Assembly: GCA_017506865.1 (NCBI GenBank) | Contig: JAFCMP010000120.1 | Span: forward strand, 62,001-126,000 | Source: Tribonema minus | Lineage: Eukaryota; Sar; Xanthophyceae; Tribonematales; Tribonemataceae | Length of the DNA: 64,000 bases | Direction of reading: 5' to 3' | In this document: positions 1 to 64,000 of the stretch, piece after piece | How positions within the stretch are numbered: the stretch's first letter is position 1 | How the letters are laid out: every line of letters starts with the position of its first letter | Notes under the pieces: model-generated | Seen by the model: the letters and a program-made list of their open reading frames with translations, nothing else | Told to the model about the DNA's origin: nothing | The model's database searches: none | Program-made: the position numbers and the translations under genes

Positions 1-84
1 TTGGGACTGGTGGCAACGTCAAGGTCAGGGTCAGTGTCAGGAATAGGGTTGGTAGCAGAGTTGGGGCTAAACTTGGGTTGTTGG

Positions 85-295
85 GGTAGGGTTAGGTTAG
101 CGTTAGTATTAGAATTAAGCTTTATCGGCCACGCTGGACTGCTCGCGTCTGGCGGCAATGACGACGCCATGCGGTGCTGGCGTACGGCCGCCATAGTATT
201 TAACAGAGCTTGCACCATTAGGGTTAGAGTCATGAACGTGCTAGGATTGCGGCTAGGGTTAGGGTTTGGGCTAGGGCTAGGCAGCGCCTTGCGCA
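85..295 (+). repeat. Interstitial telomere-like TTAGGG patches
   Basis: Degenerate TTAGGG and TTAGCG units occur at about 85-105 and 214-280 around the first WD40 exon. They resemble the interstitial telomeric tracts seen in introns across the window, so this is probably intronic sequence rather than a chromosome end. Confidence 0.5.
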
Positions 296-1627
296 GACGA
301 TGGGGACAAGGCCCTCTCTGTTTGAGGTAAAGCGCCAGGATGAGATGATTTTACATTGCTATAGGTATTCGGAGTCCTGTTCAGATCTGCAGTATGCACA
401 CGAAGAAGTCACGCGCAGCACAGAAATCTGGTGGCAGCTTGTGAGTAAGGTATCCATATTGTGTGCGGCAAGCCATCAGACTGGTCGATGCAGCGGCAGC
501 TGTGATAATTGGAGGCGCAATCAGCTGCAGGCAGAAGCACATGCCTCTCATGCACTGCGTTGATCTGCTGTTGTGGCAGAACATCTTTATGAGATTCTTT
601 CATCATCATCTGGGTTTTTCGCGCCCAATGTGGACATCACCGAACATTGTAGATGCTTCATTACCGAGTACTTGTGAATTTGTATTCATAGGGACCCTGA
701 GAGCAGACGAGCACACAGTGCGCAACGGCAAACAAACTTCAGACCATGCCCCCCCCCCCCCTTACATACCTTGTCTTCAACTGTTGCCACACAGGAGAGC
801 CTGGAAGCGGGCGATGCGGAGGCAGTTACATGCATGGCATCAGCCCGTGACCATCTCTACGTGGGTCACCACGGCGGCTTTGTGCGGCTGTGGAGCACTG
901 AGCACGTGCTGCGGGGGGGCAAGGGGGTGCTGCTGGGCATTGTGGCGGCGCACGAGGCAGCAGTGAGCAGCATGTGCCTGCTGCCGGGACGGTCAGGTGC
1001 GCAACCTGCCAATGGAAACTTCAACCCATATATAACAAAGTGGCAACCATGTCGTGCAGAAGCGGGCCTCCAAGGAGCAAGTCTCTAGCCACCCGATGAG
1101 CCAGGTTGGGTTACTGCCAAATAGGCATCAAGTCCTGCCCTGTGATGACAGCGCGCTGCCAACCTGTTTGCTGACACGTGCATCAGCGCTCAACCTGCAG
1201 CAGCTGCCCCTCACGGTGGCGCATGCATCCGCTCCTGTGCTCTGCATCGCAAACACCAGGCTGGCCCACCCTTCTGGCGACATGCTCCCCGGCAGAGGGC
1301 ACTGTGCGAGTATGGGGATGCCCTGCACCACAAGAACTTCAAGTTGAACTTCAACATCAGGACGGCAGCAGCAGCAGCGCTCCGCCGCTCGGCGCGCTGG
1401 TGTCAGAGCTCAGCGAAGAGCTGCAGGGCGCGCACGTGTCGTGCCTGGCCTGCCTGACGGCGGACGGGCGGCTGTTTGGGGGATGTGCAGGGGGCGAGGT
1501 GCTGCAGCTGCCCTACAGCATCGCTGCTGAGCGTAGAGGCACTGCGTGTGACGTGCCATTTGCAGGGAGTGTGGTGGCGGCGGGGGGTGCAGGCGGCGGT
1601 GGCGCCGGCGATGACGTAGGAGGCTAG
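112..1627 (+). CDS. WD40-repeat protein, 3' part of gene (multi-exon, 5' incomplete)
   Basis: Three coding patches read as WD40 blades. At about 119-190 a GHAGLLASGGNDD...W blade; at 794-991 an exon bounded by a CAG acceptor and a GTCAGG donor that holds a VGHHGGFVRLW blade and an AHEAAVSSMCLLP start of the next; at about 1200-1627 further blade pieces (VAHASAPVLCIA, AEGTVRVWGCP, then GGCAGGEVLQLP) ending in TAG at 1624-1626. WD40 proteins form beta-propeller scaffolds, so no specific partner can be named. Between about 1240 and 1290 the blade reading jumps from one forward frame to another without an obvious intron, suggesting a missed tiny intron, a sequence error or decay. The true start lies left of the window or in unrecognised exons. 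The family call is good; exon limits are approximate. Confidence 0.5.
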
Positions 1628-2822
1628 AGGCTCCTGCGTGTGTGCCACTGTGCTGCGCTCTGCGCTGGGGTATTACTGCGCAATGAGCCGTATACCTTTC
1701 TGTTGAGAGTAATTGTTGTTTCTATGCTGTGACGCGTTCAGGGTGTGTACCTGCACTTGCATGTGCAAGGCGCCGCTTCAAGTAATTCAGAACGCCTAAA
1801 TAGCAATGTCAACTAGCGTGCCTCAGTATCGTGCAACTTTTGCGACGAGGCTTTGTGTCTACACATCTGTCGCAAGTTTTGTAATGATCACCTGGGCTAC
1901 ATCACACCCCAGCAAGCATCAACATCCAATGGGAGAGATGTCATTTGGTGATGTCGTTTATACGTGATCGTCGAAGCGCATTGAGGCACTTTCAGGCTGT
2001 CACAAGTTGCATGTAAATTCTTGTGGCAAGCTTGACATCGATCATCATCGGGCCTTCTGTTCGCCCCCTCGGCAGGAATTCATACTGAAGAACAAGGTCC
2101 ATGTAAATTCTGATAGCAAGCTTGACATCAAACATCTGGGGATTTCGTGCCGTAAGCGAATCCTGATGCAAAGCACAATAAGCCAACAGCATACATGGTC
2201 CAAGAGACGTAAAGTGCACACCAGCACACACAAAGGCGCATCAGAGTTACAGCACACGCTGCGTGGGGCAAGCGCGCTCGCATACATTACGCTTGCCTGG
2301 TGTCCGCGGCATACATAAGAAAATTTGCTCCAAATTGCTATCTTGACGCGGTAGGCTGTGTGTGTGTCCGTCAGAGCTCCCTGAGCACAGCGGTGCCTGA
2401 CTCAATGGGGTCACAAGCAAATGCACCGCACCGCTCTGTACAAGGTACTGATTGCTTTCTGGCGCTGATGGCCTCACTGGCATCGTGCAGTGTGCTGCTG
2501 AACGCGCACAAATTTGGCGCCGATTTTCAGGTGAGGGCCTTCGTGGTGATGATCACGCAACTGGGGGGGCAGGGGGGGGAGGCGCAAATTGTACATAACT
2601 TGCGCGTCCTCCCACACCACGCGAGCTAGGTCAATCCAGGCGGCGTACCCCATAAACCTTGATACCCCATGCGCGCGGGCTGCTGTATAGCGCACTGGCA
2701 CATTAATCAGCCATGCAGTCATTCTTGAGTGCATGGGTGTGTGGGGGCTGCTCCCCCCCCCCCCCTCCACCCCCTCCCCCAAACTCCGCAAACAGGCCTG
2801 CAAATCGGCGACCCAGATGTCA

Positions 2823-2854
<32 letters not shown>

Positions 2855-2951
2855 CCTGGCGCCACGCCTTGCAAAAATATCTGGGAGGGAACTCCCCCGT
2901 GCGTTGAACTGAGTAAGGCAGCCAGCTCAGGCAAAGATGAATGGGGGTGGG
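1628..2951. other. Intergenic stretch without a confident gene
   Basis: No gene can be supported here. It separates the end of the WD40 gene from the end of the de-epoxidase-like gene on the other strand, so the two genes converge. Two near-copies of a segment with a shared GTAAATTCT...GCAAGCTTGACATC core lie at about 2010-2040 and 2102-2130. A 28-base C run spans 2829-2856. A plus-strand open patch at about 2390-2528 ends in a plausible CAG/GTGAGG donor but shows no recognisable domain. Confidence 0.5.
2829..2856. repeat. Homopolymer C tract (28 nt)
   Basis: An uninterrupted run of 28 C lies just beyond the de-epoxidase-like gene's stop. Similar C or G runs occur at about 13436-13455, 14035-14052, 22588-22606 and 39112-39135. 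Their exact lengths are likely to be unreliable in any assembly. Confidence 0.85.
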
Positions 2952-5900
2952 CTAGTGGGCGGCGGGGGTAGCTGCGCCCTGCCCCCCCCCCGCTGCTGCC
3001 GCGAGGCGGTTTGGGCGTTGAGCCGTGGCGAACTCCGGCGGCAGGTCTAGAGGCGCGTCCGTGATTGGCTCGTTGTGGCACGGGTACAGCTCCCACCTGG
3101 GGGGGGGTCGGTGCAAGCGTGATGAAAGTTTAATGGCAAACATGCAGTGGTATCAACCTGCACGCATCGGTGGAAGGTCTAGCGGTGTGTCCGTGCTTGG
3201 CTCTTTGGTGGCAGGAATACAGCTCCCAATTGTTGGGCGCAATGGGAAGGGGGGGGGCGTTTCATCCAAACATCGCCATTTTGCAACAGTGGAATGGCAC
3301 TTGTGCTTCATTGGTGGCATAGCGGGGGGCGGAGAATAAAGGGTCATGGTACGTCGTGCGTCAAAAGTAAGAAAGCGCACTGGTGCTGCGGAGGTGAACG
3401 CGCAGCAATGTCATTGCACCACGTCATGATGACTCTGCGCACACTACACTATGATTGACACCAACGGCAAAAACACTCTTATTCTGTAATGGGGATGCAG
3501 TAGACACCCTCCCTACCACCACGCCTTTACCTGTTTTCACATCTCAAGCTGGTAGAAATTACTGTAACTTTGCGCTACTTGCAGAAGCTAGGATGGCAAC
3601 CGTCTTCCCATAAGGTGCCATGCACAAAACTTACCGCTGAACCTGTGTATCCACATATGAGCCGCCAACACTCCCTTCTACGAAGCCTGCAACGAGCCCT
3701 TTGCACGCACACTTCTGCGTCTCAAGACCACACGCAGCATCGCACTCGATCTACTGCAACATGGTTGACAGGCGCTAGGGACGCACATTTCAATGCCGCA
3801 GGTGGCAAACGCCGCTGTGACCTCCTCCATTGCCGCGGGCGCCGGCCATTCACCGTCTGGTGTGATGAGAAGCGCGCCCGCATACGCCTGACCCGCCGCC
3901 GCCGCCGCGCCGCTGTAGTACACGCACGCCCAACTGCGGAACGACAATTAAAACATGAATGTCAACAATTAAAATACGGAGCAACGATGAAAACATCGGA
4001 TGTCAATGAAGTTTGACGAAACGTGGCAAAGCCTTAGCGGACGCCTGGCCCGCCGCCGCCGCCGCGCCGCTGTAGTACACGCACGCCCAGCTGCACAGCG
4101 ATGGTGGCAACATCGCAACTCCACCAGTTGAACAAATTCATTTCACCATAACACGTGTATAGACAAGCGAGGACATTGACGTGTACATAGATGGGTTCCC
4201 AGCCGCAGTGCGGAGGACCAAGCATAACAGAGTGTGATGTGCGCTTTACTGTACGCCTGGCCTGCCGCCGCCGCCGCCGCCGCGCCGCTGTAGTACACGC
4301 ACGCCCAGCTGCGGATCAACAATGTAAATATCAGATGTCAGTAATCCAAAGTTTGGAAAAATGTGACTAACGCGTTATTGCATGCCTCGCCCGCCACCGC
4401 CGCGCCGCTGCAGAACACCGTGTACACGCACGCCCAGCTGCGGAACGCCAATGAAAACATCAGATGTCAATAATTTGAAGTTCGGCAAAGCGTGACAAAT
4501 GCGTTACTGTATGCCTGCCACCGAGCATTGCTACCATGTTGAGCACTGCGATGATGCGCGCTCCGAGCGCTGCTGCAGTCTCACCCCTTAACTCTTCCAG
4601 TCCGCAGCGATGCTGAGCGTCATCGCAGTGTCGAACACTGCTGATGATGCGCACGCCGAGCGCTGCTGCCGTCTCACCTCAGCTTCGGTCCGCCACGATG
4701 CTGAGCGTCATCGCAGTGCTGAGCACTGCTGACGATGCACATGCCGAGCGCTGCTGCCACCACATTTACTAACATTCACCATGCCTTGAACGCTAAAAAG
4801 CTTGCACACAGAAGTCTTTTGGCTCCTGCGTATAAGTGGCACTGTCTGACTCGTGGCCAATTGCCGCAGCAGTGACGACCACGGTTATTTGTGGAACGCA
4901 TTCAATTTGACGGCTAACCACACCTTGTCACCTAGAGCTCTACGATCTTTTGATTCGTTTTTCATTAACCGCGCCCGTGCCTACGGCCGCATCACTATGA
5001 CCAACGGCACCGGCGGCTGACTGCACCTTGTCACGTAGAGCTCTACGATCGTTTGAAGCGTTTCCAGTCGCCACAACGTTGATTGAGCACCAGCGTCACC
5101 ACAACGCCGCGCGCTGCTGCTGATGCCGCATTCGCTGAGCGCTGCTGCTGTCTCACCTCAGATCCTCCGCGGCCGCGACGATGCGCCAGTACTCCTTGCT
5201 AGTCACGCCGTTGTCGAGGACGCTGAAGAAGAACGTTCCCGGCGCTGTTCCGCGGCGCACGCGGTAGTGCCGCCGCCGCCACACCTTCTCCCCGGCCAGC
5301 GTGTTCACTTGGAACACTGCGCGCAATAGCGGGTGCAACGAAGGCATGGTGAAGTGAGATGCGGAGGGCTCGAGAGCTGGTTGCGCGGCAGAAGGAGGCA
5401 GCGACTCGCGCCCCTAGGGTTAGGGTTAGGGTTAGGGTTAGGTGCGCACGGCGCCGGGACGAGACGCGTGCGGTGTGCGTCTCGATGACAACTCTGCTGA
5501 TGATTTGGTGGCGAAATGCACATGCACACACACACACACACACACACACACGCAGGTCCAATTTCAAGTGAAACCACCTCAGCCCCAGTTCATGACGATA
5601 CTTTATGTGTTCCATGTGCACCGTTCTGACACTGAGCAGGTGCGGCAGCTGATCGACGAGCTGCTGGCGGCAACTGCTGACAAGTACGGCGTGCGCTTCA
5701 AGGCGGGCGCGCCCGACAGGTGCGTCAGTTACGTCAGTTACATCCGTTGCAGCGACAGACACTGTGACATCACGTACATACTTGCAGGCTTACTCCAGCA
5801 CACGTCAACAGTATGCGCAAGAGCTGACGTGCCGGCCAGCCCCATCGGGAGGGCATGGCCGCTGACTGAGGCAACCACAGCAGCCCAAAAGTGTGCCTGA

Positions 5901-8900
5901 GGCGTAGTGTGCTGAGCACGGCAAACTGAGTTTGAAGTTGCAAGGGAGGATTGTCACTGGTCGCAGTTCCAAGTGAGGGTGGGCACTAGTGCTGATAATA
6001 CTAGCATGCATGAGCTGAGCAATGCAAACTCGGTATGGCAGAGTACAGTTTGGAGTGAGGTCCAGTGCTCGCACACTTCGGCATGCGCGTAGTCGGTGCC
6101 AAGCGCTGCTAACCCTAACCCTAACCCTAACCCTGAGCAAGTACTCTGGAAGTACCAAACTACTACAAATCTAATCCAGGTGCAGCCTGCGTGCAGTTGC
6201 GTGTGCTTGTGCATGCAAGCCACACACGATGCAAATCTGCTCTTTCACGACATGCACTTGGTGTTTGAACAGCAAACTGTGACTCACCAGGGTCGTACCA
6301 CATCGTCCCCTCCCTCTTGCCCCTGTAGAAGATCTGGTGCTGGTTGGGGAAGTAGTCGTACGCGGGGTTTTGCCCGCACGCGACCTTCCACGACCAAGGC
6401 CTTAGACCCTGGTCTTCGCCGCCAAGCCAGCCAATCAAGATGTCCTGATGGCACGCAAATACATAATGCAGTTTTTAGCAAGTAGAAGTATATAGAAGCA
6501 TGTAGGTACAGCGCAACCTTCCACGACCACGCAAATATATATGCAGTTCTTGGAGGAATATCTATTACACTACAACATTGAGGTTGACCAGGGTCTCAGA
6601 CCCTGGTCTTCGCCGCCGAGCCAGCCAATCAGAATGTCCTGATGGCACGCACACGCAAATAAAAGTGGAGTTCTCAGCAGTGAATATTGAGGTACAACGC
6701 AACCTTCCATATATACACAAGTGCATATGCAGTTCTTACGAGCAGTATGTATTGAGGTACAACGCGACCTTCCACGACCAGGGCCTCAGATCCTGGTCTT
6801 CGCTGTCGAGCCAGCCAATCAGAATGTCTTGATGGCACCGCGCACGCATGAAATGAATTGTTGAAACGTAAATAAATAAACACATCCTGACGGCACATAC
6901 GGTACCATAGTGGATGGATGACACAATTGCATTCAAGTGAATCACAAAGCCTGTCAGGCATTGTGTCGCGGTACGCAACGGAGAAGACATTGCTCCTACC
7001 ACCAGCACAACGCGCTCGCAAGTTAGTACGCTCAAAGAACATGAAGAGCATACGCAGCACGCGACAACCACGACGCTGGAGGCACAGGTCATAGGTGACA
7101 CAGCTGCGTTCAAGTAAATCACAACACCTCGCAAGAATAGCTGAGCACTGCACCCACCTCCGCCACGCCGTGGTCCAACACCGCGCGCAGTAGCGCGCAC
7201 GTGCATAACAAGCAGATAAAACTGTGACTTCATTTGGTAACTTGCAACTTCAACAGGCCGCTAACAGCGGATTGAGCACTGCACCTCCGTCGTATCGTGG
7301 CTTAGCGCCCAGCCGCGGTAGTGCAGTGCACGCAAATAATACCGCAACTTGAACTACAACTTCAATCTGTTCACAGTTGTTGAGCACTGCACCCACGTCC
7401 GCCGTCTCGTGGTCCAGTGGGCCGGCCGTGGCAGTGCGTCATGCAGTCACCGCTCGCAATTCAACGCTCTAAGTGACTTGACATTGGAAAAAACATGGCA
7501 CTTGCACGGAGTCAACCATCACAGGCACCGCACCCACCTCCGCAGCCTCGTGGTCGAGCGGCCGGCCGCGGCAGTGCGCAATCTGTGCTCATTGCAACCA
7601 GATAATACTGCAAGTTCAACTGCAACTTCAATCAGGCCGCTGACGGTTGTTGAACACTGAACCTACCTCCGCCGTCTCGTGGTCCAGCCGCCAGCTGCGG
7701 TACAGTGCAAAGCACTTCAACTTCAACTGTAACTTCAACCAGGCTGCTAGCGGTTGCTGAGCACTGCACCCACCTCCGCCGTCTCGTGGTCGAGCAGCCG
7801 GCCGCAGTAGTGCGTCATGGGCGCTCACTGCAAGCAGAAGACACAGCAACTTCAATAAAAACTTCAATCAAAGCCGCCAACAGTTGCTGAGCACTGCACC
7901 CACCTCCGCCGTCTCCAGGTCCAGCGGACGGCTGCGTAGTGCAGGCGAAAATACTGCAATTTCAACCGCAACTGTAATCAGGCCGCTAACAGTTGTTGAG
8001 CACTGCAACTGTTGAGCACTGCAACTGTTGAGCACTGCAGTTATTGAGCACTGCACCCACCTCCGCCGTCTCGTGGTCTAGCGACTGACCGCGGTAGTAT
8101 AGAGCAAGCAAAAAAACTGCAACCTCAACTGCAACTTCAATCAGGCCGCTGATGAGCACTGAACCCACCTCCCCCGTCTCGTGGTCCAGCGGCCGGCCGC
8201 GGTAGTGCGTCATGGGAGCGGGGTCGGGCGACGCTGGCATCTCGGCGTGGTTGCCCATGCAGTTGTGCTTGGTCATGAGGCACAGCGAGAACTGCTCGAA
8301 CGTTGCCGTCTCGTACGACGTGATGCAGCGGTACGAGCACACCTGCGGCAGTGGCGGCGCGCGGGCATCGTGAGCCACAGGCAGAACGTCTGCACTGTGC
8401 ATCCATGTGTATACAAATGCACCATGATTTGCAGTGTCATGCAGTACATCAACGCATAGGTGTACATGTACGCTTCCGTCTCGCCATGCAGCGGTACGAG
8501 CACACCTGCGGGGGCGGCGCATTTGCGCGCAACGGAGTCGAACAGTGCTTCCGTGAGCCACAGACAAAAACATATGCTTGTATCCATGGTATATACGACA
8601 ATCACTATGTTTTGAACACAAAAAAACATCTACTTTGAAGTACTGAAAGTGCAATGTAAATGTATGCTCCGGTCTTGAACGTCACCGTCTCATAACGATG
8701 TGATGCAGCGGTAGAGCACACCTGCAGAGGCTGCACGTTTTCGCGCGCGCAACGGACTTGAGCAGTGCTGCTGTGAGCCAAAGTCGAGCACGTACGCATG
8801 TAATCATGCATGTGAGGATACAAAATTTTGATCTACATACTTCTATGTCTATGTATGCATTCAAAGCACGATGTGATGTAAGCTCCAGTCTTGAACGTTG

Positions 8901-11590
8901 CCGTCTCGTACGATGTGATGCCGCGGTACGAGCGTACCTGCGGCGGCGGTGGCGCGCTTGCGCGCGATGCTGCCGCGAAACGTTTGCATGTATCCATGTA
9001 AATGAGAATGCCCAAAGTTTACAAAGGTACATGGTTATATAAATATTTCAAGCATGATGTACACGTATGCTCCAGTCTTGAGTGTCGCCATATTGTTGGA
9101 CGTCATGCAGTGATGCGAGCACACCTGCGGCGGCACAGGCATGCATGCGCGCGCGCAACAGGGTCGCGCAATGCTGCCGCCAGCCACAGGCACCTCGCAA
9201 TGTGCACCTATATATGTAAACACCTGATTATGCTTCCACATGTACCTTCAAGTTAAAGTATATAGCCGACACGCACGCCTTGCACGTCGGCTCGCGCACG
9301 CACGCAACACGCCCACACACAAGCAAGTGATGTCATCCTAGTCCCAAACACTCACCTGGTCGTTCGGCGGGCGCTTGTTGAGGCACGTGATGCACGCCTT
9401 GCACTCGGCTCTCGCACGCACTCAACAACCCTGTAAACACACCTCACAGTACATATATACACACATAATAACGTTGCAAGCAAAGCCCACCTGGTCGTTG
9501 GGCGGGCACTTGTTGAGGCACGTGATGCACGCCTTGCACGTTGGCTCGCGCACGCACGCGAGCAGCTGCGCGCGGCACTTGGTCAGTATGCACGCGACCA
9601 TGCCCACGCCGCTCTTCTTGCCCAGCCCCTGCGCCGCCGGCACCTCCGTCACGTACGCATTCACGAGGCTCAGCGCCATGAACGCGAGGTCCTCCGCCGA
9701 ACACCGCTCGTAGAACGTCTTCACCAGCGTGTACAGAGCGCGGTCGTCGCCGCTGCCGCCGCGCAGCGCCGCGCGAAAAATGGAGAGGCGCCGCGGCACG
9801 CCGGCGAAGGCAGCGGGCCGATAGTTGCCGAGCTTCGTGAGCGTGTCGAGCTCCGGCGCGGAGTCGAAGACGAGGCGCGTGGCGACGCCGGCGGCGCGCA
9901 CGGCGGCGGCGATGGCGCCTGCCTCGCTCCTGTCGGTTACGCCTGCAGGAGTGCAGTTAGGGTTAGAGTTAGCGGCAGGGTCGTGATCAGGGGTTTGAGC
10001 CCGGTACACGGCGAAGGCTGAAAGCAAGGGTGTGGACTATGCACGGCAGCGGCGACGGCGCCCGCCTCGCTCCTGTCGGTTACGCCTGGGGAGTTAGGGT
10101 TAGGGTCAGAGGCAGCAGTGGTGTCAGATATAAGGATTGGGGTCAGAGGTTTGAGTCCAGTACAGGGTCAAGGTCGAAGGCACAAATTTTGGATTATGCA
10201 CAGCGGCGGCGACGGCGCCCGCCTCGCTCCTGTCGGTCACGCCTATTGTCGCGCAGGGTTAGAATTGCGAGTCGGGGTTAGGACTGGGGTTGGGCGTGAG
10301 GTCTAGGGTTGGGGGCTAGGGTTGGAATTATGTAGGGTTAGGCGACGTCGCCGGCCTCGATCCTGTCGGTGACGCCTGGGGGCGTACAAGTAGGGTTAGG
10401 GTCGGGAAATAGGCGTACGCATGCTAGGGTTCAGAGCAGGGGCGGCGACGGCGCGCGGGCGCCTCGCTCCTGTCGGTTACGCCTGCGCACGTACAACCTG
10501 TCGGTGACGCGTGGGGCGTAAGGGTTGAGGTCAGGGTTGGGGAATAGGCGTACGCATGCTAGGGTTCAGAGAATCTCAGGGTCAAGCTTGGAGATGAGGA
10601 GGCCCGACTTCAAACATCCCAGCCCGGTCCGAGTTGACATTCCATCAGTGCCAACAAGCACCCAACAATGCCTTTGGGTAACGTCAGCCACATGCCGTCC
10701 CGTGCATAGTGGCATGAGAACGGTCATGAAATGTGCCACTCGTTGTCCAAAAGCTGATGTGCAAAAAGGGTGGTTGCCCATCATTTTTAGTGGGATGCGC
10801 TAAGTATTAATACATGCCGGTGCGACACATCATGACGATGGCCGGCGCTGTCCAAGCTGCTGAGCTGCGCATTTGCGACCCAGCAGCTGAACCATCAGCA
10901 TGACTGGCGGCCAATACACTATAGAATCGTGACTGTGCTGATCATGACATATGACCACAATCAGCTGGATGCCAGAGAGACTGCTTTGCTTTTGGCTTAG
11001 TGAACGGTCATCATTATGTTTGACGACTGTGCCTCGAGAGGCATCAGGAGAGGCGTAGAGTTCTCAATACACAAGCGCACACACGAGAAAGATATTGACC
11101 ATGCATACACAGACTGTCACGCCAATTCACCTGTAGCGATGAAGACATCCGCTCCGTGCAGTGCTGCTTCAATGGGTGCCACATCCAGCGGTGAGCCGCC
11201 GTCCGGCAGTGCTATCACGTCCATCTGCAGCCCCCTGGGATCCGCCCACGCCACCCTCCTTGCCACTTGCTTCATGACGCGATCCCAGGGTACGTTCTCC
11301 TTCGTCACGTGATCGACAACAGGGCTCGGCAGGCCCGCTGGCACCACGCAAACCAGCCGTGGCGCCCCCTGGGTGTGTATTACAGGAGGCCCTCCGGACT
11401 CTATGCCATCCTGCGTGATCACAGTAGCCGCCAACAGCCTGGAGTGATGCTGATGGATGCCAGCACTGCTTCTGACTCGGAGCAGATCAGTGCTGCAGCT
11501 GTGTTTAGGGCTGACAGGCGCGAAGGCGGCTGCGGGAGCCAGGGCACACGCTCCTCCTAGAAGAGCTGCTGCCCATCTTCTTGTGCCCAT
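2952..11590 (-). CDS. Violaxanthin de-epoxidase-like (VDE-related) plastid protein
   Basis: Seven exons on the minus strand: 11590-11131, 9942-9491, 8342-8169, 6444-6288, 5376-5157, 3933-3787 and 3096-2952. Every GT-AG junction is phase-compatible and the sum is 1755 nt, giving 584 aa and a TAG stop. The start was chosen because it opens a hydrophobic signal peptide ending AAAFAP, the bipartite plastid signal of algae with complex red plastids. An N-terminal extension (to about residue 240) precedes a Cys-rich region at about 270-345 (CKACITCLNKC, then C at regular spacing). A lipocalin-type core follows: WKVACGQNPAYDYFPNQHQ near 385, then GTMWYDP, EYWRI and ACVYYSG...AYAGALL. This is the VDE domain order. 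VDE family enzymes de-epoxidise xanthophylls in the thylakoid lumen for photoprotection. The N-terminal extension and the altered NP.FD.FDCQ motif favour a VDE-related (VDR/VDL) member over VDE itself, so substrate is uncertain. Confidence 0.8.
3165..3235 (-). repeat. Copy of exon 7 acceptor edge (VDE-like gene)
   Basis: This segment repeats, with scattered differences, the first ~70 nt of the last exon (3096 leftwards) and its acceptor-side intron. It still reads TDTPLDLPP beside the exon's own TDAPLDLPP. Confidence 0.7.
4040..4445 (-). repeat. Three tandem copies of exon 6 acceptor edge
   Basis: Copies near 4050-4092, 4262-4314 and 4388-4442 each contain the GC-rich block that begins exon 6 (CAG acceptor, then TGGGCGTGCGTGTACTACAG on the minus strand), joined to about 100-150 nt of AT-richer intron. 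The true exon edge is at 3933. Confidence 0.8.
4541..4760 (-). repeat. Copies of exon 5 donor edge
   Basis: Three units of roughly 90 nt carry the donor region of exon 5 (GAGGTGAGACAGCAGCAGCG on the minus strand, true site at 5157). They are separated by copies of GATGCTGAGCGTCATCGCAG. The intact donor lies about 400 nt away. Confidence 0.7.
5413..5443 (+). repeat. Interstitial telomeric tract (GGGTTA)n
   Basis: About five uninterrupted TTAGGG units sit just upstream of exon 5 of the VDE-like gene, inside its intron. A complementary CCCTAA tract lies at about 6112-6135 in the same intron. Confidence 0.9.
5521..5551 (+). repeat. (CA)n microsatellite
   Basis: An ACACAC run of about 15 units in the intron between exons 4 and 5. 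A similar run lies at about 32735-32766 inside the Tic110-like gene. Confidence 0.9.
5592..5827 (+). CDS. Possible small two-exon gene nested in a VDE-like intron
   Basis: On the opposite strand to its host intron, ATG at 5592 opens an exon to 5719 with strongly host-like codon use (CTGCTGGCG, GACGAG). It ends AG/GTGCGT. An acceptor at 5787 joins in phase to 5788-5827, ending TGA, for 55 aa in all. The reading QVRQLIDELLAATADKYGV looks helical. I do not recognise the family. A further 5' exon is possible, since the frame stays open upstream to about 5555. The support is codon bias and matching splice phase only, and it could be a chance reading. Confidence 0.3.
6112..6135 (-). repeat. Interstitial telomeric tract (CCCTAA)n
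   Basis: Four CCCTAA units in the VDE-like intron 4, opposite in orientation to the tract at 5413. Confidence 0.9.
6588..6840 (-). repeat. Two copies of exon 4 acceptor edge
   Basis: Segments at about 6590-6650 and 6765-6838 repeat the first ~50 nt of exon 4 and the adjoining acceptor (minus strand CATCAGGACATTCTGATTGG). The genuine edge is at 6444. Confidence 0.8.
7140..8165 (-). repeat. About eight tandem copies of exon 3 donor edge
   Basis: Units of 100-140 nt at about 7150, 7282, 7391, 7527, 7660, 7766, 7897 and 8053 each carry the last ~45 nt of exon 3 and its GAG/GTGGGTGC donor, followed by a GTGCTCAG block and a CAACTTCAA-rich spacer. The real donor is at 8169. Most copies keep a usable GT. 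Confidence 0.85.
8480..9160 (-). repeat. Four copies of exon 3 acceptor edge
   Basis: Units at about 8485-8530, 8680-8745, 8890-8965 and 9075-9140 repeat the start of exon 3 (CAGGTGTGCTCGTACCG on the minus strand) with increasing divergence. The period is about 200 nt. The real exon starts at 8342. Confidence 0.8.
9255..9440 (-). repeat. Copies of exon 2 donor edge
   Basis: Copies at about 9268-9310 and 9354-9425 repeat the end of exon 2 (reading through C-K-A-C-I-T-C) and, in the second, its CAG/GTGAGT donor. The genuine donor is at 9491. Confidence 0.75.
10030..10515 (-). repeat. Five copies of exon 2 acceptor edge with TTAGGG spacers
   Basis: Segments at about 10045, 10200, 10340, 10440 and 10498 repeat the beginning of exon 2 (plus-strand CCTCGCTCCTGTCGGTTACG core). 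They are interspersed with degenerate TTAGGG units. The genuine exon starts at 9942. Confidence 0.85.
10516..11130. other. Rest of VDE-like intron 1
   Basis: Unique, less GC-rich intron sequence with no repeat or gene that I can see. Confidence 0.5.
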
Positions 11591-11699
11591 TGCCAGCTGA
11601 TGATGCTGTTTTCCCCAAACTTCTGCGCACTTCAACTGTCAACCGCCGGAACTGTTGTGAGCCTGTTTTCTGTCTGTGAGGCAGAGACGTCCTGCCTGC
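11591..11699. promoter_or_regulatory. Compact divergent promoter region
   Basis: Only 109 bp separate the ATG of the VDE-like gene (minus) and of DYNC2I1 (plus), so both 5' UTRs and any shared promoter must lie here or overlap the genes. No TATA box is evident. The role is inferred from gene layout alone. Confidence 0.5.
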
Positions 11700-14600
11700 A
11701 TGGAGGTGCCAGCTGAAAGGAAAACCAGCCGGAACACTGGGTCATCACGCAAGGCCAGCTCCAAGCGCGGGCCCTCCTCTCAGCAGCCAGTTGCCGCTGG
11801 TTACAATCTAGATCCATCAGCACATCGAGGATCGACCCTATCTATACCGCCAGACCTGGCAGCGACTGAAATCCGCGTCAACAGAGAGTTCTCTACTCCA
11901 CGGAGCAGCCTGGACTCCAACACCCGAAACATCATCAAAGGATGGCAGTCGCAAGGAGGTGTAGCGAATGTGGCTGCCGCGGCGGGAATCACTGCACCGC
12001 CGCCACCGCAGCGCCAGCCGCAGCAGCAGCAGCCGATGGAACAGCAGAAGCAGCAATCCAACCCACAGCAGCAGCAGCAGCAACAGCAGCAGCAAAAGCA
12101 GCAGCGACCTCCGGCAGTGGCAGAGGCTGCAGAGGTAGACGATGACGCTGGATATGGGGACGAGGGCTTCGAGGACTACTCGGATGAATTTGAAGGTATG
12201 AGCACTTTGCACATTGATGAAGGCAGTACAGCAACTCGGAGTTGTCTTGCTTTCTTCTTTTTGTCTGAAGCTGCCACCACAACTTGTCGACTTGACGCTC
12301 CTCGGAGCGCGAGTAGCTCGGCGGTTGACGTTCTTGCACTACGATCGTGCACTGCATGACATTGGACAGCAAGCAAAGCAGTTGTTCTTGCATCAGCACG
12401 CACGCGTGCCTGCGGATGTACGCAATCAGATACACCCATTACTGGTGTGCTTTGTTATCGTTGGTGCCGCTCGCATCCGCCGCAGACGAGGCAGCGGCGC
12501 GGAGCGCTGCTGCACAATGTAGATCATCCACATTCGTACACACAACATGACATAGGTACTATGCACATCATACACATTCCTACGTACAACATGTTATAGG
12601 TCGAAAACTGCTTAAATGATGTGCCTTGCCATTATTGGTGCCGCTCGCGTCCGCCGCAGACGAGGCAGGGGGGCGGAGCGCTGCTGCACACTGTACATAA
12701 CACACATTCCTGCACATAACCATTATAATATCGGTAGTAGAATTCATATTTGATGTGCCTTGTCATCGTTGGTGCCACTTGCATCCGCTGCAGACGAGGC
12801 AGCGGGGCGGAGCGCTGCTGCTGTGCAGGCGCCGGCGCAGGCGTCGGCGTCCAAGCGCCCCCCCAGTGCGAAGGTTGTGTCCAGCATGCGGAAGCCCGCC
12901 GCCGCCGCCGCCGCCGCCAACGGCTCGTCGCGGTACGATGCTGAGCACTGACATGCGCTTCTGGTGGCGCACGGCGTTGCACAAAGTCAAAGCATGGCTC
13001 ACGCGTGGCATGCGCGGAGTGTATGTAGTCATCGTTGCACTTGTGGTGGCGCGCAAAGTTGCACACATCAAGTCAAAGCCTAGTGACAAGAGCGCATGGC
13101 TCAAGCATGGCATATACAGATTGTACTATTATAGTATGTAATTGTTGTGCTGCACTTTGGCTCCGCGGCATCAAAGGCAGTGTGTCACCTGCCGGTGTGC
13201 ACTTGACAGGCGGCCCAGATCGCATGCAATCCTTCAGAGCAGAATGCTGACCAAGGTCACCCTCAGGTGCTCGCTGGCGCGCGCGTGAGCCGAGTTGAAG
13301 TCCGATGCGCGCTCGCGGGGTGCAAGAGAAGTGAAAGTCGTAGGCTCATCGCATACCCGCACCCCCGCACGCAGCTTCGAGCTCGAGCCTGCAAGCCACG
13401 GAGGCGACGCAATTCAAGTTCAAGTTGATGCCCCCCCTCCCCCCCCCCCCCCCCCGCGCAACGCAGGCCGAGCTCCAGCGTCCCGCACGCGACGGAGGCC
13501 GACATGAAGGAGCTGCGCAGCGCGATGGACCAGGAGAACATGGAGGCAAAGCGCGCACGTGCGCTGCGGCCCACTGAACCGCCGCCACACGCCTCAGCAG
13601 AGCAGCAGCCTGTGGCGGAGGGCAAGGGGGGGGTGGAGGGGGCGGGGCTGCGCGCAAAGGGGAGGAAGGGGGGGGCGGGGGAAGGGGCGGGGCCGAAGGG
13701 GGCGGCGCTGGCGGCGCAGCCGGCGACGCAGCAGTACAGGTTTGCCCAGTTGGCACGTACTTGCAGCAATTACAGGAGTGATACCTGAGAAAACGACCGC
13801 AGGTGCAGCTTCATCGACAGGTCATATGTTTTACTTGTCGAGTTTTCAGGCAGATCATTCAGGCACTAGACTCTGATATAAACGTGCAGTTACTGTGTTT
13901 GTCATAATGAAGCGGGTTTCCGCTGTGGAGCGCTGTAAGGCAGTGTGATCACGTGCGTGTTGACTGCCATGGCTGGCACGGAACCGTGGGGTCAGCTGAA
14001 GTGGCGTGCGGAAGGGGGGGGATCCGACGTTGAGGGGGGGGGGGGGGGGGCGGGGGGCTGGGGCCGACGGAGTGCAAAGATGATGAAACGTTACGCAAAG
14101 GTGTGCGCAGCGTGAAATGACAGCACGCGGTAGGCAGCGCGATTCAGCAAGGGGGTGCGGCAGCAGGGGGGGGGGGGGGGCAGTTGACGGCAGCTCTGCA
14201 CGTCAGAGGCGGCTGTGCATGCTGCATGATTGGCAGGGCCGGGGTGCTAATAAGGTTAGGGACGACATGGCGACTACCCCTAACCCCAATGAGGGCGTGC
14301 AAAAGTGGGGGTTCCAGGGGGCCTCGCGCACAGGGGGCGCAGGCAGCCCCTAAGTAGGGGGGATAGGGGCTTGCACAGCTGTGTGTGTGTGGGGGGGTGA
14401 ATGCCACTCAGGGCTCGCCTGAATGCCGTGTCATGACGCATGGGGGGATGGGTTTCTAGAATGAAATGTCGCCGGCGTACATCACGAAACAACAAGCACA
14501 GTCAGAGCCTCTTTTTGTAGGCAGGGACCCTGCCCGCGCCATTCGCGCAGAGGCCGCCGTCTGGCGCCCACGTGAAGTGCGCATACGCACGAAAGTCGCA

Positions 14601-17600
14601 ATTCGTTCACCAGTCTACTTCCACAGGTTGCAATGGCGCATACAGCAAGGTCCAGACACGACAGAGGCTGTAGCGGGCAGCCCATTCACACTCCTGACAC
14701 ATACCCACACCCCAAAACCTCATCACGCGGCGCGCGCAGACTGGCGGAGGCGAAGGCCGTGTCGCAGCGGCTCGGCGGCGCCGCGGCGCGCGGCGCGCGC
14801 TGCGGCGGCGGCAGCAGCGCACGGTCCGCCGCCGCCGCAGCGCGCCTCTCCACCGAGCGCTTCGTGCTGTACAGCGCGGCGCCGGTGGGGCCGCTGGAGC
14901 GCTACCACGCGCGGCTGCGCAGCGGCGGCAGCAGCGGCGGCGGCGGCGGCGGCGCGGCGCTGCGGCAGGCAGCGGCGCAGACGCGCGACGACGATAGGGA
15001 TGTCGGCACGCAGACGGAGACTGCGCGCGCTGCCGACGCGGAGGCGCAGTTCCACATGGGGAGCGATGACACGGCGCTGGAGAACATGCTCGCGCGCGCG
15101 CGTGCGCGGCGGCAGCGCGGCGGCGGCGGCGGCGGCGGGCACCGTCGCCAGGGCAGTGACCCTGGCGTCACGCTCACGGGTGAGAGGGACGTGTGCAACT
15201 GACGTGTAACGGCTAGTGTCATGGTGGTTTTTGTGGCTCTGTAGATATGCGCGATGCCACCATTTGGTGACAGGCGGTGGGGGGGGGGGGGGCGATGGCG
15301 CCAACCGGTTGAAGATGGCGCCAATGAGGTTCCAGCGGGCACCGACCCCGGCATCACGGTCACGGGTGAGGGCGAGGGTGTGTATGAGCACGGGGACCGT
15401 GAGGCGCCCGGTGAGGATCAGCGTGCACGCGCCCGCGCCTGCGTGGCAGTTACACGGCAGTTGGGAGGCGGCCAGGGGGGGGGTGTGAGCGCCCCCGTGC
15501 TTGCAGCGGTTCCACGGCAGTTACGTAACTGATACGTAACTGCTTCGTGGCCGTGGCGTGGGTATGCACGCTGCATGCACAGTGTGACCGACCGGCGATT
15601 TTCAGATGGAGGGAGGGGGTCGCAGCACGGCAGGGCTGCGATGATCACAGCTGTCCGTTGAAGTTGTAGTGGTTGTTCGCTGCAGCTGGCGCGTGTGCGC
15701 GGTGGCAGCTCTGTGACACTTACCTCAACGCTAACCCCACCCCTAACACGAAGGCGCACGACAGCATCTAGGCTGACACGCGTGGAATGCTGATCCCGAC
15801 GTGTGCATCACTTCGCCGCCGCTTTGACAGGCACGGTGGACGCTGCGGAGGCGGAGGAGCGCGCGGCGCAGCTGCGGCGCGCGGCGGCGGCGGCGGGCGG
15901 CAGCGGCGGCGCGCGGCTGGCGCACTTCCTGCGCAGTGTGGCGCCGGTGGTGGAGGCGCTGTGCGTGGAGAACATTGCGCTGTCTGGCGGCAGCGCGGCG
16001 CTGGCGGAGGCGGAGGTGGGGGGCAGCGCTCCGTCGCATATCTCAATGTTGAAGTTGAAGTTATCAGAGCTTGTCCGCGCTACTTCAAGTCAGACTGTAG
16101 GATAGTGAGCACTCGGCGAGCTTGCGTCCGCCATCACAGCGGCCACCACGGGAGTACCCGACGCCGCTTTCATGATGCATCACTCATGAATTCATCCCTT
16201 TGATGAAATATCTCTCGTGGATTCATATGCAACAAGCAGGCGCGCGCGCGTGACGAGGGCGAGCGCATTTCACTTCGCACCACTCATGAATTCATCCCTT
16301 TAACGAGGTATCGCTCATGAATTCACATGCAACGCGCAGGCGCGCGCGCGCGACGAGGGCGAGCGCGTTTCACATTGCACCACTCATGAATTCATCCCTT
16401 TAATGAGGTATCGCTCATGAATTCACATGCAACGCGCAGGCGCGCGCGCGCGACGAGGGCGAGCGCGACCGCGCCGCCGGACGCGCGTTCGCCTCGGAGG
16501 CGACGACTTCCTGGGAGCGCCTCGGCGCCGCCGCCGCCGCCGCCGCCGCCGCTGCCGCCGACGATTGGGCTGTCGAGCCGTGGCTGCGGACGGCGCTGGC
16601 GGGGGCGAGCGCGGCAGCGCTCGCGTACAGTGCCGCGCGGCCGCCGCTGCTGGCCGTGGCGTACGCCCGCAGCGCAGGCGGCGGCAGCGGCGGCGGCGGC
16701 GGCGGCGCCGTGTGCGTGTGGGGCGCGCGCGCGGCGCCGCTCGCCGGTGACACGGACGCGAGCCGCCCCGCCGCGCCGCTGGCGGCGGTGCTCGTCGCGG
16801 AGGGCGCGCCGACATGCGTGTGCTGGGGCCCCGCCGCCGCGCCGCACCTGTGCCTCGCGGGCGCCGCGGACGGCGTCGTCGCGCTGTGGGACCTGCGCAC
16901 GCCGTGCGGCGGCGGCGGCGGCAGCGGCGGCGGGGAGCGTCCCGCGTGCGGCCTGCGGCGGCCGACGTACGCCACCGCGCCGCGCAGCGCGGCGGGCGGG
17001 CATGCGAGCGCCGTGGCGGCGATCGTGGCGCTGCTGGGCAGCGGCGGCGGCGGTGGCAGTGGCGGCGGCGGCAGCGGCGGCAGCGGGCTCTTCCGCGCCG
17101 CCGCCACGGCGTTCGCGTCGCTCGACGACCGCGGCGTCGTGATCGTCTGGCTGGCGATGGACGTGACGGACGACGGCGGCAGTGCTCAGCAGCAGGACCT
17201 CGGGCTCGCGCCCGGCGGCAGCGTGCGCCTCGCGCACAGCCGCACGGTCGACACGCGCGCGCTGCCGCTGCCGCCGCCGCCGACGGCGTCGCTGCGGCAG
17301 CCGCGCCGCTCGTCGCGCGCAGCGCAGGAGACCTCGGTGCATTCTCTGTGTGACACAGAGGGCGCAGTGGGGGGGCCTGCCGCTGCGTGCCTGTGCTTCT
17401 TCGGGCGCGACTCGAATCGGTTCCTCGTGGGCGGCGGCGGCGGCGGCGCGGTGCTGCACTGCAGCCGCCTCGGCGCGCAGCCCGTGCCGCGCGCGTACTG
17501 CGGCAGCGGCGGCAGCAGCAGCAGCAGCAGCGGCGGATGCTCAGCGAGCGCCGCGGCAGTGCTCTGCCTCAGCGCCAGCGCCTTCTGCCCGGAGTACTTC

Positions 17601-18149
17601 CTCGCAGGCTGCGCCGACGGAAGCGTGCGCCTGCACCACCAGGACTCCGCGCGCCCCGTTGCCGTGTGGGACGGGTTCGCGGGGATGCTCGGCGCGGCGC
17701 GGCGGCGCGGCGACGGCGGCGGCGGCGGCGCGGCAGCAGCGGCGGCGGCGGCGGCGTGCGTGGCGGTGGTGGACGTGCGGTGGTCGCCGCACCGCGCCGC
17801 CGTCTTCTACGCGCTCGACGCGCGCGGGCTGCTGCACGTGTTCGACCTGCTCGCGGACGACGCGGGGCCGCTCATCTCGGAGCGCTGCTGCGACGCCGCC
17901 GCCGCTGCCTCTGCCGAGGGCAAGTGCGGCGAGGGCGACGATGAGCGTTGCGCGCAGGCGGCGTGCGCGTGTGCGCTGTCGGCGGAGCGCTTGCTCGCTG
18001 GCGCCGCGCCTTCGGTGGCGGTGGTGGGCGGCGGCGGGGCGCGGCGGCGCTTGTTGTCGGGCTGGCTGCAGCGCTCCGCGGACACGCCGCGGCAGACGGA
18101 GGCGCATCGCGTCGCAGAGCTGCTGCGGACGGCGCTCTGGACGGGGTAG
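11700..18149 (+). CDS. DYNC2I1: Dynein-2 intermediate chain 1 (WDR60 homologue)
   Basis: Six exons: 11700-12195, 12794-12932, 13467-13739, 14740-15179, 15831-16015 and 16440-18149. All phases agree and the total of 3243 nt gives 1080 aa, close to the ~1066 aa of human WDR60. The N-terminus is basic and Ser-rich, then poly-Gln. The acidic-aromatic EGFEDYSDEFE motif near residue 155 resembles the YxDDFEDY motif of WDR60. Exon 4 has RDVGTQTE, another WDR60-like signature. From about residue 578 to 980 come WD40 blades (LCLAGAADGVVALWDLR, DDRGVVIVWLAMD, FLAGCADGSVRLHH, DARGLLHVFDL). WDR60 is an intermediate chain of the dynein-2 motor, which drives retrograde intraflagellar transport; this implies a ciliated cell. 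Long Ala and Gly runs interrupt loops between blades. The N-terminal motif plus C-terminal propeller fits WDR60 better than WDR34. Confidence 0.75.
12450..12700 (+). repeat. Two copies of DYNC2I1 exon 2 acceptor edge
   Basis: Units at about 12455-12515 and 12625-12695 repeat the acceptor and first ~35 nt of exon 2 (CGCAGACGAGGCAGCGG core). The genuine edge is at 12794 and the period is about 160 nt. Confidence 0.85.
13740..14739. other. DYNC2I1 intron 3
   Basis: Intron of 1.0 kb with G runs near 14035-14052 and 14168-14181 and no repeat of the neighbouring exon edges that I can recognise. Confidence 0.5.
15325..15380 (+). repeat. Copy of DYNC2I1 exon 4 donor edge
   Basis: This reads GCACCGACCCCGGCATCACG then an ACGG/GTGAGG donor, repeating the end of exon 4 and its donor at 15179. 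The encoded SDPGVTLTG becomes TDPGITVTG. Confidence 0.8.
16225..16439 (+). repeat. Two ~100-bp copies of DYNC2I1 exon 6 acceptor edge
   Basis: Units ending near 16265 and 16365 repeat the intron sequence with CACTCATGAATTCATCCC and the CAGGCGCGCGCGCGCGACGA exon start. The genuine exon 6 begins at 16440. The second copy is nearly perfect. Confidence 0.9.
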
Positions 18150-19413
18150 CTGCGGCGGCGGCGCTGCACGGCAGCACGCTGCTGCTGCTGCGGCATGCTG
18201 CTGGGCTGCTGAGCGCACTAGAGCGGACTGTCAATAGATACTGAATTTTGGGGTGTTCGAAGTGGCGCACTTCCTGATCACAGAAGCACCACGTGGCGTT
18301 AAAGATGTTGAGGATGCGACCCTGATTTTGATCGCCATGAAAATTATCGCCAGCCTCAGGCTGACATCAGAACTGTGGCTCAAACATGTCGCTGCGGGCA
18401 CTCTCGCCTCTGTTACAATGACGCTCAATTACTGTAGTCACTACAACCGCATCCTGCAGGTTGCAGCGTAAATTGGCGCTGCGCATGGTAATCAGCCTCT
18501 GCATTTTATATCGGTTGCCGTGCTGTGATGATGGTTCTGCTATATTCAGGGCACCCACACAATAACCGCCAATGTTTTTCTTGACAGAATATCCACTGCG
18601 CTGGGGTATTCCCCACGCTGAGTGGCCTACTGAATCACTCCAACCTACACGTACAGCTGCTCGCAATGCGGCTTTGCCGACATATCGTCGCGGGTGAGCA
18701 CACCATTTGTTGAACGATTTTCAATGATACTTCGGAAGTATGTAGTAGTCCTAAGAAGCCCGCATCAGGTCTTGACTTGCTGCACAAGATGGTTCTCAAG
18801 CCGACTGGATGCAGCCCCAGTCGCGCAGAACCAACACACCTATTCTTCGGCTCCAAACCCGTTGTGAACGCTTGAAGTCAAGACTCTGATGCGGGCTGTA
18901 TAGGACGTCACTATAAACGGTGCTCTCACCCGCAATGAGCGGCAAAGCCGTATTGCCAGCAGCTGCACGTGAAGGTTGAAGTAATCCAGTAATTCACTCA
19001 GCCTGGGCAACACCCCAGTGCAGTGGATATCTCTCCCAACATCGACACCAAAGGGGGTCTAGTACATCGAAGCCAAGTACATCGAAGCCATTGTCAGCTG
19101 CCCACCCTTCTACCCTCGGCCCCCCGGTGTGCCCGACCCAGCGGCTCTTGGCGGGCGAAAGATGTCTACCCCTGGAAGTGCCGCTTCAGTGGCGGCGATC
19201 AATTTCTCCTTGTGCGCCCAGGCACCCATGCCGCACACGCTGCAGCAGCTCGGCATCCGAACGCTGACTAGGGAGGGGCACACTGGGAAGCCGAGGGTGG
19301 AAGGGTCGGCAGCTGACAATGGCTTCGTTGTACTTGAATGCACCGAGGGGAACGAGAGGTCCCAGCTCGGTGGTGGGTGCAGACGAACGAGGCAGGTGAC
19401 ACAGAGCGAGGGC
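18150..19413. other. Intergenic region, no confident gene
   Basis: No gene is supported. A direct repeat AGTACATCGAAGCC occurs at about 19060 and 19075. Complementary segments around 18660-18770 and 18880-18960 share short stretches (GCCCGCATCAG, GCGGCTTTGCCG) and might pair as a distant hairpin. An open minus-strand patch at 19110-19343 has no recognisable domain. Confidence 0.45.
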
Positions 19414-19569
19414 CTAGGGCGTTCGGGTGCTGTAGGCGAGCTTCGCAGCTTCAGGCCAGATTTGGTTCACCTCTGCCTCTACAAACTGCTCGATGAGAGC
19501 CACGACAACGGGCCACTCGGCTGGGATGAAGTAGTGCGCAAGGCGCCCGTCATCACAATGCTGGCACAT
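19414..19569 (-). CDS. Small hypothetical ORF
   Basis: ATG at 19569 to TAG at 19414, 51 aa. It starts MCQHCDDGRLAHYF and continues with a helical, acidic stretch (VVALIEQFVEAEVNQIW). Codon third positions are mostly G or C as in host genes. It may be a first exon of a longer minus-strand gene, since only 112 bp separate its ATG from that of the Tic110-like gene, like the VDE/DYNC2I1 pair. No family is recognised, and it could be chance. Confidence 0.3.
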   Translation of the reverse strand: MCQHCDDGRLAHYFIPAEWPVVVALIEQFVEAEVNQIWPEAAKLAYSTRTP

Positions 19570-19681
19570 GGTGAGCTCTCGGCGATTTGAAGTTGTGCTC
19601 CAGAGTTGAACTTGGAAAAAAAAGATGAAGATCTCTTCCAGAAGAGAGGCAACACACCTGCGAAGTGCATTGCGGGTGAAA
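19570..19681. promoter_or_regulatory. 5' region of the Tic110-like gene, possibly a divergent promoter
   Basis: A short gap before the ATG of the plastid-targeted gene, including an A-rich stretch (GGAAAAAAAAGATGAAG) near 19614. Its promoter role is inferred from position only, and the divergent reading depends on the doubtful ORF at 19414-19569. Confidence 0.35.
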
Positions 19682-22600
19682 ATGAAGGCTCTGCCGACCT
19701 GCGTCACTACAGCTGCACTGCTGGCAGCCACGGCCGATGGCTTCGTCACCGAACCTGCGCTGTTGCATCATCGGCATCAGCACAGATCCACGTGCTTGCA
19801 GCTGCGAGCTGACCGCTTTGCTTCAGTGAGCTTGAGAGGGCCAGAGGGGGAGCGCTACATAGCCCTAGGAACGCGTGGCGGCAGGGGCCGCAGCTGGGTG
19901 CAGCAGGGGGGCAGCAGTAGCGCCAGTCAACAATCAGCCACCTGGTGCGTCGACGCGAGACGAGACCGACGACCCGCAGCTGCGTCAACGCAGCGGCATG
20001 ATGTCAGTACTTTCTTGGGAGGCGCTTTGCTGTCAGGTCCCGCTGCAGCCGCCACCATTGTCGTTGCTGGTTGCTTCGCTGCCGCCAACATGCTCCTAGG
20101 AGGTCGGCGGGGCGGCGGCGGTCTGCGTGGCGTTCTCAGCCGGCCACTGCGAGGAATGCAAAGGCATGTTGCCGTTGACAGCACTTTTGTGTGTCTGTCG
20201 TGCTGATAAGAATCAGTGTGCACCGCTGTTGTACCGTCAGCCAAGGCGGTGGCACTGGCGGTGCACACGTGACCAGCGCTCCCTCTCTCTCTTGTTCATC
20301 AGTATTGCATCGCCGTGCGCAGTATTGTGGCGCCGCCGCCGCCACGCAGTGTTCGCAATGGTGCCACGTCGCACACAAGCACCTTCCCTCAACCTCCACT
20401 CAACATCCACCACGCCCTGGTTGTACGGCGGTGGTTGTTTGCAACTCTCAATACGAGCAGCGGCGCTGCGTGCTACGGCGCAGATCGACAGCGCAGCAGA
20501 CGCATCGCAAAACTGAAAGCCTCACCGTCGCCTCTGTCCTCCGCTCAGGCTGTGGAGCAGCAGCAGCAGCGCGGCGAGCGCGGAGCCGGCGGGAGCGGCC
20601 ACGTCATCGCAGGCGCGCGCGCTGGCGTCGCAGCTGCATCAGGCGCTCAGCAAGTGGGAGGCGGAAAACGAGGATGGGCGGCTGAGGGCGGCGGTGGACA
20701 GCGCGTTCACGCCCGCGGACCTGCCGCCGGACGTGCTCGCGGCAGCGGCGGCGGCGCCGGAGGCGGTGCGGCTGGAGGCGTACACGCTGCTGCTGGCGAC
20801 GTGCGCGAGGTGCGCGCTGCGCATTCGGAACATGTACTCGTGGACTTGCATTTACAGCAGCCCCTGAGTGATTGCAGGAGTCTGAATGCGGCTTTGCTTC
20901 ATACCTCGAAGTACAAGTTGAAGGCGGGCCTGATGTGTGTGACCGTGTGGAAGAAGATAGGACCTGTGTACTCGCGCGCTGCGAGACCGCAAGCGCAAGT
21001 GTGCGCCACGCATGAGCTTCTTCAGAGTGACACAGCTTGCGGGCTCGCAGAACTTGAACTTTTTGCATGCGCAGAAACACCAGTATCGCAGGGGTGGGAG
21101 GCAGTGCGGGCGGAGGCTGCTGTTGGCGGCACGTGCAAAATGCGCCGCTCTCAGGCCGCTCTTGCCTAGATGTGCATGCGCGGTTGTTTATCGGCTTTGC
21201 TGCGACGCGCTGAACGACGGGGACGGGCGTTCATGAAAATGTCATGTGCTGAGCAGGGGCCCACTGCTGGTACTTTAGCGCACCAGCCGCGGTGGAGCTT
21301 AGGGTAGGGATTAGGGTAAGGTTAGGGTTAGGATTAGGGCTAAGCACGCTGCTGCTGGCGACTTGCGCGAGGTGCGCTGCGTGTAACGCATCTTCACTCG
21401 TGCCGCAAAAGCGCATTGCGCAGTGCCCCATACGCGTCAAGCAGCTTTCGGGCATGCGGAACGTGCACGGTTCTGCGGGTGCGGCATGCTCAGACTACAA
21501 CGGGTCAGCGGCGCGGTGCAGCTGCGGGCGCACATGCTGCTGCTGACAGCATACCTGAGGCGTGCTTACGCTGAACCTACCCCTAGCTTCGGCCGCGTGC
21601 GCGAGGTGCGCTGACGCAAGGCCCCACCCGGGCAGGTATTTGCTTGGGCTTGGGACGCACCGCACTGCAGTGCTGCGAGGGCTAGGGGCAGGGCTAGTGT
21701 TGAATCTGAATGCCGAGCAGGGGCACTCTGGTGGTACTCAGGCGCGTCGGCAGCGGTGCGGCCGGAGGCGTGCACGCTGCTGCTGGCCGCGCGCACGAGG
21801 TGCGGTAAATTTTAAAATCAACTCTAGATTTGTGCACGCTGCCTCCTCTTGGCCGAGGACGCATCTGGGGAGTCCACTGCACTGCTGGAGGTGCAACGTA
21901 CGGTGGCAATCCGGAGAGGGTGCAGTGCGGACAGGTGTGGAGCACACACGATCTTTGAGCAGCAGCGCCGGCAGCGCTTGCGCGCGGCACTGCGCCGGCG
22001 GCGTGCGCCAGGCGCGCACTCGTCGTGGCGCATCCCCACTGCTCGTGGCGCTGAGCAGCAGACGCAGATGCCACGTGCGCTCTCCCGTGTACTTCAAGTA
22101 TCTGAAGTGTGTACAACAGCTCGCGGGCCCGCGCAAGAATCACAGTCTTATGGGCGCGAAACTCGTCATCGCAGTGTGGCTGCATGTGCGCGTTGCTCTT
22201 TTCTTCAAGCCGGTGACATTCCTCGCTGTTAGCGCTCGAGGGAGAGTCACAGCGGCCGCGCCCCTTCTGTCCCCGGTCCTCAAGTTCATATACTTGGCCA
22301 ACACAGATCTCACGCATGCATGTGCCATTATGTCACTTTGTGTGAACGACAGCCAAAAGATCTACCCCAACCTGCTCAGGTGTGCAGTCCATGGTCACGG
22401 TGACTGCTCTCTTAACGTCAAGACGGAGACGCTCTTCAGTTGCACTTGGCACACCTTCTCCCGGAAGCACGGGACATCATCTCAGCGGTTTCAAGTCCCA
22501 ATTCGCCCTCTTGAAGTTCCTGTCCAGCAGGTTTCGCTGGCCCTCCTCCAATCGTACTTCAAATCCGCACATTAGCCGGAAGAACTGCCCCCCCCCCCCC

Positions 22601-25600
22601 CCCCCTGTTTTGAGCGCCCATGACATGCACGGCTCATGCTACTGGCGCGACAGCCGGAAAAACTACCTCAACCTGTTTGAAGCGTGTGTGACGCGCAAGG
22701 CGTCGCGTCAACGACCCCAGGTGCTACGCGTAGTACAACACGTAATTGACCATGGGCACTGCTGCCACTATCGTCCGCACGACAGCCGCAAAAATTGCCT
22801 CAACCTGTTTTTAAAGCGCGCGTGACGCGCAGAACGGCGCATGAACGAGCCTTGGTGCTACTCTTAATGGAAACGAATGAAAAGGTCGTAGAGCTCCAAG
22901 TGACAAGGTGCGGTTAGCCATCAAGTTGAATGCCTGCCTCCGTTAACCTTTTTAATGGCATCGATGCTACCCGCTCCACGCGACAGCTGGAAAACTACCC
23001 CAATCTGTTTAAATCGCGCGTGACGCGCAAGGCGGCGCATCAACGACCCTCCGTGCTACTTGTGACACAATTCCTAACTAATAGCGGGCATCGATGCCAC
23101 TCGCTCCGCGCGACAGCCGGAAAAACTACCTCAACCTGTTTGAGGCGCGCGTGACGCGCAAGGCGGCGCACCAATGAGCCTCGGTACTGCGCGCAGTACA
23201 ATTTGTAATTGACGACGGACGTCGATGCTACTCGCCCCGCATGACAGCCGCAAAAACTCCCTCAATCCGTTTGAAGCGCGCGTGAGGGTTAGGGTTAGCA
23301 AGGCGACGCGTTGACAAGCCTCGGTGCCACTCGTAATACCACCCCTTTTAAATAACGGGCCTTGATGCCTCCATGCTGCTCGTGCGACAGCCGGAAAAAC
23401 TACCTCAACCTATTTGAAGCGCGCGTGACGCGCAAGGCGGCGGCGACGCTGTGCCCCCTCAGGGGGCAGGAAGGGGGGCCCCTCCCCGGGGCCGCGCCTG
23501 TCGTGGCGCCGGAGGCCATCACGCAGGCAAACAAGGCGGCGGCGAGGCTGGTCGCCGCAGCGCTGCCCAGCACTGTTTCCGATGAGGCAAGTGGGTCATG
23601 GTGTACTCTGCAACACGATTGTGGCGCAGCAGACAAAGCATGGGTTAGGGTTAGAGTGAGGGTTAGCAACGTTGTTTTGTCTCAGTTGAGCCTCGTATCA
23701 GTACCCGCGGAATGGTGCGCAGTTGTTGTGGTCTGGGTTGTACAGCATGGCAGAGGCCAACAAGGCGGCGGCGAGGCTGGTGGCGGCGGCGCAGCCCAGC
23801 ACCATCTCCTACGAGGCAAGTGGCTCATTATGTACTATCTGGCAGGCCATCGGGGCTGGTGGCCGCGGCGTTGCAGCAGCATTTCCGACGAGGCAAGTGG
23901 CTCATTGTGTACTCTGCAACGCGATTGTGACGCAGTAGACAAAGCATGCGAACGCGACACATCCGCACAAGGTGAACGTTGCTGCCAGTGCAGATGCGGC
24001 AGAGCTGTTACTTGAAGTGTCACTTACACCTCGTAACGGTATGAGCGGGTCGGTGCGAAGTCGTCTTGGCTTGTCTCGTCTTGGTCTGGGGTGTTCGTGT
24101 GTCTGGCGGCGGCTGGACTGAAGAAGCAAGAGGGTCATCGCCGTGTCTTCTGTGCCCAGCGGTGCCGTGCTGCTGTGGTGTGGGGCATGCGTGCCAGGCG
24201 ACAGCACGGATCGCTGCCGCAGTGCTCAGCAATACAGCGTGCTGAGGCGAGCTGGCGAGCAGCAAGGCGGGCCATTGTAGCCTTCGCTTCAAGCGACCTC
24301 TCACGCTGGACGACCGTGTATCACCGGGCTCGGCGGCAGCCGCTTGATTGCGGCGATTGGAGTCTTTCGTGTCAAGGCTCAATCTCAACTCAGTAGACTA
24401 CCTGTTTGTGGCTCGCAAACCTCGTGCAGGAGCGCGCGGACACGGGCGGCTGGCTGCTGTTCCTAACGTGTGTCTGCGTCAACGCTCAACCATAAAATGT
24501 GTCACAACGCTCAGGAGAATTCTGTGGCTCGCAAACCTCGTGCAGGAGCGCGCGGACACAGGCGGCTGGCTGCTGTTTCTGATAGACTTCATGGCGAACC
24601 GCCTGCCGGCGTCGCAGCACGTCCCGACGGACGAGGAGGCGGTGGGCGTCTTTTTCGACCTGCTCACGGAGGAGGAGAAGCAGGTCAGACCCTAACACTA
24701 ACCCTAGCCCTAACCCCAACCCTAACCCTAACCCTCACGGACGCAGATCCTAACCCTAATGCAAACCCTACCCCTAATGCTAAAATTAACCCTAGAGCAG
24801 CAACGCTCAGGCTGGAGGAGGAGTCAGTGCTCGGTCGCTGCAGTGGAGGAGGCGGTCGGCGTGTTCTACTAACTTTAACCTGAACCCTCACGGAGGAGGA
24901 GGAGCAGACCCAACCCCTAACCCTAACCCTAGCCCTAACCCTGACCTTAGAGCAGCAGCGCTCAGGCTGGAAGAGAGTCGGTGCTCAGCGATCAATGCAG
25001 TGGAGTAGTCGTGTTCTTCGACCTGCTCACGGAGGAGGAGAAGCACGTCAGATCCTGACCCTAACCCTTACTCTAACCTCCACCCTACCGCTAAAGCTGA
25101 CCCATTCCTAGAGCAGCAGTGCTCAAGCTGGAGGAGGAATCAGCGCTCAGCAGTCGCCGCAGTGGATGTAGATGTTAGGGTGTCCATGTCTAAGCACGTG
25201 TTGGCACGTGCTCAGCTCGGGAGCAGCAATGCTCAGGCTGGAGGAGGAGTCAGTGTGCTCAGTGGTAGCTGCAGCAGACGAGGCGGTCGGCTGTTCTCCT
25301 AACCCTAAACCTAACTCTGACGGAGGAGGAGACGCAGACAGACCCTGACCCTAATTCTAGCCCCAACCCTTTAGAGCAGCAGCGCTCAGGATGGAGGAGG
25401 AGTCAGCCAGCATTCAGCGGTCGCCGCAGTGGAGACGGCGACTCGGATGTTGGGGCTTCGATGTCTGATTATGGGTCGGCTCAGTGTCAGCAGTGCTCAC
25501 GATGGAGGGAGACTCAGTGCTGAGCTGTGGCTGCAGCGGAGACGGTGGACGTATATGTTGGGGCTTCGATGTCTGATGTCTAATTATGGGTCAGCTCAGT

Positions 25601-28600
25601 GGCAGCAGTGCTCAGGATGGATGAGAAATTGTCGCATGTAACTGCCAGCTGAGACGATGATGCTGGGGGAGGGTCGTGGCACGTGGAGCGGAGGCCGCAA
25701 AGTGCGCGTGAGGCGCTCACAAAGGGTCTGTTTAGTGCTTTCCGACGCATGCAGTCGCGTTTTCCGCCTGATAAGGGCGTGTCACCTCAGGGGGAGGGTT
25801 AGGGCTAGGGTTGGGGTTAGGGCGTGGCACCACAGGTTATTCTGTACCATGCAGCGAGCGATAGCACACTTTTCAGCGCACACAATGATGCGTGCGAGGC
25901 GCACGCAAAAGTGTCTGCCTGGTATGTACTCTCTGGACGCGTGCAGTCGCACTCCCGCCTGATGAGGGTGTGTCATTTGAGAGTTGAAGTTAGGGCTATG
26001 GCTAGGCCTTGGGCGCGTCGCCACAGGGAGCTTGTGCTGCGCAGGCAGGCGCTAACACACTTTTCGGCTTGCACAAGGTTGCAGAATGGCAGTGCTCAAC
26101 AAGTCACAGCAGGCCAGCAGCGCTCAGCTCAGACCGCATGGACCCGCTGGTGAGGCGAGTTTTGCGCAGCTGCAGGGGGGTTCGCGACGCAGATCAACAG
26201 TGCTCAGCGCTTACATTGGCAAACGACGGCGGCATCAGCCTTGTACTCTGCTGTTGCAGGGGGTCATGGACAAGAAGAGCTCCAACATGTATACTATACC
26301 TATAGTGCAAGAATCGTACCAGTCATGGTTGCGCAATTCGAACGAGATCAAGGACGACAAGAGCTTAACAAGGAACATCTATAGTGCGCGAGATGCACCG
26401 GCCATAGCTGCGCAATCAGTCGGGACACCAAGGACAAGGAAGCGCGCCACCTTGCTCTCACATGGCACATGACCGTTCACTGTCCGCGTTTGCGCTTCTT
26501 GCAGGAGATCAAGGACAAGAAGAGCGCCAAGATGTTCAGTGACGCCGTGGGCTCGTTCCTTCCGCCCAAGCACCTGGCGCAGCGCCTGGACGCAAAGGCG
26601 TGGGCAGCACGGCTCAACGAGATTGCGCGCGGCATCCGCGCGGCAAACGTCGAGGTTAAGCCCAGGTAAACATCCTTTCAGAACACCACCTCAGTGAATG
26701 GTGGGTATGTAGGCATGCGACAGCACAAAGTTCAAGTGCAAAATTCAAGTGCATTGAGGCGTCGGCAGCACGGCTCAACGAGATTGCGCGCGGCATCCGC
26801 GCGGCGAACGTTGAGGTCAAGCCTAGGTAAATATTGCCGCAGCGAAGGTATACACGTTCCACTTACTGGTATTTGACCGACCGAACTTGATACCACCAGA
26901 ACACCTAACCACAACAAAAATTCAAGTGAATAGGGGCAGGTAGGCATGTGTTGTGGTGTGGGCAGCACGGCTCAACGAGATAGCACGCGGCATCCGCGCG
27001 GCGAACGTCGAGGTCAAGCCCAGGTGAGCACCCCCTCAGTGAATGAAGGTAGGTAGGCATGCGTTGTGGTGTGGGCAGCACGGCTCAACGAGATCGCGTG
27101 CGGCACCTGCGCGGCAAACGTCGAGGTCAAGCCCAGGTAACTGTCGCGACAACGCAAAAAAAGTTCAAGCGCAAAATTCAACTGCATTAAGCCGTGGGTG
27201 GCACGGCTCAACAAGATCGTCCGCGGCATCTGCGCAGCGAATGTGGAGGTCAAGCAGGTAAATGTTGCGGCAGCGATATTATGCACGGTCCACTTACTGT
27301 TATTTGACCATTCCAACCTAACAACACAACCACAACCAAAATTCAAGTGGATGGGGGTAGGTAGGCATACGTTGCGGCGTGGGCAGCACGGCTCAACGAG
27401 ATGGCGCGCGGCATCCGCGCGGCGAACGTGGAGGTCAAGCCCAGGTAAATGCCGCAGCAGCGCAATTACATTCGGCCGGCTTGCTGGTGTCTGACCAAGC
27501 CAAGCTAATATCACACGAGTACGTAGCCACAACCATAATCCTTTCTTTGTGAAGTTTAGAGTGCAGTGAGTGGGTGTGTAGGTATGCATTGCGGTGTGGG
27601 CAGCACGCCTCAACAATAGCACGCGGCGAACGCGGAGGTCAAGCCGAGGCGCAAATCCCTCAGTGCGAATGGTGGGCATGCATGTAGAAGTATGCGTTGT
27701 GGCGTGGGCAGCACGCCTCAATGAGATTGCGCCCAGAAGTGCAAGTTCCAGTGCAAGTGCAGTCGGTGGGTTGTGTGCGTTTCTTGCGGCGTGGGCAGCG
27801 CTGCTCACCAAGTCACAACGTGTGTGAGTGTACAGTGGAGGTCCGCAATAGGCGCGCTGTATGGTCACATCTTTTCGTCACTGCGCCTGGCAGTTTGACA
27901 CAAACCTGACCTGAACCTAATCCTGGCCCTTGCGATTGCCACACCGAACTGTCGCTTCTTCCGCCAGATAGCTTACTCCTTCACTCACTTAAATACCTAG
28001 TCCTATCAATCAAATCATCAGGCTGGTTTTTTCGTCCCTTCCGTCACCGCCGTCGCGCCAGGCTGCCCAAACCCAAACCCTACATCATCCCAACCCTATA
28101 TCAACAGCGGCGACCACAGTTATTGGTGGAAGGCACTGGCGGCTAACCACGCCTTGTCACCTACTAGAGCTCTGCAATCTTTTGCATCGCTTCCTTCAAC
28201 CCCCAACACCCATCACGTGTTTCTCTTCTTTTCTGTCAACGCGCGCCACGCTATTTGGTCACCGCGCATCGCGACGTAGCCACGAGGACCCCACCTTCTG
28301 ACTCGGCTGCACAGGCGCGCTGCCTCACCTCAACCCCAACCCTCACCCTCATGTAGCCGTACCCCTAGCCCGAGCGATCGTTGCGTTGAATCGTTTTTCT
28401 TGCTTCCGTCAACGCAGCCGCGCGGTTTTAAAATTCACGTCCAATCTAAATCTGATCTCAACACCTAGCCCCTACCAATTGCCGCGCTTTGTTGTCACTT
28501 CTCCCTTTCTGAATGCGAAGGCGCGAGGACGTCATATTTTAAGTCAGCTGCATAGGCGCGCTGCCTTGCTTAAACTTTGAATCAGCCTTAACCCTAGTGT

Positions 28601-31600
28601 AGCCCCAGCCCTAGCGATTGTCGCGCTGATTCATAGTTCTTGTTTCTGTCAACGCCGCCGCGCGGTCTTAAACCTACGTCCGACTCGACCCTAATTGTAA
28701 CCCTAATCCCAACACCTAGCCTCGACTCGCGGCATGGCGCGCTTTTTTGTCACTTTTCTTTTTTGAACGCTCGCAGCCGCGAGGACGCCATCTTCTGGCT
28801 GCGCGTCAATGCTGCCGCGCAGCCCACACGTAACCCAAACTAAACATACTTCTAGTACTCCCAAACCCTAGCTGTTGTGATTGCCACACTCATTTTCTCA
28901 CTTCTACCTGGTCTACGCGCGCCGCGCCGCAGCCGCGAGGACGCCATCTTCTGGCTGCGCGTCAAGGCGCGCACGTGCGTGGCGGACATGATCCGTCGCA
29001 GCGCAGCGCTGCTCGACGCGGAGCGCGGGCTGAGCACTGCCACGGCGCCGGAGACGCTCGACAGCGCTCAGGTACACATCAAGTTCATTGGTGGCACACT
29101 TGAACTCAAGCTGTGTAGGTACTACGTGAAATGACGCAGGCGCAGCGCTGCTCGACGCGGAGCGCGGGCTGAGCACTGCCGCGGTGACGGAGATGCTTCC
29201 ACAGCGCTCAGGTGAGCGGGTCCACCAACAGGCCACTGGCAGTACACTGGCAGCACACTTGAACTCGCGCACCGAGCGCTGAGCACTGCAACGGCGCCGC
29301 GCGCGGTGGAGGGCAGTAAACTTAATCTTGAGCAGTGGGCAGTAAACTTCATCTTGAGCAGTTGCGCGTTTGGCGGTGACGTGATTTGAAGTTGTAGCTG
29401 ATGTGTTGCTAGTTTGGTCTGAAGATGCAGCCGATGGAGCTCTGCTCAGATACACGGCGTAGTGAGGGCGGCGGCATGTCACTTGCACTTGAAATACTTA
29501 TGAAGTGGTGCCTGTGCCTGTGCTGCTTTTGGAACTTCAACTGCTGTCACCAACTGAACCCGGAGGCGATTAAGTGCGCACACCGGCAATCGTCTCTGTA
29601 ACCCTCTCCCCAAACCCCTTGTCGCATGTGGCGGCACTGCTTGCGTTTGTGCACGGCTGTACCTATATATGTCTTCTTGCACCTTGTGGCACGGGGTCAA
29701 ACACCAGATCGCCGTAACCCACTGCCTATGTCAATTCTGTTGAGGATGGCCAGGTTGCGCACTTTGCCATCAGCGACCGACTCTCACTCTATATGTACTT
29801 CGGCTCGTCGCTTGATCAAGCGACTTGAACTACTGCAACTTCCTTCTTCAACATTGCAGTTGCCGAGTGCGTCGCGTGAACTCAACCTTGGATGAAACAA
29901 ACCAACTTCAGTATCGAAATCTACAGCTGCTGGACTAACACAATTCAACCCTGAAAACCTGCAGCTGTCGCTTTGAACTAATGCAACTTCAACTTTGAGC
30001 CTCGCAGCTGCTGGACGCATCCCTGGAGCTGGCGCGCCTGTGCCTGGAGAACATTATCGTTCTCGACGGCGGCTACAAGCGCGCCACCGCCTTTAACATT
30101 GCATCTGCGGGACACAAGTTCAAGTTTCTAACCTGCAGCTGGTTGCGTGAACTGATCCAATTTCGACTTTGAACCTCGCAGCTGCTGGACGCATCCCTGG
30201 AGCTCGCGCGCCTGTGCCTGGAGAACATTATCGTTCTCGACGGCGGCTACAAGCGGGCCACCGCCTTCAACGTTGCAGCGGCTGGATCAACACAAGTACA
30301 ACCTTTGAAACGCCTTGCAGCTGTCGCTTTAGCTAATCCAACTTCAACTTTGAACCTTGCAGCTGCTGGACGCATCCCTGGAGCTCGCACGGCTGTGCCT
30401 GGAGAACATTATCGTTCTCGACGGCGGCTACAAGCGGGTCACCGCCTTCAATGTTGCAGCTGCTGGACTAACACAACCTCAACCTTAACGCCTTGCAGCT
30501 GTCGCTTGAACTAATGCAACTTCAATTTTAAATCTTGCAGCTGCTGGACGCATCCCTGGAGCTGGCGCGCCTGTGCCTGGAGAACGTAATCGTTCTCGAC
30601 GGCGGCTACAAGCAGGCCACCGCCTTCAACATTGCATCTGCGGGACACAAGTTCAAGTTTCTTACCTGCAGCTGGTTGCGTGAACTGATCCAATTTCGAC
30701 TTTGAACCTCGCAGCTGCTGGACGCATCCCTGGAGCTCGCACGGCTGTGCCTGGAGAACATTATCGTTCTCGACGGCGGCTACAAGCGCGCCACCGCGGA
30801 GCTCTACGCGCAGGCAACGGAGGAGCACCTCATGGGCCTGGCGTCCGACTTCAACAAGGCGACGCCCCTGTACATGAAGTTCCTCGAGGGGTTCGTGCGC
30901 GAGTCGCTGGAAGGGAAGCGCCCCCTGGACACCACCGCCAAGGTGCGCAGCAGTGCTCAGCGTCTGTCTTTTTGGGTAAAAACACGTGTAAACTTGCAAA
31001 AATCATCTTCTGCTGTAGCGTCCCGAGTTGACAATCATGCGTGTTGTTGACGACTTCACACGTCATGAAGTACTGGAGTAGACAACCCCCTGGACACCAC
31101 TGCCAAGGTGCGCAGCAACGCTCAGCGGCTGGCTTTTTTTGGTTTCAACAAACCCGTAAAAGATCACAAAGCTCGTGTTTTACCGTAACATCCCTTTTTT
31201 GACAGTCATCCGTGGTGTTGGCGATCACACAGCATGAAGTACTGGGGTGGACAGCCCCCTGGACACCACCGTCAAGGTGCGCAGCAGTGCTCAGCAGCTC
31301 GCATCTTCTAGCATCCCTTGTTGGCAGTCATGCGTGTTGTTGACGATTCACACATGTGAAGCTGTGCCCCTGGACACTACCGCCAAGGTGTGCAGCAACG
31401 CTCAGCGGCTCGCGTCTTCTAGCATCCCTCACACATTCTCCAGATGTTTGCTTGTTTCCGTGGAGTGCCGCTGATTCTCATCAACACACGCACACGCTGC
31501 CGCCTCCGCCTCCCCTGCTGCCGCCGCCACCGCCGCCGCCCCCGCCGCTGCCGCCGCCGCCGCTGCCGCCGCCGCCGCTGCTGCCGCCGCGCAGTTCGAC

Positions 31601-32731
31601 GCGCTGCTGCTGCGGCGCATGCTCTCCATGACGGGCAGCCTCGCCAAGAACCTGGCGCTGCGCGCGTACGCGGAGCAGCTGGGCGCGGTGCTGCAGCGCT
31701 CAGCGGAGGCGGCGGCGAGCGCTGCTGCGAAGGGCGAGGCGGGGCCGATTGTGCAGTGCCTGGACGATTTGGATGACGCGCTGGAGCTGCCGCGCGATTT
31801 GAGGATGGACGTGCGGCTGGCGGCTCTGGAGGTGTACATGCAGCAGGTACGCAGTACAGTTGCTGTACTTGACTGTACGCTCCACGTGATCGGCAGTACG
31901 CATGCTGTACCGTACTGCATGACGACTCACAGCGGCCGTGGAGCGACAGTACGCTTTGCTGTAAACAGCAGCACACACTGTACCGCATTGCGCGGTGGTC
32001 GCGGCGGGGCGTTTGGCCAGAGACTAGGAACTTTGTGCAGCAGCGCGCTCATGGCATCACCGACGCGGGACTCGAGGATGGACGTGAGGCTGCTGGCGCT
32101 GGAGGTGTACACTTGCTGTACTTGTAAGTACGCTTGCTGTACTCGGCAGTATGCACGCTGTACTGCAGTGCACGACGACTCACGGCTCGGCGTGCGGAGC
32201 GGAACTTTGTGTAGCAGCATACGCAATGCATCGCCTATAGGCCGCTCCTGTACCGCTGCTGCGCTGCAGTACGTCGGCGTGAGGGGCGATGCGTATGCAC
32301 CGGCCGCTGCGCACGTGGCAGTGCTCACCCCACTACAATAACACCATGTGCACAAGCAACCTGTCGTGCCGCTGCCAGTCCCGCCACGTATCCCACGCCA
32401 ATTGACCACTCTTGTACTGTTGCTGCGCCACAGTACGTCGGCGCGAAGGGCGAGGCGTACGCGCCGGACGAGGCGGGGCGCTGGGTGTGCGGGTTCCTGG
32501 GCGTGCCGGAGAGCAAGCTGGAGGGCGTGCTGCAGCGGGAGCGCGGCAAGGCGTTCGCGCAGGCGCTGGAGCCGGTGCTGCGGCCGCAGGGGAAGTGGCG
32601 CTACGAGCCGCTGTCGGAGGGGGAGCTGGGGGAGGTCACTGCGGCGGCGGAGCGCGCAGGTGTGCATACTTCGAAGTACATACTTTTATTTATGACTATA
32701 TACACCAACCCATACACACACATACTTCAAG

Positions 32732-32767
<36 letters not shown>

Positions 32768-34854
32768 TACGCACACGTGATTTTTTTCGTTGGAGGTACT
32801 TCATACACCATTTGCGAATGCTTGCACCAGCAGTGATCATCACTTGTTCCGCATGTTGCAGCTGCTCCGAATGGAGGTGGCAAAGTGTTGCTCAACGCGG
32901 CGGTGCGCTGGCGCTGGCTGACATGTTAGGCAGCGCGCAACAGCGCGGCGCGCGAGCCGCGGCTGCTGCCGCAACTGCCGCAACTGCTGTTGTCGTGCGG
33001 CGCGCTACAGCGCCACAACTGCAGCTCCTATGCTGCGCTCGTTGACTGATGAGCCGTAATACTGCTCCCTCGAATCTACAATGGAAGCGCAGGCCTGACT
33101 CGCAAGGCAGTGCTCAACGGTGCAACGGCCGCTGTTGCAGTCGCTGACATCGTACGGCTTTGCTGCACACTATGCGCTGTCGTGCTCATCGACTGATGAG
33201 TGTGAAGAAGCCCATGCAGCAAGGCGTGGCGAACGGCGTTCATTGTACACATTTGCTGCCGCGAGCAGGTAGCAGCGACGATCATCACCACTGCCTTGCA
33301 TACTGCATTCGCTCCGGAAACATACCCTCAGAGTGAAGCACTTTCACGCACTGGCGCGGCCTGACGCAGGAGGCAGCGCTCGTCGGCGCGGCGCGCGGCA
33401 ATGTCGTTCGTTGTACACACCTCCCGCTGCGCGCAGGCAGGCAGCTACAACCATGCCTTGAAAACTGAAGTCGCCTTTTGCTGCGCGCAGGCAGGCAGCT
33501 ACAAGCATGCCTCGAGCACTGAAGCCGCTCCGGAAACATACACTCACACCAAAGTGCTTGCGCGCAGGCCTAACGCAGGAGGCAGCGCTCGACGGCGCGG
33601 CGCGCGAGCTGCGGCCGCTGCAGTCGCTGGCATCGTGCGGCTCTGCTGCACATTGTGCTCTTGTTCACCGACTGGCGAGCTTCAAAAAGCCCACGCAGCA
33701 AGTCATGATGCATGGCGTAGGTTATACTTTTCATGTCCTGACGCGCGCAGGTACAGTAGCAGCAACGACATCATCACTGCTCTAGCTACTGCATTCGCTC
33801 CGGAAATGCACTTTCAAGAAGCAGTGCTCCAATGCGCTTCACCGCGCAGGCCTGACGCAGGAGGAAGCGCTCGACGGCGCGGCGCACGAGCTGCGGCCGC
33901 TGCTGCAGTCGCTCATCCAGGCGGGCGCGGACACTCATGCCTTGAGCACTGCATTCTCTCCGGGAACATGAACTAACAGTGAAGTGCCTCAACGCGCCTG
34001 ACCGCGCAGGCCTGACGCAGGAGGCAGCGCTCGACGGCGCGGCGCGCGAGCTGCGGCCGCTGCTGCAGTCGCTCATCCAGGCGGGCGCGGACCTCATGCG
34101 CCGCGAGCAGGCGGAGGCGGGGCGGCGCGTCGTGGAGCAGCTCGACTCAGTGCTCAGCGGCCTCGCGGCGCAGCTGCTGGGGGCGCTGGGGGGGGACGGC
34201 GCGCGCGCGGAGGACGTGCTGATGCGGCGCCTGTCGCTCAAGGGGGACCTGACGGAGGTGCAGGAGTTCTGGATGTCGGAGCTGTGCTGGTGAGTAGAGG
34301 TTGGAGACACGGAATGTTGCAGGGCTTGCGTTTCGCGTTCCGTGTTTCGGCGCTACGGGCGAACCGTTTGCGTTTCGGTTTCTTCCGTTTCCGCGTCAAA
34401 CGGAACACGGAAAACGAAAACTGAAACCGTGTTGGTTCGTTTTAGTCGGGTTTGAATAAAGCCGTGCAGCTACGCCATTGGCCACCACGACATGTACAAG
34501 TGCTGCAAAGAGTGTCAATCATGAAAGCGCTGCACGACCCCATAGGCCGGGCAAGCAGAGAGAACACATTGCAACTACATGGCATATTGCGATACTCTTT
34601 AGCACAATCACTGTGACATGATGCGGTGCGCAGTTTGCGCTTCCGTAGCTTTGAAAATCGCTGGGTGTTGAGCGTTGATGTGATCAGCCATGCCCTCGGG
34701 GGGGCCCCAAGCCATCTTCTCTCCGCATCGACCACTAAGTCATCTCGGCGCGCATCGCGTTCGCATTCTGATCAGGGCGCTGATCGACGAGGACGCGGAG
34801 GGGGACGAGGGGGACCCCGCGAACCGCGTGCTCGACCTCATGGGCATCAAGTGA
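19682..34854 (+). CDS. Plastid-targeted helical membrane protein, probably Tic110-like
   Basis: Exon 1 starts at 19682 and runs to about 20120. Later exons are 20549-20809, 23391-23586, 24546-24683, 26505-26665, 28933-29071, 30715-30942, 31595-31846, 32434-32659, 34010-34289 and 34776-34854. From the second exon on, all phases agree and the total is 653 codons, ending TGA. The link from exon 1 is not in phase with the obvious donor, so an exon or another donor is missing there. The N-terminus is a signal peptide ending ADGFV, then a transit-like stretch and a hydrophobic segment (AAAATIVVAGCFAAANMLLG). The rest is helical. LSEGELGEVTAAAERAGLTQ and the end PANRVLDLMGI resemble the repeated helical units and C-terminus of Tic110, the inner-envelope scaffold for plastid protein import, which has N-terminal membrane helices and a stromal helical domain. 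The Tic110 call rests on pattern only; plastid targeting is more secure. Confidence 0.55.
20810..22300 (+). repeat. Degenerate copies of exon 2 donor edge (Tic110-like gene)
   Basis: The exon end (ACGCTGCTGCTGGCGACG then TGCGCGAG/GTGCGC, true site 20809) recurs at about 21345-21382, 21533-21548, 21590-21612 and 21750-21805. TTAGGG units lie at 21298-21342. The copies differ in how much exon they retain. Confidence 0.7.
22325..23300 (+). repeat. Six copies of exon 3 acceptor edge
   Basis: Units near 22347, 22650, 22780, 22981, 23108 and 23240 repeat the CGACAG acceptor and the following ~55 nt of exon 3 (AAAAACTACCTCAACCTGTT core). The genuine exon begins at 23391. The farthest copy is the most diverged. 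Confidence 0.85.
23586..23940 (+). repeat. Two copies of exon 3 GC-donor edge
   Basis: Copies at about 23746-23830 and 23870-23915 repeat the end of exon 3 with its unusual GAG/GCAAGT donor. The first preserves the reading NKAAARLVAAA...E before GCAAGT. The true donor is at 23586/23587. Confidence 0.8.
24400..24480 (+). repeat. Copy of exon 4 acceptor edge
   Basis: This duplicates the intron end TGGCTCGCAAACCTCGTGCAG and the first ~40 nt of exon 4. The genuine exon begins at 24546, and the unit is about 128 nt. Confidence 0.9.
24684..25640 (+). repeat. Tandem exon 4 donor-edge copies with CCCTAA tracts
   Basis: Five or more units of 140-200 nt repeat the end of exon 4 (CTCACGGAGGAGGAGAAGCA), CCCTAA telomere-like runs, and a block AGCAGTGCTCAGGCTGGAGG. 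Later units lose the telomeric part. Confidence 0.85.
26255..26375 (+). repeat. Copies of exon 5 acceptor edge
   Basis: Two imperfect copies (about 26257-26292 and 26340-26385) of the exon 5 start, GAGATCAAGGACAAGAAGAG. The genuine exon starts at 26505. Confidence 0.7.
26755..27800 (+). repeat. About seven copies of exon 5 donor edge
   Basis: Units near 26761, 26960, 27075, 27190, 27378, 27590 and 27700 repeat the last ~75 nt of exon 5 (reading AARLNEIARGIRAANVEVK) and, in most, a CCCAG/GTAAAT donor. The true donor is at 26665. The first units are near-perfect and the last two are fragments. Confidence 0.9.
28210..28830 (+). repeat. Copies of exon 6 acceptor edge
   Basis: Partial copies near 28270, 28420, 28525, 28660 and 28770 repeat CCGCGAGGACGCCATCTTCT-like exon 6 start or the TTTCTTCTTTCTGTCAACGC-like intron end. 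The genuine exon begins at 28933. Confidence 0.65.
29125..29300 (+). repeat. Copies of exon 6 donor edge
   Basis: A copy at 29137-29212 repeats the last ~70 nt of exon 6 (CTCGACGCGGAGCGCGGGCT) up to GCTCAG/GTGAGC. A fragment lies at about 29268-29310. The true donor is at 29071. Confidence 0.8.
30000..30714 (+). repeat. Four ~180-bp copies of exon 7 acceptor edge
   Basis: Copies begin after GCAG at about 30009, 30181, 30361 and 30540. Each holds ~85 nt nearly identical to the start of exon 7 (CTGCTGGACGCATCCCTGGA) and breaks off at CACCGCCTTCAA, where intron sequence replaces the exon. The genuine exon starts at 30715. Confidence 0.95.
31080..31420 (+). repeat. Three copies of exon 7 donor edge
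   Basis: Copies at about 31087, 31255 and 31366 repeat CCCCTGGACACCACTGCCAA/GGTGCGCAGC, followed by AACGCTCAGCGGCT. The real donor is at 30942. GT is preserved in each. Confidence 0.9.
32060..32310 (+). repeat. One copy of exon 8 donor edge and one of exon 9 acceptor edge
   Basis: At 32073-32117 the end of exon 8 is repeated (AGGATGGACGTGAGGCTGCT). At 32262-32305 the start of exon 9 is repeated (GCAGTACGTCGGCG). Both exon edges are thus duplicated within one 0.59-kb intron. Confidence 0.85.
33080..33960 (+). repeat. Four copies of exon 10 acceptor edge, graded in similarity
   Basis: Copies at about 33092, 33356, 33569 and 33850 repeat the start of exon 10 (GGCCTGACGCAGGAGGCAGC). The one nearest the genuine exon (34010) is the longest and most similar, and the farthest is badly decayed. 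Confidence 0.85.
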
Positions 34855-37063
34855 TGGCGCAGCGCTCGCGCCATCGCTCTAACAGTGAGCGTGGCCGCAT
34901 GGCGCTGCGGTGGCGCGCGGCGCGCAGCAGTAATGTCTGCATCGTCGCCTACATGCGCGCGCGTCGGTTGCCTGGAGGAGCGGCAGCGGCGTCGCGCTCG
35001 GCGCACGGCTCAGCGGCGGGGGGGGTGGGTGGGCACACGTCACGTGCAGCGTCGACAGTCGTGACGGCGCGGCGGGGGGCGCGTGATGCGCGTGGCGCCC
35101 GGTGTGGCGATGCGCCTGGCATGCGCATCACACGGGGGGAGGCGGCATCATTGTATGGCCTTCAAAGAGGAATTAGCGACACACAGCCGGCACTACTGTA
35201 GCTTCAACTTCAGCTCTGCGTTCAAGAGGCGCACCAGGGTGCGCGGGGAGGACACCGGCGATTTGCTGTTCGCTGTCTGTAATCAGCTCATTACGTCTCT
35301 CTCCGGCAAACCCGATTCGTGCATTTTTGAGGGAGCCGCTGCTGCCGGCGGTCGCAAAGCGGCGCGAGGCAGCTGCATGCGTGCTCACCACCTGTGAAAC
35401 AGCACATGTCCACGCTGCGTTTGATGTTGCATGTAAATGAGAGATGCTTGTGGTTGGGTGTCTCCAACGAGTGTGAATGCGCATCAATGTTTGCACTGAG
35501 TGTTCTGCGACCAGTGCGATGATGCCTTGATGCAGTCTATCGTGCCCTTGTTGTGTCCTACGAAACTGACCATGGGCCATTGTGGCGAACACTTTCAAGG
35601 GGAACCCCGCCCGAAGGGCCATCATTGCCAACTGTTTCAAGCAAGCCAGTCAAGTGCCACTGGTTCAGAGCAGTGAGGCATATGTTGAAGTTGAAGTTTA
35701 CCTCTTGATGCATGTGGCACTAGCTGTGAAAGTTGAGATGCGGCACATTGAAGTTGGCACTACCCACGCCTGCACAAATCATTGCATACACAGCCTACAT
35801 GCAATAGAACATCCTTTCTTGAAGTAGCCACTGCACGACGGCTCCTAAAATGCGGGCATAGGCGTTGCAATGCACAAGTTTCACTTTGACTTGGTGCTGA
35901 GCGCTCGAGCATTGAACAAGGATTGCTGACACCGCTGGGACAATAGCGCATCAGGTTGACTGCAGAGGCATGTACGTTGTCATTTGCGCGGCAGTGCACC
36001 CTTCGCGAAGCCCGCATAGATTGGCACCAGCGGCAGCCGAGGGTGCAGCTGGCAGCCTCTAAACCTAACCCTAACCCTGATGGTACCCACTTTTCGAAAC
36101 ATATGCCACCCTCGACACTGGCGCCATGACAGGGTTCTGAACGCGAGCACAACCAGGGAGCTAAGCACCACATCTGCATATGCTACAGTACGTAGATGCT
36201 GTGTGTGATGTCCAGCAACACACTCCACCAAAGTAGACTGCCAGCACGATGGGTGTTTTGACCACCTCAAGCTGCATGCAAATCCCGCCAAATACAAGCA
36301 GAAGCGTCTCTCGAGTGAACTTTTCTGCAGCTCTTACTTACCTGTGTGTCCGCCGCTGATGCTGATGCAGAACCCATTCTGAGAGATCAAGACCATCATC
36401 CAAGTGTATCGTAACGCGCGAACCATAACTTAATACTTGATAATTGAGACAGTTGACAAGGCAAGCGCGTGCACACAGCGTCGGCGCACGCGTTAATAGT
36501 AATGCTCAGCGGCATCGCATACCGTGACATTCGAGATTTGTTGGCCGCATTGAACTTCCCTAGTATCTGGATCGCGCAGTGATGGCAATCACCGAGCCAA
36601 CCTCTCGTCATCACTGGAATACTTGAAAGCAGGCGGTTATCAGGCCATCGAAGCTGCTTGTGCGAGCAAGCCCCCGCGCTAACTAGCTGCCCTGTGAATG
36701 GTGTGTGCGGTAGCTGCGGATGAACATTTTTTTCAGGACATCATTGTGGCACCGCCGCTGTGATTCATAAAGTGCTGGCGCCTTACCTCAGCGTGCAGGT
36801 TCGCCTCCCCTTGCCGTGCGGCCTGGCCTGGCCACCTTGTTTGACAACTTTTTTTTGAATTGTTCTGAGCGAACACAACCTTTTGGAAGGGTAAAAAAAC
36901 ACAGGCAAAAAAAATCATTTTGCAGCAGTCCAGGCCAGAAGCGCGCCACTGTACAAAGGCGCTGGTATGCAGGTGATGCCCAGAGCCTGGACGAGTAGCA
37001 TCTCGTTGTAGCACCCTCGTAGCCCAGCTAGATCCGTGGCAGGGGCAGAAAACAGCACCAGAC
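34855..37063. other. Intergenic region without a confident gene
   Basis: No gene is supported. It contains a short CCCTAA tract at 36060-36078 and scattered TTGAAGTTGAAG-type motifs near 35680. Open patches on both strands at 35160-35400 show no domain. Confidence 0.5.
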
Positions 37064-38958
37064 ATGGCTTTTCTATCCCAAAAGCAGAGATGGCGTCGCT
37101 GCAAAACACAGCCGCTTGTGCAGTGGTCCGCGACGGGAGACTGGAACGGGAAGGGTGAGGAGGAGCCACTTGCCCGGTCCGCCTCGTGGGAGCCTCGTTT
37201 TTGGAGGGCGCGTGCGCACCAGGCCCCTAAAACTGCCCAGCCGCCGCGGCCAGGGCGCTCTCGATCAACAGGAGCCCTAGGCGAGCTGCTGGAGCCGCGC
37301 AGCCCCCAGAGCATACTCAGAAGGGCCAGCGTGGCAGTCAGTACGCCAGCTGCGCACAGCTCTCGCAAATCTCTTCTTGCTGGGCTGGATGGCAAGGCCC
37401 AGCTCAAACCCCGTCGTCGGGTGCAATTCAACAAGACGGTCCACGTGCTGCTGGTGCCTAGCAGAAGGGACCTGAGCCCCGATACCAAGGACGCCATATG
37501 GTGGACCTGCGATGACATTCTTGCCTTTAGGAGGCGAGCATTCGTGTTTTGGAGATTAAATGGAAGGGATACCCTGCAGGTGAGGCTGATGTTCCAACCG
37601 GCAATTGGAATATGGCATGACGCGTTAAGATGCGGCGCTGTATCACTCGAAATTCGCTCGACACTAAGGCTCTGTATCATGCGCAATAGCCACCATGCTG
37701 ATACAAGCCGCGTTGGTGCTATTTCTGAGCTTGTATCCTTCCGGGATGTGAATGAATTCGCAGTCATTCATACAAACGGTTTTTCCCATTCATACAAACG
37801 GTTTCTCCTGTCCGTACGCAGAATGCCCCACTCGACGTCGCTGTGGAGACGCCCCTGAAGGTTCCAGTGGCATCCAAGCCTCCGGCGGCAGTCGCTGCCG
37901 CTGCCGCCGCCGCCGTGGCAGCGGCAGCAGCGGCTGCGGCGGTCGCCGCCACCGCTCGCTGCAAGCCAGTGCTGGATCTCAGCTCAGAGGACGCGTCAGT
38001 GCGTGGACCCATGATTGAGAGTCCGCGTGGCGTGCCGGAGGCGGAGGGTCTACGCATTCGCGCAGCCATCAACAACGCCACGCGCGCTGCGTGCGCGGCG
38101 AAGGCCGCCGCGGCGGAAGCGGGAACGGCGGCGGCGGTGGCGGCAGCGGCGGCGGCGACGGCACACGGCTCCAAGCTGCGCATCAGCGATGGCGCCGCCA
38201 GTTGCGGCAGCATCTCGGATGGCTCTTCAGAATCGGCGAGCGAAGCGGCGTCGCCAGTTGACGCGGGCAGCACCGGCGGCAACAGCAGCGGCAGCAGCAG
38301 CAGCGGCGGCGGCAGCAGCGAGGACAGCGACGCGGAGGAGCTGTGGTGCCGCGGCGCCCAGGGCTCGGACGTGACAGCCCTGCCGTCGCCGCCGTCGCAC
38401 CGCGCAACCAGCGGCGGCGGCGGCGGCGGCGGCGCGCATTTCAACTGGGACGTGACCCCGCTGCAGGGACACTTTGACGCTCCGCTCTCGCCGCCTCTCA
38501 GTTCATCTTTGAAGTCGCGTCTCGCCAGCATCGGCGAGAGCGACGCAGCTCGCGGTGACGGTTTCGCGGGCGCCGGCAGCGGCAGCAGTGGCAGCAGCGC
38601 GGTCGATAGCGCGCAGGTCTCGTGCGCTGCCGCTGCTCAGCAGTGGGGTGTCTGCACCCCTCTGGAGCCACGGCCGTCCGCGTGCATGCCGCAGAGCAGC
38701 AGCAGCAGCAGCAGCAACGGCACTAGCAGCAGCACTAGCAATGGCATCGGCGGACAGGGGAGCAGCTGCAGCTGCGGCTGCGGCGGCGGGCCCAGCTGTG
38801 GCAGCAGCGCCGCACACGGAGCAGCAGCAGCAGCAGCAGCAGCGGCAGCACCGTCGCCTATGCAGCAGCAGCAGCAGCACCAGCCGCAGTTGAAGCTGGG
38901 GCAGGCCAGCGTCGCGGCCCGCTACGATGGGGAGGTGGGGGGAGTTTTGGAGCCATAG
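37064..38958 (+). CDS. Unknown protein with a basic 'PSR-D...WW...FR' motif and long disordered tail
   Basis: Two exons, 37064-37579 and 37822-38958, join at CAG/GTGAGG...CAG in phase 0, giving 550 aa and a TAG stop. Residues ~128-172 read RRVQFNKTVHVLLVPSRRDL, then WWTCDDILAFRRRA. This short motif, Val-x-Phe...IPSR.D...WW...FR, occurs in many otherwise unrelated proteins of algae and fungi, and I know no firm function for it. Exon 2 is low-complexity: poly-Ala, Ser/Gly runs, acidic SSEDSDAEELW and a Gln tract. The start was chosen as the first ATG of the open exon. An overlapping 344-codon reading on the other strand was rejected because this frame splices cleanly and carries the motif. It may be a regulatory protein, but that is a guess. 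Confidence 0.6.
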
Positions 38959-40920
38959 CCCCCCTGACGCGCCCCCGGCGCCGCTGCTTCGCTGCTACAC
39001 ATTTTGGGGCAAGCGAGAGGCCCCCCCTTTTGCGCCCCATTCCCTTCGGCTCCTCCCATACATACAGGCTTAGATATGCATGTTTTAGATGGAGGAGTGG
39101 TGGGGTGGGGCGGGGGGGGGGGGGGGGGGGGGGGGCAGCACGCAAAGTGATTTTTGCAGGCCCGCGGCTGCCGATCTTCAACTTGAACTTGCAGCCGCGC
39201 GCGCCGCTCTACGGTATTTGCCGCTCCCCCCTCAGGGTTTTCTGCCGTAGGACAGAGGGTCCGCAAGAGCTAGGGTTTGTGTGTGAGACTGTTTGCATGT
39301 GCTGCTCCTTTGGAGGCAGCGTTGTCTGCTATGTACGCAGCCAGTTTCGTGCGCGCGCGTGTACGCACGCACAGAATGCGCGCCCTGGCCAGTTCCGTTT
39401 GCCTGAGAACTGCCACACCGGGGGGAGCGAAATGGGGAGGGGGGGGGGAGGGGGGGGGGGTCACACGAGGGGCGTACGCGACGCATTGGGGGCCCCACAC
39501 ACGCCGCAGCGATTCTTTACTTTGCCCCGCACATACATCTACATAGGTACAGAGGGGTTGGAGTGAATGTACTTTGTGCAACGGCGCTTGTAGGCACTGC
39601 TCTTGTCCCACTTGTGCTGCTGTCCTGGTGCTTGTGGGCGGTTGTGAATCTGCATGCTGCTGAACAATAGAAACGTGTGGTGGCATCATTAAAGTGATCA
39701 AGGGTGGGACTCAAACGACAACAAAGCGCTCTGCAGGCAAAGCGCAGCAGAACGGCAGCATCTGCGCACCGGTGGCAGCACCAGCAGCGACGGCATATGC
39801 GGCATCCAAGGGTTCAGCGAAGATGGCAGCGGCTACAGCCGTGCCGCAGCGCCGGCATCACCATTACCGACCGCTGTCACTGCGGCATCTGTGGTTGCGG
39901 CGGAGCCAACTGCGGCTCTGATGGACGTGCGGCTCGCTGGTTCATCATGTACCGCCGTCACAGCGCTAGCTGCAGCAGGCGACGCAGCGGTGTGCAAGCA
40001 GTGGCAGCCGCGGCTGGGAGTTTGTAGTCTGGTGAGCTGGCAGCGGTTGCCTGCAGCATTAGTGGCGGCATTGGCAGCTGAACCATATATTGAGCTGAGC
40101 TGGTGCTCTGGCAGAGGCAGCGGAAGTCATTGCGCTGCCATAGGGCGGCATCAGCGCCGCAGCACGACAGGCGCAACGACCACGCAGTCCAGCGCCAGTG
40201 CAACGCGTGCTGCTGCGCTGGCTGGCAGCAGCAGCAGCGTAGCACCAGCGGTGCTGGCCACGATGACAGTTGGGACTGGTGGCAGCCTGCGAGCCGCGGC
40301 AGCCGCAGTAGCAGCAGCGGCAGCGGTGACAGGCGATGCAGCCGCTCTCTGATGCATGCGACAGGGTGCGCGCGCAGGTGTTGTCGATACATCACATCTT
40401 GGTACCTGTACAATTGCGTTGTATCGACAACACCTGCCGCGCACACCGCAGCAGCGGCCGCCTGTACATACTGCGGGTACAAGGAGGTGGAAGGTCCCAG
40501 CAGCAGTGTTTTCACAACGGTTGCGAGGACGAGTGGCATGGAGGTGGCACACTTGCCCTCCATTCGAGCAGATTGCACGCTTGATCGTCTGGTGCCAGCA
40601 GCCCTTTTAGTGTAGCAGCTGCAGGTGGTGGCATCTGCGGCTGACGGCGCAGTACCAGACTCTCATGGCGCGTGTTCAGGAGAGACGAAAGGCTCGGGAC
40701 TCATCTCTAGACTCATCTCTGCCTGGCTGCCTGCATGTACGCTGCGTCTCTTTGACTGATGCTCACAATAAAAATCTGACTACGAGGCACACACAAGTGC
40801 ATCGCGGGGGTCACCTCTTTCCCTTGAAGTTCGCCCAGAGAATGCTTGAACTTCAACAGTAAACTTCAAGTTTTGAACTTCAAAGTTTGAACTTCAAAGT
40901 TCGGGCCCAGAGCAGTTGAG
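38959..40920. other. Intergenic region, low complexity, no confident gene
   Basis: Contains a 24-G run (39112-39135), a second G-rich block at 39440-39460 and a CAG/GCA-rich zone at 39730-40340 that yields long but unconvincing Ala/Ser/Gln readings. TTGAACTTCAAAGTT repeats lie at 40846-40903. A possible first exon with signal-peptide-like MRRQLYHPVLLCAVTILAVA starts at 40921. Confidence 0.45.
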
Positions 40921-41329
40921 ATGAGAAGACAGCTCTATCATCCCGTGCTCCTGTGTGCCGTGACGATTCTCGCTGTCGCGAATCTGTAAGGTTGCAATTG
41001 GCAGCCGGGAGCAACACAATAAAGGCACTTCACCTTCGCGCAGGTTTACCGGATTTTATTCTGCAACACAGCGACTGCGGTGCTTTGGTTGGCGGTCCAG
41101 CAGTTAAAGCTCCGTGAAACTATTCAAAAGCGGTGTACAGGTCAGTTTGATACAGCAACTCAAGTCGCTGGTACCTCTGTTGCCACTTGCTGCTTGAACT
41201 GGTGTTGTTCCCGCACCTGCCGAGATCTGCCTCGAGGTTTCGCGGTCTCGCCCCCTCGGAGTTATCTTTTTTTAGCGTGCCATGCACTTCAGTCTCACTC
41301 TTCCGTCTTTCGTCATTTCCGCCTGGCAG

Positions 41330-41963
41330 ACTCCAGTGGGCAAGCAGGGCAGCTTGCGCGTGAAGGGAGAGGACCCAATGGATGACATCATCATCCGCAA
41401 CAACAAGGACCTTTGCATTGTGGCAGGCGAAGGGCCGGATGTATCGCGCAGGCAGTGGGCATGCACGGCGGCAAAGCACAGGCAAGCGCCGCAGCAGCAG
41501 AGCGCACAACGATATGAGCTATCCTCACCGAGCAACGCTGCCACTCATCACAGCCTTGTGTGTATGTGTATGCCGAAGTTGGCGCTGCCACTGCCCACCA
41601 ACACACGCAGGACTGTATTCACAATCAATCACGCACACAGAGACCGCCTGTAGCGCGTAGACCAGCGCACAGCTGCAGCCGACCTCCCTACGCAAAGCGG
41701 GCATGTCATTGCCAGCCGCCTGTGACTCTCCGCTGCCACTGCCGCTGCGTCCCCCATTTCAGCTTCTTCCTCTCGGACGAGGACCTGGCGGGGCTGTCCT
41801 TCGTGACCAGCATGCCACCCACGCGGGGCAGGCCCATGCACCTGTACAGGGAGGAGGACCTGCTGCGCGTGGCGTGCGCCAAGTTCTCGCGCGAGGGCTT
41901 CGAGGCCAAGCGCCTGCGGCAGCACGCGCGGTTCGCGGCGAAGTGGGAGGCGCGGATGACGGC

Positions 41964-42002
<39 letters not shown>

Positions 42003-42807
42003 CGCGCAGGCGCAGGAGCTGCAGCAGCAGCACCCCGAGGGGGACCCGCAGCGGGCCGCCTCCTTTGCTGCAGCGGCAGCAGGCGCGGCGCCGCCTGCAC
42101 AGCACGATGCCGCCGCCGCCGCCGCTGCCGCCGCTGGCGAATACGACCGCGGCGACGACGCGCAACGCGGCCAGGCGCCCAGCACGCAGGGAGCGCCGCC
42201 GGCGCTGCTCGTGGGCGCGCGCGCCCAGGGGTATGTATACGTCCCGCAGGCGCCGGGCGCTGCTGCCGCGCCAACGCCCGCAGCCGCGCACGGCGGCGGC
42301 GGTGTCGTGCAGCTGTACGCGCCCTCTTCCGACGCAGCACACACTCACAGCAACGATGAACGCGGCGATGAGTGCGGCGCGGACGCCTCGTGCGGCGCGC
42401 CGCCAGCAGCTGTCGACGCGGCGGCACCGGCGGCGGCGGCGAAGGCGGCGGCGGAAGCGGTGGAAGCGGCGGCGGCCGCGGAAGCGGTGGAAGCGGCGGC
42501 GGCGCCGGCGGAGGAGGAGCAGCCGCACCCGGCGAAGCGGCAGCGCCGGATGCCGCCAGAGCAGGGCGCGGAAGATGACGCGCCGCCGGCGCAAGCCGCT
42601 GCGCCGCCGCCTGCAGCAGATGCGCTGCCCGCGCCGCCGTCGCCGTGCCGCGCCCCCGCAGCGCCGCTGCTGCGCGCTGCGGAAGCTGCGGCGCCGCCAA
42701 AGAGCGACGTGCCGCAGGAGCGCACTGCCGCTGGCAATGGTCTGTGGCCTGCGATTTCTGGCTCTCGCGCCTTCCAAGCGCTGTTCTCGCGCTCTCAGAG
42801 CAAATGA
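41330..42807 (+). CDS. Protein with possible XPA-C-like segment and disordered Ala/Gln-rich tail (5' incomplete)
   Basis: Exon 41330-41454 (CAG acceptor; reading GKQGSLRVKGEDPMDDIIIR) joins in phase through CA/GTGGGC...CAG/C to exon 41763-42807, which ends TGA. The junction reads RRH-FFLSDEDLAGL. The segment FFLSDEDL...LYREEDLL..A..KFS...FEAK...R recalls the C-terminal part of XPA-family DNA-repair proteins (Y-L-T..DL...LY....V...A..K.G), but no zinc finger is visible, so this is weak. The rest is low-complexity: poly-Gln, poly-Ala and a basic AKRQRR patch that could be a nuclear localisation signal. Upstream exons were not resolved; a signal-peptide-like ORF at 40921-40985 does not join in phase. 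Confidence 0.4.
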
Positions 42808-44373
42808 AAGTGCAGAAGTAAAGAAGGCTTGCTGCTGTATCTACTCGTTGTTCAGGACGCGCAGCAAGGGAGGCAAGGCGCCAGCACGTTGTGAATGCGC
42901 GTATCTCTTGACGTCTGCTGCACGATTGGAAAGAACGCTCATCCGCTGCTGTACGTGCTACATAAACCTATGTCAGCGCAGGGCTTCCTAGCACCCTGCT
43001 GACAGATTTGAATATGGCCGGAATCCGCCTGTCCCAGCTGTAGCAGTCATGACCTGGCGATCGGTTGGCTTGGATTTGAGTGTCTCAGTGTTTTTGTCAA
43101 CAGAAGTTCAATGTGACCCCCGTCTTCCAAAGAAATCTCGCATGTGGTGTTGGTGATTGATGATGGCGTGCATCGCAAGCATCTGCAGCAGCTGATAAGC
43201 GTGCGCAGGCGCTGCGTGCACAATTTTGCTGACTGTGTTGTCTGTATTGCTTGTGTCGCTTGCTTCTGAAGCCAAGGTGTGACTGGACGTTGAATGTCGG
43301 GATTCAAAGGGCTCGGTGCTCCCCGATTGGGCTTCTGCATGAGTAGTCGATCGCTGCACAGCATGTGGCTTGGCGCGTGGCACACATCTGCACGTTGAGA
43401 AAACATACCTGCGGCAGCTGTGTATGTTCGGTTTAATACTTAAAAGTTACATGGGGAAATGTGCATGATCTGGTTTTCATACTGAGCAGTGTATCATACT
43501 CTGGGACACAACCGTTGATGCTGACTGTAGAATGACATCTGATGTGAAAGTGCCAGGAGCTCTCTGCTGGTTTGCGGTCGCATACTTGTCTGTGCTGCTG
43601 CATGCTGCTGACTTGGACCTGTACAGGGGTCGCAGAATGCGCAGCAGAGCAGTAAGAAGGCCACTGGGGCCTGGACGGTTTGGATGGTGGTACAGCAGTG
43701 CACATTGGTTGCATGTTGGTGACTCTGCGCTCAGGCCTTAAGCAGGGAGCTATCTAGAGCTTGGTCCCGTAACCACAGCGCTGCTGCGTATGGCTCTTGT
43801 CGTATGCGACAGGCATGCTGATTATCTATGCTGCCTGCTAGCGATGGTTTGGCGGACCCTACATGGTCCATGCCGCATCATTGCGACGCCGACAGCTGCG
43901 ACGCTGACAGTTGCGGCTCAGGTGATGACAATTGCACTGCAGGTGAAGCAGCGGCAGAGCGGCAGCTTGCGCACACCGCCGTTGCCAGCACTAGAAGCAA
44001 TGACATTTTCGCCGTCCAATGGCGTAACAACGACGGCAGCGGCCACGGCCGCGCCGCTGCGCGTCACCGGTTCACCAGTCGCGATGGAGCCCGCTGCGGC
44101 TTCAATGGACGGCGGCAGCATCACTGCCGCAGTAGCTGCAGCAGACGACACGAAGGTGCAACGAGCGGCAGCAGCGAGTGCTTTATTCAAGTGAGTCGGG
44201 GGCAGCAGCAATAGTGGCGGCATTGGCAAGTGGACGCCATGATGGTGCTGTCACAGGGAGGGCATCGGCGGCGCAGCGGGACAGGCAGCAGGGCCACACA
44301 GTGGCGCCAGCACAGGCAGCGTTTGCTGCCACCGCAGCTGGCGCCTCTGCCGTCGCCGCCTCTGCCGCTGTTG

Positions 44374-44640
44374 GTGCCGCTGCCGCCGCCGCCGCCGCCG
44401 CCGCCGCCACCGCCGCCGCTGCCGCTGCCGCTGCCGCTGCCGCTGCCGCTGCCGCTGCCGCTGCCGCTGCCGCTGCCGCTGCCGCTGCCGCTGCCGCCGC
44501 CGCCGCCGCCGCCGCTGCCGCTGCCGCTGCCGCTGCCGCTGCCGCTGCCGCTGCCGCTGCCGCTGCCGCTGCCGCTGCCGCTGCCGCTGCCGCTGCCGCT
44601 GCCGCTGCCGCCGCTGCTGCCGCTGCCGCTGTCGCTGCCT
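44374..44640 (+). repeat. (CTGCCG)n / (CCG)n hexanucleotide block
   Basis: About 265 bp of CTGCCG units, interrupted by short CCG runs near 44,380-44,417 and 44,490-44,515. It reads Ala, Pro-Leu or Gly-Ser in different frames and produces long spurious ORFs. Confidence 0.9.
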
Positions 44641-44729
44641 GATTGGTTTCTGTCGCAGCAGTCCATATGCTCCATCAGCATGGCATGGCTCAACAAGCCA
44701 AGCGTCGTTGGCGAGCAATGGATTTCACA

Positions 44730-44733
44730 ATAG
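44730..44733. repeat. Target-site duplication, left copy
   Basis: ATAG immediately left of the left LTR, identical to 56781-56784. Confidence 0.8.
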
Positions 44734-45146
44734 TGAAGCGGCTTACCTTGTGATGCTGTCATGAATGCAAACAAGCAAGCTGGAAGAGCAAAACAAGTAG
44801 ACACGCTTCAGAGAACTCAAATGAAATGTTATGCGAAAGGAAAAACGATACGCTTACCGGATATTTTATTCTGCTGCTGAGAGACGGAAGGCTTGGGGCT
44901 GGACGATGGCTGGCACAGCAAGGTTCGGGCTTGCTGCTTGCAGGGGGGGTTCTGATGCTGTGCATACTACTTTGATGTGCCCTTTGGCATGTGACCCAAC
45001 TAGTTGCACCTGCCTTCAACTAAGGTCAGGCCAGCTCTCAATCACATGTCAAGGTCTACACCGACTACACAGGTCTACTGAGACCTGTGCCAACCTGTGA
45101 GGTGTAACTGCCTGTAACTGTCTGAATACACCCCCAAGCCGTATCA
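44734..45146 (-). repeat. 3' LTR (left copy)
   Basis: 413 bp, TG...CA. It differs from the other LTR by two adjacent substitutions (AAAAACGATA against AAACGCGATA) and an extra GCCAGCTCT. On the element's strand it holds an AATAAA hexamer at 44865-44870, a likely poly(A) signal. Confidence 0.95.
44865..44870 (-). terminator. AATAAA poly(A) signal in the 3' LTR
   Basis: TTTATT on the plus strand reads AATAAA on the element's sense strand. The same site lies at 56508-56513 in the 5' LTR. Its role is inferred from its place within the LTR. Confidence 0.5.
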
Positions 45147-45148
45147 GA

Positions 45149-45160
45149 TCCCCCTTCTTT
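45149..45160 (-). other. Polypurine tract
   Basis: On the element's strand AAAGAAGGGGGA lies two bases before the 3' LTR. It would prime plus-strand DNA synthesis. Confidence 0.8.
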
Positions 45161-45388
45161 GCTGAGCATCGCCCTCGATGCGGACTTGAACTCGAAGCAG
45201 CAGATCGCGGTCCCTAGTGTAGTTGCAGCATGCTCGCACTAAGTGCACTACTAAGCATGGAGGCCAATATAGAACTGGTTGGAAACCCCATTAAAAACCT
45301 GGGAGGCAAACCTGCTAGTCAGGGAAATCCTCTCTGCAGGAAAAGGGAGTCGCCGGCCTCAGCTTTGACTCAACTTGAGTCCCCACAA

Positions 45389-48300
45389 CTACTTCGCACT
45401 CTCCTCTGAGGATATACTGCGAGCGGCGAGCACGTTCCACGATGAGTATGGGCTGTCTTTTGGCGTGCGGTAGTCACCCGGACGTAAGCGCATACGCCTG
45501 ACAGTCTTCTCACCGTCGAATAGTACATCAAACGTGAACTGCGACCTGGCGGGGTAAAACTCACCCAGGACGCCGCGGCTCCAGCCTGTTGGAAAGTGAT
45601 ACCAGATCACTTCACCCTCAAAGTCTGATCCGAAATCAGATGGCAGTTTGGGCAGCCTTACCAGCGAGATCTGCGGCTGAGCAGAATCTTGGGCTGAGCT
45701 TGCCTCAGAACTAGTTTGGGAAGATGGCAGACCTCGCGTGACCTGAGAGTTGGGACTTGCACTACTCGCGCTGTCCGGCGCGCTTTGCGCCTGCAACCTC
45801 TTGGCTTTGTCACGCACTGCCTCCGCCAACTGTATGGCAGACTTGACCTGTGTACGGGTCATCTGTTCCCATTCACCATCCTCATATCTGATCCTCCAGT
45901 ATGGTGACACAAAGTTCTTAACGGCCCCCCACACGTAAGTGATCGGGCCGCCCACTACCGTTCTGTGCTCCCTGACCAGCGCCGTGCCGATGGGATAGAG
46001 TTGCAGCGCGCTCTCTCGGCGCATGCCAGCATCCTCCTTAGGTGTGGGCCTGATGGCATATGCCGGCAACCTTCCTTCGTTGCGCAGCTCATAGAGCGCG
46101 TGAAAAGCGTCTAAGGTCCATGGCGTCACTTCTTGCAGCATGTCATCCTCTGACACCCACGCATGTGACTTGCCATCTATGGACTGCCATTTGTACTGCC
46201 ACGAGCCATTGGGGCCCGCTTGGCGGTCCAGAACTCTGTATAACTTCTCACCATCTGCTAGCTCCTCCACTTGTCGGGGGCTCAGCATGGCGTGCACACC
46301 TGGCTCCAACATGGCACTAGGCCTCATGTGGAAGGGCTTCATGTTCTCAACATGAGCTGTGGTGTGTCTAACTCTTCTGCCCATCATCCTGCAGATGAAT
46401 GAGAGGCCTGATTCGCCTGTGCGAGCCTCGATCTGCCAAGGCCCCACATACCTGGCATCAAGAGCAGCCGACCTGTCTCTTTGTCTGGGCAGCCGTATCA
46501 TGACATAGTCACCGACGGCGAACTTCACCGCGCGCTTAATAGCTTCATTGCGCTTGGTGATCTTCTGGGCGCGCACTTGCAGCGCCTTTGACACCACTTT
46601 GTCTGCAAGCTCAAGCATATCCAGCTTGTGCTCAATCTCCTCGTGCAGGTCCAACTTCCTGCTGCCATCCTCGTGCATAAACGCATCATGTGGCAGTGAA
46701 GCCTCCCGACCGTACACACAGAAAAAGGGTGTTAAACCTGTTTCATCTCGGGGAGTTGTCCTCAACACAAACTGTACGAGCTCTAAGCCTTCGTGCCAGT
46801 TTGTCTGCTGAGCGCTGACCCAAGATGCTAGTGCCTTCTTAGCACGACCATTTGCATGTTCTGCCACACCATTGGTCTGTGGGTGGTATGCACTGGTCTC
46901 TATGCGTTTAACTTTAAACGCTCTGCAAAGGTCACTGACCACATTGCCAAGGAAGACTTTGCCCTTGTCTGAGCATAGTTCCTCCACTAATGCTCCAACC
47001 TCTAGGAACACTGTCATGAGGTGCGGGGTTACATCTTTAGTACCCTGGCCATGCATAGCGGCTAGCCATACAAAACCGGACCTCGTCTCCACAATAGTCA
47101 GAACATATTTATGCCCCGCTGCGGACTGGATACCAGGCTCTGTGATATCAATGTTGAGACGTTGCCACATGCGCACTGGCTCAGCCAACCACTGCTTATA
47201 TTGAGTGGAGCTGGCGCGCTTGCGTTCTAGGCACGTCATACAACTCTGCACGTACGTTCGTATGTCTGCGCCCATACCAGGCCAGAAATACCTCTCGAAT
47301 ATACGCGTGTGCGTAGCGCCTATGCCGCAATGCATAGCGCTCGCGTCATCATGCCCTAAACGCATGACTAGGGTTCGTAGCACCACTGGCACGACCCACT
47401 GCAACAACACCATACCTCTCTTGGGGTGGCTTGTTGAACTGTGCACCAAGAGGCCATCTTCCTCGACGGTATACTGCTCTCTCTGTGCTAAGACGTGAGC
47501 GGCTAGCTCCGCGCCTTCGGGTATGTCACCCTCAATGAGCATCTTGCTCACTGCTCGACAGAAGCCGTCCGCTTTCTGAACTTCAAGAAATGCGGCTCTG
47601 CTGAGCATTGCTGGCGTGGCAGGCGAGTCTCCCTCGGCCACCCGTTTCAGCAACTGCACTACTTCTGGCCTTGGCAGCGTCTTCTTGCGCTTGCCTAAAA
47701 CAGCTTCGCCATCCGGTGGCTCGTCTGCCTCATCTGCATCAGCAGCAGCTTCTACCTCTGGAACCTCTCCTTCTTCCAATGAGTCTGCCGCCGGCTGAGC
47801 CGTGGTGACGCTGCACTTGGCCCTCTTTGAGCTGATGCTGCGTCGCCTGTCGCATGCGATCTGCCTTAAGAGTCGCTGCGCTTGGGAATGCTCCCACGAG
47901 CCGGTGTACTTATTGACTGGCTCTGCGTACGCTGTGTTGATCTCAACTTCATCAACCTCTGCTTCCTCCACCGTGGAGTCATCTAGCCTTCTGTCCAACA
48001 ACTGTGCTAGCTCCACAGCTGTCAGAGCGGCTAACCTAGCGGCCACCGCGCCTGATATGGCGACGGCCTCGTTGAACTTGAACGCTGGCCCGTAACGTGC
48101 GTCCGCCGTGTACCCACGACAGCTGTTCACGTCGGCCACTTTGTGCGTTCTCGTGGCCTCGTCCGCAAAGCGCACACCTGACGGCGGTGCGTCTATGCTC
48201 GGGACTGCGTCTGGCCACTGTTCGTCTGCTGGCTCCGTAGAGCGCTCAGCATCTAACTCTGCCTGCTGTGGCAGCCTGGATGGGGCATCAGCATTGGCAT

Positions 48301-51300
48301 TCCTTTTGCCAGGCCTGTGCTGAATGGTAACGTCATACTCCTGTATGCGCATGGCCCATCTTAGTAGCTTGCCGTTGAAGTCTTGTAACGTCAACAGCCA
48401 CCTGAGCGCAGCGGCATCTGTGACCACTGTAACGGGGTTACCCCAAATGTAAGGCCTGAAGTGGTTGAGCGCCAGCACTACTGCCAGACACTCTACTGCC
48501 GTCGCTCCTAACTTCGCGTCGGGTTCAGAGTTCAGCTTGCTGAAGTAGCCAACGACTACTTCTCTGACCTCCTCGCCTTCAGCTATGCGGCGCCTGCCCG
48601 TGTGAGCATATGGCTGTCCCGCTGTTGCCCTTTCGACCTCACTCACAGGTCTGAACTGTGTAAGCACACCTGCCGTCGCCGTCTTGGAGGCGTCGGTGTA
48701 CAATACGAAAGGCAAACTGAAATCTGGGTGCATCACTATGCGACTGTCGCACATGGCACTCTTCAGCCGCTTGAAAGCCCGCTCTTGCGCAGACCCCCAA
48801 ACCATGACTGCTTTGTTCTTGGTCAGGGCTACTATAGGCTCTGATATCGCCCCAAAGTTGGGTACATATCGCCTGTAATAGTTAAACACTCCCATAACCA
48901 CTTGTACCAACTGCTTGTCTGGTACCCCGCCTTTCAGTGGGGGGCTCATGTCAAGCATGGCCTTGACCTTGTCAGGGTCTGGTCTTGTTCCAGAGGCGCC
49001 AACTATATGGCCTAGGAACTTGACTTCAGCTTGAAACAGCTGACACTTTGGGCGAGATACACTCATGCCCGCCGCGCCTATGCGGCCAAGAACATCATCT
49101 AACTGCTCGATGTGCTCCTCGATGTCCGTGCCATACACCAACACGTCATCTATGTACACTAGCGCGTGGGAGCCTAAGGCATCTCCCAGCACTTGGTGCA
49201 TCAATCTCGTGAACTGCGCTGGCAAGTTCACCAGCCCGACTGGCGCAACCTTGTAGTGCCACAACGAGCCGTCTGGGGCTCTGAAGGCCGTCTTGGCCTT
49301 AGCCGTCTTGGCCAGCGGGATCTGATGGTAACCCGCTGCCAGATCTAACGAAGATAAGATCCTCGCACCTTGCACAGCCCGCATCATGTCATCCATGTTG
49401 CCTAAGCCATGACTATCACGCTTCGTGACCGCATTCAACTTCCTGAAGTCTATGCAGAAGCGGATCTTGTCGCCTTGAACCACTAGTACTGGGTTGCTTG
49501 CCCACGCACTAGCTGATGGCTCAATCTGTTGGCGCTTTGCCATCATCTGAATCTGTTTCATGATGTACTCGGCTTCTTTGAAAGCCCAATGGCGTGCCTT
49601 GTCCGCCACCGGCTCGGCCGTCTGAGTGTCAACATCAATCTCAAAATGCTGAGTGACTCGAGGGTTTTTAGGGTCCTTAGCAAAGACATTCCTGTGCTTT
49701 TTTAGCATGTCAAGTGCTTTTGTTTTCAAAAGTACCCCATCTTTCCCCCTTCCTTGCAAATGAGGCGCAAGCCTGCCATCTTTCACAAGGATTTCCTCCA
49801 GCTCTGCATCTGTGCAGTTCTCTAGCTGGTCATTGTGGCGCTGGCTGAGGTCTGCCAGCCGTTGCACTTCTTGTGCAACCTCTTTGGCAGTCTTGCCTAT
49901 GCTAGCAGCTAATTCTGCCACTAACTTAGCATTTTCAGAGTGCCTTTTGGCTGCTATTACTAGCAGTTTGGCTTCTAGAGCCTGCTGAGTAGCTGTCTGC
50001 ACTTCTAGCAGATCATCAGCCTTAATTGGAGTCACTTTTCCCCAATACGTGTTGCGGCGCACGTAAACCGGGTACATTGAAGTGTTGCTCAATGTAGCGT
50101 ATATCGTGCCGCTGGCATTTACAGTGAGAGCGGTGATATTTGCCTTAACACCTTTGCCTCTCATCATTTCTGTAGTCACTGTTTCTTGTGGCATGAGCAA
50201 TGCCTCATAGGGCTGCACGCGCTTTGGCTTTGGTAGCAGCGTGAGTTCCACAATCGTCTCCGACGATGGTGCCAGTACAGTGTTATATGCCATCCTAGCT
50301 GAGCACTGCTGAGGCTTGTCTGGTGCCTCAGTGCTCTCAGCGCTGCCATTGCCCTTGCAACTGGCTAGTGCTGCCGCATGCGCGTTCGCGTTGTCTGCGC
50401 GATTCTTGTCGTGCATGGGGCGTATGGCCACACCTTTTAGTCCCCCTGGGAAGAAGGCTGGGCTACCGCCGTGATACGAGATGACTGAGCCATGCGGGGC
50501 AAAGAAATCCGTACCTAAGAGCACGTCCATGGGTGCGTTCACCACATAGAACTTGTGCAAGAACATCTTGTTCTTAAACCGCAGCCATGCATTGACCACA
50601 CCACTGATCTGCAGCGACGTCTTGCCGTCTGCCAAGAGGATCTCAGTGTAGTCACCTTGCTGAGGTGTACATACATAGCTGTTGGGGAGCTTGTCTGCAA
50701 TGCGCTTGCCCATGATGGTTACGGTCGCACCGCAGTCTACCATGGCGCGCACATAGAGTTCTTTGGGCGTCTGAGAGTTGCTTTGTACGCGTAACGACGC
50801 GGACACAAACATCTGCCCTGGAGGTACAACACCGGCTACTGGGCGTATGTACTCCACTGGAGCCTCCGACTTGGAGCGCTCTACCGAGCTAGGCTCAGGG
50901 GACCCTACTGCAAGGTCTACATGAGGTAACTTGACTGGTTCCCTCGGTTTTGTGATCTCTTCTGTGAGATTCTTAATTGTCTCTGCCACACTCACTGGTG
51001 GGGCTGTGTCTAACTTGCTGACACCTGGCACATGGTCTAATATGCCTAGAGACTGAGCATCAAGGCCAGCGCGCCTGAGCGCTGCCTTCAACTCACCTGG
51101 GGCAAGGCGCGGGTCTGTACCGCCGCCGAGCTTCTTGCGTGCCGCTGCGGCCGCAATGGGTGGAGCACTGATTTCTGTGTCAATGTCCATGTCGTCTGCG
51201 CTACTGCAAACGCTCATAACTGACTGTGAGTCCCACTCAGAGTCAGACCCTGAGTCAGAGTCATCGACTTCCACGATGTCAGCCATGCCGGGCTGCACCA

Positions 51301-54300
51301 CAGCCAAGTCTACCTCTGGCTCTTCCCATGCACTGCGCATCGGAATTATGGGTACCTCTGCATACCCTGCATCATGCGACTTTGCATGTATGCTACGCGC
51401 CACTGCTGCTGAGCAGTGTGCACTTGACGAGGGCGCTGCGTGTACCGCGGTAGCGGCCTGCACCAGCGAACCACTCTGACCAGCCAACCAAGACGGGGGC
51501 GGGCAGTCAACTGAATGCCTCAACGTAGAGTCTGACCTACGCAGCAAACGTACCTGTTGTTCTGGCAGTGTGCACAGGCCTGAGGCCTCAATTGCCACGA
51601 ACAAGTGAAATGCCATCTCTGGGATGAACAAGTCTGCAATGTAACGCCGTACATCACTACTGCATGCACTCGCTGGTAATTCATGATAATACGTCATGAG
51701 CACTGCCATTTCCGCAAGCGACAGCAAGCGGGCAGATGCCACTGGACCAGCGTCTTTTGCATGTGCAACATAACTCGCAGTGGGCCTACCAGGCAGTCTG
51801 CGCACTGGGCTAGGCAACAAGCCATCAGCATCCAAAACACCAGGGTGCTGAGCACTGCGTGGTTGCAAGAAGAATGTGCGTTCGGGGCAGCGCAAGCGAG
51901 AGCGAACAGATGTGGGTCTGCTTTGTAAACGCTTGGTATTTATTACCGCACCGAACCTCTGGAGCGCCTCACGTGAGGCCACCCCTGCTGGTACTATGAC
52001 AATGTACACCCTCTGCCTCCTGCAAGGTACTTCAAACTCAGAAGCCTTTAACTTGGCAATGTACAGCATGTAACCAGCCGACTTGAGAATGCGTACTGCG
52101 CGTGCAAACGCGCGTGACACTAGCACTCCTGGCACATTCTCATACAACACCACCCGAAGCTTGGCCCGCACGATGAGCCGTGCGGCATGGACCGTGCACT
52201 CGGCAGCTTCGCCCTCGACCTTCTTGCCCTCTGCCGAAAAATCTGTGCAGGGCGGGGAGATGGTGGTGACGTCAGGTTTCTCGTCGATGAGACGTGCAAC
52301 AACCTTCGCATCAGTGATGCATGCAGTGAGCGTGGGCACTTCTGGATGAACTTCATGCAGAGCCTCAATTGCCTTGACGTCTTTGTCAACTGCGAGCACC
52401 GTGCGTGTTACAAAACCTGCTCTGGAGGTCAACTTACCCCCAGCTATGGCGCCTCCTAGCGCCCCACAGCAGATAGACGCGTGTTTGATAACTCTGGGTG
52501 GTGGCTCTGGCCCACCCTCAATTGCCGCCATCTGTGCGCGCAAAGAGACATCGTAAACAGCGTCAGTGGCATGCTCAGCTACCTGTGCCGAACATGCATC
52601 TGCTCTAACTACACCAGGCAATTCACTGATTGCTGATGCTGAACTTGCAGCAGGCAAGTCACTTCCTACCAAGGCAGCAGACAACTGCAAGTGTGATTCA
52701 CCTTGGCGGTGCTTTTCTGCCATCCTCTTTCGGTGCGCAATGCACTGAGGGCAGGTAGTCTTGTGCCGCATAAGTGTGTCCCAGTCTCCCTGGTTCACTC
52801 TGCAGCCAAGACACTTGAAGTTGCTCTGGGGCTTGGCTCCGCCGCCGCCATTATCGCCTGCGGAGCTAGCCTTGCCCTGCGGCGCGCGGTCGCTGACTCC
52901 AAGCTGGCGACGCTCGTTAGCGCTCAGCCCCGCCAACACAGCGCGAACAGCCGAAAGCTTATTCTTCTTTTTATAGCGATGGTCGTTACTGACCACGCTC
53001 CACCCATCCTTGGCAGGGCGCTTGCCTGTGTCAGAGTAGGGGGGGGTTGAGATGTGTGCCGCGGCCATTGCAGACACAACATTTCGAGTCTCGCGCTCGT
53101 CAATAGGCGCTGCCTGCCACTTTTGCTGGGCAGTTGCCACGACCTTGGGAAAAGCGGTGTTCTTTAGATCCCAGGTCTCATACATGCCGTTTACTTCTTG
53201 ACGGCAGCATAATGGCAGTTCATGAACGAACTTCATACGAACAATTTGCTGGTTGTCCGCGCAGCCGGCGTCGTGCGCGGCTGCAACTACCTCCCTGCCC
53301 CACACTTCGGGGCTGGTACCGGAGGTACGCGTGAGTTCATGATACTTTTGAAGTGCTATTTGCCTGGCAGATGTGCTATCGTACGCTGCTGTAAGGCATT
53401 GCACCATCTGCTCATAAGACAAATCACTAAACGCACGAGTTTCTAGCATTCCCGTGCGCTCATTGGTGACTGCGCTGGTCAGATCAGCGTACTGACTCTT
53501 GGTCAGACTCTGCAACAGCGCTTCTGAGTAGGCCGACTTGGGCACGCCACGCGTGTCGCAGCTACGCTCAAAAGCTCTAATGGGAGCTTCAAGCCTGCCT
53601 ACTTGCGTTACAATGACGACGCCAGTGCCGCCGAAACCCCTCAAGTCAACTTTGGGTTTCCGCACCGTCATGGCAACTGAGGAGTACGAGGGTTCTACTG
53701 CCCCCGCAGTCCTAATGCTCTCACCTAGAGCCGATGCGCTGGTGGCTACGCCGGCCACTGCGCCATCTTCACGCGGACTCGCAGCTGCGCCGGCTGCGTC
53801 GTCGTCCGACGTGTCGGAGTGCCCGTCAGTGTTGAGGAACGGGTGCGTCACCAGGCTGCGCGGGTAAGTGTCCGCAGCTAGGCGCGCCTCCTCGGTGACC
53901 AGAGGCGTGTTCTCGAACTCCCTTAGCATTCGCCAGAGTTCCGCCTCCTCACCGTCGCCTGTGCCGAAGGCGAAGCGATGCCAACTATTGGACCGCTTAC
54001 GGTGTTCACCTATGGTCAGCAGCTCGCCGAACTGGCTAGCTTTGAAGTCATGACCACGTTTTTCCAGAAGTGCAACATTATGCTTGCGCACCTCTTCGGC
54101 CTGCTCCGCAGCGAACGTCCGCGCCATCGGCAGCAGTGAGTTCTTCACCATGTTCTTGCTCTCACTAGGAGCTCTGGTGACGCGAAGCTGGAGCTCGCCA
54201 AGGCGTTCGTAAAGGGCACGCTCGTGAATTTCGGCGAACGTTGCAGCCGTTTTGGCGGCCTTGGCAGCTCGCTTATGTGCCTCGACGCGAGCTTCGATGC

Positions 54301-54352
54301 CCTCACGCCACTGGTCATAAGCCTCATCTGTGCCCTCAGGATCAAAGGGCAC
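45389..54352 (-). CDS. Gag-DNMT-Pol polyprotein of the LTR retrotransposon
   Basis: An uninterrupted frame of 2987 codons from a GTG at 54352; the frame is open further upstream, to about 54466. Gag-like region ~90-400; C-x2-C...H...C-x2-C zinc finger ~511-540; cytosine-5 methyltransferase ~619-925 (PPC Cys702, ENVPG Glu738); aspartic protease with VDCGAT, Asp1206; reverse transcriptase ~1600-1790 with YIDD at 1733-1736; RNase H Asp1887; integrase zinc domain to Cys2371/Cys2374 and core Asp2402, Asp2462, Glu2498 (D-D-35-E); GPW/F-like end; chromodomain-like ~2700-2740; two Tudor/SH3-like motifs near 2817-2840 and 2920-2962. The enzymes copy the RNA and insert the DNA; the chromodomain would guide integration to chromatin. 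All key catalytic residues are present except that the protease has Asp-Cys-Gly where Asp-Thr/Ser-Gly is usual. It is probably expressed as a fusion with the upstream ORF. Confidence 0.95.
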   Translation of the reverse strand: MPFDPEGTDEAYDQWREGIEARVEAHKRAAKAAKTAATFAEIHERALYERLGELQLRVTRAPSESKNMVKNSLLPMARTFAAEQAEEVRKHNVALLEKRGHDFKASQFGELLTIGEHRKRSNSWHRFAFGTGDGEEAELWRMLREFENTPLVTEEARLAADTYPRSLVTHPFLNTDGHSDTSDDDAAGAAASPREDGAVAGVATSASALGESIRTAGAVEPSYSSVAMTVRKPKVDLRGFGGTGVVIVTQVGRLEAPIRAFERSCDTRGVPKSAYSEALLQSLTKSQYADLTSAVTNERTGMLETRAFSDLSYEQMVQCLTAAYDSTSARQIALQKYHELTRTSGTSPEVWGREVVAAAHDAGCADNQQIVRMKFVHELPLCCRQEVNGMYETWDLKNTAFPKVVATAQQKWQAAPIDERETRNVVSAMAAAHISTPPYSDTGKRPAKDGWSVVSNDHRYKKKNKLSAVRAVLAGLSANERRQLGVSDRAPQGKASSAGDNGGGGAKPQSNFKCLGCRVNQGDWDTLMRHKTTCPQCIAHRKRMAEKHRQGESHLQLSAALVGSDLPAASSASAISELPGVVRADACSAQVAEHATDAVYDVSLRAQMAAIEGGPEPPPRVIKHASICCGALGGAIAGGKLTSRAGFVTRTVLAVDKDVKAIEALHEVHPEVPTLTACITDAKVVARLIDEKPDVTTISPPCTDFSAEGKKVEGEAAECTVHAARLIVRAKLRVVLYENVPGVLVSRAFARAVRILKSAGYMLYIAKLKASEFEVPCRRQRVYIVIVPAGVASREALQRFGAVINTKRLQSRPTSVRSRLRCPERTFFLQPRSAQHPGVLDADGLLPSPVRRLPGRPTASYVAHAKDAGPVASARLLSLAEMAVLMTYYHELPASACSSDVRRYIADLFIPEMAFHLFVAIEASGLCTLPEQQVRLLRRSDSTLRHSVDCPPPSWLAGQSGSLVQAATAVHAAPSSSAHCSAAVARSIHAKSHDAGYAEVPIIPMRSAWEEPEVDLAVVQPGMADIVEVDDSDSGSDSEWDSQSVMSVCSSADDMDIDTEISAPPIAAAAARKKLGGGTDPRLAPGELKAALRRAGLDAQSLGILDHVPGVSKLDTAPPVSVAETIKNLTEEITKPREPVKLPHVDLAVGSPEPSSVERSKSEAPVEYIRPVAGVVPPGQMFVSASLRVQSNSQTPKELYVRAMVDCGATVTIMGKRIADKLPNSYVCTPQQGDYTEILLADGKTSLQISGVVNAWLRFKNKMFLHKFYVVNAPMDVLLGTDFFAPHGSVISYHGGSPAFFPGGLKGVAIRPMHDKNRADNANAHAAALASCKGNGSAESTEAPDKPQQCSARMAYNTVLAPSSETIVELTLLPKPKRVQPYEALLMPQETVTTEMMRGKGVKANITALTVNASGTIYATLSNTSMYPVYVRRNTYWGKVTPIKADDLLEVQTATQQALEAKLLVIAAKRHSENAKLVAELAASIGKTAKEVAQEVQRLADLSQRHNDQLENCTDAELEEILVKDGRLAPHLQGRGKDGVLLKTKALDMLKKHRNVFAKDPKNPRVTQHFEIDVDTQTAEPVADKARHWAFKEAEYIMKQIQMMAKRQQIEPSASAWASNPVLVVQGDKIRFCIDFRKLNAVTKRDSHGLGNMDDMMRAVQGARILSSLDLAAGYHQIPLAKTAKAKTAFRAPDGSLWHYKVAPVGLVNLPAQFTRLMHQVLGDALGSHALVYIDDVLVYGTDIEEHIEQLDDVLGRIGAAGMSVSRPKCQLFQAEVKFLGHIVGASGTRPDPDKVKAMLDMSPPLKGGVPDKQLVQVVMGVFNYYRRYVPNFGAISEPIVALTKNKAVMVWGSAQERAFKRLKSAMCDSRIVMHPDFSLPFVLYTDASKTATAGVLTQFRPVSEVERATAGQPYAHTGRRRIAEGEEVREVVVGYFSKLNSEPDAKLGATAVECLAVVLALNHFRPYIWGNPVTVVTDAAALRWLLTLQDFNGKLLRWAMRIQEYDVTIQHRPGKRNANADAPSRLPQQAELDAERSTEPADEQWPDAVPSIDAPPSGVRFADEATRTHKVADVNSCRGYTADARYGPAFKFNEAVAISGAVAARLAALTAVELAQLLDRRLDDSTVEEAEVDEVEINTAYAEPVNKYTGSWEHSQAQRLLRQIACDRRRSISSKRAKCSVTTAQPAADSLEEGEVPEVEAAADADEADEPPDGEAVLGKRKKTLPRPEVVQLLKRVAEGDSPATPAMLSRAAFLEVQKADGFCRAVSKMLIEGDIPEGAELAAHVLAQREQYTVEEDGLLVHSSTSHPKRGMVLLQWVVPVVLRTLVMRLGHDDASAMHCGIGATHTRIFERYFWPGMGADIRTYVQSCMTCLERKRASSTQYKQWLAEPVRMWQRLNIDITEPGIQSAAGHKYVLTIVETRSGFVWLAAMHGQGTKDVTPHLMTVFLEVGALVEELCSDKGKVFLGNVVSDLCRAFKVKRIETSAYHPQTNGVAEHANGRAKKALASWVSAQQTNWHEGLELVQFVLRTTPRDETGLTPFFCVYGREASLPHDAFMHEDGSRKLDLHEEIEHKLDMLELADKVVSKALQVRAQKITKRNEAIKRAVKFAVGDYVMIRLPRQRDRSAALDARYVGPWQIEARTGESGLSFICRMMGRRVRHTTAHVENMKPFHMRPSAMLEPGVHAMLSPRQVEELADGEKLYRVLDRQAGPNGSWQYKWQSIDGKSHAWVSEDDMLQEVTPWTLDAFHALYELRNEGRLPAYAIRPTPKEDAGMRRESALQLYPIGTALVREHRTVVGGPITYVWGAVKNFVSPYWRIRYEDGEWEQMTRTQVKSAIQLAEAVRDKAKRLQAQSAPDSASSASPNSQVTRGLPSSQTSSEASSAQDSAQPQISLVRLPKLPSDFGSDFEGEVIWYHFPTGWSRGVLGEFYPARSQFTFDVLFDGEKTVRRMRLRPGDYRTPKDSPYSSWNVLAARSISSEESAK
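45458..45910 (-). other. Two Tudor/SH3-like C-terminal motifs
   Basis: Near residues 2817-2840 the protein reads YWRIRYEDGEWEQMTRTQV. Near 2920-2962 it reads GWSRGVLGEF...FDVLFDGEKTVRRMRL. Both follow the pattern of beta-barrel reader folds, V-x-Y/F-D/E-D-G-x-x-x-x-x-L. The two motifs are separated by a Ser-rich linker. Assignment is by pattern only. Confidence 0.45.
46133..46255 (-). other. Chromodomain-like motif at the integrase C-terminus
   Basis: Residues ~2700-2740 read LYRVLDRQ...WQYKWQSIDG...WVSEDDML, matching the pattern V-x-K/R-I/V-L-D-x-R ... Y-x-V-K-W-x-x-Y ... W-E-x-x-x-x-L of chromovirus chromodomains, with some aromatic positions replaced. It probably recognises modified histone tails. 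Confidence 0.6.
51578..52498 (-). other. Cytosine-5 DNA methyltransferase domain within the polyprotein
   Basis: Residues ~619-925 of the polyprotein carry ordered C5-methyltransferase motifs. Motif I is ASICCGALGG (SAM binding); an acidic residue follows in LAVDKD; motif IV is SPPCTDFSAEG with the catalytic Cys702; motif VI is ENVPG with Glu738; motif VIII is CRRQRVYIV. A motif IX/X-like end reads SLAEMAVLMTYY...RRYIADLFIPEMAF, where the usual Gly-Asn of motif X is Ala-Asp. The enzyme would methylate cytosine in DNA, probably of new cDNA, the element or its target chromatin. It lies between the Gag zinc finger and the protease, so proteolysis could free it. It is in frame and has no stop. 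Confidence 0.9.
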
Positions 54353-55389
54353 ACCACCCTCATCACCAGATGACTCAGAAGACTCGAGCAGTTGCCTAAC
54401 TGCCCTCCGTCGCTCTGCCGCTTGTTGCTCAACTGGCTTTCGCGGTATGACGGGACGCTACGTGGCACAACTGGCGAACTTTGCACGACTGGCACGCTAC
54501 GTGGCACAACTGGCACACGCCGCGCCTTACCACTTGCACCCCGACGCGGCTGCGTCACAGGCGATTTATCTGAGGCTTCAGGGGCCCTCGCTGGTGCAGT
54601 ATAGTATGTGGGAGCCACTAGCCTAGCTGATGGCTTGGAGCTCTGAGGCGTCGGAGCCGCCGGTGCTACTTCAGGCGCCGCAACTGGGACCCGTGCACCG
54701 CGCGTAACCGACGTCTTGGCCGGCTGACTGCGCGCGACCTTAGGTGGGGCCACCGCGGGCGCAACCAGTGCTGCAACTGGCACTGTGGACTTTGCAGGTG
54801 CTGGCGCCGCAGACTTCGCGGGCGCTGCCGGCACAGCTGGCGCGGCTACCGGCACAACTGGCGCGGTTGTTGCAGCTGCACGCGGTGTCTTGCGTGGGCT
54901 TTTCGTTGGTGCGAGTTTTTTCTCAACAGTTGCACGTGCAAAAGCTTCTTCGCCTTCTGCTACCTGGGTTTCGCTAAGCATAATGCCCATTGCTGCAAGC
55001 TGTTCTCTTTTCTGCCTCAAACGTAACTGCCTTGCCACTATGGCTTCGGCTTCTGAGCCGCCACCGCCGGGCTCGTCGCTGGACTCAGCGAAATTACGTA
55101 TAAAAGGAGGTGCGGCACCAGTGACTACTGATTCTGTGGACCGTACCGAGGCAGACGTGTCGGGCGCGCTGGCACCGACCTGGCTGGGTTGTGCGGACGC
55201 TGCCGCGGGCCGGGGAGGGGGGCGTGACGGCTTGTCACCCGAGCTTGGTGCGGGGCGCGTAGCGGAGCGCTGACCGCCCTTGTTGCTCTTAGCAGCAGTG
55301 CTGCCAGCAGGCCTAGCACCGCCACTAACACCTCCGCTGCGGCTTGACCCACTCGTTGGCTTCTTGGAGCCATGGTCAGTCTTGACCAT
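54145..55389 (-). CDS. Upstream ORF of the retrotransposon: basic Pro/Ala-rich Gag N-terminus
   Basis: ATG at 55389 to TGA at 54145, 414 aa. Ser/Gly/Lys-rich at first, a short charged helix (EAEAIVARQLRLRQKREQL), then long Ala-Pro-Lys stretches like linker-histone tails, suited to RNA or DNA binding. The last ~100 codons overlap the polyprotein frame and look like a shadow of it. The polyprotein frame is -1 relative to this one and is open from about 54466, so a -1 ribosomal frameshift in 54466-54148 would fuse the two. I saw no canonical slippery heptamer in that stretch. A real indel or independent initiation are alternatives. Confidence 0.75.
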   Translation of the reverse strand: MVKTDHGSKKPTSGSSRSGGVSGGARPAGSTAAKSNKGGQRSATRPAPSSGDKPSRPPPRPAAASAQPSQVGASAPDTSASVRSTESVVTGAAPPFIRNFAESSDEPGGGGSEAEAIVARQLRLRQKREQLAAMGIMLSETQVAEGEEAFARATVEKKLAPTKSPRKTPRAAATTAPVVPVAAPAVPAAPAKSAAPAPAKSTVPVAALVAPAVAPPKVARSQPAKTSVTRGARVPVAAPEVAPAAPTPQSSKPSARLVAPTYYTAPARAPEASDKSPVTQPRRGASGKARRVPVVPRSVPVVQSSPVVPRSVPSYRESQLSNKRQSDGGQLGNCSSLLSHLVMRVVCPLILRAQMRLMTSGVRASKLASRHISELPRPPKRLQRSPKFTSVPFTNALASSSFASPELLVRARTW

Positions 55390-56357
55390 TTATGGTGTAT
55401 CCTGCACACGATTCACGCGCATGAAGCTGAGTGCGACGACAAAACCATGATTTTAAATTGTCAGCGCACGAGCCGTCTATGCCCCGCACGCCTCTGCACG
55501 AGGTCTGATGCTACTAGGGCACTCTGAACTGCAAGCCAGCCAGTTTGACATAGCAGTTGTACAGATCGACCGCGTTGTCAATTCTGCAACACAATTGCGG
55601 CCGTACAATCATGAAGCAAAATTGCATCGCTTTGCTCTTAAGCTAGACTCCTCTCCCCCTTCTTTGCAAAAAGCTAGTCATATCAGCTTTAGAGCAAATT
55701 ACTAAGGAAAAGCATGCGGTAGGGTTTTTATTCTAGTCATAGGCAACCGTTACAGCCAGAAAAGTGGCAGCGCATGCCCCTTTGTGCGCTTATTCTCGAG
55801 ACTTCTCGAGTGCAACCACTTAACACTGTCTATGACAAGTCACTACCGTTTCTGTGACTTCTGATACACAAGCTATCACGTGTCCCCCCTAAAGGATCTC
55901 CGCGCGTTCTCCCGGGAGACTCTGGTGCGTTCGTGACGTGATAGTGTACGGCGCGCAAGCTGGTGTACACAGCGCGCTACCGCACGGGTCTACCCTCGAT
56001 GCCCTATATTGGTCCACGTGACCACGTTCATCAACCACAGATGAGCCGCAGAATAAGGCCAGCTAAATGAAGTTGCATGTTCATTGCTGCTCAGACCCGT
56101 GCAGCACGCACTGCGTCGTTGACATCAAGGGGGCGGGTCACGACGTAGCGGTGCACCACTACGCCGCCCCGTCATAAGCATTCTAGTGCAGGAACCTAGC
56201 GTGATTAACGTTTAACTCGCTTCCCACGGCTGTTCTTTACGTATCGCTTTACGTAATCTGGGTCCTCGAAAGGCTTTGACACGATTCGAGCAGTGATACA
56301 TTGAACAGCGATCACCACGCTGCTGCCCTTGCGGGCGGGGTTAGCACGAGGTAAGGA
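55390..56357 (-). other. Retrotransposon 5' leader
   Basis: About 970 nt between the primer-binding site and the first ORF, with no long ORF on the sense strand. A repeated CTTCTCGAGACTTCTCGAG lies near 55790-55810. It likely contains packaging signals, by analogy with other LTR elements. Confidence 0.6.
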
Positions 56358-56373
56358 CTGTCTTCGGGTGCCA
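56358..56373 (-). other. tRNA primer-binding site
   Basis: On the element's strand, three bases after the 5' LTR, comes TGGCACCCGAAGACAG, complementary to a tRNA 3' end finishing GGGTGCCA. I did not identify which tRNA. Confidence 0.75.
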
Positions 56374-56376
56374 AAT

Positions 56377-56780
56377 TGAAGCGGCTTACCTTGTGATGCT
56401 GTCATGAATGCAAACAAGCAAGCTGGAAGAGCAAAACAAGTAGACACGCTTCAGAGAACTCAAATGAAATGTTATGCGAAAGGAAACGCGATACGCTTAC
56501 CGGATATTTTATTCTGCTGCTGAGAGACGGAAGGCTTGGGGCTGGACGATGGCTGGCACAGCAAGGTTCGGGCTTGCTGCTTGCAGGGGGGGTTCTGATG
56601 CTGTGCATACTACTTTGATGTGCCCTTTGGCATGTGACCCAACTAGTTGCACCTGCCTTCAACTAAGGTCAGCAATCACATGTCAAGGTCTACACCGACT
56701 ACACAGGTCTACTGAGACCTGTGCCAACCTGTGAGGTGTAACTGCCTGTAACTGTCTGAATACACCCCCAAGCCGTATCA
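56377..56780 (-). repeat. 5' LTR (right copy)
   Basis: 404 bp, TG...CA, nearly identical to 44734-45146. It should carry the element's promoter; no TATA box was firmly identified. Confidence 0.95.
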
Positions 56781-56784
56781 ATAG
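56781..56784. repeat. Target-site duplication, right copy
   Basis: ATAG directly after the right LTR, matching 44730-44733. Confidence 0.8.
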
Positions 56785-57767
56785 CTGCAAGCTGTATCAC
56801 CTACTAGTAGTATTGTTGTACGTACTTCACTCGATTGTTCTCAATGTTCTGCATTCACTATCGCCTGGCCTCCATCAGCAACAGTGTTGTCAGCACGAAG
56901 AATTGCAATGTACACCATTACATGTCTTCATCGAACAAACTTGGCATCAATGTGTGTTCTACCTCAACTGAGTGCATGCATTGCGCTTAAGTGCACGAAG
57001 TAGATGTCACATTGCCACTGCACTCATCAAAGGTGCAAGCCATAACAAAGCCATGGCTGCCTGACATCCAAGTATTTGCTCTAAGGGAGGTATGCAAAGC
57101 CATGGTGGCCAATGCAGCGCATCCCATGGCACAAGCGCAGGTGTGGCCAGAGAGCAGGCAGCACAGAAGACAAGAGCACCAGAATGTGCATATACATGGA
57201 AAGCGATCTCTATGATTCATGACTGCGCGTAATGTAATCTGTGAGAAAAGTATGCGCGCCTCGCGCTGCGTTGCCGTTGGATGATTAAAACTTGACAGAA
57301 AGTCCTATACGGCTCGGGACTGCTGAAAGCACTATCACACAAGTGCCAGCACCAGCCAACCACATATGCGACTTGGTGGGCACCCAGTGCAGCGTGGCTT
57401 ATTTGCACATCCAGCCTTTGACTGCCGCTCTGGCATTGTAAACATCAAGTGACACCAAGAAAACTTCATGCTACATAGCTAGGGCGTATACTTCAAGGAA
57501 GGGTACATGTGTCGGCTGGTAAACCCCAACCTGATGTTACTACAACTCTGAGCATCACTGGACGCACCAAAATGCGTGGCCGCATAGTACGGCATTTGAC
57601 AGGTAGGTAAGTACCCGTGTGTGTGCTCCGGTCTTCTGCAATGCCTCTTGCGCTCCCTCAACCTCACCCAACCACTGGCCTGACACCGGGATAATCCAGC
57701 ATAAATCACTAACTTCGCAGCAGGAGGCAGCCATACATACCTACCATGCTTCGCAACCGCCGCTGCG
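56785..57767. other. Intergenic region, no confident gene
   Basis: AT-richer than the host exons, with no recognisable domain in either strand's open readings. Confidence 0.5.
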
Positions 57768-60700
57768 CTACGCGCCGATCGGCTGCAGAGCGCGCCGCTG
57801 CTGCGGCATGTCGAACAGCGGCAGCAGCTGCTGCTGCTCCTTGTACTGCGGCTGCTTCGGGAGCGCCAGAGACTGCGTGTACAACGCTGCCTCTGAACTG
57901 AGGAAAAAAGGCGAGTCGACGGACATGCACCCGCCGCCGCTGCCACGCAGCGCGGCGCTGCCGCCCGTGGCCGCAAATGGCGCGTGCGGCGGCAGCGCTG
58001 CGGGCATGGGACACCACTGAGCACTGCTGCTGCTCATGGCGCTGTCGAAAGCCAGCCCCATCGGCGCCAGCGCCGGCAGCCACTGCGGCATTTGCGTCTG
58101 CGGTGCCGCCTCAGCTGAGGCGTGCCACGACTGCTGCTGCCCCGCGTACGCCAGCTGCGCGCAGCTGCTGCTGCTGCTGCTGCCGCTGCTGCCAGACGCC
58201 GCCGACTGCACAGAGCTCCGCCGCGACAAGTCGAAGTGCATGAGGTGTTCGATGCTGCCGCTGTCGCTGCCGGCAACGCTTGGCAGCAGCAGCGGCGCCG
58301 CCGGCAGCAGCAGCGGCGGCGGCGGCAACATCGCCGCCGACTGCTGCGAGCTTGCGGCGGAGTCCGATGAGCCGCGGCGCGCCAGCTCCCGCAGCGTGCA
58401 CTGCGCGTCTGCGGCAGCGGCGTCGTGCGCGCCGCCGCCGCCGCACGGCGGAGAGTCTTGAAGTTGAAAGGAGTTGAAGTGTGCCGCCATGCGCCACATG
58501 CCGTCTTGCTCGTGCCCTGCTGCCGTGCCGCCTCTGGCGTCGCTTTGCGGCAGCGGAGCAATGGGGCCGGTTGCAGCAGCGCTCACCATTGTTTCAGGCG
58601 CCGCGACTGTGTTTGTCGGTATGAACGCGTGCTGATGGCGGCCGCCGTAGTACATGGGCAGCTGCTGCTGCGGGGGCATCATCGGGGCAAACTGCTGCTG
58701 CTGCTGCTGCTGCTGCTGTCCATGGGCGCTGCTGCCAGCGGGCTGCGCTTCCCACTGAGCGAGCGGAAGCTGCTGGTAGTGCTGCTGCTGCTGGTGCTGC
58801 TGCCACTGGTTCTCTGGGCCAAGGCCCGAGGCAGCAGCGCTCATCATCATCATCTGCTGCTGCTGCTGCTGCGGGCTCTGAGCACTGTCGCTGCTCACGC
58901 CTCCGGGGATCACAGTGCTGAAAGCCTGCTGCTGCTGCTGCTGCGGCGGCGGTGGCGGCAGCCCATGCGCGCTGCGCCCTGCAGCGGCGCTGCTGCCATG
59001 GGACGCGTTGTTGGAACCGGGCATATCCATGCTGAGCCAATCCATGACCTCCGCTGGCTTTTGCGCAGGCGTTCCTGTGATTAGGATCAGGGTTTAAATT
59101 TATAAGTCATGAGGTTAGCACACGGATGACAATGAGGGTGAAATGCACATAAGCTCATGCTGGTGCGCCTTACTTACGCCCAACAAAGCTGACGGCAGGT
59201 GCTGCAAAGGTGAGGAGGCGACTTGCCGCTGGTTTTGCACATGATTTGTGCAGGCGCACCGCATTACAGAACGCAATGGCGCACTGCACGGATGGCGTCA
59301 TACATGGAACAGGGCTGGGTATTCAAAATCACAGCTGACGGGGGTGGCGGCATCAAGGGTGAGCTTTGTGCTGCAACCACTTTCCGCAGCGACAGGCACA
59401 TCAACCTCAACATGAAGTTCAAATGACTTACGATTACTCTTTACTTGTTACAAATGTACTTGTACCAAATGTACTCCAGAGGTGCATCACAGGAAACCCG
59501 CAGATTCTCGCACTATCGCCCATCACTGTCCATCACGAGCAGCCTCACCCTTTGCCGCCGCAGCCATGCGCTTCGGCGCCTTCACGCTCTTGGCCCGCTG
59601 TAATTCAGCCGCCGCCGCCGCCGCAGCCTTCAAATTTGCGCCGCTGCGGACCGCAAACGACTTGCTCGGCTGCAGCCAGCCAGCAGCACTCAGCGGCGAC
59701 CCCGGCGCGTCAGGCCAGCACGGCTCCGCATCTGCAGCAGCGCTCATCGGCGAGCCCACGATGCTCAGCGCGTCGCACACGGAAGGGCTGAGTGGCGAGA
59801 CGAGGGTGCTGAGCGCTGGCGCGCCGCGCGTGGCAGCGCTCAATGAGAATGCCGTGGCAGCAGTGCTCAGCGGAGAGGCGCTGCTGGCGGCGGTGCTCGG
59901 CAGCGGCGCCGGCGACAGCGCGCGCAGGCGCGCTCCCCACGCCTTGTCATAGGCCTGTTGTCGCTGCGGAGTTGACGCAGCGACGGCATCGGCATCGGGC
60001 CAGTCGCAGAACGGCCTGTCGTCCACCGTGAATTCGTATCTGTGATTGCAGCACAGACGGACGCAGGAAGGCCTGTGAGGTGAACAGTTGTGGCGGTGCT
60101 TATTGTTGATTTGTAGATTAATGCGTACGTGGCAGCAAACAAGTTGCGTGGTCCCGTGGTTGCTCGTCGTGAACCATGAAGTATTTCTTCGTTGAAGCGC
60201 ACAGTGTGCAAGTTGAACGACACACGTATGATGGCTACGCAGTCAGAGCTGCTGGAGTACTTCAGATGCGCTTGCCCATCGTCAGGGCTAGGGCTAGGGC
60301 GCTGCCGCACCTGTGCTGCCCCTTCATCCGCATTCGGGTTAGGGTTCTGCTATTGTCGAGGACAGGCTTAGCTAGGGCTGAACGCACCGGCCATCCTCGG
60401 TGACGGCGACGCGGCAGATTGCGCTTGCCCACAACTCGGGTTAGGGCTAGGGTTAGCGCTGCCGCACCTGTGCTGCACCTGCGTCAGAACTAGGGTTAGG
60501 GTTTGCCATCATCAACATCAGGTCGCGCACCTGCCGTCCTCCGTGACGGTCACGCGGCAGACGCGCTTGCCTACAACTAGGTTTAGAATTAGAGTCAGGG
60601 CGCTGCCGCACCTGTGCTGCGCCTGCGTCAGACCTAGAGTTAGGGTTTGCTATCATCAACATCAGGTCGCGCACCTGCCGTCCTCGGTAACCGTGACGCG

Positions 60701-61710
60701 GCAGACGCGCTTGCACACAACTAGGGTTAGGGCTAAGGCTAAGGCCACGCGCTGCCACACCTGTGCTGTGCCTGCGTCAGCGTTAGGGTCAGGGAATCAT
60801 GAAGGTCAGGCTTAGCTAGGGCTGCACGCACCTGCCGTCCTCGGTGACGGTGACGCGGCAGACGCGCTTGCCCATGCGCCAGCTGTGGCTCCACCCTGCG
60901 GCGGCGCGTTTGCGCGCCTCCGCGATCAGGTTGCCGTCGACGTACACGCGCTTCTTGCCGCTCACCGCGGAGTGCTCAAAGATGACCTGGCAGAGAGGAG
61001 GGCATGTTTTGAAGTTAAATGTTCAAGTATTGACGTGGCTGCCGGTGTTCAGCGCGTGTGAGGTCAGTTCGTGTGCGTTATCGCGTGTACCGCGGCGTGC
61101 GGTACATATTGCGTGCGCGAGCGTTGCGGAGTCGGCAGGTCGCCCCCAGGCTTGCGCAGTTCCCTCTCTGGTGTGTCTGCTCAAGATGAGCATGCATGTT
61201 GGCATTTGAAATCGCCGTGGGTGTTTCAGATGTTGCAAAGAGGTTTCAGATGTTGCCAAGAGATTGCTATGATTAATCTGGTCTGAGTCGAGCGCCAATG
61301 ATGAAGCCAGTCCAGAATTTGCAAGATATGCTTCAGGGTCTTGGCTTCTGCAAAATGCACCATTGCAAGGTCTCGCTACATGAAACGTCACTGTTGTGCA
61401 GCACAGGCAACAGCAAACTGATACTGCTCAGCCAGCGCAATCTGTTTTATGCTCCCAGCACTGAGTTCAAGTGAAGACAACAGCTCGGCGCGCTTACCTC
61501 ATGATGATCGGTGCACTGTCCGAAGGCGAACACCCACAGCGCCCGCTTCTTGGACCTCTCCACTTTCCTGCCTACGTTGGCCACAAAGGAGTGCAACTTG
61601 TAGGGTGCTTCTTCTGCGGTGCCCATCGAAGGCTCGAGCCAGCATCGCGTCAGGCTGATGCCGGGGCCACCACTGGCGTCGGCTGCGTTCTTGCGAGAGA
61701 TCCACGACAT
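57768..61710 (-). CDS. FAIM-domain protein with long Gln/Ser-rich C-terminal tail
   Basis: Four exons on the minus strand: 61710-61498, 60986-60832, 60039-59549 and 59074-57768. All splice phases match and the sum of 2166 nt gives 721 aa. Residues ~55-135 read W-V-F-A-F-G-Q, then HHEVIFEHSAVSGKKRVYVD, then GWSHSWRMGKRVCRVTV and YEFTVDDRPF. This is the pattern of FAIM (Fas apoptotic inhibitory molecule) proteins: H-x-V-x-F-E-H...SGKRVVYVNG...YEYTLEING. FAIM proteins are small soluble beta-rich proteins linked in animals to apoptosis resistance and protein aggregation; their role in algae is unknown to me. Normal FAIM is ~180 aa. Here the domain is followed by ~580 residues of Ser/Ala/Gln/Met-rich, probably disordered sequence. 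The fusion of the last exon rests on splice phase, so the tail could belong to another gene. Confidence 0.6.
59087..59548. other. Intron 3 of the FAIM-domain gene
   Basis: No repeats of exon edges seen. A plus-strand open patch at 59223-59426 has no recognisable domain and is taken as chance. Confidence 0.45.
60280..60831 (-). repeat. Four copies of FAIM-gene exon 2 donor edge with TTAGGG units
   Basis: Units of about 140 nt near 60390, 60530, 60675 and 60285 repeat the exon end (CGTCACCGTCACCGAGGACG then GCAG/GTGC on the minus strand, true donor 60832). Each is joined to TTAGGG-like tracts and a GCACAGGTGTGGCAGCGC-type block. Confidence 0.9.
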
Positions 61711-62143
61711 GTCTTCAGAGCGATGGCGGCGGCGAGGTCGCTGGCCACGCGCGAGTTGTACTACACTCGTCACTGCGTCGACGAGGTGAGCTGCCAGGAC
61801 GAGATCTGGGTTTACGAGTGGTTGAACGGCACGCCGAGAACGCATAAACAGAGCGCGGATACGCGCTGGTAGAGCACGAGGTACCGCACACGCGCTATGA
61901 ATCCAGTCCGCTCAGATAAGTGCCCCCCGATTGCTCCAGCAGCAGGAATCGAGCTGCGGCATGGCATATAATTCTGCGCCGCACCCCCAATCACAGCGGT
62001 TAAGGTGTCCCCGAATGAAACCACCACAACTGAAACTTGAACTTCTCTCTGCAGCGGTGACCCCTGCCATCGCTGGCACTTTAGCCCAGCCGTAGCTTCG
62101 AGAATCCAGCACGCAGCTCCAGGGGGAGCCTCACTAGCTCGCG
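61711..62143. promoter_or_regulatory. Region between divergent FAIM-domain and BAR-domain genes
   Basis: 433 bp between opposed ATGs. A plus-strand ORF, MAAARSLATRELYYTRHCVDE, starts at 61723, only 12 bp from the FAIM gene ATG, and ends at a GAG/GTGAGC donor-like site. It could be an upstream first exon of the BAR-domain gene. No core promoter motif is recognised. Confidence 0.4.
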
Positions 62144-64000
62144 ATGTCCATCATCCCTCCACATTTCGGTTCCTCTCCTCGTAGTAGGCCCAGCACAGTG
62201 GAAGCTTTAGTTTCCTCTGTTTTCGACAGCAATGGTGGGGCACCTCCTGCACCGGGACAGCACGCACCTTCCAGGAAAAAAGGGTTCAAGGACTGGAAGA
62301 GAAGGGTGGGCGAGTCTACGCTGCAGGCGATGGGTTTGGCGAACCCCAGCAATGACGAGAACTCAGCCAGCCTAGAGGCTCCTTTGGCCGAGTTCAATCA
62401 AACCCGCGACAACCTGGCGCTGATGCAAAAGCAGGTGAAGGCGTACATGGTGGCGGTGGAGGCGGAGTTTACGATGGCGCAGCACCTGACGTTTCTGCAC
62501 GCGCCTCACACGGGGGATACGGCTCAGTTCGTGGAAGCAGCCCTGGCGAAGAACCCCGTGCACGAGGCGCTGATGAAAGGGGTAAGTTTGCGGCTATACT
62601 GCCATGAAGCTAGACTCATGGCCATCAGCATTCTTACGAATTGACTACAATGCTGACGTGTCCTAATGCAACCACGCAGCGGCTGCTGACAATCATGAGT
62701 GCACTGAAGCATAGTGGAGGCATACATAAAGATTGCCAGATGCCATCACCGATACCTTCTCCTGCGACTGACGGCTCAGGCACGGCAGTGCTGGCCACGT
62801 TAAGCCTGACCTGATGCACCAAAACGAGCAGCAAACAATGCTCTACATTTAAAGATTGTGCAGCCAGAACATCAGCTTCAACACCGCAATACACCTAATG
62901 GTTCGAGCACCGTGATCGCAGCAGAGAAAATGGCGACGCATGAAGTCAGCGTAGCGCAGCTAAGCCGGCCTGTCCGCACAGCCAGAGTGTCCTGCCAAAG
63001 CTGTTGTGACGCCTTGCTGTCTGTCTCTTTCCAACAACACGCTTGTGGCGCCATATCACTTTGCGGACTTCACATGAACCCGTGTGCGGCAGCCGCCCTG
63101 TGGCACCATCACGCTGTTGAAGCGCGCTCAACAGGCGCTTTTGTGCCCTCTTGTCTGCAGCATGCACACAGGCGGCAGCCCGAGTGGCTGCATGCAATGT
63201 CGCCTGCATGCAATGGCTCTGCATATCATCGCGCACCGCTGCGCTCGCCTGTACCGCATGCTGCATCATCAGCACTCGGACGGGGAAGTCAAATACGACA
63301 ATGTGCGGCGCAGCAGAGAGGACCACAAGCCGCACAGCTGACCGCTGCCACCGCCCCTTGCATGGTGCGCCGCACTGCCGCCGCTGCCGCCGCCGCCATC
63401 GCGCAGATGCGCACGAGTGGCCGTGCGTGCTGTAGGCGATTCTCTGCACAAGAATGACATGCTCACCTCATCTTGAAACGCGATGCTTGTGGCAGTGAAG
63501 TTCAAAAGTACCTCAGCGTGGCGCGCGGAGAGTCGCAATGCCAACCAACGCATGCCGCTTCGCCGCCGCCGCCGCCGCCGCTGCTGCCTGCGCAGATGCA
63601 CGAGTGGCTGTGCGCGCCGCTGCAGGCTGTGCTGGCCTTCTTCAACGAGAGTGATATGCTCACCCCGTTCACTGCGACATTGCCCATATGGCAACCAACT
63701 CACAGTTCACTCCTCGTGCAGCGCCGAGAGCGTCACAATGCTGACCGCCGCGTGCCGCGCCGCCGCCGCCGCCGCCGCTGCCGCTGCTGCCGCGCGCGCA
63801 GATGCACGAGTGGCTGTGCGCGCCGCTGCAGGCAGTGCTGGCCTTCTGCGACGAGCGTGATACGCTCACCCCGTTATGCAGTATCACCCCTGTGGCAGCC
63901 AACTGACTGTGCACTCCGTGTGCAGCACCGGGAGAGTCGCAACGCTGACCGCCCCATGTCGCGCCACCGCCGCCGCCGCCGCTGCCGCTGCTGCCGCGCG
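62144..64000 (+). CDS. Probable BAR-domain protein, 5' part (runs off window)
   Basis: First exon 62144-62581 (146 codons) ends at AAAGGG/GTAAGT. It encodes a short disordered start, then KKGFKDWKRRVGESTLQAMG, then a long helical stretch (FNQTRDNLALMQKQVKAYMV...AEFTMAQHL). The Arg/Lys-rich helix, the FN.T...L......Y spacing and the later exon-like MHEWLCAPLQAVLAF resemble BAR domains, which bend membranes in endocytosis and trafficking. The true second exon is not in the window; only copies of its 5' edge are seen. Start chosen as the first in-frame ATG. Family call is tentative. Confidence 0.5.
63160..64000 (+). repeat. Tandem copies of a downstream exon's acceptor edge
   Basis: Copies after GCGCAG at about 63407, 63593 and 63801, with a fourth beginning at the window edge, repeat ATGCACGAGTGGCTGTGCGC and ~35 nt more, preceded by a (CCG)n tract. 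The period is about 205 nt. The last copies are best preserved, which predicts the true exon just beyond position 64000. Confidence 0.8.

Follow-up and report, generated by a model that had tools for sequence, protein, structure and literature searches.

The window, the 64,000-nucleotide stretch of Tribonema minus DNA that we analyzed, carries a Ty3-type LTR retrotransposon of 12,047 bp on its minus strand, at positions 44734 to 56780 (Table 1). The two LTRs are identical at 402 of 404 aligned bases, with one 9-bp indel in addition (99.5% identity outside the indel). Both have TG...CA termini, and ATAG lies on each outer flank. A direct-repeat search of positions 42000 to 60000 found only these two LTRs and one minisatellite. 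When pieces of the element were scanned against Pfam, the order on the minus strand was methyltransferase, protease, reverse transcriptase (RT), RNase H, H2C2, and rve, with the protease and rve scores below the cut-off. RT, RNase H, and integrase thus follow one another with the integrase last. The LTRs, the target-site duplication, and this domain order support assignment of the element to the Ty3/gypsy (Metaviridae-type) group. At the integrase C terminus, its family, family A, has only sub-cutoff SH3_Tf2-1 and Tudor matches; family F has a chromodomain there (PF00385, E 1.1e-7, above the cut-off).

Table 1. Features of the retrotransposon and its immediate flanks (window coordinates)
Feature	Position	Strand	Remarks
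Target-site duplication ATAG, left	44730..44733		sequence read
3' LTR	44734..45146	minus	413 bp, TG...CA ends
Putative polypurine tract adjoining 3' LTR	45147..45160	minus	sequence read, assignment inferred
ORF2	45389..54352	minus	2987 aa when counted from first GTG; reading frame is open from 54457; encodes part of Gag, then methyltransferase, protease, RT, RNase H, and integrase
SH3-like stretch after integrase (Tf2-1 type)	46334..46513	minus	weak, E 0.0049, below Pfam cut-off
Integrase core (rve)	46880..47164	minus	E 1.5e-6, just under Pfam cut-off
Integrase H2C2 zinc domain	47216..47392	minus	E 3.7e-17
RNase H (RT_RNaseH / RT_RNaseH_2)	48335..48799	minus	Pfam scan
Reverse transcriptase piece (query)	48983..49672	minus	YIDD in ORF
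Retropepsin-like protease	50501..50752	minus	active site DCG; E 3.7e-5, below cut-off
C5-cytosine methyltransferase domain	51569..52516	minus	PF00145
Cys/His cluster upstream of methyltransferase	52742..52813	minus	not a canonical CCHC knuckle; no Pfam match
ORF1, N-terminal Gag region	54145..55389	minus	414 aa
Putative primer-binding site	56358..56373	minus	starts TGG, 3 bases past inner border of 5' LTR; sequence read, assignment inferred
5' LTR	56377..56780	minus	404 bp
Target-site duplication ATAG, right	56781..56784		sequence read

The original prediction described this element as intact, with the catalytic residues of its enzymes in place. We found instead that ORF1 and ORF2 lie in different frames. 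The ORF1 part and the stretch of Gag behind it share a frame in each of the four siblings that were compared (L024, L025, L026, and L028); L024 is one open frame over the length fetched, and the other three are broken elsewhere. At the gag break, near 54,450, the window copy and L024 differ in length by a single base. The window element is a frame-broken copy of a young retrotransposon, family A. The claim about catalytic residues was correct for Cys702 of the PPC motif and Glu738 of the ENV motif, but the protease active site reads DCG rather than D-S/T-G, motif I of the methyltransferase has one extra residue, and motif X lacks the usual Asn. Similarly, a Cys/His cluster is present where a Gag zinc finger had been proposed, but it had no Pfam match up to an E value of 5.

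The methyltransferase domain matched PF00145 with an E value of 2.2e-18 and 67.2 bits (cut-off, 22), covering positions 5 to 160 of the 324 in the profile. Motifs IV (PPC), VI (ENV), VIII, and IX and a degenerate motif X could be read. The proposal that a Ty3/gypsy element encodes its own C5-methyltransferase is supported. Motif I reads CCGALGG in family A and CCGIGG in relative K, the former having the extra residue. Families D, E, and F have both the G-x-G-G spacing of motif I and LANAV-P in motif X; in family A, motif X is without its usual Asn. The extra residue in motif I, which binds SAM, and the degenerate motif X weigh against methylation of cDNA by family A.

The domain recurs across the genome. 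A PF00145 search gave 123 matches, and at least 84 of them have an RT/RNase H match downstream within 6.5 kb on the same strand. The family A domain alone is present in at least 32 copies at 96 to 100% identity over its whole length, the window copy included. We also examined 14 further loci, representing about ten subfamilies, that were chosen from RT/RNase H matches and not by their methyltransferase; all 14 had a methyltransferase profile match upstream of RT, in the sense orientation in 13. Sibling open frames enclosing the domain reach 3,376 aa. Among the elements examined, the methyltransferase domain is a regular constituent. Presence of the domain in sibling copies had been set as a check on the original prediction, and it was found in copies on other contigs. 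Because the architecture occurs on many contigs and two environmental proteins nest within families A and F, a chimeric assembly or contamination was rejected.

To which class of enzyme does the domain belong? A profile built on family A (A1) matched 55 PDB sequences at an E value of 0.01 or less, including DNMT2, HhaI, and DNMT1, and none of these 55 is labelled DNMT3 or DRM. DNMT3 structures are in the PDB. Judged by these labels, the window domain does not appear to be of the Dnmt3 class, unlike that of the published Gypsy case. In a tree, all 15 Ty3 domains and the two environmental proteins were set apart from 61 bacterial rows (support, 95/62), and a Rhizobium enzyme was sister to them (99/95). 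The closest stand-alone relative found was a bacterial C5-methyltransferase, P0007 (Rhizobium sp. Leaf383), which is 26 to 30% identical to the window domain. The element-borne enzyme therefore seems to be of bacterial type, with its nearest relative outside elements being bacterial. A protein search with region 610 to 930 of the whole ORF2 gave no match, and when viral contigs were scanned once, with the window domain as the sole query, no viral donor emerged. In line with the original prediction, the domain groups with the domains of other elements, apart from the two stand-alone enzymes of the genome in the tree (P0002 and P0003; the genome's DNMT2 exon, L012, recognized by eye, was left out of the comparison). 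Recent capture of a host gene was rejected on the same grouping.

The domain had been placed between Gag and the protease. This holds for the window clade, but another clade has the protease first: it follows the methyltransferase in A, B, C, and K and precedes it in D, E, and F. We did not find the protease of G, H, I, and J. For 19 elements, one tree was built from RT and another from the methyltransferase, and the two showed no supported conflict. A single ancestral capture is nevertheless not shown, because the protease lies at two positions and unrooted trees with three deep clades agree trivially.

Pairwise comparisons showed that the domain is mostly under purifying selection. Its dN/dS was 0.08 between the window copy and L028, 0.20 between K and K2, 0.22 between D and E, and 0.25 in the G pair; constraint was weak in the B pair (L014-L020; 0.65) and the D pair (0.42), both of which include broken copies. 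The ratio for the domain was 3 to 7 times that for RT in deep pairs; in the two pairs of young A copies, RT had the higher value (0.29). Among the representatives that were read, those of A, B, D, E, F, G, K, K2, and B2 keep both PPC and ENV. PPC is missing from relatives I and J, and family H, which has ENA in place of ENV, has lost motif IV entirely, catalytic Cys included (read in L040; L046 has the same score). At least 27 H copies at 98 to 100% identity run in one piece across the motif IV site (11 over query residues 1 to 307 and 16 over 24 to 307), and this dead-domain family has therefore multiplied recently. At dS values of 1.4 to 1.7, the dN/dS of the domain was 0.16 for H-I, 0.15 for H-J, and 0.23 for I-J. 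The domain of H, I, and J thus appears to be selected despite its lost motifs, and catalysis seems dispensable in one lineage.

We think it about evenly balanced whether the following account is right: the family A copy would belong to a broad Ty3 group with a bacterial-type C5-methyltransferase in Gag-Pol, which is packaged, contacts nucleic acid, and methylates cDNA where its motifs are intact, with a second, noncatalytic job keeping the fold where they are lost. As part of the polyprotein, the domain would be packaged together with RT and integrase, and in the particle it would contact the element's nucleic acid. Where a family's motifs are intact, it could methylate cytosines of new cDNA before or at integration, and the incoming copy might then resemble methylated host DNA or be shielded from nucleases and editing. 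The roles first suggested for the enzyme, equally hypothetical, were silencing of the element by itself, protection of its cDNA, or marking of the sites of insertion. Judging from H, I, and J, nucleic-acid binding, SAM binding, or particle assembly may be the second job that keeps the fold once catalysis is lost.

A noncatalytic main role is a less likely reading, and we regard it as rather doubtful. The methyltransferase fold would then bind nucleic acid or help to assemble the particle, or it would act as a decoy that counters host methylation by binding SAM or in a dominant-negative way, and catalysis would be a leftover in some families. The near-identical copies of H, a family without motif IV and with ENA, speak for it, as do the low ratios among H, I, and J, although dN/dS over such long branches may partly predate motif loss and dS is near saturation. 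It also agrees with the lack of a CxxC motif in 12 of 14 elements within the stretch that precedes the domain (up to 220 residues), which in D, E, and F is the protease and uninformative on Gag. The PPC and ENV motifs intact in nine of the families and relatives read would be hard to explain, however, if catalysis had never mattered. A related scenario has a bacterial-type methyltransferase entering the Ty3 elements of chlorophyll a/c algae, becoming standard at two polyprotein positions, and persisting dead but selected along the line from G to H, I, and J, the fold rather than methylation being what is needed and methylation being an extra in some families; we hold it tentatively, as possible but short of probable. 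Methylation of RNA (genomic RNA or primer tRNA) in the manner of DNMT2, aiding packaging, translation, or priming, strikes us as improbable. DNMT2 did have the top profile score among solved structures (90.6 bits), and an RNA role is proposed for SymbioLINE-Dnmt in PMC5890265, but HhaI, a DNA enzyme, scored nearly the same (86.7 bits) and the tree puts the domains by the bacterial enzyme and not by DNMT2, although DNMT2 forms a long row with only 44% of its positions occupied.

The base composition of the copies bears on the remaining alternative. CpG accounts for 85 of the 215 transitions between L028 and the window copy, compared with 1268 of the 5443 C/G sites that are unchanged; in family A copies, CpG transitions are about twice as frequent per site as transitions elsewhere. 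This excess fits cytosine methylation of inserted copies. Together with a CpG observed/expected ratio of 0.48 in the LTR against 0.95 to 0.99 in the flanks, it could suggest a self-limiting mark, whereby the element methylates its own copies, the host silences them, and harm to the host is limited. We consider this very unlikely, since a host enzyme accounts for the depletion equally well and the prediction that depletion would be a signature of self-methylation failed: measured over the entire retrieved sequences, some of which include flanking host DNA, the ratio was 0.71 to 0.72 in H and I (motif IV deleted or altered), 0.87 in J, and 0.81 to 1.13 in families with intact PPC and ENV. As CpG depletion does not track intact motifs, the methylation may be the work of host enzymes. 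Depletion confined to the intact families was seen for no palindromic tetramer.

DNA methylation is usually a weapon of the host against transposons. The regular presence of the writer in a set of Ty3 families indicates that such elements are not a rare accident. Intact and dead versions of one domain in young multicopy elements of the same genome also offer a natural experiment, H against A or K copies, for separating methylation from other roles. The principle of methyltransferase-carrying retrotransposons has been known since 2018; the host, the enzyme class, the breadth, and the retention of a dead domain look new. The light-harvesting proteins of this genome are of the chlorophyll a/c (red-lineage) type, which led us to reject a green algal host, a possibility raised by GC content and repeats. 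The suggestion that the host lineage is new for methyltransferase-bearing LTR elements does appear correct, the host being a chlorophyll a/c alga and not a charophyte. A second enzyme class, apparently bacterial and not Dnmt3, is thereby added to the known LTR cases, along with a new host group.

Among the closest known systems is KnitGypsy-Dnmt3 of Klebsormidium nitens (de Mendoza et al. 2018, PMC5890265). As described there, it too is an LTR Gypsy element whose Pol ORF includes a C5-methyltransferase; it is present in many copies, its key residues are conserved, and it is under purifying selection. Its domain is a Dnmt3, whereas no DNMT3- or DRM-labelled chain was matched here, and its repeats are described as DIRS-like, whereas ours are plain direct LTRs with a 4-bp target duplication. 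Also unlike KnitGypsy, the present elements have a chlorophyll a/c host, fall into several deep Ty3 clades, show two domain orders, and include one clade without the catalytic motif. In yeast, the KnitGypsy domain gave no detectable methylation, a result its authors call inconclusive, and SymbioDIRS-Dnmt3 domains carried out de novo CG methylation. The same paper describes SymbioDIRS-Dnmt3 as having, like our elements, a methyltransferase in the polyprotein and two domain orders within one genome, but these are DIRS elements with a tyrosine recombinase and a Dnmt3 domain rather than LTRs, a DDE integrase, and a bacterial-type domain. SymbioLINE-Dnmt, counted among orphan DNMTs in PMC12344493, is likewise an orphan non-Dnmt3 methyltransferase on a multicopy retrotransposon; according to PMC5890265 it is a LINE that encodes the domain in an upstream ORF and has neither LTR nor integrase, both of which the window element has. 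P0007 resembles the element domains in the shortness of the segment from motif VIII to motif IX and in its canonical motif X, but it is a free-standing protein rather than a domain embedded in a polyprotein. Finally, Sola1-1_Ec32 of Ectocarpus, as presented in PMC12477816, is another algal transposon with a DNA methyltransferase as an accessory protein, there encoded by a separate gene opposite the transposase, with a ParB-like domain and a methyltransferase of the N4C or N6A type.

The Ty3-type element in the window is bounded by LTRs of 413 and 404 bp, which are identical at 402 of 404 aligned bases and differ by one 9-bp indel. The LTR termini are TG...CA, ATAG flanks the element on either outer side, and next to the inner LTR borders lie a putative primer-binding site of the TGG type and a tract rich in purines. 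Pfam scans of pieces of the element placed a C5-methyltransferase (PF00145 type) ahead of the protease, as originally predicted, and the domains that follow are in the order known for Ty3 elements. The further expectation that all replication enzymes would be present was borne out for RT, RNase H and the integrase H2C2 domain, while the protease and rve matches fell below the Pfam cut-off.

Features located in the window (upper rows) and at other loci of the same genome
Feature	Position	Strand	Detail
Ty3-type LTR retrotransposon (family A)	44734-56780	minus	
ORF1	55389-54145	minus	414 aa
ORF2	54352-45389	minus	2987 aa
C5-methyltransferase		minus	first in order; Pfam, 2.2e-18
Protease		minus	second; Pfam, 3.7e-5, below cut-off
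RT		minus	third; Pfam, 5.2e-27
RNase H		minus	fourth; Pfam, 3.9e-23
Integrase H2C2		minus	fifth; Pfam, 3.7e-17
rve		minus	last; Pfam, 1.5e-6, below cut-off
9/12-bp minisatellite	44187-44700		next to 3' LTR of element
Stand-alone methyltransferase, L009	4779-5948		
Stand-alone methyltransferase, L010	4699-5799		
Stand-alone methyltransferase, L011	3921-5027		
Family F, L016	632-2050		chromodomain at its end, PF00385, 1.1e-7
Locus with long open frame	G000:C311:3907-7215		frame of 6,208 aa

The original prediction called the element intact. ORF1 and ORF2 of this copy lie in different frames, however, whereas tblastn found the ORF1 part in frame with the subsequent Gag part in all four siblings compared (loci L024, L025, L026 and L028). 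L024 has a single open frame of 3,020 aa over its fetched extent, and when compared directly it differs from the window copy by a single base in length near 54,450; the frame break may be an assembly error. The other three siblings are broken at other places, and longer frames, of 3,333 and 3,376 aa, are open in further siblings. The long minisatellite beside the element has several open reading frames, which read (PL)n, (A)n, (GS)n or (RQ)n.

A search for other copies had been suggested, and the 158-Mb assembly (554 contigs, with the window in C120) contains at least 32 copies of the window domain at 96 to 100% identity over its full length, the window copy included. A PF00145 search of the genome returned 123 scored matches. 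Among 20 loci fetched around them, 16 were Ty3 elements in which the domain precedes RT, three were stand-alone enzymes of another kind (L009 to L011), and one (L012) was a DNMT2-like exon. At least 84 of the 123 matches had an RT/RNase H match no more than 6.5 kb downstream on the same strand, a lower bound that leaves L022 among the unpaired although direct reading shows it to be Ty3. To avoid selecting by the trait, we picked a further 14 loci, from about ten subfamilies, through RT/RNase H searches; in all 14 the methyltransferase profile matched upstream of RT, with sense orientation in 13 and only an antisense fragment in L037. We met no Ty3 family lacking the domain among the sampled loci, a sample far from exhaustive. 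The open frame on C311, twice the usual length, encodes a methyltransferase and an RT 39% and 69% identical to those of the window and perhaps represents two fused or tandem elements.

The stand-alone enzymes on C223 and C181 carry a GFPCVGLS motif. Open frames beside those of L010 and L011 match ResIII helicase, and those beside that of L009 match deoxynucleotide monophosphate kinase and GH5 glycosidase; the surroundings are perhaps an endogenous giant virus.

A profile built from seven families was run against 5.8 billion proteins; of the 8,000 candidates scored, 673 had E values of 0.001 or less. The top two matches were environmental proteins: P0005, which shares 57% identity with the window domain across 74%, and P0006, nearest to family F. 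A protein of Rhizobium sp. Leaf383 (P0007) came third at 172 bits, far closer to the Ty3 domains than other named bacterial enzymes; among the best 120 of the 673, later matches reached at most 130 bits and those with a named organism were bacterial. An 81-row tree comprised 15 Ty3 domains, the two environmental proteins, 61 other listed matches, two stand-alone enzymes of this genome and one DNMT2. All 15 Ty3 domains and the environmental proteins formed one group (95/62), which the two stand-alone enzymes of this genome did not join, and P0007 was its sister (99/95), in a tree that drew a long-branch warning and whose bootstrap had not settled. Against PDB, the profile matched DNMT2 (90.6 bits), HhaI (86.7 bits), DNMT1 (up to 73.3 bits), 4fsx (50.4 bits), which we take to be maize CMT, and a chain named Rad8 (21.4 bits), presumably DNMT5. 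Judged by these matches, the domain is not of the Dnmt3 class, since no DNMT3 or DRM label occurred among the 55 PDB sequences matched.

RT and methyltransferase trees built from the same 19 elements showed no supported conflict. Three groups had support in the RT tree, namely D/F, G/H/I/J, and A/B/C/K together with Bx, B2 and K2. From the methyltransferase sequences the tree recovered D/F, G/H/I/J and A/B/K (86/96), with C in no supported group; in the 81-row tree C joined A/B/K (100/98). A script pattern placed the protease signature after the domain in A, K2, Bx, B2 and C, and tblastn did so also for K and others. The pattern missed the signatures of F, D and E, which we read by eye in the sequences: the protease precedes the domain in F (DTGA...IIGRD, L017) and, in a variant form, in D and E. 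No convincing protease was found in G, H, I or J. Because the protease lies on different sides across families, either the domain has been acquired or relocated two or more times, or it was the protease that changed place. Family F ends in a clear chromodomain, while family A shows no more than a Tudor-like match below threshold.

Cys702 and Glu738 of the window domain are correctly placed in PPC (motif IV) and ENV (motif VI); motif I, also predicted, has an extra residue in family A, and motif X is degenerate. Every representative that we read from A, B, D, E, F, G, K, K2 and B2 keeps both PPC and ENV. With ENV retained, motif IV reads APC (C), TLC (Bx) or TRC (I and J). Family H has lost the entire motif IV loop and has ENA for ENV (L040, with the same profile match in L046). 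A genome search found at least 27 copies of the H domain at 98 to 100% identity, each as a single match that spans the deletion (11 listed over residues 1-307 and 16 over 24-307), four of them within open frames of 3,452 to 3,455 aa. Recent multiplication has thus occurred in a family that lacks the catalytic cysteine. In the 16 copies matched in one piece from residue 24, residues 1-30 match on their own. Several copies are flanked on the two sides by frames of about 1,496 and 1,972 aa and others have a single frame of 3,455 aa, reflecting either a frameshift that the copies share or two modes of expression.

Pairwise dN/dS by NG86 for 13 domain pairs and, where computable, RT (8 pairs)
Pair	Domain	RT
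Window-L024	0.0014/0.021	0.0056/0.020
Window-L028	0.0084/0.105	0.0094/0.033
L014-L020 (B)	0.073/0.113	0.019/0.102
B-B2	0.551/2.21	
K-K2	0.316/1.60	0.152/2.57
K-A	0.533/2.06	
D-E	0.327/1.51	
L015-L018 (D)	0.013/0.030	
G pair	0.035/0.138	
H-I	0.219/1.36	0.045/1.68
H-J	0.256/1.72	0.065/2.88
I-J	0.327/1.43	0.072/1.75
L041-L043 (I)	0.0013/0.0041	0.0060/0.0073

On these values most pairs show a constrained domain, with constraint weak for the B, D and young I pairs. Measured against RT, the domain's constraint is 3 to 7 times lower for the B pair and the deep pairs and no lower for the two young A pairs. Constraint in the catalytically altered clade equals that in the intact clades. Values of dS above 1 approach saturation, and the constraint may in part be older than the motif loss.

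CpG o/e was 0.80 in the window element, 0.48 in its LTR and 0.95 to 0.99 in the flanks. Transitions were enriched at CpG, 1.2 to 3.1 times per site, in all ten mutually dependent comparisons of five family A copies, a measure taken within the family. Over whole fetched stretches, some including host flanks, CpG o/e was 0.71 to 0.72 in H and I, below every family with intact PPC and ENV (0.81 to 1.13), and 0.87 in J. These traces fit methylation of the copies and do not implicate the element's own enzyme.

From the position of the domain, the selection on it and the activity in yeast of SymbioDIRS methyltransferase domains, described in excerpts of PMC5890265, we think that the domain would enter the particle within Gag-Pol and contact the element's nucleic acid there, and that intact versions probably methylate cDNA. 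The H domain, dead yet conserved, suggests that at least one lineage retains the fold for some other job.

Of four light-harvesting stretches of this genome compared with PDB, two matched fucoxanthin chlorophyll a/c proteins best. The best match of the other two was a polyprotein (9vfj), and most of the next matches bore the names ACPI, ACPII or CAC, which denote cryptophyte chlorophyll a/c proteins. We take the host on these grounds for an alga of the red lineage; a charophyte is rejected.

C5-methyltransferases inside Gypsy, DIRS or LINE elements were reported by de Mendoza et al. 2018 (PMC5890265, in excerpt), which passages of PMC6338049 and PMC12344493 cite. Within open-licence PubMed Central full text we recognised no other primary report. 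Passages from that literature gave no description of methyltransferase-bearing Ty3 elements from algae with chlorophyll a/c, of a Ty3-borne methyltransferase of bacterial type or of a retained dead methyltransferase domain, and none of the three features appeared in passages of PMC9998398, PMC12477816, PMC5963040, PMC3145265 and PMC9246332. As the excerpts of PMC5890265 describe for SymbioDIRS-Dnmt3, two domain orders coexist in one genome among the Ty3 elements here. The published Gypsy and DIRS cases carry a Dnmt3-class domain, however, whereas the Ty3 domains of Tribonema minus, by their sequence matches, do not.
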